From positions 248,001-312,000 of the forward strand of contig NW_026570268.1 of assembly GCF_019649055.1 (NCBI RefSeq): DNA of 64,000 bases, read 5' to 3'. The notes under the pieces were generated by a model. The model ran no database searches. It was not told the origin of the DNA and was given only the letters and a program-made list of their open reading frames with translations. The DNA comes from Paramacrobiotus metropolitanus (Eukaryota > Tardigrada > Eutardigrada > Parachela > Macrobiotidae). This document shows positions 1-64,000 of the stretch, in pieces. Each line of letters starts with the position of its first letter. Position 1 is the first letter of the stretch. Made by a program: the position numbers and the translations under genes.

Positions 1-1
1 C

Positions 2-157
2 GGCGCTCTGGTGGCACAATTTAAGTGCACGCTGGCTGTCACGGCCAACGGTATCCGGTTGATCGCCGGGGGTCTCCCGCTGGATATGAACTCCTACAAG
101 TCCGACCACAACATCGCCGACGCCGGCTTGAAGGTGTGGCCGCACATATGGTATTGA
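2..157 (+). CDS. PA2G4: 3' end of a PA2G4/EBP1 gene (partial)
   Basis: The open frame from base 2 reads ALVAQFK, then SYKSD and AGLK. These match the end of the pita-bread fold of PA2G4/EBP1 (ALVAQFKFT, LYKSE, AELKAL), a methionine-aminopeptidase-like protein without peptidase activity that binds RNA and ribosomes. The upstream part lies outside the window. Read straight through, the frame stops at TGA 155-157 after VWPHIWY, so the lysine-rich tail usual for the family is missing. A GT at 134 just after AGLK, with an AG at 190-191, would form a 58-nt intron and keep the frame open into the next exon. The family call is firm; which 3' end is used is open. Confidence 0.75.
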   Translation, partial: GALVAQFKCTLAVTANGIRLIAGGLPLDMNSYKSDHNIADAGLKVWPHIWY

Positions 158-191
158 CATTGTCACTGGTCTGATGCTAGTCGTTTAACAG

Positions 192-449
192 GGGGCAGCC
201 GACGGAAAGAAGCCGGCTAGCAGTTGGCGCGGACGGCCTAAGAAAGGCGAAACATTCCCGATCGAGATGTTCAAGGCAACGCTCCCGTCTCCCAAACCAC
301 GCGGGAAGCGTTATTCGTTCGCTGAACGAACTGAGACGGCCGCATTAGTTCGCCAGTATCGCGGATCCATGCAATGGGTCGCGAATTACTTGGGCGTAGC
401 CATCCGCACTATCAAACGATGGATAAAAATTAAGTTGCCGATAGAGTAA
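192..449 (+). CDS. Exon with AT-hook and helix-turn-helix, in phase with PA2G4
   Basis: The frame after the acceptor tttaacag opens with GAADGKKPASSW and a textbook AT-hook core (WRGRPKKG). A helix-turn-helix region follows, SFAERTETAALVRQY to LGVAIRTIKRWIK, of the kind found at the N terminus of pipsqueak/Brinker-like proteins and many DDE transposases. It ends in TAA at 447-449. It is in phase with the PA2G4 frame if the 58-nt intron 134-191 is removed, which would give PA2G4 a DNA-binding tail. It could equally be a leftover of a transposase or another gene. The AT-hook is seen directly; the fusion is inference. Confidence 0.5.
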   Translation, partial: GAADGKKPASSWRGRPKKGETFPIEMFKATLPSPKPRGKRYSFAERTETAALVRQYRGSMQWVANYLGVAIRTIKRWIKIKLPIE

Positions 450-807
450 CAATCGCACTCGTCTGTGGTGTAATTATACGGAGTTTCTTGTGTGCCGCGC
501 AGGCGCAGCCCGTGGGTTCGTCTCACTCTGATGTAGATCGGCCTGATATTCATGCAAAATGCTTTCTACACTTTGTTCTTCCTTTTTATTAAGCACCCAA
601 GTAGAAAGAGTTGGTTTTTAATCGGTAAACTGAATTTGAAGAGAACTTCCCAAAAAAATTCGCAGCAGAGCAAAATCACGTTGCACACTGGAAGGCTGCC
701 ATTTGTTCACCACGGGAAGCGTTGAAATTCGTAGTTTTTAAGTTTTCAGTTCATTTATTTTTGTTAACTGTTTCAATAAGTGAAAAGCAAACAAAACGCG
801 TCCGCAC
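450..807. other. No gene seen between converging genes
   Basis: This spacer separates the PA2G4-side exon (+) from the last Prp8 exon (-). I see no long frame with family signal on either strand. In particular the Jab1/MPN domain that should follow the last Prp8 exon is not here. Confidence 0.6.
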
Positions 808-1878
808 CGATGGCGCGGACGCGCCACTCGGCGCGCGAGGAGAACCACTGCGTCTCGTAGTTGGACGTCGTCGTCGTCACGATGGCGTCGCCGGACTTCG
901 TGGTGGTCTTCGTTGCGACAGCGGTTAAATTGGACTGCTCGCGCGTCTGCTTCTCGATCTCGGCAATCTGCTGGCGCTGCGCCGAGGAGGCGGAGATCTC
1001 CATGCCGAGGATGATGTCGCGGATCTCCGACTGCGTCAGCGAGGCCACGTTCCCGTTCTTCTTCCCGTAATCAGCCACAATCACGTCGTTCAACGCCACT
1101 TCCACCTGCACAAAATTTCACATTGATTTACATACATTAATGCATCAGGATATCATGATAAATAATAAGAAAGTAAATATACAAAAACAAATACGGAAAA
1201 TAATCAGCAATAATATTATAAAATGCTTATGCAACGACCTTGATCCATTGTTCGTCGGTGAGCGTGGGCCAGATGTGCGGCTCGGTGATGGTGGTCTTGT
1301 CCGGCTTGAGCACCACCTTGGTCCGCTCCGTGTTGACATGCAGCGCGCGTAAAATCAGGACCAAACGCGAAAAGGCGGTGTAGGAGGAGATGTTCTTCAG
1401 CCAGTCGTCGTAGAGGTTGAACAAGACCATCTGCAGCTCGGTGGCCCTCAGCACCATGTCGCCCAGCTGCTCCACCTTCAGCACCGACTGAAAGGGCAGC
1501 TGCAGTTCACTGCCCTTGATGACATACGTTGGGGAAGTCCAGAAGATGCACTTCCAACGGGTCCAGCACGCCCGTGCGCGTCACGATGATCTGCTCGGGC
1601 TGCTCCTCCACCGGCAGCGAGCGGATCAGCGCCGCCACTTCCTCGGCCGTCTTCCACTTGACTAACTGACCCAGACGCTTCTGCCCGGCCCACACCGAAG
1701 TATGGATCACCTAAACACGGGATATTATTACGTTTGAACTGACAAAATTTACAAAAAAGTTTCCAAATTCCAAGGAAAAATTCAAAATAAAAAAGACGGA
1801 AACTTAATCTTAATAATTTACCAAAATTCTATTAAATGTGATACCAAAATTACCAGGAATTTAACTGACAATTTAAAG

Positions 1879-3849
1879 ATGATGTTTCCAGGACATCCCG
1901 GTTTTTATGTGCCTAATCAGCAGTTTCAGCAGGGCAACATGTCGGGTGTGATGTCCGTCCTGCCAAATTGGACGGCTTTTCCGCAACAAATGGCTGCGTA
2001 CTACCCGCCGCCGGCGATGACGCCCCAGATGTTCCCACAAGCACCACCACTGTATCAGCTAATGATGCAGCCGCAAATCATGGCGGCACATCAGGCACCG
2101 CCGTTTCCCAAGCTAGAGCCGAATATCTCTGGCCAGGCTCATCAAGGCGATCAGCCAGGAAACAGCGGTGAACCGTTGCCGCCGGGCACAGAAAGACCAG
2201 TTAGTATCCGGTCAGCCTCGGCAATCTCTCCGTTAAGATCGCCGCGCCCAGTCTTCAGCCCATCAGGGCCGGAGCGGACACAGAACGGTGAACCGTTACC
2301 GCCTGGAACAGAAAGACCGATATCCATTCAGTCGGCCCTGGCACCAGCGCCATTACGATCGCCGCGGCCGAATTCCAGCCCGCGAGGGCCAACACCAGGA
2401 ACCAGCGGTGAGCCACAGCCGCCGGGCACAGAAGGACTGATTGGTAATCAGCCCGCTCCAGTATGGATGCCACCGCAGTTCCCACGGCCAAACTTCAGCC
2501 CGCGGCCACCGACGCCGCGACAGAGCGAGTACGTGGCGGAATTCCCACGATCGCCGAGGCCAGGATTGGTCCCAGTACCGCAATCGGCGACCATCACTCC
2601 AAGCGAAACTCAACAGCCGGACCACAATAGAGACGTGGCAAACGAACTGGTAAATGACTCACACCCGTTACTGGACCATCAGTACGAAACTGTTACGCCA
2701 GAGCCTCAAGATGATGCGGCCGGGAACGTGGGAAAAAGCCCCAGCCCCATGAGAAGCGAACAGTCGACCGAATATTCGACTGAACCGCCGACCAGAACCC
2801 CCGTGCAGAGCCCCAGTCCCGTGAGAACCGATCGGCCGAATGATTATTACTCACCGGCGTCACCGAAAGAACGTAGTTCTCAGAGCGTATACGAAGGTGC
2901 AATGGACATAGATTCTTCACCGCTTTCGACCGTGGGAAAAACCGTGGATACCGTGGGAACCGAACAGTCGACCGAATGTTTCACTAAGTCGCGGATCTCA
3001 CCACGGCCGAATTGTGACCAGCAGCCCGTGAACGACCGGGCGAGCGAGACAAAAACTCCACCTGCATTGAGAATTGACCACGGTACGAGCAGTTCCCATG
3101 ATCTCGAAAAGCTGGCAAAATGCTACGAAGCCAACCAGCAAGGCCGAATTTTGGTTGACAAGATAAAACGGCCAAAACGTGTATCAGCATGGGTCAAAAC
3201 CAGCACTTGGTATCCGCCAAACGAGGAAGACTGCGAACCAGCTGAAGAAATCGACGCTATGCAGACCGAAGCTTTGGAGCCGGAGGCAGACGATAGCAAA
3301 GCTGCCACACCGAAGTCTGTGCGAGCGGACCGCTTCGAGTCTTCCCCTGACGACGATGACGAAAAACGCGAAACCCCAAAGGAATACAGCTAGTCCAGCG
3401 CCAGTAGGACGACTGCCTCCTCGGAAAGCGTTGCGAAACGTCCAACTGTCAGTAAGACGACCAAAGCGATCGGACAAAATCTTTCGGGTGCGCAGGCCGC
3501 AGACGACTGTTTCGACAGAGTAGTCGATGAAGAATTGCCGGTCGGGGAAGACATCAAACCGAAGAAAGAAAATCCCGACCCCCTCTTGGATATCTTCGAC
3601 ATGAGCGCAATGATTAAAAGCGTCAAGTCAAAGATCACGAAGGCCAAATACGGAAAAGTCCCGCTTAATGTTCCCTTGAGAGAAGAACTCAAGGCGTACT
3701 TACGCAGCGTAGAATATCAGCTATCACTCGCCATGTTTAGTCGTGTCGTTGAACACGGATTGAATCATGGAGACTTCATTGTGTACCACGAAGGGTGGAA
3801 TCCCAAACCGCAACTGAAGTTCCCAACAAAAAGGGAACCTCATCAGTAA
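1879..3849 (+). CDS. Unrecognised disordered protein, frame interrupted once by TAG
   Basis: From ATG 1879 the frame runs 504 codons to TAG 3391-3393, then stays open in the same frame for 151 more codons to TAA 3847. The first part is Gln/Pro-rich (PNQQFQQG, YYPPPAMTP), then carries three copies of a ~45-aa repeat built on GEPLPPGTERP and SPRPxFSP, then Ser/Thr/Pro-rich acidic sequence. The part after TAG is different: a compact, possibly helical segment (LLDIFDMSAMIKSVKSKI to HGDFIVYHEGW) that resembles a winged-helix fold. The cluster lies wholly inside the largest Prp8 intron, on the opposite strand. I know no family for it. The single stop could be decay, readthrough or spliced out. Confidence 0.45.
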
Positions 3850-4474
3850 AAATCAAGACGACGCCAGACTGCAAGTGGAAAGAACTATCCAAGAATCGGC
3901 CAACCCCCGTGGATCGACGTTGCTTCAGATAGCGCGTTTCAGAAATGCAGTATATGAGAATGGGCGTGGGAACCTGAAGACCATACAGACAGGATCCCAG
4001 AAGATTCTTCAGTGCCTTGTGAAAGAGCAGTTGTATTGCACAACGAATGTCAACCGTGGATTCAGCATTCGTTATACGATGAACGAGTTCATCCCTTCCG
4101 AAGTGGCAAAGAGCATGCACAACCGCGAGAGCTACAATGAAGACATTCACGGTCCCAGCAGAGTAACTGAAACGAAAAACGCTCCCGCCAGACAAACTGG
4201 TGCGAAGCGTAACACGGACACAGACCGGGACCCAAATAAGTCCCGATTGTCTGGTTCGGCAGAAGAGCCCAGCACCTCGGCAGGCCCTGACCGGTCGACA
4301 TCGTCACGAAGTGAACAGAGTAGCAGCCCCGAGGAAACACCGAGAAAATCTCGACCCGCGGCGGTAAAGTCGACGAAAAGCGACTTCGACCATCTGTTCT
4401 GGCAGTGGACCAGGGAGACAATCGATGATCTGGTCACTCAAATGGTTCGGCAAAAAGAGCAAGAGAAGTTCTAA
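3817..4474 (+). CDS. Unrecognised ORF with linker-histone-like winged helix
   Basis: The frame is open from just after a stop near 3814, overlaps the end of the previous ORF by about 33 bases in the +1 frame, and closes at TAA 4472. The N-terminal ~80 residues (SANPRGSTLLQIARFRN to GSQKILQCLVKEQLY and FSIRYTM) look like an H15/winged-helix domain: a helix, a GS-led turn, a second helix and a strand pair. A Ser/Arg-rich disordered tail follows, ending in DDLVTQMVRQKEQEKF. No Met lies near the start, which suggests continuation from the preceding ORF by splicing, frameshifting or an indel. The fold assignment is by eye only. Confidence 0.35.
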
Positions 4475-4926
4475 CATATCCCACGGTTTCCAACATTGTT
4501 AAGGAGATGCGGCAAGCACAACCCCGAGCGAAACCTCCGAATAAGGCGATTGTCAGCGACTATCTGAACCGCGCATACGAGAATCACTGGATCGTGCGAC
4601 GGTATAACGAAAATACGGAAGCTTATTACGAGCTTGCACCGAAAACCATAGAAGCAGGTCCTCGATTTTCGTCAGGCGAAGACTGGATGCATTTTACAAG
4701 AATGGCTATCCGCTCTATCGGTCATCCAGATGGTGCAACTATGCGCGAAATACTGCAGTACCTGGTATGGCATTACCAGATGTTCTGCTCCGATTCCCCA
4801 GGCGCAGATGATTACCGGGATTTGGAAATCCGCATTGAACATACGCTAAAGCTTATGGAAAATGACGGAGAGCTGTTGCCGCCGCAGAAGGAAGGCAAAA
4901 CTCCACGTTATCGTGTTGGCCGATGA
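4428..4926 (+). CDS. Unrecognised ORF with two winged-helix-like segments
   Basis: The frame is open from 4428, with the first ATG at 4507, to TGA 4924. Two similar blocks are visible: NIVKEMRQ to DYLNRAYENHWIVRRYN, and FTRMAIRSIG with ATMREILQYLVWHY to LENDGEL-type sequence ending in YRVGR. Both have the helix-helix-wing layout of linker-histone/SAMD1-like winged helices. It overlaps the end of the previous ORF in another frame, so the two may be one interrupted protein. A 191-nt ORF-poor gap follows before the next ORF. Confidence 0.35.
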
Positions 4927-5117
4927 TTTTCCCACGACTGACTAGGCAAAATACTCTGGTCACAACATTACCAAATTGAAACACGGAAGACAAAATATTC
5001 TTACCGTAGCCAACCGTACAAAACAGCCAGACAAAATACTATGGGAACTATAACATTAAGTCTATAGCAAAATATCTATGACCAAAGTTGCAAAAATGTT
5101 TATTATGTTTGCAGTGT
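4927..5117 (+). other. Intron-like gap in the nested ORF cluster
   Basis: There is no open frame here. The stretch repeats short GGCAAAATA/GACAAAATA words also found in the 3' repeat region at 7.6-8.6 kb, and ends in a good acceptor (tttattatgtttgcag) directly before the Cys-rich frame. It may be an intron, though a matching donor is not obvious. Confidence 0.35.
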
Positions 5118-5570
5118 GAAATGAACCCCGAACGATTGCACGACCGGAACTGTGCCGCCTGTCGAGATAACAGCCGGAATGCCCGCTACGGTGAGAAGTT
5201 CCCATGCATGAAATGCTTCACCGCGCGGGAGAACAACCGTGACAGCAAACGGGACGCCATGTACTATGAAGCCGTCCGTGGGAACCCCGACGCCTACTTG
5301 AAACTGGTCAAGAACGACGAGTTCCAGAAACTGATGAAGCCACAGCAGTCGCGATTGTGCGACTTGGCTATGGAACGTGCGGCCCGCAAAGAAGGAGGTT
5401 GGGAAAAGTTCCCACTTTCGCCGGCCACGTATGACCAGATTGTTGGCAATCGGGCTGGCTCCAGTCACATGCAGTTCCAAGTCCCGGCACTGTCCACTCT
5501 GAAGCCGCCGGACGAAGCGCTGATGGCCAGCCTTCTACAAGATGACATGGATAGCGTCCTACTGCAATGA
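5088..5570 (+). CDS. Unrecognised small Cys-rich protein, ends in TGA in frame with next ORF
   Basis: The 160-codon frame carries CLLCLQC, then CAAC and CMKC pairs within the first ~45 residues, a likely zinc-binding knot. A helical region (YYEAVRGNPDAYLKLVKND) and a C-terminal tail ending in DSVLLQ follow. The TGA at 5568-5570 is the only stop between it and the following ORF, which continues in the same frame (FIEKIHRN). If the acceptor at 5117 is real, translation would enter at CEMNPERL rather than at the ATG. I know no family. Confidence 0.4.
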   Translation: MQKCLLCLQCEMNPERLHDRNCAACRDNSRNARYGEKFPCMKCFTARENNRDSKRDAMYYEAVRGNPDAYLKLVKNDEFQKLMKPQQSRLCDLAMERAARKEGGWEKFPLSPATYDQIVGNRAGSSHMQFQVPALSTLKPPDEALMASLLQDDMDSVLLQ

Positions 5571-5594
5571 TTCATCGAAAAGATCCATCGGAAC

Positions 5595-7331
5595 ATGCAG
5601 ATGAAGCCGCGCGACCTTGCGGCTCAGCATGCCGGAATGAAAGCTATCGAAGAGATCGAACGAGCATTGTGTGAACCGCCACAGAAACGCCGCGAGACAC
5701 TGCAGAAGTTTCAGGCGATGGCGAGTGGAAACAGTGGCCCATCTTCATCAAGCATGCTGGCGCCGGTGGCACGCCTTTCTGGGATTGAGCCCTTTAAGAA
5801 GCCGTTCACGCGACCCAGAGCGCCTTCTCCGCCGCGAGACTACGGATCCTCGGACGAATATACCGGCCCACTGAAAATGAGTGCTATGTACTATTACACT
5901 CAGGGCCCAGGTGGGCAACAACCGTCTCATTCGCGGAACTCCGATGTCTTGGCCCCGACAGATGCCCGCCACCCGATCGGTCGTAATCGGAGCCCGGAAG
6001 ACGCGCGCCAACATATTAGCCGTCAGAGAACCGGACAGATGCAGCAACTGGCACCAGGCCTGTACACCGCGCCATGTTTGCTGGGCTGCGCGTTTGCTGA
6101 TGAGCGTAAAGCACTGGCGCAGAGTGCTCATAGTAGCCAGCAGAATCGGGACGGAAGTTCCTCTGGCTCCTCGGGACGATCGGCAAAGCGTGACGGTAGC
6201 CTTGTTGTGGATACAGAGCGTTCACAAAAGAACGCGCGGCGTGTGAAATCAGAAGCCCACAACATCAGTGTGGAAATTCCCACGGCCGTACGCGGGCCAG
6301 AAATGATGGATATGAGCGATGATGATGTAGCGGAAACCGACGGGGATGCGAGTGCCCCGACTTTTCGCATCGCAGCTCCACGACAGCTGGCTGAAACCAT
6401 CCGTGGACGGCTAAACTTTTCCGTCACTGCCACGCCAAAAATCGAAGAATTGCTACTGAATCTGCAGCAAGTGTTGGACGTGACCGGATACGCAAAGTTT
6501 TTTGCTTATAAAAAGTATGCCAACATGACGTTCACCGACTACAAGGCCGAACATTTCTGCGCAAAGCGCGGGTGCGGTCTCCCTTGTGCGCTGGATGAAA
6601 GCGGAATGGACCTCCCTATGGTAGCGCCGAGCTGGATGCAGTTATCACAGCTTCCCATTAATATCTGCCCGAAAGACAGGGTGAAGTACGTGTATCAGTT
6701 TGTTCACCCTGGAGCTCACTGCGCCATGACCTATGTTGCCGCCAGAGCAGCGGTCGGTCTACTGGACAAACCAGTAACGGGCGAGGAAATCCAGAACGGC
6801 TGGACACGTGAGGCAGCGCTGCAATACGCATTGGCTGCACGTTTGGGACACCACGTTTCTCATTGGACATTATGGTCGGCCGATCGCAATCGGACACTCC
6901 CAACGAACCTGCGGCCGATTGTATTCCAACTCGGACTGCCGCCGAATGACTGGCTCGCAGCCCAGGAAGTTGCTCACTGCCTTCGGGCCATCAAAAACCA
7001 CACCGACGCTTATCAATATGGCTTGGCCCATGACGAGTACGACCATGTCGACGAGTTTTTGAAATGGACAATCGGCCACCGTCGAGAGATTGATATGTCG
7101 AAAGACATCAAGACGGTAAAGCTGAAGGTCATGAAGACCGCACCTGTGACGACTGACACTGGGGGAACGGACGAATCTCGTCAGCCCTCTGCAACCCAGA
7201 ATCACGTGACTGGACGAGAAAAACCGGAAGAAAGGTATGAGCTCGACCTTCACGCCGGAAATGACTTCGACAACGAGGGAGACAGCCGCGGGTCTGGCTC
7301 GAAATCCGGCGGAACTCGAAGGCGAAAGTAA
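5595..7331 (+). CDS. Unrecognised 578-aa protein, largest intact ORF of the nested cluster
   Basis: The ATG at 5595 begins MQMKPRDLAAQHAG. Residues ~1-50 are helical; ~50-270 are Ser/Gln/Arg-rich and disordered with an acidic patch (DMSDDDVAETDGD). Residues ~270-480 form an apparently globular core with spaced Cys/His (HFCAKRGCGLPC, HPGAHC) and Trp (WTLWSADRN, PPNDWLAAQEVAHC). The tail is charged and ends in GGTRRRK. No catalytic motif or known family is recognised. It ends in TAA 7329-7331 and is followed by repeat-rich DNA. RTGGGAA motifs occur inside the coding part at several places and in different codon phases. Confidence 0.5.
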   Translation: MQMKPRDLAAQHAGMKAIEEIERALCEPPQKRRETLQKFQAMASGNSGPSSSSMLAPVARLSGIEPFKKPFTRPRAPSPPRDYGSSDEYTGPLKMSAMYYYTQGPGGQQPSHSRNSDVLAPTDARHPIGRNRSPEDARQHISRQRTGQMQQLAPGLYTAPCLLGCAFADERKALAQSAHSSQQNRDGSSSGSSGRSAKRDGSLVVDTERSQKNARRVKSEAHNISVEIPTAVRGPEMMDMSDDDVAETDGDASAPTFRIAAPRQLAETIRGRLNFSVTATPKIEELLLNLQQVLDVTGYAKFFAYKKYANMTFTDYKAEHFCAKRGCGLPCALDESGMDLPMVAPSWMQLSQLPINICPKDRVKYVYQFVHPGAHCAMTYVAARAAVGLLDKPVTGEEIQNGWTREAALQYALAARLGHHVSHWTLWSADRNRTLPTNLRPIVFQLGLPPNDWLAAQEVAHCLRAIKNHTDAYQYGLAHDEYDHVDEFLKWTIGHRREIDMSKDIKTVKLKVMKTAPVTTDTGGTDESRQPSATQNHVTGREKPEERYELDLHAGNDFDNEGDSRGSGSKSGGTRRRK

Positions 7332-7459
7332 ACTGTTACGATTACCGAGTGGGAAACAAGCGTGTATCTGTGTGACCAAATATTCACGCGGAACCGCTGA
7401 GCAATTAGGTCCCCAGATCGGATAACTTTTGCAGTATCTTATGTCGAACAGGTGCAGTG

Positions 7460-7594
7460 GTGAGAAAGCTCAGTTGACGACCGTGAGAATGTTGTAGAGT
7501 GACGATTGAAACTTGATTAAAGGATGGTGAGAAAGCTCAGTTGACGACCGTGAGAATGTTGTAGAGTGACAATTGAAACTTGATTAAAGGATGG
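7460..7594 (+). repeat. 67-bp tandem duplication
   Basis: Two copies of a 67-bp unit, starting near 7461 and 7528, differ at one base (gacgattg against gacaattg). Each carries GTGAGAA twice, so the motif density of the region is partly raised by this duplication. The near identity points to a recent event. Confidence 0.9.
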
Positions 7595-8615
7595 GAACTT
7601 CTGTCTGGCCAAATATCCAAACAGCCCACACGTTGACCTTTAGTCAGGGACATTGTACAATCCAAAATACGATTGTCTTTGTCAAAGGAGAACGCAGGTC
7701 AGAGAATCGGGAAGTCGCAGGCATTCGATGGGCAGCCCCATCAAACTGTAGAATTGTAGGGTGTAATTCATAGGGGAAACAGTCAGAACGGAGAGAAGTA
7801 GGCGGATATCAAATCTCCAGTATTCATTGTTAAATGTTTACGGAAACCCGGCTGGTGAACAGGGAATACTGACTGGCAAAATACCCACCTCAGTCCCATA
7901 CGTTTATTCGTCAGCCGACGATGTTCACACGACTCAAAATATGGTCGTTGAGCATACTCACTTTACTGCTGGAGATCGTAACTGCCAACGAAATGGTTTT
8001 CGAGTGGAAGTCCGGCCGCGAAATCTCCCGATTATGGACAAGGGGATCCTGTCTGGCAAAATAACCAGCGCAGCCCCGAACTTCAGTCCATTTTCGGCAG
8101 TGTTGTTGCGATCCAAAATACGATCACACAAGGATTAACCCTTATAGGATGAAGAGAAGCGGTCGGTGCGAAAGTATGAGATTAGCAGTTGAGTTTATGG
8201 ACGTGGAAAAGAAAGAATTCCCACCGTGGGAACCATCCCTGATATGCCGCGAGAACAGTATACTTGATGTACTGTACATCGAAATCGCATAACCGATGCG
8301 CCATAAATAGTGCGTATAAAGTGAATGGTGGGAACCAGCGTTCTCAGCATGGAAACCGCACGCGCGATTACTGTCAGAACGGCGTATACGCCTTAACATG
8401 GGAACTACACACTATGGGAACTATTTTGTATACCGTGAGAACTACGCGCATAGTTAACGGTGAGAACTACGTACATAATGTACCGTGAGAAAATGGAAGT
8501 TCTCGGTTCATGGACACGGGAATACTGCCTGGCAAAATAACCGGCGCAGCCCCATACGTCAGTCCTGTAGCCGAAAGTGCTGAGGTGGTCCCAAATAAGA
8601 TCACATAGCAATTCA
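7595..8615 (+). repeat. Four dispersed copies of an ~85-bp degenerate unit
   Basis: Copies start near 7600, 7868, 8050 and 8527. Each begins with CTGGCMAAATA (CTGGCAAAATA in the last three), passes through AGCCC or AGTCCC and a TCAGTC-like block, and ends with a CAAAATAYGRTC or CAAATAAGATC word about 75-85 bp later. Short relatives lie at 4945 and 5020. Between the copies are the GTGAGAAC and GTGGGAAC clusters. There is no coding signal. The layout looks like a repeat-built regulatory or terminal region of the ORF cluster. Confidence 0.6.
8218..8232. promoter_or_regulatory. Head-to-head TTCCCAC-C-GTGGGAA pair
   Basis: Two 7-bp motifs face each other with one base between, so the 15-mer is palindromic apart from its centre. 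Paired inverted CSL sites are known in Notch targets but with wider spacing (about 15-17 bp), so a classical CSL dimer is unlikely here. A dimeric factor binding the palindrome would fit better. Confidence 0.45.
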
Positions 8616-9355
8616 GACTCTGATGTATCCATTGGGAATAGTTCTTACACCATGAGAACTACATACACTTACCGTGGGAAAGTAGTAATTCACCAAAATA
8701 TGTGAGTTTACTGCAACTTACATTAATTCCGCGGACGCTATGACTTTTAAAACCGCGTCTGCCGATGCTTCAGTTGACCACTTAGTCAATTGTATCAGCA
8801 TCGCCAGGGAAGGAGAGAACCCTCTCGTCCATTACGGACCAGTGCTTCCCATTCCCATACAGACACCACCGCACTGTGAGCGTGCTGAATTGTGATGAGA
8901 AAATTTGGTTTGGTGACAGATGGTGAGCCGGAAATACCGGACGGTGATTGTTTTGGACCGCACGCGTAAGCAAAAAGAGCGTTGTAACGCGGTGCAGTGA
9001 AATGGTGATGGAGAAGGATCTGGATAAGCCCCGTGGATATTCAAGTCCAAGGAGATCCTAGTCTCAAGTTTACTTTTGTTGCTCATTAGCACTTTGCTCA
9101 TTAATGATTCTCATAGATTTAACAGATCTCATGACATTTTTCTACTTACTTTTGCTCACTAAACTTGCCAAAGAAATGGGTGATTTTTATGTTTTTTTTT
9201 ATTTCCTTTGTATAACAGAATTTTTAGTTTAATTGACAGCAGATCCGCACAGAACAGAAGAGGAGAAGAGAAAGGAAAGCCAACACTACGGAGGTCAACG
9301 CAAGCGGATCCCACCAGGCAAGTAATCCGGAATCCCAAATATGATTCCGTGGGAA

Positions 9356-10041
9356 GAGCCACTTGCACCCGGAACCCCAAATATGGTTCTGACGGGTAGC
9401 GTAGGCCTTCGGTGCCTCGCAGGAGCTCCGGCCTCCCCTCCAGAGGCATGTGAGCGTCGCATGGCTCACCGCTCAGCGTGCGCAGTTTCGCCATTTTCCG
9501 CTTAGAGGGCCCTCTGGCCTGGCAGCCACCCACATTCCGCGTTACGTCATATGGACCGCCCAGTCCAAAGAGCACTTGCATTTTTCCGCATCGGTTACAC
9601 CGATTGCAGGGTTGTCTGTCTCATTCATGTTGTGACGAGCCAGTGAGCACGTGTTGGTTTTTCTGCGATTTACTCAATAAACGTTCGACATTTATTTCGC
9701 GTTCTTCCCTTCTTTTATCGAGCCACTCTGGGCATATCCCAAGTGGACTCTCACAGGTAGATGGACATGTGGTTCGTCGTGTAGTCCAGGAATTTGGAGC
9801 GCTACATAAGAAAACACTGGCTCAGTTATGCGGGAAAATATACAGAAATATAATTTAAAACATCAATTAATCAATAAAAATATTTACAAAATTAAAATGC
9901 TGCCTATTATGAAAATATATGCTTCTAAAATATTAAACGGGGACAAAATATAGCAAACAAAACCCCAAAAAATGTACAAAGTCTATCAAAATATATCACA
10001 GAAAAACTGATAGAGTAAGAGCGATGTTGGATGCAATTTAC
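9356..10041. other. Prp8 intron remainder, no gene seen
   Basis: A GC-richer block at about 9290-9640 has short open frames on both strands but no family signal. The rest is AT-rich. I find no copy of the start of the ORF cluster here, so I cannot define terminal repeats of an inserted element. Confidence 0.5.
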
Positions 10042-10265
10042 CGCGTAGCGTTCCACGTCGTGCGAGTCGAAGTCGCCCCAGCGCAGCTGCACATCGATCC
10101 AGTATTTCTGCGTGGTGGTGCTGTCCATCATGTCCTTCACGTCGGCCAGCAGACTCGGTCGCGAGACGTTCCACTTGTAGGCGGCCAAGAGCAGGATGTC
10201 GGCGCAGGAGCTAGTCACCTTGTAGCTCTTGCGCGGATGGATCGTCTCCTTCTGCACCGTCTTCA

Positions 10266-11357
<1,092 letters not shown>

Positions 11358-11636
11358 CTTATCGTAGGCCAGCGTGTGACGATCCTTCTGGAAGCGCGTG
11401 TTGATCCTTGGGATCCCGCGGTCCCAGCTGTCCTCCAGATCCTCCAGCGTCAGGCGGCGGTTCTGCGCGTTGCCCTCCTGGCGCTTGAGCGCGTACTCGG
11501 CCCAGACGCGCTGCGAGTCGATGAACTCGGACTCCCAGGGCTGGATGTAGCGGTCGAGATTGGGGATGAGCTGGTCCTCGTCGTGCGACATGCCCAAGCG
11601 GAAGTGCGTGATGCCCGTGTCCCTCTGCTTGGATCA

Positions 11637-11873
<237 letters not shown>

Positions 11874-12092
11874 TTAAATTAAGAATCTATATTAATAAAT
11901 AGCAATATTTTACTTATTTCTCGGAATATTTCAGAGAAACCAGTACCCAGTATTACATAATTTATTTAGTTAATTAACCAGTTTCATTGTTCCAAGTTTC
12001 TTATGGATTGATCAATTATAGTTATTAGAAGAACTGTAAATTTTCAGAATGCCCCGTGTCGACTTTCACCAACCTGTTTAAATCTCAATTCA

Positions 12093-13025
12093 GGCCAATG
12101 TCAAAACGACGGCGGAATTTTCTGCCGGCGGAAATTTTGTAAGGTCAAAACGACGGCGGAATTTCTTGCCGGCGGAAATTTTGTGTGGTCAAAACGACGG
12201 CGGAAATTCCCATGGTCAAAATGCCGGCGGAATTTCCTGAACATGCTTTTTTTTACGGAAACCACGAATTGATAAAAAACCAACTTATTGGTAAACTAGT
12301 AAGTACAAGCTTGACATTCTATGTATTATGTATCTATGTATTCTTGGGAAACAAAGTTCTACTTTTGCTAGTTCCAAAAGATGGTTATCGTTCTAGCTTA
12401 TGGTTCGGCAGATAAACAGTCAACAACAGCAAACGAGATTTACAACTCAAAAAAGTTGAGCAATTAAAAAAACACAAACAAACAAGAAACACAATGACAA
12501 AAGAGCATACGTACGTGCTCAAATAATTTGTGATGCAGCCGCTTCTGCCGCAAAAATGAGTCGATTAACGCGGTTTCTGTGTTTCTCTGCGCGTAAGATT
12601 CTTCGTTTAGTCTACATTCAGAGAAGTTGTGAGTCTTCCCAGGAAAGCCTCCAAAGGGATCACACTAGATCACACTTCAGTGCCATCGCCGCAGTGCCAT
12701 TGTCAAGCACCTTGTTTGTCTCTTTGCGCGGCTCAGGTATTCTCTTGAACTCATCCGCGCGTTCTGTGCAAACCGCCAATGCAACAACGCACATACAGAC
12801 AGTACATACATACATGCGACCCGATAAAGAGGCTTATATTAATAACGGAGCGCCCGAATCTGTGTAAGATTCATTTTTCTTCCAAATTGTTTTAAATATG
12901 CACAGTAAATGAAATTAAAGTTACAAAAATTCCGCCGGCATTTTGACCACGAGAAATTCCGCCGTCGTTTTGACCTCACAAAATTTCCGCCGGCAAGAAA
13001 TTCCGCCGTCGTTTTGACATTGGCC
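12093..13025. mobile_element. MITE-like element with long subterminal inverted repeats
   Basis: Both ends read GGCCAATGTCAAAACGACGG inward. Each end then carries several alternating copies of GTCAAAACGACGGCGGAA and GCCGGCGGAAATTTTG, so the two ~130-bp termini are near-perfect inverted copies. The interior (~650 bp) has no transposase. Target-site duplication is not clear from the flanks. It lies in the Prp8 intron between exons 11358-11843 and 14034-14545. The superfamily is unassigned. Confidence 0.75.
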
Positions 13026-13031
13026 CTATTA

Positions 13032-13196
13032 CTGTAGAGGCTCGATCAAGTGGCACCACAGAGTTTGGGTACGGGAAATCAGCACCTGCAATGTGTGCAC
13101 TGATCGTGCATGTGTACGCATGGGCATGCACACGCTGCGTGTGTGCTGCTTTCCCATACACAAACTCTGTGGTGCCACTTGATCGAGCCGCTACAG
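13032..13196. mobile_element. 165-bp foldback MITE with TA target site
   Basis: The ends CTGTAGAGGCTCGATCAAG and its reverse complement (CTTGATCGAGCCGCTACAG) are inverted over about 45 bp, and TA flanks both sides. That is the pattern of Tc1/mariner-type MITEs. It begins seven bases after the previous element, so two unrelated elements are nested end to end in one intron. Confidence 0.75.
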
Positions 13197-13329
13197 TAAA
13201 TTTATTGATTTTTGCAATCCCTTCTTATTTTTTCGCCAGTTACTCTTCCCATGATTCTAGTTATGGATTTCACAGATTTTCCGTTCATTATCTTGCTGAT
13301 TGTTATCAATCTTTCTTATGGATCACACT

Positions 13330-13995
13330 CGTTATTTATTACAAAACCTCTTTCATTTCGTATGTATTTACAAAGAGAACCAACAAAATTCATGCATCTT
13401 GCGTGCGCTTATGAAGAGAACCGTGGTATTACGCATTTCGTATCTAATTACGAAGAATACGTAGGAAAATTCTTCCACCTCGCATGTATGTGCAAAGACA
13501 ACCTACGAAAGTGTCACCTATTTCGCATGTACTTGCAAAGGGTACCTGCGAATGAATGCGCATTTCATGTAATTGTGAAGAAAACAATAGAAATTTATGC
13601 GTTTTGCATCTAATTATGATGAATACCTATGAAAGTTTCACCTATTTCGCACGTACTTGGAAAGGGTACCTGGGAATTGATGCGCATTTCATGTAATTAT
13701 GAAGAAATACAAATTTATGCATTTTGCATCTAATTATGATGAATACCTATGAAATTTTCACCTATTTCGCAAGTACATGCAAAGGGTAGCTGCGAATTGA
13801 TGCACATTTCATGTAATTATGAAGAAAACAATAGAAATTTGTGCATTTTGCATTTAATTATGATTAATACCTGCGAAAGTTCACCCATTTCGCATGTACT
13901 TGCAAAGGGTACCTGCGAATTGATGCGCATTTCATGTAATTATGAAGAAAACTTTATAAATTTATGCAATTCGCATCAAAGAGTTTCCGCAATAC
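13330..13995 (+). repeat. ~120-123-bp tandem repeat, about 5 copies
   Basis: The unit contains CACCTATTTCGCATGTAC, AAAGGGTACCTGCGAATTGA, CATGTAATTATGAAG and AATTATGATGAATACC blocks. Spacing between CACCTATTTCGC starts is 123, 120 and 123 bp (13516, 13639, 13759, 13882). It lies in a Prp8 intron directly upstream of exon 14034-14545. Open frames across it are by-products of low stop density. Confidence 0.85.
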
Positions 13996-14308
13996 CGGTG
14001 GAATTGCTAAAAAATCTTCTTTATTGAACTTACGTTATCAATCCGATGAGCGCCGTGTTCCACTTGTTGACAATCTTGGTGAAGGTGGTCGAACCCGAGG
14101 CCATCAAGATCTGCCTGACCCGGTTGTGGAACTTCTGCATGGAGTTATCATCCACGCGCAGGAAGCATTGTGCCGTCCGCTCCTTCCTCACCTCGTTCTA
14201 CAGATTCCACACGCCGTCCTTCCTTGGAATAGACGGAGACGAAGCTCTCGTCCCAGTTGATGGTGGTGGCACCGTGGTGGAGCGCGGCAGCCGATTCTTG
14301 ATGTCTCA

Positions 14309-14545
<237 letters not shown>

Positions 14546-15378
14546 CTATACGAAAATAATTTAATACGGTAGTAATATAACCAGTTTGCTCCCTTACTAA
14601 CAATAAAATTGCACTCACTGCTAATTCAATGTATGCCCTTTCACTTTGTACGCGTCAGAAAACTGCCAGTTGAACGCAGATTTTCTACAGCTTAAATGTG
14701 CAGCTAACCTGGAAGGTGAGGAAATCGTTGGGCATCTGCGGCGGACCGGCGATCTCGCTGGCGCGGTGCAACCCTAGCACGAGGAGGTCCAGCACCAGCC
14801 CGTAGTACTGCGTGACGAAGCTGGAGAACTGCAGGCCGCGGATGATGCCGTAGCCGTTGATGTGCGTCATGTCCTTGTGGCTTGTAGTTGATGAGGACGT
14901 TGTTCTTGGCCGTCATGTAGTCGGCGATGTTGTGGTCGACGATGAGGCGCAGCAGCCGGTTGAGCATCGTCAGGTCCATCTTCTCGTACATCTTCTCGAA
15001 CTGCGACTGCATCATCACCACGCACTGCCCGTCCGTGCTGTCCCAGATGTCCTGCAGGTTGTTGATGCCCTGGCACCACTTGTACACCAACAAAGGCGGC
15101 GGCTCCGCGTCCGACGGCTTGATCCACGGCGGGAACAGCCCGCGCTTGTCCGCTTCATACCTGCCCGATTTTCTTTTATTAATCGACGCTAATTTTTTTC
15201 TCATATTTTTATTACGAAAATACATTCCTGGATTAATTGAGGAATTCTGTTTTATTATTCTACGTATATCTCAGCTTTCTGTAATCCAAATTTCCGTATT
15301 AACTTCTTTTATTATAATTATGGTGTTCTCGTTAATATACAGCTGCTTATTCAAATAAATTGATAATAAGGACGCTTA

Positions 15379-15732
<354 letters not shown>

Positions 15733-15952
15733 CTATTTTCTTCAATGGCTTATTTGATTTACGGTTTATTTTACGGATTTTCTTTACGTTAGATCTATTA
15801 ACTGTAGTCTGTATTTATAGCCGAATAAAATTTGTATTTAATTTGAGAATTTTACTGTCTTTTAACTCGTAAATCTTATAATTTTAATTCCTTCAAAGCT
15901 TGCATAACGACGAGAGTAGGACGTGATCAAGTAACTGCGGATTATTTCCTCA

Positions 15953-17412
<1,460 letters not shown>

Positions 17413-17413
17413 C

Positions 17414-17832
17414 GGTAGGACAGTGTTCGCGGTAGCAGTTCTTGACCAGCGGGACGTCGAGCGCGGCGCGTCATGGCCGAGCGCATGTTGAAGGGCCGCG
17501 GCGCCCAGAGCAGGCCGATGCCGTTGGCCGTGTTGTCGGTGTAGAGCGGGGCCTCCTGCAGCAGCGGCTGCACCATCTCCGGCAGCTCGAACTCCTCCAG
17601 GTCGTCCAGCGCCACCTCCGAGGAGCGCGCCGCGTCGCGCGTCTTGCTGCTGGTGCCGGGATTGATGAGGGGGTCACAGCGGTGCGCACCGGCTGCCGGA
17701 TGATGATCGTGTTGATGTCGTTGAACTCGTCCAGTCCTCGTCCGCCGCCGCATCATGATCCACATCGTGCCCCACTGCGCCACGTACACCGGCTCCACCA
17801 CCCACGGGATCTCCTTCACCAACGTGATCGCT
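17414..17832 (-). other. Prp8 exon 2, ending at a probable GC-AG donor
   Basis: The exon starts after TTGCAG and reads [15 protein letters not shown] jump then fuses MWIMMRR to [16 protein letters not shown] in another frame, and a second jump leads to DPLINP. The 3' end, CPTG, joins [10 protein letters not shown] of the next exon in phase only if the donor is GC (G|GCAAGG, near 17412) rather than GT. GC-AG introns are a known minor class. Relative to family members roughly 130 residues, and then about 40 more, are absent inside the exon. Confidence 0.6.
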
Positions 17833-18443
17833 CCTGCAATGCAGTGGCACATCCCTTATTGCTCTTTTCATTCACTTTATCCAGAAACAATTCCAAAAAG
17901 AAGAACCACACTGACCAATAAACGATAAAACCGTTCTGCTAAATCGAACATGTGCACTGATTTTTATGCTGCAGTCGTTATTTAATCGGAAAACAACATT
18001 TCAAAATGTAATTCGAATACACTGAAAATACTCGAAGAGTCAAAACCATCAAATGAATGAGTACAATGATAAAATGCTGCAGATTTAAGACGCAAAATCA
18101 TAAAAATTGGTATTTTTTCCACACCTGTCATGTGATAGAGGACCTTGACTTCGCGCACCTGCTCCCACGGCATGGGCATGTTCTCCAGCAGCTTCAGCAC
18201 TGCGTGCGGAATGTACTTCAAGGCGCCCAAGTAGACGCGCTTGTCGTTCTTGAACTTCTTGTGCGTCATGTCGCCGTGGTCGCGGATGATCCTGCGCAGG
18301 TGCTCCGGCGGCATGTCCTCCTTCTGCGCGTCGACGAAACCGAACTTGCGCTTCTCCGCGTAGCGCTTCGCTGCAGCAGCTGCCACTTTTTCGCCTTCTT
18401 CTCCAGTTCGGCCTGCCGCTGCCGCTCATCGGGCTGCGGCGGC

Positions 18444-18985
18444 TTCGTTCCAAACTTCGTTCAGCTGCCCAACCAACCAAAACCACCTTTCTCGAAAAAC
18501 AAGTTCATTTTGCCTAGATCATCTAAAATTCCATCCATTCCTGAAGAACATTGTAGATTAATCCCTAGTTCTGCCAACAAACCTGATTGATCAAATGGCG
18601 GAGAGAGGGACTAGTCACTGCAACAAGACTTGCACGATCTTCGAGCAGGAGCCCGGATTGCACGTTCTAACCACAAATACGAACGCACATCCGACAGCGT
18701 CCACACTCCTCGCTCGCACCACTTTAACACAGAAAGAACACTACTTTACCTTATCCGCAAAAATTCGAGCTTCTGTCTGTCCACTGCAGTGACCAAATGA
18801 TGAAAACTGGAATCGCAGAAACACATATACCCGAACCGTAACGTTTGTCAATTTTTGTCTTTGACAAAAAATTTTTGAAAACATGCAACCGTTCACGGAA
18901 TACGGTACAGTAGTGCTTTACCATTAAAAGTGATACAGCAGCGCTGGTTCAATAATGTCGTACCAGCGTAAATAACGATAAATAC
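18444..18985. other. Upstream flank of the Prp8 copy
   Basis: The first readable Prp8 exon begins near 18443 at [10 protein letters not shown]. The true Prp8 N terminus (about 30 residues, with its Met) is not found here. No promoter motif stands out. Confidence 0.5.
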
Positions 18986-18989
18986 AAGA

Positions 18990-20425
18990 GGGGATACTAT
19001 ACCATGAAACTTCCATGTAATTATGAAGAAAACTTCAGAAATTTGCGCATTTTGCATCAAATTATGATGGATACCTAAGTAATTCCGTGTATTTTGCATG
19101 TAATTGCAAAGTGTACCTACGAATTGATGCACATTCCATGTAATTATGAAGTAAACCGTATAAGTTTACGCATTTCGCATTTAATTATGATGAATACCTA
19201 CAAAATTCCACCTATTTCGCATGTACTTGCAAAGTGTACCTACGAATTGAGGCACATTCCATGTAATTATGAAGTAAACCGTAGAAATTTACGCATTTCG
19301 CATCTAATTATGACGATACCTACGAAATGTTGATCTATTTCGCATGTACTTGCAAAGGGTATCTGCGAATTGATGCGTATTCCATGTACTTAAGAAGAAA
19401 ACTGTATAATTTTATGCATTTTGCATCTAATTATGATGAATACCTACGAAATTTTGATCTATTTCGCATGTACTTGCAACAATCTACGAATTGATGCACA
19501 TTCCATGTAGCTATGAAGTTAACCGTAGAAATTTATGCATTTCGCATCTCATTATGATGAATACGTACGAAATTTTGATCTATTTCGCATGTACTTGCAA
19601 AGGGTACCAGCGAATTATTGCGCACTTCAGGTAATTATGAAGTAAACAATAGAAATTTGCGCATTTTGCACCTAATTATGATGAATATTGAATACCTACG
19701 AAATTTTGATCTATTTCGCATGTACTTGCAACAAGTACCTACGAATTGATGCACATTCCATGTAATTATGAAGTAAGCCGTATAAGTTTACGCATTTCGC
19801 ATTAAATTATGATGAATACCTACAAAATTCCACCTATTTCGCATGTTCTTGCAAAATGTACCTACGAATTGAGGCACATTCCATGTATTATGAAGTAAGC
19901 CGTATAAGTTTACGCATTTCGCATTTAATTATGATGAATACCTACAAAATTGCGCCTATTTCCCATGTACTTGCAAAGTATACCTACGAATTGAGGCACA
20001 TTCCATGTAGTTATGAGGTAAACCGTAGAAATTTATGCATTTCGCATCTAATCATGATGAATACCTACGAAATTTTATCTATTTATTTTTCGCATGTACT
20101 TGCAAAGTACACCTACGAATTGATGCAAATTCCATGTAATTATGAAGTAAGCCGTAGAAATTTATGCATTTCACTTCTAATTATGATGAATACCTACGAA
20201 ATTTCTTCTATTTTGCATGTACTACCAAGAGTACGTGCGGAACTGATGCGTTTTCCATGTAATATGAAGAAAACGTCAAAAGTTTGTGCATTTTGCATCT
20301 AATTATGATGGATACCTTAGAATTACGCCTAACTCGCACGTGCTTGCAAAGAGAACCTTCGAAACTGATGCATCTATGAAGAAAACTTTAGAAGTTTGTG
20401 CATTTGTGCATTTGGTTGTAATGAT
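18990..20425 (+). repeat. ~120-bp satellite array, about 11 copies
   Basis: Same family as the array at 13330-13995 (CTATTTCGCATGTACTTGCAA, CATGTAATTATGAAG, AATTATGATGAATACC), in the same orientation but with more divergence and small indels. It fills most of the space between the Prp8 start and the Kunitz exon. Frames reading SHVLAKCTYEL and NYEVNR repeats are satellite translation, not genes. Confidence 0.85.
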
Positions 20426-20681
20426 TGCCCATTCCCGTTGCTGGTGGCCTTGCTGCATTCTTCCGTCAAATACCGGCTGCAACACAAAATCCGCTGCATT
20501 AGTCATATTGAGATATATCTTTTTTCCAATAAATATGAACTAAGTATTAGCAATGTAAATATTTTTCCATTTAAAAAAACATTAATTGTTATTTACTAAA
20601 TACATTAAATATCAATATATTAAGTTTATTAAAACTAACTAATATTATGATAAATTTTCTACAGTTGAATGTTGCGCTTAC

Positions 20682-20797
20682 TTTTTATTGCCACCGCATC
20701 CGCTGCCGACGAAGGTCTGGCAGACACCGGTGGCCGGGTTGAGGTTCCAGCGCGTGATCTCCGCGTGACACACGCCGGTGTCCGTCGCCTGCGAGCA
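20682..20797 (-). CDS. Kunitz/BPTI domain exon (partial)
   Basis: The frame reads CSQATDTGVCHAEITRWNLN, then TGVCQTFVGSGCGGNKK, ending in an AAAAA|GTAAG donor. The Cys spacing, the aromatic before GVC and the GCGGN motif are those of a Kunitz serine-protease-inhibitor domain. The last two cysteines would lie in a following exon to the left that I could not find. Upstream in the same frame a TGA appears, so an acceptor near 20810-20830 is likely. It is either a fragment or one exon of a secreted inhibitor. Confidence 0.65.
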
Positions 20798-20899
20798 GCC
20801 CGGCTGGGGGGTGGAGGTGGGCCCCCGGCTTGGCAGTCACTTGCAGAATGCAGACCTGGACCGTAACTTCCGGCGCCGCACGAGTCGCGGCGGGCGTCG

Positions 20900-21790
20900 T
20901 GGCCGCTGTAAACCAACAGACCCGGTCATTTTTATCATAAAGTAAGGGAATTTCTCAATATACCCATGGTTGCGGCTTTAGTTATGATAGCTTTATTGGT
21001 CAAATCAGTATGCGGTACACAATTATTAGAAAAGACACATAAACTACGGCTTTAGTTGACATAGTCGGCTTCGTCGGCGTTGTTATTGGGAGCACCTGCC
21101 AGTTATTTACAATAATTAGTCAATCTCAGTGTTTAAATATCTATATTTTTATAAATTTAAACATGTTAAACATTAGCGATCAAGGCTATTTATCAAACAT
21201 TAATAAATATGTAGTACACATATTTTAATAAAATTTAATAAATAAAATATGTGTTTTAAAAAATAAAAATGTCCCATTCCGACATTTTGCTAGCAGTGCA
21301 GCGGACAGTGTTCATTTGAAGATTAGGTGAGAACACCAGCCATGCTTTGACAGTTAAACTACAACAACATACAAGTACGTAATATACAAGTCATACGTAT
21401 CTGTACCTGCCGCTGCGGACGCAGGCGGGCAGGTCCACGTTTGGCTTCCGCTTAATTCCGTCCAACTGTTAAAATTCAAGGATTAAGCGTTTGCGCAAGC
21501 ACCACATTTTCTAATGCGGTAAATCCTCACTGCAACTGCCGCTCTCTCTTTCTGCGCCGCGATGTTATTTAGCGTGTACTCGATTATTGGTCGCTTATTG
21601 TTATCGCTGTTACGCGAAATACGCTTTTGTACCTAACAATCGCCTTCTGTGACTCGGCTAAGAATTGTTTAAAAAACTTTTACGCTTAACTCTTTAATCA
21701 AACAGATTCAGTTAAAACGAACAGTTATAAACAACCAATCAGTTTCAGTTAAAGTTTAACCCAACTAAACAATAACACAAGCAAGTCAAG
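20900..21790. other. Intergenic, no gene seen
   Basis: AT-rich sequence between the Kunitz exon and the 3' end of gene A. A small GC-rich block near 21410-21450 followed by a GTACAG donor on the minus strand could be an orphan exon (PNVDLPACVRSGR) but has no support. Confidence 0.4.
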
Positions 21791-21817
21791 CGAGAAACAG
21801 GCTTCGACGGCATCCAG

Positions 21818-24800
21818 TTATTTGCCTTCGGGCTTCTTCTTCGTGAACCGCCCTCTCTGGTCTCGTTCCCGGGGTGCATTCGCCGTCTTCCCTGGCTTCT
21901 CACGCGTCTGCTGGGCGTCCTCCTCCTTCGTTTCCACGACAGTTGCGGGCGTGGGGGACTCTTCGCTTTGCGCCGCTGGCTCACTGTGCTCCGGTGCCTG
22001 CGCGTTCTGCTCCAACCGATCGTGCCAGTGCTCCCGGTCGAGGATGGGCACCCTGCCGCCCATATTCAGTTTGACCATACAATCAGTCGTCCGGCGACAA
22101 CGCCAGAAGTGTTTCCCGTCTTTTCTTGAGAAGTCCCGGAGATATTCGTAACCGTCAAGCCTCAGCACGTCGCCCTTGCGCTGACTGACCGGAGCCACCG
22201 TTTCCCTGCCCGGTTGAACGGCGTGAACGGAGGATACCTAAGGACACGAGCAATGATAACATAAATCGCAATTTACAACCGAAAACAGCAACCTTGATTT
22301 TTCCAAAAATTCACAAAACATGAATATACACACTTTATTCATGTTTTAACACTTGTTTTTCCAAGCATTTACTCCAGAACATTTTTCGAACAATTATACG
22401 TTAATTTCAGTATTCAACAATCAAATTTTACCATTAATTTTTTCCATAATTTTTAGCTTAATTAAGCATTATTAATTCTTCCTTTTCAATTGAGTGCAAA
22501 TATTTATTCAGGCATACGATGCAGCGTTATACGTACGAAACAATTATGTTCAAACATTTGTTTTCAATTTGTTCGCTGAGAATTCGTTTAACCTTTATTT
22601 TTTCTTTCGACTTTCTAAATATTTCAACATTAATGACTGATTGATGCCACTGATTTGCGTAAAGAAACCGCTGATGACCATTACCCACCTCGGCGTCATC
22701 GATCTTCTTCACGCCGCGCGCCTCCATCTTCTTGCGCGAAACTCCCGCATCGCCTTTTCCTCGTTCGCCCAGCTGCAACGGGAAACACGTTAAACGAACG
22801 CTGCACAATGACACAAGCCAGCTGACGCACATAAAATTTCCTCCAATCCAAGAAATGACTTCCCATTTACATATTTTTATCATGTTTCTGAATAAAATTT
22901 TACAGAGGAAAAATTAAGCATTTAAAGTTCAAGAAATTAAAACAATGGTGCAGGAAACGATTAACTAAATTACAAGTAATTTTAAAAACAAATACGCAAA
23001 TCCAGTGCAACAAAAGCATTCAAAGAAAAACGCAATACGAGCATCGAGTTTTTCGAACGTTTTCTACTGGCATGTTTTTAAAAATCTGGTTTCACGTTTA
23101 CTCAAACGGCCGACTGTCTCTGGTCCACCTCGCTTTCATGAATGAACTCATTTAAAAAATTTTATTTTTCGATTTAATGTCTATAAAAACATTATTAATT
23201 TTATTTCTAAATAATATTATAGTATTATATCGCCTGCAGCAACGCACTCGCATTTCACGGCATCGAATCTGACAATAACACAACGCTTACCAGAAGCTCC
23301 TGTTTGGCGGTCTCACACTCTTTGGGGCTGCCGGGGTCAAGCTCCGCGGGGGCTTTGCCGCTGGTCTCCTCGGTTGGCGCAGATTGCTTGCTGTTGGGGA
23401 TGGCGGCGGGGATGCAGTTGTCGCTGCTCGTCTGCCGGTTCAGCGTGGAGAACTCCTCCACAATCTGCTCGCACGGTGCGCTTTTCACCATGAACTCGCC
23501 GACCGTCGCTGAGCCGTTCTCGCAATCGACCTGGCGCTGGGCGGCGGGGGCCGGAGCGTGGTAGGCGCGCGACGTCTCGTTTTCCACCACGTCGCCCAAC
23601 TGGAACGACGCATCCTGCCCATTCTCGCCGATGCCCTCCATGCGCATCATCTCCGCCTCGCAGTTGTTCACCTTCTCCGTCTCGCCCGCCACTGTCACCC
23701 CGCTGGCCTTCTCGTCGTCGCGGCCCGGGAAGTTGATCTTCACCTGGAAGCGGTTATCCAGGTCCGTCAGAGTGCGGCCGTTGTCGTCCATGATGCGGGC
23801 ATGGGTGCGGCTGTCCAGCGGCACCTCCACGCGCGACTTGCGCTTCTACACAACGGACATTAACGCGATTACATTTTACCTCTGTGCAGTCAACCCAGCA
23901 CCTTGCCCTCACCTCGGATTCAGTGCGGGCTTGGCCCTTGTCGCGCGCCGCGGGCGCCTGCGACTCCAGGCCGCTGGTGACGGTCTTGTCGGCGTCCGCG
24001 CTGGCAGCGGCGTCTTGCGGGAACTGTATCTCCACTTGAAACTCGTTGCGCAGCTTGCGGACGTTCCCGCCGTGCTGGCCGCTGATCTGCAAATGGTGCG
24101 TGATGTCCACGCGCACCCCTGCGGGGTAGTTGTGCCCCGCCTGCACATGAAACAAACGCAAATCATTCTCCTGCATCAACACCAGCGCTAACTCCAGCAA
24201 GCATACCCGCTGTTTCTCCAACCTCTCCAGCTCCTTGACGCGCGCCGCCAGCTTTTCGTTGGCTTCATCCACGTTGCGGCGCTGGCCGCCGATCCCGATA
24301 ACGTCGCTCTGATGCGCCGGGTTGGGGATGGCTTCGCGGTCCTCCGGTCGGCCGGTGACGCTGGCCTGTTTGGGCACTTCGGAGGCGGGTCCCACAGTGG
24401 GAGCCAGCTGCTCGCAGTTGGCATCGGCGGCGCGGTTGTCCATGCCCTCGGGGAACTTGATGCCGACGTCGACCTTCTCAGATACGTCCATGACAGGCAC
24501 CTCACCAGGGTGGATGATGTTGGGCTTGGCGACGTCCATCGCATCCTGAGAGCCGAGCAAAACCACTTCCTTCTCCTCGGCCATGCTTACATTGCCAGTC
24601 TCCTGGATTTGCTGGATTTCTTCGGCGCGAGGCGCGGGGGAGCGATGGGGAATATCCACCAAATCGTCCACGGTGTTATGCTGCAAAGACAACCATTAAG
24701 CAGCAATAAGCAACGGTTTTATCATCAAACAGAAAATGACGGGAAACTAAAAATTAAACTAAAATAACGAAACACTAAATTTCAGAAATTTAAAAGGCAT

Positions 24801-27800
24801 CTAAAAAATCATATAGAAGTATGAAACAACTAGAGCAACCAAAGGAATAAGACCGAAAATCGCCCGGCTTTCTTCACGAATTCGACCAAACGTCCCTTCA
24901 CCTCTCGAACACATCCGGCGCAGAGCTTCCGCACTTTCAGGTCCAGCACACGACGGACCTGAAAGACTTGCCAGGCAGGCGCACCGGTGACCACAACCAG
25001 GTCTTTCTCGGGGAAGAACTGGACTTCCACACCGCGACACAGGCGGGCCAGCATAGCCTTCAGCCCATCCGAGTCACTTCCGGCCAGCCAGCTGTGGATG
25101 CTGCCGGGAGCTCGAAGCTGCACGTGAACAACGTGTATAGCCGGAATCTAAAAGTACGCGGCCGATGGTTGACGCATCTCGTAAACACGCATCGTTCCAG
25201 CTCACTGACCTGCTGAGCGAGGAGATCGAGAGCCTCTCCAAATCCGAGAGGATTCCCGTACAGGGTAACCGCATCACTGTCAGGCGACGTCGGTAATTTA
25301 ACCGAAATCCCAGTCTTCTCGTGTACCCGGTGCAGGTACTTTCCGTCCGATCCCCGCAGATCGCGGTGGCAGGCGCGAGAAAGGTGCATCACGATCTCCT
25401 CATTGTCAGTGGGTTGCTGCGCGGAGAAGGGGGACATCTGCTGCGAGACTCGACACTCCAATTGTGGCGATACTGGAGACGTCGTCATCACCTGCGTGGA
25501 CTGGCCGGTGCCACTCGGGATGGTTCTCTTTGAACCGCTGCCATCCCGCAGTTCAATCGTCACGACTCCGTCTGCGTAGGTTAATAAGTAAGTTACTTGT
25601 GACCGAATTGGTGCAAACCAAAGCAACTTTCGCTGTTCCGCACTCCCGTATACAGTATATTTTTTTGCATATACTGTTTTGAAGCCAAAGAAGCCATGTA
25701 CATCTTTATACTGTTTTGAAGCAAAAGAATTTGTATACATAGGTATAAAATCCGTTTGCGAGCGCAACATCCGATTGTAAAGTTATGGTTGAATCAGAAT
25801 TCCAAAAAGTTTAAAAGCATTCAGGCGTGCCAATAGTATAATTATAAACCGACACTTTGCATCCAATTACGATGAATATTTACAAAATGTCAGTAAAGTA
25901 AAAAAGTAAAAGTTACCGAGATACGGCGACGTAAAGTACAAAACTGACATGCAAAGGGGATGCAGCAAAGTAAAATTAAAAAGTAAACGTAAACCAGATA
26001 CTGCTATGTAAAGTACAAAACTGACATGCAAAGGAGATGCAAATAACTTTTAAACCGGATGTTGCGCGCGCAAACGGATTTTATGCCTACGCATGCAGAT
26101 TTTTTGGCTACAAAGTATCATAAAGCAATGCAAAAAATTGTTTGGGAGAGCACGATAACGAAAGTTTCCGTCAATGTACATGAATTTGGTGCTGCGTACT
26201 GGGCCAAATCCCTTAACGCAGTAGGGAAAGTAAAAAGAAATCCAAGAAATAAAAACTTACCAGCTTCTTCCGTCGCGGGACTTTGAGAGGCGGAAGGCGT
26301 TGTCCCAGAGGACCCCGTGATGGGCGACATCAGAGAGCCCTTCCTGAAGAGGTGTTTTTTGAACCGGTTGGCATCCGGGTCTACACAGAACAGGTTCATT
26401 TCCCTTAGCAGTGCCGCAAAACTGTCTTCAGATTCACTGCTCAAAGGTGACGACAGAGACAACGGCTGCACTTGCGCCAGCGGCGGACTGTGCACTGTTT
26501 GCGGCAGTTCACTGTCGCTGGCAGGGGACTCCAAGTGCGGTCCACTGGGTGACTGCCCGCTGACCAGTTGTGCCCCATCGGGTGGCCGCACTGGCGTACT
26601 CATTGGGATGTGGCTGTTCTCCGGATCACAGGGAGTTCTGACGTAAAACAGCATATAAGCCTTCTGCTTCAAAACCGTTCGCTTATCCGCCGGCGACACC
26701 TGCAAAACAATAAACGGTTTTAGAAAAACATTTATTTTTAATCGTCAATTAATCGCTTTAATACCTCTGCATCATTGCAGCAGAACCATGATTTTCCGTC
26801 GATGGTAACATAGGAAAAGTAGTGACCGGAATCCAAAGATGCACCGCGATGCACGAGCACCGCATACAGCTGATATATGACGTCGGAAGCATCATTGGGG
26901 TCACTCATAAACGGGCGCAAATTGAGCCGCTCTGGGAACGCGACAGCCTTATCAACCTTGGATAACGACATCCCGGTATCCAGATATCGCTTGAACAGCA
27001 CCGTCAGGATGTTGGGTGGTACCTGTATCGTGAGCTGCTTGGTTGAGCGAGTCAACTTTCCACACAGTTCGCAATAGTAGAGGTTGTCCGGCGATGTCAA
27101 CTCCTCGCGCTGGGTGTGGATGTGCAGCGCGTCCTCCAGGTGATTGACCGTCTCCCCAATCGCAAGCTGAATGTCCCAGAAGAGCTCCAACGTATCGAAG
27201 GTGTGCTTACACCCCTTGCAATGGACGCTGGACTGAGATACACCGTGGAATATCCAACCCGGCATGGTTGTTTCGACACCATCCACGGTGTCCGGATCTT
27301 GGTGTCCCGACGCTGCAAGCACCATGGCATTCATCACAAAGTGAAGAAATTGGTGTGCGTCATGCTGTCGGCCATCGGAATGCTCTTCCGCAAACACTGT
27401 CGCAATATAAATAACATCAATCACAACAGGAGCAACATCAGTTTTTGTATTTAATAAAAACTGATAAAGAAGCAAAAACAAAACTAAGACTTATTCTTGA
27501 GGAAACACATTTCAGATTTGTAAAGTCGGATAAAAAGAAGTTTCTTACGAGAAAGATTCTCAATGATCACTTTAGGTTCCAGCGCATCCATCGGGGAGGC
27601 GCGCAACACGGACAGTAGCAACTCTTGAAGCTTGCACGTGAGACAAAAGCCCGAGCCTTTGATATGACCTGCAAGCCAGAGTAATATTGCAGAAATATTA
27701 TGCCACACAACTATTGCAGAAAGTTCAAAGCCACCCACAGTGATGATTGTTCTTCACAAAGTAATTATACAATGGCGCTGTATGCGCAAGACATTGCAGT

Positions 27801-28419
27801 GTGGCATTGATAAAGCACGTCGTTTTGCTCGGATTCGTCAGTCCGCAGCCGACGGCCATGTCCGGATGCGGCCACTCCAAATCGATGGCAGGCGGCCACT
27901 CCAAATCATGAAGGCTGCCTTCCATAAGTTTCCCGGTGCTGGGCGTCGGTGATGTAGCCGGACTGGCCGGCGAGGCGGATTGTTCGGAGGAGCGTGCTGC
28001 AGGGTCGTGGGTGTTGGCAGAAGGGGGCACGAACAGCGGCTCACGGACAATCTCCGCCGGCAGCACCACACTGGTCAGCGTCGGCGCACCGGTCCGGATA
28101 TTGAGCTCGCTTGCGGGGGATTTGGGGGGCAGCTTCGTCTTGGTGGGCAATCCCAAGGGCGGCTGAACGACGCCGTCGGGGAGCACCGGGCCACCTGGTG
28201 AAATTACACGCTTATTGAAATCCCTAAAAACCGGCAGCTTTCGCAAATAATAATTTTACTTGTCGGCAGAGGAGCCAGCGTTAATCCCTCGTTGCTCGAC
28301 GGGAGCGTAACGGATAAAGGCGTCCGTACAGGCGAGTTAACCTCGCCAGATGTGCTCCGGACATTCCCCATAGCTGCGGTCTCGGCTGCGGCTTTCTTGC
28401 CGCAATCTTTACTGATCGG
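21818..28419 (-). CDS. Gene A: ubiquitin-specific protease with vigilin-like KH domains and C-terminal FLYWCH finger
   Basis: Exons: 28260-28419, 27739-28194, 27549-27668, 26765-27396, 26261-26699, 25210-25571, 24902-25147, 23913-24680, 23291-23845, 22689-22772, 21818-22237. From ATG 28371 the spliced length is 4,194 nt, an exact multiple of three (1,397 aa), with every junction in phase. The first ~100 residues are Pro/Ser-rich. The USP domain follows: Cys box GLTNPSKTTCFINATLQC, QHDAHQFL, two CxxC pairs, His box SGHYFSYV, WFCCND, AYMLFYVR. All catalytic residues are present, closest to the USP36/42 type. Then come KH-type blocks with GSDG and GQHG loops and vigilin-like FPG/FPQ strands, a basic linker, and FLYWCH (YEYLRD, WRC, C-x5-C, HWH). 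A likely role is deubiquitination directed to RNA or chromatin; that is inference. Confidence 0.85.
25848..26046. repeat. Relic of both satellites inside a gene A intron
   Basis: About 45 bp of the ~120-bp satellite (CACTTTGCATCCAATTACGA and on) run directly into two copies of the 77-bp satellite (GTAAAGTACAAAACTGACAT and GCAAAGGAGATGCA blocks). They sit in the intron between exons 26261-26699 and 25210-25571. Confidence 0.75.
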
Positions 28420-28987
28420 CTAAACGACAGACAAATCGTCAGGCAATTTCCACATGACAAGTCGCTAATATTTTGACAATTTAATTATAGGTAATTTATT
28501 TGCTTAATTAAAAAATAATGTTGTTACAGTTTCATGGCTGGATCAGTTACGGTAGTTGACAGTGTAATCGTAAAGTCATTTATTATCCTCTTTTATTGTA
28601 ATTTTGTGAACTACAAAATTCCGCGAAATTAAATTCCAAAAAATGTAAATTAAGCAACAAAATTATTCACTGATTATTAATTTAAGTACTTAAATAACGC
28701 ATTACAAAATGCTGTAATCCCAAATGAAATTCCACATGAAATTCGAAATTAAGCTCCAAATTAAATTCCAGCTAAATCTCAGATTAAATTACAAATTAAA
28801 ATACAAAAAAATTCCAAATCAAATCCCGAATTAAATTCAAATAAATTCCGAATTAAATCCCAGTAAAATCTCAAAATAAATTACAAATTAAATTACAAAA
28901 CAAATTCCAAATCAAATCTCGAATTAAATCCCCAATTACGTATATGACTCAAACGGCTTGTAATAAACATAAAGTCCCAGCCTGCAC
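28420..28987. other. AT-rich degenerate repeat between gene A and Mondo exons
   Basis: From 28725 to 28937 the sequence is a ragged run of AATTAAATTCCAAAT-like words of 10-20 bp, a decayed minisatellite. No bHLH-zipper exon of Mondo is found here. If the two genes are spliced together this is an intron, since the phases agree. Confidence 0.6.
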
Positions 28988-31900
28988 TTCCGGTACGACA
29001 ACCGCTTTGCTACTGGGCACAATGGGGTTCAATGGGCGGACCTGCGCACTGGTACTTCTGGTCTGCATGCCCGTCGGCGCCGCGCAGCCCGGCTGCACCA
29101 CACTGCCGCTGCTGGCCGAGATGGACCGGCCGAAGGTGTCCGGCGCCGCCGCCAGAACATTCGGCTGGATCAACGGGTCCCCGCCGGGCGTCGGGCTCAA
29201 TGTCGAGCTGTGCTGGATGTCCTCCCCACGCAGCGCCAACTCCGACAGATCGCTCGGCTGGTACAGCTGGACTGGGCGGAAGGTGTCTGGGGACAGCATG
29301 GCGTCCAGAGTGTCGCCGCTGTGCTGCGTCGTCGTCGGGGGCGGCGGGGCGTATGGCGGCGAGTCAGACATGTAGACGCTGGAGGCACCGGCCGCGGACT
29401 GAGTGCGGTAGCTGTTGGTGGTGGACCGATCAAAAGCCGGGGAGCTGAGGGGCAGCGCCAGCGAATGCTGTAAAAAAATCACGCGGACTAACCAAAACAA
29501 ACTAACAATAATTCAGAAAATTAATCTATTAATAACTACCCACGCCTAACAATAAGAATTAAATTAATCATAGTGTCACGTAATGATTTTTATATAGATA
29601 ATTGAGCGACAGCTCTGATTCACTTTTATGATTTTGCTACTGTTTACTGATTCATTTGAGCGATATGCTCACTCGTGCTATCTGATATTATTCTTTCCTA
29701 CTTGTTTGCCTACAAATACTGCTGTTCTTTACTTCTAATGCACGGATGCATGCATTCAGTACCACTTCCGACAGTACACTTTGTACTTCTACCTGATTTC
29801 TTTCCTAATAACAATTCCCTGCCTCGCATTGCCTTTCTGTTACCGTTAATGCATATTATCATATGTTAGCATACCGGCCGGTTTAGCCGTGCCGTGACCT
29901 TTAATTACTTTGCTCTGCCATAAATTATGTAACAAACTGGTCCGACGACTGAGAAGTACCTGTCGGTTACTTCAGCTGTCAGTTATTATTATTTTATTTT
30001 TTGTTTGTTTTTCTTAATGTACGATGACTTAATACGACGATACCATCACCGTTCACAGCGGCTGCCGCTGCCACTGCCGTTTGTACTACGCCGCATTCGA
30101 GCAGCGTGATTTTCCAGACGCTAGCAAGCCATAACCGGGAACTGATGTTCTCGCGCGCTTTCCGATTTTGTCGTTCGTTCGCAATACCAGGCTAGCATGT
30201 TCCGTCGTGAGTATACTTGACAACTGCCTTTTTAAAAAATTTAATGGCGATAATCCTAGTGCAGTACTTCTGATAACTTTGTTCTTATGTAAATGCTCGA
30301 GTTGTAAACAAAAGTGTCTCTTGAAAACGACTATATGGCGTGTGATATTGGTGCATCATCTGCTGATTCAGTTCTTAGAGATCTGCCTTCATAAAAATAA
30401 TTTGCACTGCGCTTTTAATTATCTCATAAAATTTCCGCCGAACTGTGCAGAGTTGAAAAATTGCAGTTTAAAAATGTTTCTTTTGTTTTCGAATTACCGG
30501 ATATTTCTCGATATGCCTGACCGTATTGTTTTTCATTTCAAGAACACTGTTCACTGATTGCGTCTTGAAACAAGAAAGATCATTCGTGTAACTGTTTTCT
30601 AATTTCGCTTTGCTGTTTCATGGTAAAAAAAAAGTTTTTACATTTCGAATATTCCCATGAAGGTTGATTGGATTAAATTTACGTCGATGCCGCATCAGTG
30701 CTTCCGAAAAGCGATAGCTCGATATTACAACAATCTTTACTTGACAGCATGTGTCGGTTACGATATTTCTGTTGGACAATCGAACTATCAGTTCTCTGCT
30801 TATGAAATTTAATAATTCGTTAGCAAGATGAATAGTTCGTTTCTGATGTTTTTGGTGACCTTTGTTTTCGAAAAAAAATATACTTCACTTTTGTTGTTTA
30901 GCGATTTGTGCCTTGATCTTATCCTGTCTTGACTCGTTGAGTCAGTAGATGTTTGCATGCCGGGGCTATGCCCTATTCACAATCTGGAACTGCCGAACCC
31001 AATTACACTTTTTCTCGTTGTTGGAAAATTTCAGAGATTTCTGGGCTTGTTTACTGATTAGCGATTGGATAAGAATATTCTTCGTTGACTAATACCGTTT
31101 CTTGTGACCAATCCCTAACCGAACCTAGTTCAACGTTCCTGGCCGTTCCTAAAATAACTTCGAATCTATCTGATTAATCAGACTTGCCGAACCTTATTAC
31201 TCAACGCTTTTCTTGGTTGTTAAATCTGCAGCTTTACTGAAATGAATCCGCCCAAAAGAACTGGTAATTACCCTCCTACTGTCCAGTCAAGAGAAGCAGA
31301 TCAAAGCTTGGTTGAGTCATTTCTGTTGGCCATGAAATCATCAGAAAAGCTTTGTACACGTCGGCATTCAGTTGCAGTCATGGACCACGAACTCCTCAAG
31401 GACTTAGTTCCATGTAGCCCGGTTGTCGATGTACTAGGACCCGTTACAGTTATTAAAACTCCGGTTTTGTTATCAATGGTTGCCAAAGTTAACAAATTTT
31501 TGAATGAGTACAGTTCTCTTTTAAATCAGCTTAATGCGCCGTCCAAGCCCAAACGTAAACGCGAAAGCCGTGCTTGTAACTACTGCCACAAGGTTGGTCA
31601 CCTTTATTCCGTATGTTATTTAAACCCAAATAGCCGTAATTACAGGCCTGTTGAAAAGGGTAAACGTAACACTACTAACGTTGGTGGTGCACGACGTCAA
31701 CAGTCTGCAAGCGGTGAGCATTCGGCCACGCAAGCCAGATCACCGTCCCGTTCGGCAAGTGCACCGGGACAGCCACGCTGATATTAATGAGGCTGTTGTA
31801 TATATGCTTGTATATATGCCAAGTTGTATTGAATTATTTACGAAACACTAAAAAAAATGTTTATGAGACTTTTCCGTTTCCAAATATCACTGTCCTGCCT

Positions 31901-34900
31901 TAATACTGCATGTGCATATGCGTTTAGTGCATCGTTTTGTAGGAATGTTATGACCGTCTAAAATGTAGTAAAAAAATAACCGTTTTGTTTTAGCTCTTTA
32001 ACTTTGTAACCTTTTATCCACTTTTAATCACTTATCATTTGATTTCCTAAAATGTTTGGCTCAAATCATTGACGGATCCGACCTAACGTACAACTGGTTT
32101 TTAAACTTACTGTATGAAGTTTTTTGTCAAAGAGGGGAAGGGATAAAAGCGACGTACTAGATTCTGCAATAATTATCTATCCAGGAAGAAGCACATCGGC
32201 GAATGAATTATCTGAAGCAATGCACGTGTGCTTTTTATGTTTTTGAAAATTTATTTCGAGGAAATATGTTTTTGATATTTTATTTTGGTTTAATGCACGT
32301 GTTTCTTTTTGTGTTTTTGGAATTTTTATTGTTGAACTGGCCAGAGAATAAATGACTCCGCAAAGCGACGGCACTGGATAGACACAACTAGTAGGTCAAG
32401 GTGACAGATTGGACGAACGTTGTGCCCAATGTACATACTTTATTCGCATAGCTGAAAACTACCAGAGTGCGAGTCTGGATTAACGTTTTTTATTATGCAA
32501 CAAAATTAATCACTGTGAACTCTAGAACTGCAGACTAGAATTTGCTTTGATTTAAATTAAATATTAATTAAAAGCTTCAAACCGTTGCGCTGTGGGTGCC
32601 GTATAGCTGTGAATAATCAGGTGCATACATGGTTAACGAAAAGGTTGACTTAGTGTTTGAAAAGAAAGTGCACGTTCTTTTTAAAACTTTAGTATCACCT
32701 AAGGGAAGAACTGCAGACTCGTCCGGAGAGCGTAGTGACCCAGCCGGTAAAATAATGAATTGTTGCATTTAATCAAAGGCAAAAGCCTCGGAGTCAAGTT
32801 AATGTTCGTTTAGTTGAAAAGAGTATACTCAGACCGGCGAAGCTATACCATGGACCGCAGTAAAAGTTGGCAGAATCTTAATGAATCCCCTGTGTAGTGA
32901 TAAAGTGCGAGTAGCGTCTACGCATAATGGTTTAATTTGGAATTTTGACAGCCCGAAACTTAAGAGTTTTCATAAACTCAGATTGGTTTATGTAAGGTTG
33001 AAAGAGCCAAAAAAAAGAGGATTCTAATCTTGGAACTCAATGAGTAATGCGTTTTTGATTGTCCGATATTCCTGATAATTGCGTGTTTGGAAAACTATAT
33101 TTTATTGCTTTTATTTGTACTCTTTCGAATGGGTATTTCTTTTCCAGGATGGTATTTGTATGTGTTCGTTAAGTGTTTTCTGCAGCATTGGTGTTCCGCG
33201 AAACGCGATGTTTTTGAAAAGCCTCCGAAATTCCTGCAGCCCGCCCGCAGACCTGAACCCTCATAGGCCCGTTATTATAAGACGATATAAAATTATACGC
33301 TCAAGACAAAAGCGTTAGCAAATGAAGTTGTGCAAAAATGACCCTTGTTGGAAATTTAAAAAAAAAAAAAAAAAATTTTAAAAAAAATTTACATGATCAT
33401 AACGGCGGATTGTGCCAGATGTATTTATTTTCTCGCAACTTGCTGAACTGAGTTTCGTTTCCCTTCAAAATGGCTCTTTGTAAATTTTAGGACTGCGCAG
33501 ACTGAGATTTACATTGATTCCAAACAAAAATAAGTTTATTTCAAACTTTTCATTTATGACTGAATATATTTCGTCATGGAAAATTTATTGCGAATCATAA
33601 CAGCTATCAAAATATTGCTGAAAGTGTAACGCTCCACCTGCCTTTGTGAAAATCATACAAAAGGCCGTAAAAATGAGAACGGCATTCGTTTAACGGAAAC
33701 AGAGTTGAGCTGTGAATTCGTCTTTTTAGTTAGCGCTTGTAAGTGTCATTCCAGGCAAATGCGTTCTGTGTGCAGCCTCCTTTGGGCCTGCACCACCTTG
33801 TAATCCACAAGCCTGATGTAAGCCGACCGGCTCAATTAGGCTTGGATCAACGCACTATTTTCTGCGCGGACACACCCGTGAACTCCCTCCAGCTGACCGA
33901 ATCGTTTCTCGCGTTGGACCGATTATCAACAACTGTGGTTGGACAGATACCGTTTGGATTCCACACGTGTTCCCCGACCTGTTCGTCTCTTTACGTCGTT
34001 TCCGTACTGCTATGGACGCTGGCCCCTTTGATAACGGAGGACCATTAACCAACAGCTCAGTATAATCGCTTAGCATTAGCCTTGTTTTACCGCTCATGTA
34101 AAGTCAGCCAGCAAATAAATTAAAATTTAAAAAATATTACCCTAAAAGTTCAAAAATATTCTATTTCATTTTGATTGTTCGTCTATTTTGCGTAATTAAT
34201 TGTTTGTTTATTTTGTTTTTTAATTAAATTTAAGTCAGGTTCTTGCATTATATATAGGTAGGTTTAAAATCGTCTGGATTATTGTACTAAATCTTCCCAA
34301 TATAAAAAAAAAATCGCTTTATTCTTGAAGAAAAAATTATGAAATAACACTGGTTTGGAAATTTTCTTCGCCACTTGTGTGATTTTAATTCGAATTTTAA
34401 AAAAAGTATCTAGGAGATAAACCCGGTTCTATCCTCGAAAACCCAGCGACATCGGGCTCGCTAACTGAAGCTTTAGGTCGCCGCATTTTATCAATCATTA
34501 CAGCCTTGAAGAGGTGACCGAGTGCTCATATCGATTGCCCTGCATTACAACCATGGTTAGAGCATAGTATTTTTGTATATAGATGGAAGTCAAACTTTTC
34601 TGAGGCAAAATTTAATTTTGAAATTAAAATAATTTACGAATATTCTGGTGCAGCTGTTTGTTTGCAGTGTCTACGCGAATCAAAATCGCTCACAGGCCTC
34701 ACGATTAACCCACTCCAGTCTAGAATCGATGTACAAAAACCTGTCTGAAACAGCAATACCATCTGCTGTGAAGTCTCTGCAAAAAAAAAAAAAACTTGTC
34801 TGCAACAGCATAAAATTGGCTGTAATGTCTCTGACCAAAACCTGTCAGCAACAGCACTGAAAATTGCTGTGAAAAAAAGAACAGAACAGAATTCCGTAAA

Positions 34901-37676
34901 GGATCGTACACGCGCGACTCGATCGCAGAAGACGCAAAATTACCAGTCAGACACGAGTTTAGCATCGTAGACTGAATGCACTGAAGTTGCATTAAAAAAG
35001 GGGAAAAGAGGCGTGTGTTTAGACAAGCGAACGAACAATGTTTAAAACCAGTGACTTAATATCTATAAATTAGATTTTTGGTATCGATTTAGCCTCAGAA
35101 AATGAGATGTCTATTTATTTGCTTGAATACGGTGTTCTGTTGTGGTTTTGGTGTATGGTTGACCGCGGATCAAAGTTCAAGTTCAAGTGCGACCGAATGA
35201 CATCATCGTTAGCACCGCATTTATTATAAAAATGAGTCAGGGAATCTAAATCCAAAAACATTTATAAAATGAAAATTTGATTTAACCCGGGTTTTCCCTA
35301 AAAGCGTTACGAAAATAAATTATTCCGCTGTATTACCTATATTTCTTATAACCGTATCAATTATAAATATTATTTGCATAATAATACCCGTTGTTTCTTG
35401 GATGTGTTTTGAAAATTTCTAAACGCAAAAATAGCTGCTTTATCGTATTGCTGGTTGACTGGCTTTTCTGCTTTTCTTGTCTAGTTATGGACTGCGGACA
35501 GTCCTTTTCACACGGAGAGAAGTGTCACGTAATGATTTTTATATAGATAATTGAGCGACAGCTCTGATTCACTTTTATGATTTTGCTACTGTTTACTGAT
35601 TCATTTGAGCGATATGCTCACTCGTGCTATCTGATATTATTCTTTCCTACTTGTTTGCCTACAAATACTGCTGTTCTTTACTTCTAATGCACGGATGCAT
35701 GCATTCAGTACCACTTCCGACAGTACACTTTGTACTTCTACCTGATTTCTTTCCTAATAACAATTCCCTGCCTCGCATTGCCTTTCTGTTACCGTTAATG
35801 CATATTATCATATGTTAGCATACCGGCCGGTTTAGCCGTGCCGTGACCTTTAATTACTTTGCTCTGCCATAAATTATGTAACAATAGGTCAACAATAATT
35901 ATATCAATAATAGTAAATTCCTATATAAGAATAAATTATTGGTAAAAGATTAAACTATGAATAAAACAACAGCGATTAATAAATGAATAAGGAAAAAATT
36001 AAAATTAATATAAATGATTAAGAATGACTAAGGATGCCGATCTGACCTTCCGGTAAGCATCGGAGTCGCCGGAATAATCCAGAGATATGAACTCCTGCGA
36101 ACTGTCCATCCCGACCTGTCCCGTGGAGCTGCAGCCGGACGAAGCCTCATTTTTCCGCGTAAAATACTCTGCAACACAGTAAAGGCGCTGCGCACACCGA
36201 GTATTACTCAACGCCGAGTGCTGAATACCGGTGCACATCTCCAGTGTGGCCTTAATGTCATCCAACAACGACAGCAGCGGCAGTAGTCCCGCTGGGATAA
36301 TTTCCGCGCACCCGGCATGGTCTGCACCAAATGATGCTAATCATACACAAAAATATAACAATAAAGGCGAAATAGCGGATACCGATTTCGCGGGGATCGG
36401 GGAAGGCGGAGTGTTGCGGACCGAGGCGGGGCAGCAGGGCGTCGGTCAAGTCCGGCAGGGGGACGTCGTCCAGCACGATGGACTCCTCGAAACACGGCTG
36501 CATCACCATGCTCCCGCTGTGCGGATCGCTCACCGCCTGAACAATTGCAACATACAGTATCATCAAAACAGCCAAATTGTGGTTATTAATACGGCACAGC
36601 ATTCTTATTAATTCATTATTATTATTACGACGGCGTACACTGGCGGCCATGCTGTCGCTGCGGGTGCGGACGCCGGAGATGCGGTCCTTGTACCACAGCC
36701 GCCAGCGGCGGTACTCGGAGACGATGGACAGCCGACGCTTCCAGTACTTGCCCGCCACCAGCTGCACCGAGTTGTCCACTTCGTTCGATGCGTTCACCGG
36801 CCGCACAGGCTCGATAACTGCACAAACATCTTCCGAATAACACAAGACACAGTAATTATTTTTCGCATTTTAATGACGTACGTAATTTTTTTTAATGAAT
36901 AAATTCATTACAGTTATTCAGCCTGCATTCTAAAATTTCTGTTATTTTTTTTCTACACAGGCATAAATCAAATTAATGTTTTACGATTCCAGCCGTTATT
37001 ATGCGCACTTGTGTACATTCCATTAAATTAAAAATTAATATTAGAAATTCCTGGAACTGCCACAACGAATTCGTTTGTGATATCTGATGGTGGCGATCTT
37101 AAAAATTATCCTTAAGAAAATTTAAAATTAAATTAATACCGTAGCCAATTAAATTAATGCAGTAGCCAAGCGAATCAACTTACAGTCCATGTGCCAGGCC
37201 CGCCGAATGACGTTACTCAGGCGGATCTTTTGAGCTGAGCTGAGTCCCTTGAAATTATTCCATGTGGGAGACGTCAATTTCGCCCTAAATCATTGCCAGC
37301 TAAATTCCCCTGACAGAGTAAGAGGAAATGCAAATGCCGCCACCCACTTGTTGGCCAGCGTCATGCTCTGGAACAGCTTGCGAAGCGACGAGTCGACGAA
37401 CAACCCCTGCTGTGGCGCAGTATCCAGCAGCATCCCGTCGTGCGTCACGGAGTTGCTGCGTTCGCGCGGCCGATGGGTTTGCTGGGGCGCTCGGGTGGCG
37501 GGGCGGGAGGGGCGCGTCTGGACGGCCATCGGGGGAGCGTGCGCCGGCGCCCGCATGGCCGGGCGCGTGCGGACATGCTGGAACGCCGTGGCGCCACTGA
37601 GCAGATCCTCCGAGCTCGTCGTCAACACGTCACTCGCATTATCGCAGTCCTGGTCCTGTGAAACGTTGCTCATCAT
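28988..37676 (-). CDS. MLXIP: Mondo/MLXIP (ChREBP family) N-terminal exons
   Basis: Exons: 37348-37676, 37184-37284, 36639-36817, 36383-36536, 36229-36321, 36047-36168, 28988-29467; junction phases all agree. The first exon ends DSSLRKLFQSMTLAN, the second reads LTSPTWNNFKGL then KIRLSNVIRRAWHM, and the third GKYWKRRLSIVSEYRRW then WYKDRI. These are the Mondo conserved regions that control nuclear export and glucose response (SLTKLFECMTLAY, WKNFKGL, KIRLNNAIWRAW, YWKRRIEVVMREYHKWR). The 36383 exon is acidic (LDDVPLPDLTDALLPRL); the 28988 exon is Ser/Pro-rich as in the transactivation region. The bHLH-zipper and C-terminal domain that bind Mlx and DNA are not in the window. A CAG acceptor precedes MMSNVSQ, so more 5' sequence may exist. 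Confidence 0.8.
29574..29934 (+). repeat. 5' LTR
   Basis: Starts TG and ends CA, with a TATATAG box about 20 bp in. A 64-codon frame inside it is shared with the 3' LTR and is not evidence of a gene. Confidence 0.9.
31242..31781 (+). CDS. Gag-like protein with one CCHC zinc knuckle
   Basis: The 179-aa frame ends in a basic region with a retroviral-type zinc knuckle, C112-x2-C115-x4-H120-x4-C125 (CNYCHKVGHLYSVC), followed by a Ser/Arg/Gln-rich tail. The part before it (~110 aa) has no recognisable capsid fold and is much shorter than a full gag. The knuckle would bind element RNA. The ORF starts about 1.3 kb downstream of the 5' LTR, which leaves a long leader. Confidence 0.75.
   Translation: MNPPKRTGNYPPTVQSREADQSLVESFLLAMKSSEKLCTRRHSVAVMDHELLKDLVPCSPVVDVLGPVTVIKTPVLLSMVAKVNKFLNEYSSLLNQLNAPSKPKRKRESRACNYCHKVGHLYSVCYLNPNSRNYRPVEKGKRNTTNVGGARRQQSASGEHSATQARSPSRSASAPGQPR
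35523..35883 (+). repeat. 3' LTR
   Basis: I find no difference from the 5' LTR over its 361 bp. The purine run GGAGAGAAG ends immediately before it and ATAG follows. Confidence 0.9.
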
Positions 37677-37805
37677 GAAGAGCTGCTGTGGATAATCTCT
37701 GATGACAAAATATTCTTAATGATGGAGAAAAACTTCTGAACAGTAAATAATAATCAGCAATCAGCACTTGGAAGGAAGAAGCAAAAAAACTAGTTCGCTG
37801 TTGCT

Positions 37806-37867
37806 CGCCAGTTTAGATGGACAAGCAGTTCTCTCGGTGACACAAAGTTATCCATCTAAACTGGCGC
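37806..37867. repeat. Short foldback with 16-17-bp arms
   Basis: CGCCAGTTTAGATGGA near 37808 is repeated in inverse orientation (TCCATCTAAACTGGCG) near 37850, with a ~28-bp loop. It lies 5' of the first Mondo exon. It may be a tiny MITE or a hairpin; nothing coding. Confidence 0.6.
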
Positions 37868-38109
37868 CCGGTGGGGGGCACAAGAACGTGCTGTGCTTGG
37901 TAGCCTTTCTCTAAAGCTCCAGCTAGAGAGTGGACCGAATATTATATCTGTTAATTCTGATTTTTTTTCGAAGATCTCGATGTACTTTATTACAGCGTGA
38001 TAACAATATCAAGATCTAATTACGGTTAAACGAAACAACATTCTCGACGGTCCCCATTACTGAAGCAGCATTACCACGTTGAATTGCTAAAGAGATGTTC
38101 TGTTTCAAA

Positions 38110-38330
38110 AACTCCAGATTGGACGCAGCGCCTTGCAGTGAACGTCTTTGGGGCGGTCTGACCGTGGCCTGATAATTATTAAAACTGCGAAACCACTTGT
38201 ACGTAAATATTTTGCTCTTCACAGCCGAATTATTTGAGAATAATTTAAATTATACTGTAATTTAAATTGTTGCAGTATTCTAATTAATGAATACGGTTCA
38301 GAAAAGTTAAATACAGCGTTGATAAAGATT
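38110..38330. repeat. Dispersed repeat R, uninterrupted copy
   Basis: Runs from GCAGCGCCTTGCAGTG through CGGTCTGACCGTGGCC, TTTTGCTCTTCACAGCCG and AATACGGTTCAGAAAAGTT to ACAGCGTTG. The same order of blocks occurs at 59.47 and 60.5 kb but there split by about 970 bp. Confidence 0.8.
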
Positions 38331-39133
38331 TATTCCAAAAATTTAAAAAAACCACACATGTACAGCAGGCGGTATGTAAAATTAAGTATGCATGTAAAAT
38401 ATGTATGTATTTTATTTATGTAAAATTTAGACAAGTGCACGGTTAAAACTGAAACCAATTTTAAAGAAATAATTATTAAATTTGAAAAAAAAACGATGTG
38501 TTACGTGTTTCTGTAAAGAAACTGCTGATTCATCATGTTCAAAAGTAAAATTAATTGCAGATCCATGGGTGCGGCTGTTGGAAGCGAAGAGAAAAGCGAA
38601 GAAGCAGCAACGAAGAAGGGCCACGCCGCCGACAAGGGGAAACTGGACGATGAGGATAGTGCACAGGCTGTGCCGCCGCCAGGTTGGACGTCACTTGCTT
38701 TGTCGAGGATAATGATTATTGATATATGATCATGAATAATGGTACAGTACATAACTGTATCTGTATTAATTTTATCGTTAAGATAAGTAATATTTCTCTA
38801 TCTGGGTGAATGAATACTTTGAAATGCACGTGCTGCTGTTCGGTGTGCGATTGTACCGGCACGCAGAAAGTACTCGTATAAAGCGAACCATCACCAACTG
38901 TGCGATCCTAACAAGGCTAACAATAAATCCCGCCAGGCTCTTTAATGATGAATGCGCGCAACGCAGCATTTCATAATGCATTTACCGCCCAAAATGACTA
39001 CATCACATATCGGGAGAATCGGAAACGACATCACCAACTACCAACCACAACGCAACAGGAACCCGGTTCAGGCGTTCAGATCTGGAAACGACATCAACGC
39101 TGATAACACCAAACAGAAATAAATACCGAAATA
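38331..39133. other. No gene seen
   Basis: AT-rich with a short GC patch at 38570-38690 open on several frames. No family signal. Confidence 0.45.
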
Positions 39134-39210
39134 TCACCCGCAAACTGACAACACCCAGAAACGCAGCGCTGCAACAGCAGCGTGGAACCGCAGCGCCTCG
39201 GAGGTGTCCT

Positions 39211-40417
39211 CTAGGGGAGCCCGGCCGGGGGCTGGTAGGCCCTGCCGGCGGTGTCGCTGGGCGGTTGGAGGTCCATGTTGAGGCCGACGCGGGAGGCGGG
39301 CGGCCGCGGCGCAGCGGCCGACAGGTGGCTGAGCACGTCCTGGCAGTCGCACAGCCGGCGCTCCACCAGACTGCTCACCAGCCGCGCGAACAACTCGGGG
39401 TGCAGGTGGCGTTTCAGGGCGCGCAGCGTCTGCTTCCGGAACTGCCACTGCTGCAGGCAGCCCGTCTACAACACACCACGTTAATTATCTTGTCATATTT
39501 CATCATTTTAATTTTATATCGTTTTTATTGTCGATGCTTTAATATTTTGTTTTCAGCTTTTCAGTTGACGCTGTATACTCAGTAAGAGTCATTTCAAGAC
39601 GCCTAAATCCGAATGTACATGAGCGATTCCCTTCAGGATAAATTATATTCCTACGAATCATTTCCCGTCTAAAGAAATAAACATCTCACGAAAACCTCCA
39701 AACTAAACATTGCAAATGAAGGAAATTCAGGAACTTCCGGTCCTTACAGCAATTGCAACCGCTCGGTGCGGCAGTGTAATGCGAAGTTTTTGAAAATCTC
39801 CATTCCTTTCCTTTTGGCTTTTTAGTTTTTCGCCATAGAAATTAATTTCTCCGCGCTATTATTAATAAAGTTAATAAGATTTTCTCTGCGTTAATTTGAA
39901 AAAATTAACAATAAATGACAAGGAACAATAACAAGATGTAAATGCGTCGTTTGAAAGCAGACTAACTAACACAAGCCTTCCCGACGCGCACATAAATAAA
40001 AACTAAAATGCGGCCTAAATCCGTAGACGTGAATTTCAAATTGATTTTTAATTAATTCGCAGCTGCTGAGAGAAGAATTACAAGGTTCTGCGCCGACTCA
40101 CCAGAACGGCGATGGCCTCGTCGACGCGTCCGGCGTGGAGGTGTTGGCGCGCGCTGCGCAGTCCGTGCTGGAAGGCCTGCACGTAGCCGCAGAAGACGGC
40201 GGCGGCGTTGCGCTGTCGCTCGCTGGCCAGCTCCTTCCAGGACTGGCCCGTGGTCTTCTTGGTGTTGTACTCGCGGTAGACGTGGTAGCTGAGCGCCGTC
40301 AGCGTGGCGGCGCTGACGCTGTACGGCTGTAGCAGTGTAGCGCAGCAGACTCCCGCTGCTCAGGCTGCTGCGACCCAGATGCGACAGGCCCTCTTGAACC
40401 ACTTCAGCCACCGCCAT
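39211..40417 (-). CDS. Unrecognised two-exon helical protein
   Basis: The first exon (40102-40417) begins at ATG with AVAEVVQEGLSHLGRSSL, needs a small frame change near 40340, then reads SVSAATLTALSYHVYREYN and on to GRVDEAIAVL before a GTGAGT donor. The second (39211-39465) continues in phase with TGCLQQWQFRKQTLRALKRH, LFARLVSSLVERRLCDCQ and DVLSHL, and ends in a Pro-rich tail with a stop. The whole is mostly amphipathic helix, about 190 aa. I do not recognise the family. The GC-rich exons and good splice sites argue that it is a real gene or recent gene copy. Confidence 0.5.
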
Positions 40418-40429
40418 CCTCTCTTCCGA

Positions 40430-40856
40430 TCACTCCCCTTATCACAAACAGACACCGTCACAAATCTCCTCTCTTCCAATCACGCACTGGCAGGGCAAGC
40501 AAGATACAAGAAGTAAGACGAATAACTGGAATGCGATGAGCTATGGCTCCATACGAGCTCCAGTCAGCTGACTGGATCGCGGGTTTCACGTTCAAACGCG
40601 TTTCAACACCATACCACTTCTGTCTGAGAATCCCAGGAAAATATGCAACGAACTGGACAGTTGGCACATTCCAGATGACGAAAATACTGATCGAATTGTG
40701 CGAAAGACGTCAAGACAATTGTCATGAATCACTTGGCGAGTCCGCGACGATTACTAATCCACTGCGGCGTGCCTTCCAACTGATGCAACCCACAGACGGA
40801 TTTTCACTCTTTGAAAGCAAGACAGACTTTTGACTAATGCTTATCAGGAGCAATTC
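40430..40856. other. No gene supported
   Basis: Open frames of 70-96 codons exist on both strands but none has family signal. The right edge runs into the 77-bp satellite. Confidence 0.4.
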
Positions 40857-43800
40857 GATCACTCACTCACAAATACTTAGTAAATAAAGTAAAAAAGTAA
40901 ACTCAAACGAGATATTGCGATGCAAAGTACAAAACTGACATGCAAAGGAGATGCAGCAAAGTAAAGTAAAAAAGTAAACGTAAACGAGATACTGGTCATA
41001 CTGCGATGTAAAGTACAAAACTGACATCCAAAGGAGATGCAGCAAAGTAAAGTAAAAAAGTAAAAGTTAACGAGATACTGCGATCAGTGCGATGTAAAGA
41101 ACAAAACTGCCATGCAAAGGAGATACAGCAAAGTAGTAAAGTAAAAACGTAAACGTAAACGAGATACTGCGATGTAAAGTACAAAACTGACATGCAAAGG
41201 AGATGCAGCAAAGTAAAGTAAAAAAGTAAAAGTTAACGAGATACTGCGAACAGTGCGATGTAAAGTACAAAACTGACATGCAAAGGAGATGCAGCAAAGT
41301 AAAGTAAAAAAGTAAACGTAAACAAGATACTGCGATGTAAAGTACAAAACTGACATGCAAAGGAGATACAGCAAAGTAAAGTAAAAAAGTAAACGTAAAC
41401 GAGATACTGCGATGCAAAATACAAAACTGACATGCAAAGGAGATGCAGCAAAGTAAAGTAAAAAAGTAAACGTAAACGAGATACTGCGATGCAAAGTACA
41501 AAACTGACATGCAAAGGAGATGGACCAAAGTAAAGTAAAAAAGTAAACGTAAACGAGATACTGGTCATACTGCGATGTAAAGTACAAAACTGACATCCAA
41601 AGGAGATGGACCAAAGTAAAGTAAAAAAGTAAACGTAAACGAGATACTGCGATGCAAAGTACAAAACTGACATGCAAAGGAGATGGACCAAAGTAAAGTA
41701 AAAAAAATAAACGTAAACGAGATACTGCGATGCAAAAGTACAAAACTGACATGCAAAGGAGATGGACCAAAGTAAAGTAAAAAAGTAAAAGTTAACGAGA
41801 TACTGCGATCAGTGCGATGTAAAGTACAAAACTGACATGCAAAGGAGATGCAGCAAAGTAAAGTAAAAAAGTAAACGTAAACGAGATACTGCGATGTAAA
41901 GTACAAAACTGACATCCAAAGGAGGAGATGCAGCAAAGTAAAGTAAAAAGTAAAAGTTAACGAGATACTGCGATCAGTGCGATGTAAAGAACAAAACTGC
42001 CATGCAAAGGAGATACAGCAAAGTAGTAAAGTAAAAACGTAAGCGTAAACGAGATACTGCGATGTAAAGTACAAAACTGACATGCAAAGGAGATGCAGCA
42101 AAGTAAAGGTAAAGTTAACGAGATACTGCGAACAGTGCGATGTAAAGTACAAAACTGACATATGCAAAGGAGATGCAGCAAAGTAAAGCAAAAAAGTAAA
42201 CGTAAACAAGATACTGCGATGTAAAGTACAAAACTGACATGCAAAGGAGATGCAGCAAAGTAAAGTAAAAAAAGTAAAGTTAACGAGATACTGCGAACAG
42301 TGCGATGTAAAGTACAAAACTGACATGCAAAGGAGATACAGCAAAGTAAAGTAAAACAGTAAACGTAAACGAGATACCGCGATGCAAAGTACAAAACTGA
42401 CATGCAAAGGAGATGCAGCAAAGTAAAGTAAAAAAGTAAACGTAAACGAGATACTGCGATGCAAAGTACAAAATTGACATGCAAAGGAGATGCAGCAAAG
42501 TAAAGTAAAAAAGTAAACGGAAACGAGATACTGCGATGCAAAGTACAAAACTGACATGCAAAGGAGATGGACCAAAGTAAAGTAAAAAAGTAAAAGTTAA
42601 CGAGATACTGCGATCAGTGCGATGTAAAGTACAAAACTGACATGCAAAGGAGATGCAGCAAAATAAAGTAAAAAAGTAAACGTAAACGAGATACTGCGAT
42701 GTAAAGTACAAAACTGACATCCAAAGGAGATGCAGCAAAGTAAAGTAAAAAAGTAAAAGTTAACGAGATACTGCGATCAGTGCGATGTAAAGAACAAAAC
42801 TGCCATGCAAAGGAGATACAGTAAAGTAAAAACGTTAACGTAAACGAGATACTGCGATGTAAAGTACAAAACTGACATGCAAAGGAGATGGACCAAAGTA
42901 AAGTAAAAAAGTAAACGTAAACGAGATACTGGTCATACTGCGATGTAAAGTACAAAACTGACATCCAAAGGAGATGGACCAAAGTAAAGTAAAAAAGTAA
43001 ACGTAAACGAGATACTGCGATGCAAAGTACAAAACTGACATGCAAAGGAGATGGACCAAAGTAAAGTAAAAAAATAAACGTAAACGAGATACTGCGATGC
43101 AAAGTACAAAACTGACATGCAAAGGAGATGGACCAAAGTAAAGTAAAAAAGTAAAAGTTAACGAGATACTGCGATCAGTGCGATGTAAAGTACAAAACTG
43201 ACATGCAAAGGAGATGCAGCAAAGTAAAGTAAAAAAGTAAACGTAAACGAGATACTGCGATGTAAAGTACAAAACTGACATCCAAAGGAGGAGATGCAGC
43301 AAAGTAAAGTAAAAAAGTAAAAGTTAACGAGATACTGCGATCAGTGCGATGTAAAGAACAAAACTGCCATGCAAAGGAGATACAGCAAAGTAGTAAAGTA
43401 AAAACGTAAGCGTAAACGAGATACTGCGATGTAAAGTACAAAACTGACATGCAAAGGAGATGCAGCAAAGTAAAGGTAAAAGTTAACGAGATACTGCGAA
43501 CAGTGCGATGTAAAGTACAAAACTGACATGCAAAGGAGATGCAGCAAAGTAAAGTAAAAAAGTAAACGTAAACAAGATACTGCGATGTAAAGTACAAAAC
43601 TGACATGCAAAGGAGATGCAGCAAAGTAAAGTAAAAAAGTAAAAGTTAACGAGATACTGCGAACAGTGCGATGTAAAGTACAAAACTGACATGCAAAGGA
43701 GATACAGCAAAGTAAAGTAAAACAGTAAACGTAAACGAGATACCGCGATGCAAAGTACAAAACTGACATGCAAAGGAGATGCAGCAAAGTAAAGTAAAAA

Positions 43801-45150
43801 AGTAAACGTAAACGAGATACTGCGATGCAAAGTACAAAATTGACATGCAAAGGAGATGCAGCAAAGTAAAGTAAAAAAGTAAACGGAAACGAGATACTGC
43901 GATGCAAAGTACAAAACTGACATGCAAAGGAGATGGACCAAAGTAAAGTAAAAAAGTAAAAGTTAACGAGATACTGCGATCAGTGCGATGTAAAGTACAA
44001 AACTGACATGCAAAGGAGATGCAGCAAAATAAAGTAAAAAAAGTAAACGTAAACGAGATACTGCGATGTAAAGTACAAAACTGACATCCAAAGGAGATGC
44101 AGCAAAGTAAAGTAAAAAGTAAAAGTTAACGAGATACTGCGATCAGTGCGATGTAAAGAACAAAACTGCCATGCAAAGGAGATACAGCAAAGTAGTAAAG
44201 TAAAACGTTAACGTAAACGAGATACTGCGATGTAAAGTACAAAACTGACATGCAAAGGAGATGCAGCAAAGTAAAGGTAAAAGTTAACGAGATACTGCGA
44301 ACAGTGCGATGTAAAGTACAAAAGTGACATGCAAAGGAGATGCAGCAAAGTAAAGTAAAAAAGTAAACGTAAACAAGATACTGCGATGCAAAGTACAAAA
44401 TTGACATGCAAAGGAGATGCAGCAAAGTAAAGTAAAAAAGTAAACGGAAACGAGATACTGCGATGCAAAGTACAAAACTGACATGCAAAGGAGATGGACC
44501 AAAGTAAAGTAAAAAAGTAAAAGTTAACGAGATACTGCGATCAGTGCGATGTAAAGTACAAAACTGACATGCAAAGGAGATGCAGCAAAATAAAGTAAAA
44601 AAGTAAACGTAAACGAGATACTGCGATGTAAAGTACAAAACTGACATCCAAAGGAGATGCAGCAAAGTAAAGTAGAAAAGTAAAAGTTAACGAGATACTG
44701 CGATCAGTGCGATGTAAAGAACAAAACTGCCATGCAAAGGAGATACAGCAAAGTAGTAAAGTAAAAACGTTAACGTAAACGAGATACTGCGATGTAAAGT
44801 ACAAAACTGACATGCAAAGGAGATGCAGCAAAGTAAAGGTAAAAGTTAACGAGATACTGCGAACAGTGCGATGTAAAGTACAAAACTGACATGCAAAGGA
44901 GATGCAGCAAAGTAAAGTAAAAAAGTAAACGTAAACAAGATACTGCGATGTAAAGTACAAAACTGACATGCAAAGGAGATACAGCAAAGTAAAGTAAAAA
45001 AGTAAACGTAAACGAGATATTGCGATGTAAAGTATAAAACTGACATGCAATGGAGATACAGCAAAGTAAAGTAAAAAAGTAAACGTAAACGAGATACTGC
45101 GATGTAAAGTACAAAACTGACATGCAAAGGAGATACAGCAAAGTACAAAA
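40857..45150. repeat. 77-bp satellite array with higher-order repeat
   Basis: The unit is built of ACGAGATACTGCGATG, TAAAGTACAAAACTGACATG, CAAAGGAGATGCAGCAAAG and TAAAGTAAAAAAGTAAACG. Variants carry a GATCAGT or GAACAGT insert, GATGGACC instead of GATGCAGC, or GGTCATA. Rare variants recur at a fixed distance of about 1,366-1,368 bp (GGTCATACTG at 41561 and 42929; the GGAGGAG form near 41922 and 43288), so a 1.37-kb block has been duplicated; a further ~565-bp step follows near 43.9-44.5 kb. The minus strand lacks stops over long runs in all frames, which produces overlapping hydrophobic ORFs up to 336 codons; these are not genes. Confidence 0.95.
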
Positions 45151-45582
45151 GTAATAATAATATAATATTATGATCGTGTCTTATATTTTTATGGTTTCAC
45201 TTTGAAGCGTATCCTTTAATTGCATCTTTTATTATTTTAATGTTTTTCTCTGGTTATTCTGAATTTGTTTCTTATTAATTTTTCTGTGTACGAGCAGTAT
45301 CTTGGTTACTGGTTATTTATGTACACGTTTGATTGATGTACACGTATATATGTTGCACTACAGGCACTAGTATGTTGGATTACACAGTCATCACTATCAG
45401 TACTGTATTTCGTTTACAGATTTATTTCGGTTTTTGTTTGTATGTAAATACTTATTCTTGATTCATTTGTTTTATTTTTCAGAAGAATTTTGAAATATGT
45501 ATCTTCCAATTTATTTTGAATTTTGACGAAAATTCTGCTATAACAATTCGTTGTTACAATATATTTCTTTTGCTTCATTCAG
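45151..45582. other. AT-rich flank, no gene seen
   Basis: Sequence between the satellite and the TBL2 exon ends in a good acceptor, TTTTGCTTCATTCAG. Confidence 0.5.
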
Positions 45583-45893
45583 GTGCACGCCGGAAGTGCG
45601 CGTGTGGGCCATCGTGGCGGACAAATCCAGCGGCGACGTGCAGTCCGTGAAGAAGGCCTTCGAGCTAACCGGGCACAGCGCGGCCATCCCGGCCTTCGCC
45701 ATCTCGGGCGACTCCACCCACATGCTCTCCGTCAGCAAGGACAAGTACTTCCGCCTCTTCGACGTCAACGTCGACTACAAGAAACGCCAGTCGCCGCGTC
45801 TCCTCCAGCACGCGCCCTGGACGTCCGCCGCCGTGGACGACAAGCGGCCGCTGCACTGCGCCCTGACCAACGACTCGCGCTGCGTCGTCATCG
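45583..45893 (+). CDS. TBL2: TBL2 exon (transducin beta-like 2, fragment)
   Basis: After the acceptor TTCATTCAG the frame reads CTPEVRVWAIV, KKAFELTGHSAAIPAFAIS, SVSKDKYFRLFDVNVDYKKRQ. This matches the second half of the TBL2 WD-repeat propeller (FTPDVKVW, FELKGHSAAVHSFAFS, SVSKDGTWKLWDTDVEYKKKQ). TBL2 is an ER-anchored WD40 protein. The upstream propeller exons and the downstream end are not found; the match stops at SRCVVI, where a GTCGCC donor-like site occurs. The 77-bp satellite lies where upstream exons would be expected. Confidence 0.8.
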
Positions 45894-45907
45894 GTCGCCG
45901 GCTGCAG

Positions 45908-46355
45908 TGTCGTGTTGGGCGACCGTCTGCACAGTATCACGCAGCAGCGGGCCTATGGCACCCTATCCCTGTGGGAGACCATCCGCTACTGGTGGACAGG
46001 CACGCGGGATGCGCGTTGGGATCTCAGTGTGGAGGATGTTGAAAGGCTGAAGAGCGGCGCGTCCCGGGAAGCCTACGCGGCATGTGGCACGGTGCGGCGC
46101 GCCATCCTGCACGAGCGGGACGTGCTGTTGGCGGAGGCGCTGAAGCGGTGCGTATCCGAGCCGCTGTGGACGACGCAGGGGCCGCAGAGCCGGGTGGCTG
46201 TGGGCGTCGCGGGAATGAACCACGTGGCCGGGATTAAACGGTCCCGGAATGATCCGCTGTTTTCGCAGGAAGAGCGCACCAAGCTGCTGACCATCCCGCC
46301 GACGTCCGCGTACAGAAGGAAGCGCCCGGGATCATGTCGGCGCCGTGGCTGGTGA
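45908..46355 (+). CDS. TRABD: TRABD exon (TraB domain protein, C-terminal part)
   Basis: The frame reads VVLGDRLHSITQQRA, LSLWETIRYWW, DVERLKSGA, HERDVLLAEALKR, VAVGVAGMNHVAGI and LTIPPTSAYRRK. These are the conserved blocks of TRABD (LGDRPIPVTFKRA, DVERCK, SERDVYL, VVGVVGMGHVPGI, MTVPPPS), a TraB/PrgY-like mitochondrial outer-membrane metalloprotease family. The N-terminal half with the first TraB motifs is absent, and the C-terminal membrane segment is replaced by a short RKRPGSCRRRGW tail. It begins only 14 bases after the TBL2 match and in another frame. Confidence 0.8.
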
Positions 46356-47912
46356 TCGGCGGGAAGTTCCTCTTGAAGCGACTGCGATAATGTCCTGCCA
46401 CGGAGTTACGCTGCCGGTGCACCGGGCCAACGCCGCCTCCGTATGCGCGACCAAGGAAGGAAAAGCTAATCTTAATGGCGTTGTGTTTTGCTTTTGATTA
46501 TTTGCAGTTACGGCAAGCTAAATGAAACTGAACATTGTTTTCCACTTTCCATAATCGTAACATTGTTTTCCATTTTTTATAACCGTATAAATTTATGCAT
46601 TTCCCATTTAACTATGATGAATACCTGGGAAATTGCGTCTACTGTATCTCGCATCAAGATTAAGCCGGGAACATCCAATTTGTCATGCATTGCTTTATGT
46701 ATTAACTGTCAACTTTTATTTGTATCGAATTAAACCAAGTGAAAAGAACTGAATTTCGAAGCTAAAGAACACGAGAAGTACGAAGAAGTGAAGCGCAAAT
46801 GAAAAAATCAAGAAAATAATGGAAGAAAGGCAAAAACACGCGAATACAGTTACAGTTTGTCTACAGTTACACAGTTAGTTTGTCCTAATTGTACTTGAAT
46901 TCAAATCTAACCGTCATTTAAACACGGGTTAAAACCAACTAGGAAACCAAACAAACAGTCATTAACGGGATGTAACTGTTTACAATATGCCAATTTTATT
47001 GACAACTTTGAGAATTTGTTGTGCGCCTTTGGTTGGTCTGTTCTCGAAGTGCAAAGATTCATTAGAAACCTTATAAATTGCACTTTTTAACATATAAGTT
47101 TTTAAAATGAAGCCTAAAAGTGCAAACGGGATATAAAATATTATGTTGTATGTGCCCCAAAAAAACTACGCTGAAGCACCCAATGGGGCAACTTCAAGTT
47201 TGCTGTTTCTAAATATAACGTATAATTTTTTTACATATTGGATTTATTTGGAAAAAATCTTGTGTAAAAAATAGTAAAGATATAAATTTTTAAACATGAA
47301 ACTAATTCCCCTAACTGAGAAAACCACTGAGCGTTGGAATTCGAATGACTCAATTCCAAAACCAAAAAAACCCAGTATGTAAAATAATTTTGTCTTTCCA
47401 ACGGTACCAAGAACAGCCAATTCCATTGCGGCAATGGATTACAAGGCGCGTAGAACTGTCCAAACTTTAATTCTAGTAAATATGGGTTTTTGTTTTTCGA
47501 AAATGGTCCTCTGCATCGGCGCAGAAAAGTAAACATACCACCACGCTACCTGCAGGCTGCATATAGCGTTCATCAAATTGCAGTCTGCGGGCGGTAGCAG
47601 CGCAACGTAGACACGCAGCCCGCGTGCGGTTGTTTGCGGTTCGGTTTGAGAGGAGATGGCAGTTAAGTGAATCGAACGTACTGCTGGACCCGAGCGTCGT
47701 TTTAGACCCACGGTACCTTTTGATCTTTTACACAGTTGTGCTTTTATTTGGATCTTCGATTTTCGAAAAAACATCCATTTTAAAGAGCATTTTTTTCTAC
47801 CTGGGAAACTGTAGCTATTGTAACTCCTCTGAAAATGAAGGCAAAACAATTACCTCGCCTTAAGCATTTCCGCTCTCTCCACGGTATCCAAGACAGAAGC
47901 GCGCTACCGCTC
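46356..47912. other. Intergenic with satellite relic
   Basis: A single decayed unit of the ~120-bp satellite lies at about 46560-46660 (TTATGCATTTCCCATTTAAC, ATGATGAATACC). The rest is AT-rich; frames at 47230-47850 on both strands have no family signal. Confidence 0.5.
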
Positions 47913-50900
47913 CTACTTGTCCTTCTTCGCAAATCGCCCCTTTTTATCTCGGGCATAGTCCCTCTTGGCCGCCTTCTTCGGCTCGTCCCGTGTCCGCTGC
48001 TCGTTCTCCTCCGTCTCCACCACGGTGACGGGCGCCGGGGACTCCTCCGTGTGCGCCGTAGGCTCCAGGCGCTGCTGCTGCTGGTCATCTGGCACCACGG
48101 GATCGTGATTGTGGGGACGGTACAGGTTAGGCACCCCGGTGCTCATGTCCAGCCGGGCCACACAGAGACGCTCCTTACGACAATGCCACTTATTGTCTTT
48201 CCCGGAGTCCCGCAAATATTCGTACCTTCGTAGCGTTAGAATATCGCCTCCGCGCTGAGCTTTCGGAGGCACCGCTTCCTTGCCCGGTTGAACGGGGCGA
48301 AGGGAAGTTACCTACGGATACGAGCAATGGTAACATAAATTGCAATTTACAACCGAAAACAGCAACCTAGATTTTTTCAAAAATTATAAAACATGAATAT
48401 ACACACTTTATTCATGTTTTAACACTTGTTTTAACATTTTCGAACAATTATACGTTAATTTCAATATTCACCAATCAAATTTTACCATTAATTTTTTCCA
48501 TAATTTTAAGCTTTATTAAGCATTCATTTTCAATTTTGTGTAAATATCTATTCAGGCATACGAGGCAGCGTTGTACGTACGAAAAATTTATTTTAAAACA
48601 TTTCCTTTCAATTTGTTCACCGAACATTCGTTTAACCTTTATTTTCTTCGTTCTGTGTTTCGACTTTCTACATATTTCAACACTAATGTGAACATGCCAT
48701 TGATTTTCTTGAAAGTTGTTGAAACCGGCCGATGACTATTACCCACCTTTGCATCAGTCTTCTTCACCACGCCGCGTGTCTGCATCTTCTTGCGCGACAC
48801 TCGCGCATCTCCTTTTCCTCGTTCGCCCAGCTGCAACGGGTAACACGTTAAGCGAACGCTGTTCAATGACACAAGCCAGCGGACGCACATAAAATTCCCT
48901 CCATTCCAAGAAATGACTTCGCATTTACATATTTTTATCATGTTTCTCAATAAAATTTTACAGAGGAAGAATTAAACATTTAAAGTTCAAGAAATTAAAA
49001 CAATGGTGCAGGAAACGATTAACTAAATTACAAGTAATTTTAAAAACAAATACGCAAATCCAGTGCAACAAAAGCATTCAAAGAAAAACGCAATACGAGC
49101 ATCGAGTTTTTCGAACGTTTTCTACTGGCATGTTTTTAAAAATCTGGTTTCACGTTTACTCAAACGGCCGACTGTCTCTGGTCCACCTCGCTTTCATGAA
49201 TGAACTCATTTAAAAAATTTTAGTTTTCGATTTAATGTCTATAAAAACATTAATGTTATTTCTAAATAATAGTAAATTATTATATCGCCTGCAGCGACGC
49301 ACTCGCATTGCACGGCATCGAATCTGACAACGACACAACGCTTACCAGGAGCGCCTGTTTGGCCATCTCGCACTCTTCCGGGCTGCCGGGGACAACTTCC
49401 GCGGGGGCTTTGCCGCTGGTCTTCTGGGTGGGCGCCAACGTCTCGCCGCTGGTGTGGGCGGCGGATGCGTCGGGGATAGAGTTGCCGCGCTTCATCGTGG
49501 GAAATACCTTTAGGTTTCGCTCGCAGGGCGCGCCCTTCACCACGAACTCACCGGCCGTGGCTGAGCCGTTCTCGCGGGCTATCTGGCGCTGGGCGGCGGG
49601 GGCCGGGGCGTGGTAGGCGCGGAATGTCTCGTGCGCCACCACGTCGCCCAACTGGATGCGGCTGTCCAGCGGCACCTCCACGCGCGACTTGCGCTTCTAC
49701 ACAACGGACATCAACGCGATTACAATCTACCTCTGTGCAGTCAACCCAGCACCTTGCCCTCACCTCGGATTCAGTGCGGGCTTGGCCCTTGTCGCGCGCC
49801 GCGGGCGCCTGCGACTCCAGGCCGCTGGTGACGGTCTTGTCGGCGTCCGCGCTGGCAGCGGCGTCTTGCGGGAACTGTATCTCCACTTGAAACTCGTTGC
49901 GCAGCTTGCGGATGTTCCCGCCGTGCTGGCCGCTGATCTGCAAATGGTGCGTGATGTCCACGCGCACCCCTGCGGGGTAGTTGTGCCCCGCCTGCACATG
50001 AAACAAACGCAAATCATTCTCCTGCATCAACACCAGCGCTAACTCCAGCAAGCATACCCGCTGTTTCTCCAACCTCTCCAGCTCCTTGACGCGCGCCGCC
50101 AGCTTTTCGTTGGCTTCATCCACATTGCGGCGCTGGCCGCCGATCCCAATGACATCGCTCTGATGCGCCGGGCTGGGGATGGCTTCGCGGTCCTCCGGGC
50201 GGCCGGCGACGCTGATGGCCGCTTTGGTCACTTCGACGGCGGTTTCCACGATGGGAGCAGGCTGCTCGCCGTTGGCATCGGCGGCGGGGTTGTCTTTCCG
50301 CTCGGGGGTCTTGATGTGGACGTCCAACACACCCATGACTTCGTCCAAATGCAACGACACCGGACCACTCCCGCAGACGCCCTCGCGTTGCGTCTCGTTT
50401 CCGGCTGGGATCGCAGCGACTCGGACACCAGTCACACCATCTATCAAAACAAGAAACAACGTTAATTTCCAAGAAGAAAAAGAAATCGCATCGGAAGTAG
50501 AGGGCCAACGCGCAGTGCAGGCTATTAACAAATTTCAGCAACCGTTACCTAAATTACGATACTGAAAACCAGTCGTCGTAATACCGCTGGCGCGAATGAC
50601 TGCACAGTGAACCGCATACCGCTTGCTTTGTCTTTCTCCACCCACACCATTCCCGTACTGGAAGTCACAGACGAGTTGATGCTGCCCGACGAATTTCGCT
50701 CGCGTTTGTCAGGCTCACTGTCCGGACAACCTACGGCCGGCACCACCTGATCGTCCATCGTCCGCTTTACAAACTCCCGCAGGAGTCGCTCCATCTCCTC
50801 CACGCGCTGCAGGACCTCCTTGGTCACGGACACGCCCTCCACTTCCAGTCGCAGAGCCGCCAAAACTCTTTTTGCGACACTAGTCGCACTGGATGGTGAA

Positions 50901-52777
50901 GGGGAGCTGATGGTGGAGGACTTCGGTGGAAGCTGCTCCGCACGCGCCACCGGCGGGCTGTACACTTTTGGCCGCAGCGTCGTAGTCTCCTTGGCCGGAG
51001 TGACGCCCTTCGCGGATACCGGGGTTTCTTTGGTGCTCTCGGAGGACGTGGTTGACGCGGAACTCTTACCGGACGCCGGAAGAGGTGTCGGAGTAACGTC
51101 CTCGTCGTCTTCCGTGTACGGAACGAGAGATTTGCCGGATTGGGACGGTTGTGGGAGTTTCTGTGGCGGTGGAGACGAATCAAACGTTAACACACGCGGC
51201 GTTAACAGTGGAGTCCCGCACTGCGCGGAACTCCGAGCGATGGTGGAAGGTGATGGGGAGAGGGAAGGTGCATCACTGGTGTTTCCTTTGAGATTAGTAC
51301 TGGCGGACGCGGGATCATCGGCGCTGGAAAAGGCCAGTTCCTCGCTGGCCAATTCCTCGCAGGCCAATTCACCGCTGGGACAGTTTTCCAACTGCGGTCC
51401 GGTGGGAGATTTCTGCGACTCGATGACCGGTAGCAGCCCACCCGACGCACGCACCAACGTACTCAGCTGCTGGCTGTTGATCGGTGGATCATTAGGCATG
51501 CGCATATAAAACAATAAATACGCCTCCGCACTGAATACCTCTTGCTTATCCGCACGGCTGACCTGCAAAACCAAAAATTGTTCTTAAAAATAACGAGTTT
51601 TTGATATCGTCGCTTTATACCTGACAGTCATTCATGCAAAACCATTGTGACCCACTGGGATTAACATAAGAAAAATAATGCCCGACTTCCATACAATTCC
51701 CGCTGTGCACCACTATTGCATACAGATTGTATAGTGCAGCCACATTATCGTTAACGGTTAACGTCATTCATAAAGGGCCGCAGATTCAACTGCTCCGGGA
51801 ACCCGACAAACTTAGCGATCTTTCCGGTTTTGCGGAACCGCTTCAGGTGGATGGTGAGGACGTTTGGCGGCCGTTGGATCGTCAACTGTTTGGTGGAAGG
51901 CGTCACCTTGTTGTTACACGGTTCGCAATTGTAGTCGTTCAGTCGCTCAGTGCGTGTGCGGGTGTGCAGAGCCTCCGCTGCGTCGCTGACGGTCTCAATA
52001 GCCAGCTGTACAATCCTAAAGGGTTCGAATGAATAGGAACGCTGCCGACACATTTGGCACTGCGTGCACGAACGATAACAACCACCAAAAATCTTGTCAA
52101 AGATGGTGATATCCGGACTAGCATTGATGAGATAGCCGAGAAATTCCTCAGCATCCTGCTGCACTCCAGGTATCAGGCTTTCATGGATTTCTGAAATCGG
52201 GCATCGAGTTTGTTAATCAGTTAAAATAACGATGAACAACATCGACTTGCGTACTTCATAAAAATTAATTAAAATCGTAAACACAAAACAAAAGCTAATT
52301 ATTAAGCAAACACATTTCAGTTGGGAAAAATCAGATTAGCAGTAATTTTCTTACTGTCAAGGTCACGCCTGATCCCCTGAGGGTCCAAAACTTTGTTCCG
52401 GTTGTGACGCATGGACGGCAAGATCTCCTGCAGTTCACACAACACGCAGAATCCGTGCAACCAGTCTGCAAGTCAGAATAATATTGCAGAGAATTATTGT
52501 ACAGCAAAACTATGGCAGAAATTCCAGGTTACTAACACTTCTGTTTATGGTCGCCCGTGACGAAATAATTATACAGGGGTGCGGTGTATGCGAGGCACTG
52601 GAGCGTCGCATTGAGATAACAGGTATTTGTCCCCTGGTTCAGCAGTCCACATCCCACTGGCAGATCTGGCCGCAGCCACTCCCGTTTGAGATCAGCTGCC
52701 GGGTGACTAATCACCATCGGTCCAGGAAGACTTTCTTCCAGCTTGGGCTTGGCGTTGCTCGACAGCGGGGAGGAATG
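47913..52777 (-). pseudogene. Gene B: frameshifted paralogue of the USP-KH-FLYWCH gene
   Basis: Exons: 52537-52777, 52355-52465, 51621-52190, 50563-51562, 49764-50440, 49346-49694, 48747-48830, 47913-48311, in the order of gene A. USP parts: Cys box GLLNQGTNTCYLNATLQC, QQDAEEFL, CxxC pairs, LTIHLKRF, His box MEVGHYFSYV, AYLLFYMR. A 200-aa Ser/Pro linker, KH-type block (GQHG), and FLYWCH (YEYLRD, WHC, C-x5-C, HNH) follow. Two lesions break the frame: a 7-bp insertion at 51750-51761 and a 2-bp loss in a GC run at 49680-49684. Undoing both in the length count restores agreement of every exon phase. Relative to gene A a KH block of 67 codons is cleanly missing. ATG 52717 may be the start. Confidence 0.75.
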
Positions 52778-53771
52778 TTAGGAGGAGAACGCAGGGTTCT
52801 GTGCGGACGGGACAGCCGCTACGGCGGGTGCGGTTAGTGGCTGCATATCGCCCTCACAGTCATCCAGGCAGTCGGCGGCGGTCAGGACATGCTTGGCGGG
52901 GATCTCGGCCGTGTAGCTGGACGATTCGCGGTCGGGGGCGATCTTCTCCAGCAGCGGCAGGGCCTTCCCAGCATCGGGCATGAGGCTGGCCGACAGATCT
53001 TTCACCGGCGCAACTTGACCACATCTTGCGCTTAGCCCCCGGGCCTCGTCTTCAAATATTTGCCGGACGAAGATCACGTCAAACACAGGCCAACCCGCGA
53101 CCATGATGAGGTCTTTCTCCGGCAGAAATGTCACTTTCACATCACGGCACACGGACTCCATCACCGATTTCAGCTCGCCGGGTATCATATGCTTAATTCG
53201 GCCAGGAGATTTCAGCTCCACCTCAACTTTCGTAGTGTCTGCTACCTAAAGGAACGCACACCAACGATGACGCATCTCATAAACACCCAACGCCGCACCA
53301 CACTGACCTGACCCAGCAGGAGCAACTGAAGCGCCTCTACAAATCTGGAGGGGTTGCCCCGCAAGCGGACTTCATCACTGTCAGCATCAGACAGATGCAC
53401 CGTGACCCCGGTCGGATTTAATGTCCACGGCAGGCGGTTCTCGTTGAAACCCTTTAAGGCGTTATGCTGGATGCGAGGAACACGCAGAATGATTTCTTCG
53501 GTAACCTACACGGACATCTGCTAGTTAATCCACCTAATTATAACTAGCTAATGTCGAGCGCAGCACCACGGAAGTCTTACCAGATCGTCGTCCGCCTCTT
53601 CGTGCAGTACTTCTACGGGACCGGCGATCTGGGCGGCGCTGCTGGAATCGCCAGCGGCCGGGTGCGGGGAGACGGGCGACGTCACTTCCTGTGTGGGCTG
53701 GCTCGCGGCAATCGGGATCCGTGGCGTCTGTTTTACGCCACTGCCATCGCGGAGCACGATGGTGATGACAC
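52778..53771 (-). CDS. KH-domain exons upstream of gene B
   Basis: Exons 53581-53771 (VITIVLRDGSGVKQTP), 53308-53505 (KH-like, EEIILRVPRIQHNALKG to DEVRLRGNPSRFVEALQLL) and 52778-53245 (KVEVELKSPGRIKHM, FLPEKDLIMVAG). They match gene A exons 25210-25571 and 24902-25147 in order and phase, yet lie 5' of the USP exons, whereas in gene A they lie 3'. The last exon runs to TAA 52778-52780, and the sequence beyond continues in the same frame straight into the gene B Cys box. So they are either a separate gene end or the first half of gene B cut by one stop. Confidence 0.65.
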
Positions 53772-53846
53772 CTGCATATTAAAGCTCCCTTGTACGTGCC
53801 TGCTCCGAATAAATAACACAAGGAAAAATAAAAACTTACCATCAGA

Positions 53847-55207
53847 TAGGGTTGAAATCACGCTTTCACGATTTCACTTTTCATTTCGCTTTCATTTCAC
53901 AATCACGCGGACCCTCGCGTGAAATGTGAAAGTGAAATGAAATGAAATGTGAAATGCATGAAATGGTGAAATCGTGAAATCGGTTGAAATGCATCGACAG
54001 TTAACGAAATTAGAGCTTTTCACAATATATATTTCTTGCAACGAAAACATTCACACCGTTGTATTTTGTGTGTAACCGCTTTTAATTCGAACCCTGCACA
54101 CAGACAAAAATGTTGCAACTGGAAGCAATGAAAACGTATTCTTACGCTTTTAGTGCAGGTTACTTCAGAATTGCCAGATCTTAAATACATAGCCAAAACA
54201 CACTAAGATTCTGGTCTACTGTTTAGCACAATAATGCTAAGAATTGTACTAACTACTAAGAATCTGTACTAAGAATCTAATGGTAAGTATCTCTACTAAG
54301 AATTTGGTTTAATAATAAAATTATCCGTGCTTTGGCAGAAGATCTCGATTTGTCAAACTGGAATCTCGTACTGCAGATAAAAAGAAATAATGTTTTAGAG
54401 GTGTTTTGTAGTGCAATTAAGACAAATTGCAAAATAACGGAATTTCTGGGCTACTTACACTTCACAGTTAGAAGGCAGTCAAAGGGCGCGCCCAAATACT
54501 ACTAGTAACAATAACTCGAAGGCAATTCCGTGCTGCAGTGCACTACTGCGCTGTTTTCATGTACAGAAATTAACATTTTCTTTGTATGCTTTGTTCTTGT
54601 GTACTTATCGATTATCATGGTCAAACTTCTGCTCTTAGTTTTAAATAGTTATACTTCTGTACTAAAAAAAAGCAAACTGCAAAATCATTTTGCATTTACT
54701 GTACAGTCTGTACGAGATAACTCGTACTGAATAATAAAATTAATAATCCAGTTACAATTACGAGCAGGGGCGTCACAGGTTCGGCAAAAGGGGGGTGTCA
54801 AATTTTGACAGGGGGGCAAAATTTGACGGGGGGCAATCGGTTTTGAAAACATACTCTGTCTGTTCTCTTCTAAATTTTGACGGGGGGCAATCGGTTTTGA
54901 AAAACAGGGGGAGTCAAACTATGAAAAATTGCCGGTTGACACCCCCTCTATGACGCCCCTGATTACGAGTATATTTTTCGAAACTTTAAACTTCTACTAG
55001 TGCTGTGCAGTGTGCAATTCTATTATTTTTCTATTTTAATACGTTCTGTTCTCGTATTAATGGTTTATATACTTTCGGCTGTTTACAACCATAATAAAAG
55101 CCAAAATAATCAATTTAAATTAAATTTTTTATTTCACGTTTCATTTCATTTCACTTCATTTCACTTCTTTTCACAAATGGGTATTAGCCGCGTGAATTTC
55201 AACCCTA
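53847..55207. mobile_element. Non-autonomous hAT element inserted at a splice donor
   Basis: The ends TAGGGTTGAAATCACG and CGTGAATTTCAACCCTA are inverted, and the 8-bp duplication CCATCAGA flanks both (53839-53846 and 55208-55215), the signature of hAT elements. Subterminal regions are arrays of GTGAAATG/CATTTCAC words. There is no transposase. The duplicated target covers the exon end and the first base of the intron of the minus-strand gene. Confidence 0.9.
54765..54961. mobile_element. 197-bp hAT MITE nested in the larger element
   Basis: Terminal CAGGGGCGTCA and TGACGCCCCTG, flanked by the 8-bp duplication ATTACGAG (54757-54764 and 54962-54969). The interior repeats GGGGGGCAATCGGTTTTGAA-like words. 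It is clearly younger than the host element. Confidence 0.9.
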
Positions 55208-55208
55208 C

Positions 55209-56054
55209 CATCAGAGCTGTTCTCCTCGACCATGGCCTGACTCTGAGGCGAGGCAGGCGCTGACGCAGAAGATCCCTCTGCGATGGCCGACAGCGGTGTC
55301 CCGTCCGTCGGCACAGAGACCATTTTCATGTCTTGAGTGGGACGGATCAGCAGTATCGCCGGACTTTGCAGCTGTTGGTAAACCGCCCACAGGACAGCCG
55401 TGCCTGTTATTCGTAAAACAAGTATTTTAATTAATTCTGAATTTTAAATAAAAATAATAAGTGCAAATGCGCAATTACCAAGCGGCAGCCACTGCGAGCA
55501 GATCGCAAAGATGAGCGTCTTGGGAGGAAGACGGAGATCGCGCGGATCGATCGTCAAGCCCAACGCCGCCGGTCGTTCCTTCAGCCTAGACTGGCCCGTC
55601 ATGACCCCGACCGCATCGTACGGCGCGCCGGTCATCTTCTCCACCAGCGCTTTATCCTTTCGCACGCCGACGGCGTCGTACATCTGCCAGAGGTTGTCCA
55701 GCACCAGCTGCACGAAGAGCGGCTCCTTGCCGCGCGCCCGCGCGTTCTTCTTGATGCGCTTCTCCTCGTCCAACCAGAAGTCGCCCCACAACGCCAGGTT
55801 CAGCACGCGCCGACTCAAGCCGAGTTTCTTGGCGAACAGCTCGGCGAAGCGGCCGCTGGTGAAGCCCCAGCCGTCCAGGGCGCTGGCGAAGATGACGTTG
55901 CCCTTCTGCGGCTGGAAGTACAGCGCCGAGTCGTTGACGGCCTCCAGCTCGGCGTCCCAGGCGTCGTACAGGGTATCCGCGGTGTTCCCAGACAACCGCG
56001 CTTCCAGCACGGTATGCGGCGCATCCGGAGTGTGGAACGCCATCTTCGCGTCCG
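55209..56054 (-). CDS. EFL1: EFL1 middle exons (ribosome-assembly GTPase, fragment)
   Basis: Exons 55479-56054 and 55209-55403. They read [64 protein letters not shown], then TAVLWAVYQQLQSP. They match the stretch of EFL1/EFTUD1 that follows the G domain ([55 protein letters not shown]). EFL1 releases eIF6 from new 60S subunits. After QSP the sequence no longer resembles EFL1 and turns Ser/Ala-rich (SASAPASPQSQ), and the donor joins in phase to the KH exon at 53771. Confidence 0.8.
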
Positions 56055-56200
56055 CTGCGAATTTCAATCAAATTTTCTTATTAATTCAATTCACGGCGAA
56101 TTATATGTCTGTACTTATTTATTGCGAAATACGTATAAACAAATATTTATTAACGGCGCAATTTACCGGGATCAATTTCCGGAATGTCTGCAGTCTGCAC

Positions 56201-57056
56201 CATCATCACCGGCAACAGGGACCGGCGCCCGGGGCGGGACCCGAGACGTTTCCGACGCGGTTTCTGTGGGGCCCGGGGAGTCGGGCGGAAGCTCGCTGGG
56301 ATGCGGCGGCATCTCCGATAAATCCCACTCTACACCGCTTTCTACCGCCTTAATCACCACGTCCAATTGCTGAAGTCAAACATAATTTTTTTCTCAACCA
56401 GTATTCCCCTTTAATATCATTTTAATTAATTTATTCCTATATTTTTAGATTTAATTTAATTTCACGTTATCTTTTCTATTTTACTTCTCCTTTCGTTTCA
56501 TTTTTGTCAGATGTACTCTATGTTCCTTTTTATTTCCTTTTGCTGGATATCGAATTTTAACGTTATTTATAGCCAATGCACAGATCTGGTAAAAGAAAAT
56601 GATAATTAAATAAACACGCGAAAGATTAATGAGCGATATTGCTCCACTAATTTGGTGTAATAATTCAAATTTCTTTAAATACTGTATTTTATCAAAATTT
56701 GCACACACCTTGACGACGATCGTGAAGCGCGTAGCGTCTTTTTTATTCTTCGCCCGCTTGGCCTCCAACGCCGCGTGCCGGTACTCTTCGCGGTTGGATT
56801 TGAGCGCCCGCAGGACAACGTTCTCTTCCTCGGCGGGCGCGGCCGACGGCGTTTGCGGCGAGGAACGCGGGGGCACGGCGGGGACGTTGGGCGGGGCCTC
56901 CATGGGGGCCGCCTCCGCCGATGCGCGGTCCTTCTGGGCGAGGTTGGAGGGGAAGGGCTCGCTGTCGGCCAGGGACTTCTGCAGGACGGATTGGACGAAG
57001 ATGGGCGGGGGAATGTCCTCCTTGGACCGGCTGGCCCTTCTTCGCCTCACCGATCT
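56201..57056 (-). CDS. CC2D1A: CC2D1-type DM14 domain exons inside the EFL1 fragment
   Basis: Exon 56709-57056 is Pro/Ala-rich, then reads LKSNREEYRHAALEAKRAKN and ATRFTIVVK. Exon 56201-56369 continues LDVVIKAVESGVEWDLSEMPP. Together they form one DM14 unit as in CC2D1A/lethal giant discs (eYk-AAl-AKk ... A-ry-kvaKqfd ... V-aG-pvDLs-lPp), proteins that bind ESCRT-III Shrub/CHMP4. Only one DM14 is present and no C2 domain. They sit between EFL1 exons at the place where the EFL1 exon with the NKxD motif should be. Confidence 0.65.
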
Positions 57057-57774
57057 GCTCTTTTATGGTCTATCGAATAATCTCATACATTCACACCACC
57101 ACAATAAATCACTGCGCTTAGGCGACGATGTGCCGCTTATTGTATGCAAATAATTAGGCAAGCATCCTCCGATTCTTCCATTAAATAAAATGTACAAGAG
57201 AAATTATTCCACACTGCCATTTATCCTGTTGCGCAACATTTCATTGATTTTTTTATCTATCAATTTTTCCTGCTGTTGGATTTTTATTTTACTGAAAATA
57301 AATCCGTTACTTTTATTGCCTTTTCACTGTCACGGTTTTTTTTGTTGAATTATTATTCAACAATCCTTAAAATCTTAAAAGGATAAAATTCAAATATCGC
57401 CAGAAATAACAAAAATAATTCAATGAAAAATTACCATATTTCGACAGAAATCAATAAAATTTAATAACGAAATAATTCAGCAAAAAAACACTTCAGTCTG
57501 AAAGTCACAAACATAATAAAGAACAAACGGAATTACGAAGTAAATAGTTGAATCTAACGACAAACACACGCAGCAGAAAAGAATAAATAAAAGAATTGTA
57601 CCCAGAAGTAAGAAGAATAAATACATACATAAAAAATACTTGTGATTTAAAGCCAGAAAACAAGAAATTTTAATCAATAAAGCACTTCCGTTGGTCCGAA
57701 AAATGAAAAGAAAGATGACTTAAAATATCGGCAAATTACATCTGCGGAAATAAGTTAAAAAGAGCAAGTACTAC

Positions 57775-58125
57775 TTCCCTGGAAAGTCGATGAGCTTGAC
57801 GAGGAAGGTGCTTGCTTTTCCGGACGTTCCTTCGCCATAGACTGTGTGTTTGAGCGTGATGGCGCTGGCCAACATGGCGGTGCCGCGCTGCTCCTCGTTC
57901 GGCTGGTCTTCCGTGACGGACACAGGCTCGGCCGTCCGCTGGGAGAGGGACCCATTGCTGGCCCGCAGCGATTTCGCCAGCGTGGTTTTCACACACAGCG
58001 CAGTTACAATATGGCTGCCAAATCACAGCTCGCAGACTCGCACCGTGATTCACATTCGCCAGGATGCAAATATGGGGGATACGCTGCGGATCGTCCTGGC
58101 TCGTCGCGCACGGCTTGGGCGCCAT
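57775..58125 (-). CDS. EFL1: EFL1 N-terminal exon with interrupted P-loop
   Basis: ATG 58125 starts APKPCATSQDDPQRIPHICILANVNHG, matching the EFL1 start and G1 box (ICVLAHVDHGKTTLAD). Between NHG and KTTLAKSLRASNG lies an extra stretch of about 52 bases with no usable acceptor, so the GTP-binding loop is broken and the frame shifted. The G2 region (EEQRGTAML) and G3 (DFPG, usually DSPGH) follow, then a GTAGTA donor. With the missing NKxD exon this copy cannot encode a working GTPase. Confidence 0.75.
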
Positions 58126-58129
58126 GCTG

Positions 58130-59463
58130 AAAGTGATGGTGGTGCACTAGCGGATCAACAGAATCACAATCAGGATCGTTTCAACAGGTTGCTCGTCTTC
58201 CAACACACTCAAAACCCATGTTACAGATATTGCGGCGAGTTTGTTCAATCACCTGATTCGCGATCAGCCTGGCCTGCACAATCCACCAAATTGGATATTC
58301 CGTTTAATGTACACTTTTGCTGGAGGGGGAAAAGAAGAAAGAAAGAAAAAACTCAAGAACTCATATGCAGAAATGAGAGAACTCAATCCATACAATGAGT
58401 GCAGAGAATGAGTTTGCAACAATCGCAGAGGACTCGGTAGTCTGAACGATAAGCACGTACGTAGCTACCTCTTCGGGAGCGAGCGATTCGCTCAGCATCA
58501 AGAATACTCGTACTGCTGCCAGCAAACCACAGTACAGCACTGTACTCCTACCGTACGAGTACAGTACTGTGGTACTTACGTACGAGTCGTACATAAGTAT
58601 TAAACTTCGCAGTGCAAAAGAACGATTTAATAATATTATGACACGAAATCGGAAAGATGTTGAAAACCAAGTTGCTCCCACAAAATTAATGGAGTGAGCA
58701 CTATCATTGAATTCTTTGACTCAACCTTTTTTCTACATGAGCCGTATTTTCTTTAATGTACTGTACTTCACCTATTTTCTTGAAAATATATTAATTTTGG
58801 TCTGAGCGCTGTTTGTTGTTGTGGCTTGTCCCGACTGCAGAGTACATACATAATATACCTACTCGAGTAACAGAAACACCCAGACGACCTTCCCGAAGGT
58901 AATTACCGAATGCAGACACGCTATGTGGATAGTTTTCTTATCTCGCAGTTGCTGGTTTCTTAACGATCATAATTTTGTGACGGGATAATCAATAGTCCTA
59001 TCACATACTAGATAGTTATTAAAGCGTCAGCTGGGTAATGATAATGACACACATGTCTAAATTGCCGAAGCAGAACTATCGCAACGAATAGAAAAGGGCT
59101 CTACCCTAACAAAGAGAGGACCGCTACAGTCGGGCGGTGAATGCGGTCTCGCCGCCCGCCCCGGGCCGGCAGCGGCATCTCGTGCATTCGGCGTGTCGTT
59201 GTGGGCCGCTCACTTAGCGCGCTACTTGTAAGTACGTATCTTAAGTTCATAACATCACCACATAACGAATCTCACCTCAAAAGAATTGGAAAATCTACTA
59301 AGAACGTTATGGAATATTTTATTTTCAAAATATAAAGCAAATGTATTCGCTACAGGGATTTTCACCGCAACAACAGCAAGGACAGAATGGCAGGGCAGGC
59401 AGGCGGAGACTCCGCTAAGCTCTGCCAATACACAGCGTACTAAATACCGTCGCTAATTCTTAT
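58130..59463. other. No gene seen; contains a palindrome
   Basis: At about 58528-58576 CCACAGTACAGCACTGTACTC faces GAGTACAGTACTGTGG around a short loop. The rest has no coding signal. Confidence 0.5.
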
Positions 59464-60640
59464 TGGACACAGCGCCTTGCAGTGAGCATCTTCGGGGCGG
59501 TCTGACCGTGGCCTTAAATTGCGAAACTTCTCGTACGTTTATCCAGTTTTGACTTTTGAGATTTCTACTTGTAACTTGTTTCACAGTTTCTGATTTTTGC
59601 AGACTTTCTGTCATTTTCAGAATCTGTTTTTCTCTTATTTGTCCTCTTATTGTCGGTAGTTTTTATTCTAACAACAGGATTGGCTCGTTGGAGTGCAAGA
59701 ATGAGAAAATCATCAGTACGCTGCTACTACTGAGTTTGTCTTGTTGTGGATATTTGGAGACCATCGATGGAGGACGAAGTGGAAGAAGGCAAAAACGCGA
59801 TGCCTCCCGCATCGGGCCAGCAGGAGCCCATCGCCTCGACATCGCGCAGGTGCAGTCGCGGCGTTTCGCCCGGCCTACCAGCGCCAGCTCGCGCTCCCCC
59901 GAAGTTCCCCCAAACAAACCCCGAGCGTCGTCTCAGTCGCAATCGCGACCGCCCTTTGATCTGCTATCCGCCGCCATGTCCTCGGCTGCCCTCCCCGTCA
60001 GCCCCGACAGCAGCGCCCCCAAGCAAGTGAAGCCCCCTCCCCCCAGAATCAAACACCTCCTGCAGGCGCCCCCGCCGCGCCGCCCCCCGCCGGAGGTGAC
60101 GCTGTCGTCGTCGGATGAGGAGGACGTCCCCCGCAGCAGCGCGGCCCCTGTGGGGACCCGGGGCTTGCCCGCCGCCACCCCGCGACTCATCCGCGTGCAG
60201 CACGTTAAGGCTCCCAAAGGAGTGGTGCGCCCCCCAGTCCGCCGAATGCCGCCCTCAATAGCCACTCCGATTATTGCGCCGCACATCGCCAGCGCGCTGA
60301 TTACAATGTGAACCCGGCGCAGATGGCCGTGCTGATGGCGCATGCACGGCTGCATACGCGGGGCCCGCCGGGGGGCGCCGTGTGGGGGGAGGACCAGATG
60401 CTGGCCTGCTTTCCCGGACTGGTAAGCGTAAAGCGCTCTCCAGATTCAGCACCGATTAATCATTAATCTAGAGAAATCAGTAAGCTGGCGCCTGGTAATT
60501 TCTATTTTGCTCTTCACAGCCGAATTATTTGAGAATAATTTAAAGTTAAACTATACTGTAATATTTTAAATTGTTGCAGTATTCAAATTATTGAATACGG
60601 TTCAGAAAAGTTTAATACAGCGTTGCCAAAGTTTGAAAAA
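59464..60640. repeat. Dispersed repeat R, copy split by ~970 bp
   Basis: The left half (CAGCGCCTTGCAGTGAGC to TCTCGTACG, 59468-59537) and right half (TTTTGCTCTTCACAGCCG to CAGCGTTG, 60505-60627) match the single copy at 38110-38330 in order and orientation. Between them lies the proline-rich exon. Confidence 0.75.
59767..60420 (+). CDS. Unrecognised Pro/Ser-rich exon with frame changes
   Basis: ATG 59767 opens EDEVEEGKNAMPPASGQQEP. The longest coding-like frame then reads RPPFDLLSAAMSSAALPVS, PPPPRIKHLLQAPPPRR, TLSSSDEEDVPRSSAAP. A third frame reads ADYNVNPAQMAVLMAHARL up to the donor CGGACTG|GTAAGCG at 60421. Two frame changes are needed, so it is either damaged or spliced in small pieces. 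A second GC-rich exon follows at 61351-61500 with good splice ends. The product is unknown. Confidence 0.4.
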
Positions 60641-61350
60641 TAATTTACATGGTTTTATTTTGTTTAGTTATTGCATAACGATAGTCTACTTTTTGCACTG
60701 AGACTGAATGCTGTGCGCAGTTGTGACTGGGTTCAATAATTAATTAACAATTATTGTAGTAAAATATAGTGTGCACTGTACTTGTAGTCTGTACGTACGT
60801 GGCTGAGTGGCTGTACTAGCGCATGAAATACTGTACCGTATTTTAATCCGATTACTTAACGCACGTCTCAAGATCATGCGTGACACTAACGATTTTGGAT
60901 GTTTTTTTTTATGTTTAAAAATTTGATGCTTTTATCCGATTACGTAATTTGAAAATCTGGCGGATGGTCAGTGCACGGAGTGCAGTGGCCCTGGTCGATG
61001 ACGCATCAGATGATGTCATTGTGCTTTGTTTCGCCGTTTTGCCCGCTCGAGCACGTTTCGCAAGAGGTCAGATCTGATCATCTGAGATCGCAAATCGTGT
61101 TCTAAATCGTGTTCTGCCGACAGTTAGCTGTTAATTCCCAATTTTCGCTTCTGCAGTTTCGTTTTTGTTATTTTTCATTTGTTTGTTACAGTATGTATGA
61201 TGCCTACCTGACTTGCTAACATTGTTTTGTTGTTGTTCGGTGCGGTCGTCGCTGTGGCAGTGTGTTATTGTTGCGCTGGTAGACTGCTATAGGAATATTC
61301 TTCCCTGTCTGAGCACGTGTCAGTGATTGGTTGCCTGTGTTGCGAGCAGA
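60641..61350. other. Intron-like AT-rich stretch, no gene seen
   Basis: Lies between the donor at 60421 and the acceptor GTTGCGAGCAG before 61351. Nothing else recognised. Confidence 0.4.
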
Positions 61351-61500
61351 ACCATCTGGCGGCCATGGCAGCGCATCCCGGCGCCATGGGCGCCTTCCCG
61401 GCCAAGCTGCCCATCCCGGCCGATCCCCGCGACTTGAAGGGCCTGCTGGATTATCGCTTCGCCATCCCCGGCCCCGTGGGCATGGGGCCGTCCCTGCCGG
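61351..61500 (+). CDS. Unrecognised second exon of the Pro-rich gene
   Basis: Between GCGAGCAG and CTGCCG|GTAGTG the frame reads HLAAMAAHPGAMGAFPAK, LPIPADPRDLKGLLDYRFA, IPGPVGMGPSLP. GC content and splice ends fit the preceding exon. I know no family. Confidence 0.4.
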
Positions 61501-61514
61501 TAGTGTTGCCGGAA

Positions 61515-61760
61515 GTGCTCGAAATTGCACGCGAAAGAATTTCGATATCAATTCCGAGTAATCGGAATTGATATTCGGGTATTTCCAATTCCGAGTAATC
61601 TAATAAAAATTTCTTTGATTTCCAATTGCAGTATTCGAAATTTATAATATGTAAATTTGAATTTCGATTACTCGGAATTCAAAATGCCTCAAATTCGAAT
61701 TCCAATTACTTGAAATTAAATTGCGGTATTTACGAACGCAAGTGCTCGCAATTTGAGCTT
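61515..61760. repeat. Palindrome-rich block
   Basis: ATCAATTCCGA-GTAA-TCGGAATTGAT (61548-61573) is a perfect 11-bp stem. Further ATTCCGAGTAATC and GATTACTCGGAATTC words lie in both orientations to 61690. GTGCTCGAAATTGCACG (61516) and GTGCTCGCAATTTGAGC (61741) bound the block. It is probably a decayed foldback element. Confidence 0.5.
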
Positions 61761-62200
61761 GCCTTTTATTAAAATACCATTTATTAAGATAATTCACGAC
61801 GACCTGTACGACGACTATACGTTTCTGCGGCACCAAATTAATACTTAACACGCAAATTAAAGCCTAAAATTATTATAACAGTAGCCTTTTACTGTAGTCT
61901 GTAGTTGAAACAATGTATTCTGCACTTGTAGTCTATATTAGTAGCGAATGCACGGAAGTTACGATTGCTTTTATTGACAATTTGGACTGTGAGATTTTAT
62001 AGGATTCTTTCTTAGGGCTGTAACTTAGCACGAGAGCCGCTGCGAATTCTGCCGATATTTATCAATAAAACTCAACGCTAAATAAATGTGCAAAAAACTT
62101 AAGAACAAGTACAGGCATCTTCATACTAGAACCGTGAGCTACTTAGGCTGCCGGGTGAAACTAGTTGACGCCTTGATGGTGTTAATCTAAAACCGAAATT
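61761..62200. other. 3' flank of the hAT transposase, no gene seen
   Basis: AT-rich. I do not find a clear hAT terminal repeat here, so the element end is not fixed. Confidence 0.4.
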
Positions 62201-63788
62201 TCACACAGAATTTTCGTAGAAAGACAAGTTCTTGTTCAGTAGCGTTTCCACTTCCAATCGGTGCCCGCCAAGTCTATTTCTCCGCCCAACAGTCTGGAAA
62301 CCGGAAACCGAGAACAGCTGTTCAGTTGATGTGCTGGTAGCAACTCCACCTGCATTTTAAAAGCTTTGTGAAAATGGCCTCACCAATTTAAATTAATAAT
62401 AATTTAGTCTTTTTGGTTTACTACAGTTACGTGTTTGCACTTGTACACAAGCATACGGATCTATACTAGTGTTAGAAGCAAACACCACTGTCGTGTTTGT
62501 TAGCAAACACTAGTATAGGTAGAAATAAGCTACCAAATGATGCCCCCAAAGTTGTGTAGTTGCATTAGTTGCTTATACCGTGAGCTTTATGTTCAGTTTC
62601 ATTTGAAAACGACGCGCAGCTATTTGAAACACATATAATATTCCCTCCTTAAATATGCCGTTTGAGAAATAATGCCACCCTCCCCGAAATAACCCCGCGC
62701 AACCATGACCTTTGAACTATTTGTACCCCAGGGCCACAAATTCGATAATTACGGTATGTATAATGGTACGCAATTTATTAGGTAATATTTTTCAGCTTCG
62801 CAAGGCTGGTGTGGAAAATAAATAACTAATACTTTCTGTCTCACTTCTGCTCAGTTTCAAACGTAAAAATGAAATCAAAGGTTGTGAACCAGTGAAAGGG
62901 TAGTGAACTGAATGAAAGTTTTCAATGGAGTTGTCACCTGTTGTGTTTTACTCTTGCAGAAATTTTACGTAAATTTGTTACGAATAAACATAGAATGTAC
63001 GTAGGCAGCTAAGATTTCTTACTGCTTAATTGCTTGATTTGTTTCCTTGTATGACATTACTATTTGCTTGAGAGTGTTATATATTTTGCCCACCTAAAAC
63101 GGCAGCAGCAATTTTCGACAGCTTCTCAAAGCCCTTGCCATGTGATGACTTCCAAAAACGTACAGCATCGCTCTGTTCAGTAAATTCCGGGTAACTGGCG
63201 GCTTTGTACCGCCCAATTTCGTTTTCCAACGTTGATCTTGACCGTTCCGCGACCATATGCGTTCTCAAATCACCCAGTTTGTCTGACAGATTTGCGAACC
63301 GCGCTCGCTTAGGGCTAGGCTGCTGCTCGTCTGTGGACGGACCAGGCGAAATTTCGGACGGAAAGTATTTACCGTAGGTCGCCTTGACAAATTTCACTGC
63401 AGAGTCTACTTGCTCGTTCGTCAATAGTCTCCACAAAAATGGGTTTAAAAAACAGCCAGCCAAATAAAACGGATTGTGTTTGGTGTTATTGGGATCCAAA
63501 AATCTGGCAAACCGTTGGTCCAGAGCAGCAACTACGACGTGTGCTGCGACGGACACCATTGTTTTCCGAGACTGAAAGGACGCGCGGCAGTGCTTGTCCA
63601 GTTCCAACAAAATAGCCACGTACATATCATTCGTTGTGTAGTCCTGTCCGCTAGAAATGGAAGTATAAGTGTCAAAAGGTTCCAAAAACTTGCGCAACGC
63701 GTCAATGGTCGACCACTCTTGAGGGAGAAATGAATCCCAACCGTTCTGTTCACAAACATGATCGACGTCGTCTTTCAACTCACACAGC
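62201..63788 (-). CDS. hAT-family transposase, C-terminal exons
   Basis: Exon 63094-63788 (acceptor TTTTCAG, donor TTAG|GTGGGC) reads EWSTIDALRKFLEPFDTYT, LDQRFARFLDPNN, then ENEIGRYKAASYPEF and VRFWKSSHGKGFEKLSKIA. Exon 62201-62349 continues in phase with GVATSTSTEQLFSVSGFQ and VGRRNRLGGHRLEVETLL to a stop. This is the end of the hAT catalytic core and the C-terminal dimerisation domain (dpl-WW ... fP-ls-lA ... T-SvaSERvFS ... R-rL). The N-terminal part with the BED finger and first catalytic Asp lies beyond the window. No lesion is seen in what is present. Confidence 0.85.
62350..63093. other. Intron of the hAT transposase gene
   Basis: The 744-bp AT-rich intron separates two halves of the hAT dimerisation domain; donor and acceptor are GTGGGC and AAATGCAG. 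It carries no coding signal. Confidence 0.7.
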
Positions 63789-64000
63789 CTGAAAACAAAA
63801 TGTTAAGTGATACGTTTTTAAAATTTTTTGGTGTACTAGGATGTCTTTAAATTCTTAAAATTTTGTTTTTTTACAACTCTGCCAGCGGGTGCTAAGCGCG
63901 CAAAAGCTGTTTCGTTTATGTAAAGAACATTTTCACGGCAATAAATTCAGAAGCTTTTATTTTTTGTTGAAGGGTAGTACAACTATACAGGATGCATAAA

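Follow-up and report, generated by a model that had tools for sequence, protein, structure and literature searches.

The gene model at the locus

The window, a stretch of 64,000 nucleotides of the tardigrade Paramacrobiotus metropolitanus (assembly GCF_019649055.1, contig NW_026570268.1, positions 248,001 to 312,000), carries on its minus strand a frame of 19 exons that extends from 37676 to 21818 and encodes 1,877 amino acids with no internal stop codon. Coordinates without a prefix are those of the window, and C48 designates its contig. The downstream part of this frame had been described in an earlier note as a gene of eleven exons joining a USP deubiquitinase domain, vigilin-like KH units and a FLYWCH finger, in these blocks:

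28419-28260, 28194-27739, 27668-27549, 27396-26765, 26699-26261, 25571-25210, minus strand: blocks 1 to 6
25147-24902, 24680-23913, 23845-23291, 22772-22689, 22237-21818, minus strand: blocks 7 to 11

The model was rebuilt by translating the minus strand of 18000-30600 and searching all donor choices between the acceptors given. The eleven blocks were recovered with all introns GT-AG and all phases agreeing; with the ATG at 28371 as start and the TAA at 21818-21820 as stop, their length is exactly 4,194 nt (4,242 nt when counted from the acceptor at 28420). Two details of the earlier description do not stand. Position 28419 is the start of an internal exon (acceptor TTTAG/CCG) and not the 5' end of the gene, since seven upstream Mondo-type exons (37676 to 28988) join the model in phase. 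In addition, block 8 holds a 66-nt intron (24206-24141; CGG/GTATGC...CATGTGCAG/GCG) at a position that matches an intron of the tardigrade's own vigilin gene; it had been read as coding because it is in frame and without stops, and the protein first proposed probably includes 22 intron-coded residues. The complete frame of this copy, hereafter copy 1, is as follows:

37348..37676, minus strand, exon M1: Mondo-derived N terminus with putative start MMSNVSQ; 57% over 113 aa against the Mondo source gene (tblastn)
37184..37284, minus strand, exon M2: Mondo conserved region III (SPTWNNF, RLSNVIRRAW), with invariant N changed to S and W to R
36639..36817, minus strand, exon M3: Mondo conserved region IV (KYWKRR...EYRRWRLWYKDR)
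36383..36536, minus strand, exon M4: Mondo-derived
36229..36321, minus strand, exon M5: Mondo-derived
36047..36168, minus strand, exon M6: Mondo-derived
28988..29467, minus strand, exon M7: Mondo-derived, Pro/Ser-rich, 56% to the Mondo source gene; joins the exon at 28419 in phase 0
28260..28419, minus strand, exon M8: Mondo-derived, 63% to the Mondo source gene; block 1 of the earlier model, whose protein began only at ATG 28371
27739..28194, minus strand, exon M9U1: Mondo/USP fusion within one exon, followed by the Cys box of the USP, GLTNPSKTTCF
27549..27668, minus strand, exon U2: thumb of the USP domain with the second zinc site (H..C / CLTC)
26765..27396, minus strand, exon U3: USP fingers and palm, with the finger CxxC pairs, catalytic His and Asn-Asp
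26261..26699, minus strand, exon U4: end of the USP domain and a Ser/Pro-rich linker
25210..25571, minus strand, exon K1: a segment for which no source was found and a vigilin-type KH with GSDG loop; 30/61 identical to the tardigrade's own vigilin KH
24902..25147, minus strand, exon K2: vigilin-type KH, GKGG changed to GSDS; 23/68 identical to vigilin
24207..24680, minus strand, exon K3a: what is left of three KH units of vigilin, lacking GxxG parts
23913..24140, minus strand, exon K3b: best-kept KH, loop GQHG; 43/73 identical to vigilin
23291..23845, minus strand, exon K4: last vigilin KH, its GGKG now DDNG, and the C-terminal tail of vigilin, where a vigilin splice donor takes the place of the stop codon
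22689..22772, minus strand, exon X10: basic linker
21818..22237, minus strand, exon F11: FLYWCH finger followed by a basic tail, with the sole stop codon of the frame; 53% to the FLYWCH gene at C154

A Pfam search of the spliced protein returned the three families named earlier: UCH (PF00443) at 2.7e-50 with positions 1-254 of 254 matched, KH_1 at 3.4e-18 in three stretches, and FLYWCH at 9.8e-5, its 22.9 bits lying just under the cut-off of 23.6, whereas the FLYWCH exon alone reached 29.8 bits in a genome scan with PF04500. The architecture is wider than USP, KH and FLYWCH, because the N-terminal third is Mondo-derived. Searches of the genome found no source for the segment DSFAALLREMNLF...DGVVTIELRDGSG between USP and KH.

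Copies of the gene and the repeats around them

Three further family members were found by genome search on the contig of copy 1:

47916..53778, minus strand, copy 2: KH-KH-USP-KH-FLYWCH, with KH exons before the USP and a frameshifted USP exon
C48:423.4-414.7 kb, copy 3: second full copy, 140 kb from copy 1
C48:397.7-395.6 kb, copy 4: a fragment

Copy 3 comprises 17 exons and at least 1,687 amino acids (its 5' end is uncertain) with no internal stop, and it repeats the exon chain and splice sites of copy 1, with the DNA of the second half diverged by about 14%. This bears on whether the gene could be an artefact of assembly or gene modelling in which unrelated exons were chained by chance. 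Over the 11-block span there are 756 stop-free combinations of donor choices, eight of which give 4,194 nt from the exon edge, so that phase agreement alone is weak evidence and chance chaining has that much in its favor; support for the exon chain of copy 1 comes instead from its paralogues and source genes. With the same chain retained at this divergence, and with many exon borders of copy 1 agreeing with those of the source genes, an artefact is strongly disfavored.

Repeats surround the family, and one mobile element is found within copy 1:

29572..35884, plus strand, LTR retrotransposon in intron M6-M7 of copy 1, with two 364-bp LTRs that are 100% identical

This element, whose gag-like ORF (31224-31781) contains a CCHC knuckle and which was not found at the equivalent site in copy 3 (the site is empty there), is evidently young. 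A 77-bp minisatellite forms long arrays near the family (40885-45145; C48:397.7-403.2k) and recurs in copies 1 and 3 within the intron between USP and KH (25892-26041), where it may promote rearrangements. A second minisatellite of about 123 bp lies at 19004-20372 and 13501-13977, as well as near the end of copy 4 and that of a flanking duplicated block. The block itself (13842-18886) is duplicated with copy 3 at C48:425.1-431.9k, inverted relative to the chimera. Just 3' of copy 1 is a Kunitz-like Cys-rich ORF (20681-20836) that is repeated 3' of copy 4 (C48:394457-394612), and an ORF upstream of copy 2 (region 47916-56375) may resemble the GTPase EFL1. Between copies 1 and 3 the exons diverge more than the introns (7.7% versus 4.0%; 6.1% versus 3.4% for non-CpG), the reverse of the usual relation, for which CpG mutability accounts only in part.

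Source genes and junctions

CAHS queries gave 16 matches in the genome at up to 67% identity, and no SL1 sequence was found in it, which identifies a tardigrade and rejects the nematode origin that short introns and FLYWCH would suggest. Homologue searches covered the 170-Mb genome assembly and identified collinear source genes elsewhere in the genome for each named part: a Mondo gene, a USP36-like USP, vigilin and a FLYWCH gene. The protein of copy 1 aligns collinearly with Mondo over residues 1-601, with the USP over 593-1162, with vigilin over 1146-1711 and with the FLYWCH gene over 1745-1877. Stand-alone relatives are present at C33 for the USP, at C119 for vigilin and at several loci for FLYWCH, the nearest at C154. 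Vigilin-like KH matches also occur at C177:139.6-140.2k, C41:1069-1071k, C9:376-425k and C238:35.8k; at C177 a basic helix-turn-helix-like ORF comes after two such units, and the locus may be a further chimera.

A weak match at C48:754 kb lies in an intact bHLH gene, and the exons upstream in that gene correspond to those 5' of the eleven-block model. This intact gene (C48:751-756k; HLH 1.1e-13, nearest solved chains Max and Myc) carries Mondo conserved regions and a DCD-like C terminus, and queries for bHLH and DCD match it only, with no match in the chimera loci examined. The Mondo regions match a segment of human ChREBP at E 3e-26; the human reference segments used for the Mondo and DCD comparisons are approximate queries. 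The name Mondo is assigned on the basis of these segments and of the invariant residues listed in PMC3323566, namely P104, W106, F109, R121, L122, N123, N124, W127 and R128 in human ChREBP numbering. The tardigrade Mondo gene keeps nine of nine (SPKWNNF, RLNNVIWRAW) and the chimera seven, N123 being Ser and W127 Arg in copies 1 and 3. Parallels with the Mondo proteins (MondoA/ChREBP, MML-1) extend exon by exon through the N-terminal conserved regions II-IV, PDPREI and the Pro/Ser-rich region; the chimera differs from them in these two residues and in having neither bHLHZ nor the C-terminal DCD.

The best solved match of the USP part is USP36 (and USP42), at E 2.8e-59 over the whole domain, with which it shares the thumb and finger zinc motifs, the catalytic His and the Asn-Asp, and it is 53% identical to the USP36-like source gene at C33; in the chimera, however, the Mondo half stands in front of the domain, and KH and FLYWCH parts take the place of a USP36-type C terminus. 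The vigilin pieces of copy 1 come from two separate places of vigilin (HDLBP), with internal stretches lost in frame; they are collinear with and 45-67% identical to tardigrade vigilin, including intron positions and the C-terminal tail. That tail has no vigilin stop, ending in a stretch that matches an earlier vigilin exon with its splice donor. The finger shares its ligands and aromatic core with FLYWCH proteins and has a basic tail as in the C154 gene (53%), differing from them in being the last exon of a large chimeric protein.

The junctions are in frame. That between Mondo and USP falls within a single exon in copies 1 and 3, and that between USP and vigilin within a single exon of copy 2 (50440-50058), where a USP tail precedes vigilin KH in one open frame; its USP part was recognized by a DNA-level match to C33 (tblastn, neighboring frame) together with the shared motif AAIPAGNE. 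The USP-to-KH link of copies 1 and 3 crosses an intron (689 and 975 nt) and for that reason is inferred, and the KH-FLYWCH link likewise crosses introns. An alternative is that the block consists of two or three adjacent genes (Mondo-USP, KH, FLYWCH) that were duplicated jointly. The shared order of parts in the copies is not independent evidence against this, because the entire block was duplicated, and several introns contain polyadenylation-like hexamers, while the LTR element parts the Mondo exons in copy 1. Against it, the frame has a single stop codon; the stop codons of the upstream source genes, that of vigilin included, are absent, as is the USP C terminus; an in-frame ATG is missing from exon K1 of copy 3 and, ahead of the finger, from F11 of copies 1 and 3; and a single exon of copy 2 holds both USP and vigilin sequence. 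Separate genes are therefore considered unlikely, and a single gene spanning all parts is likely, with odds well in its favor. From the sequence we infer that a single transcript encodes a single protein of about 1,880 aa.

The sources are the N-terminal half of a Mondo of ChREBP/MondoA type without its bHLHZ, a USP36-like catalytic domain, non-contiguous vigilin pieces and a FLYWCH-finger C terminus. The assembled chimera then underwent duplication within its contig, which still carries two full copies with open frames.

Constraint, changed residues and proposed role

Between copies 1 and 3 the overall dN/dS is 0.57 (bootstrap 0.49-0.69), so the frames have been under purifying selection. The USP core has the lowest value of the five parts, 0.39 (0.27-0.59), followed by K1-K2 at 0.53, K3a-K4 at 0.57 and X10-F11 at 0.60; constraint on the Mondo part (0.71) is unproven by itself because its 95% interval reaches 1.25. 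The FLYWCH part diverges fast (dN 0.43). All indels in exons are whole codons, compared with 4 of 12 in frame in introns, and no stop mutation is seen where about 15 would be expected under a neutral model from the observed substitutions. Sequence exchange between the copies blurs these estimates of selection, and the tests are somewhat favorable in that exon borders were picked with open frames in mind, most splice sites being also fixed by conservation with the source genes. Judged by the open copy 3, the in-frame indels, the absence of expected stops and the dN/dS of 0.57, the chimera is coding and constrained, and the constraint over the whole frame, together with its recurrence in a second complete copy, upholds the reality of the combination of USP, KH and FLYWCH that the earlier note proposed.

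These same data weigh on the proposal that the family is a decaying, unexpressed mosaic of segmental duplications. Decay is visible in the frameshifted USP exon of copy 2 and the fragmentary copy 4, the borrowed domains lack signature residues, and the family is set among minisatellites and a young LTR element; yet frames of 1,877 and 1,687 codons are open, dN/dS is well below 1, exon indels are only in frame and the expected stops are missing, all of which makes a pseudogene distinctly improbable.

What the protein does depends on how the residues of its borrowed domains are read. The USP part keeps the triad, both zinc sites (the motif of the second thumb site being taken from PMC10611586) and the Gln/Asp box, and its catalytic residues align with those of USP36 (TTCF, SGHYFSYV, CCND), so that the Cys, His and Asp noted earlier are indeed present, Asn-Asp included. 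The USP oxyanion Asn is extremely conserved and positioned to stabilize the oxyanion (PMC10867860). Its spacing to the catalytic Cys is 6 in copies 1, 2 and 3 (NPSKTTC in copy 1, NQGTNTC in copy 2, NPSNTTC in copy 3), one residue more than the 5 found in USP36 and in all 11 other USP Cys boxes read in the genome (ten and the C33 source gene).

For the KH part, the seven corresponding units of vigilin have the loops GPRG, GKGG, none, GPKG, GKAG, GQRG and GGKG, and in the chimera these are GSDG, GSDS, none, deleted, deleted, GQHG and DDNG. Six GxxG loops in the vigilin segments are thereby reduced to two: the GxxG part is deleted in two units, one is without a loop in the source as well, two are degenerate (GSDS, DDNG), one is acidic (GSDG) and one is intact (GQHG), most of the seven units or remnants thus being without an intact loop, in contrast to vigilin. 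The two GxxG loops reported earlier do fit the pattern, although GSDG is acidic, and acidic loop residues have been used deliberately to abolish RNA binding in KH domains (PMC6486635). The FLYWCH zinc ligands (C..C..HxH) are complete in copy 1, as had been stated. Structure prediction from two-row alignments gave uninformative mean pLDDT values of 41 for exons 24680-23913 and 53 for F11.

The main alternative is the function originally suggested, in which the deubiquitinase is active and its own KH and FLYWCH domains carry it to chromatin or RNA-protein complexes. The close relation to USP36, the retained triad, zinc sites and GQHG loop and the complete FLYWCH ligands of copy 1 all speak for it, and the preserved catalytic and structural residues in a USP core with the lowest dN/dS fit continued catalysis. 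A lengthened oxyanion loop is no proof of lost activity, and an active enzyme keeps a fair though smaller probability. The extra residue in this loop nevertheless sets copies 1-3 apart from the other USPs read in this genome, and with KH loops mostly deleted or acidic, delivery of a deubiquitinase to RNA-protein complexes by its own KH domains is not borne out; overall this alternative appears doubtful.

The explanation we favor, at a probability of roughly 0.6, is that of a tardigrade-lineage chimeric gene built in frame from four host genes, for which we prefer a role mainly as a scaffold or decoy. A binding role is preferred because purifying selection acts on frames with changed active residues. 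Little or no ubiquitin cleavage and little KH-RNA binding would be expected, since residues for those functions have been lost. The USP36-like fold might bind ubiquitin or ubiquitylated partners, the Mondo half might meet the partners of Mondo, and the FLYWCH finger and basic tail might hold the protein to DNA or chromatin. That the protein is mainly a nuclear scaffold or decoy with parts binding ubiquitin, Mondo partners and chromatin falls a little short of an even chance in our estimation. The fuller proposition, of a four-source family with all parts open and constrained, key Mondo, USP and KH residues lost, and a decoy function linking ubiquitin, Mondo partners and chromatin, is more tentative. 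In copy 1 the fresh LTR element separates the Mondo exons from the remainder of the gene, which counts against the favored explanation.

No join of USP, KH and FLYWCH and no tardigrade chimera was found in the open-access literature searched. The lineage-specific family is a new combination of known parts, and it presents the birth of a new gene in an animal with most of its steps still readable, as one assembly contains the four source genes and the junctions along with two copies that are intact, one that is broken and one reduced to a fragment. It also serves as a warning that a function suggested by a list of domains, here USP, KH and FLYWCH, may find no support in the residues. If expressed, the chimera would be a lineage-specific protein in which glucose sensing, ubiquitin and chromatin meet, in tardigrades, animals that are studied for their stress tolerance.
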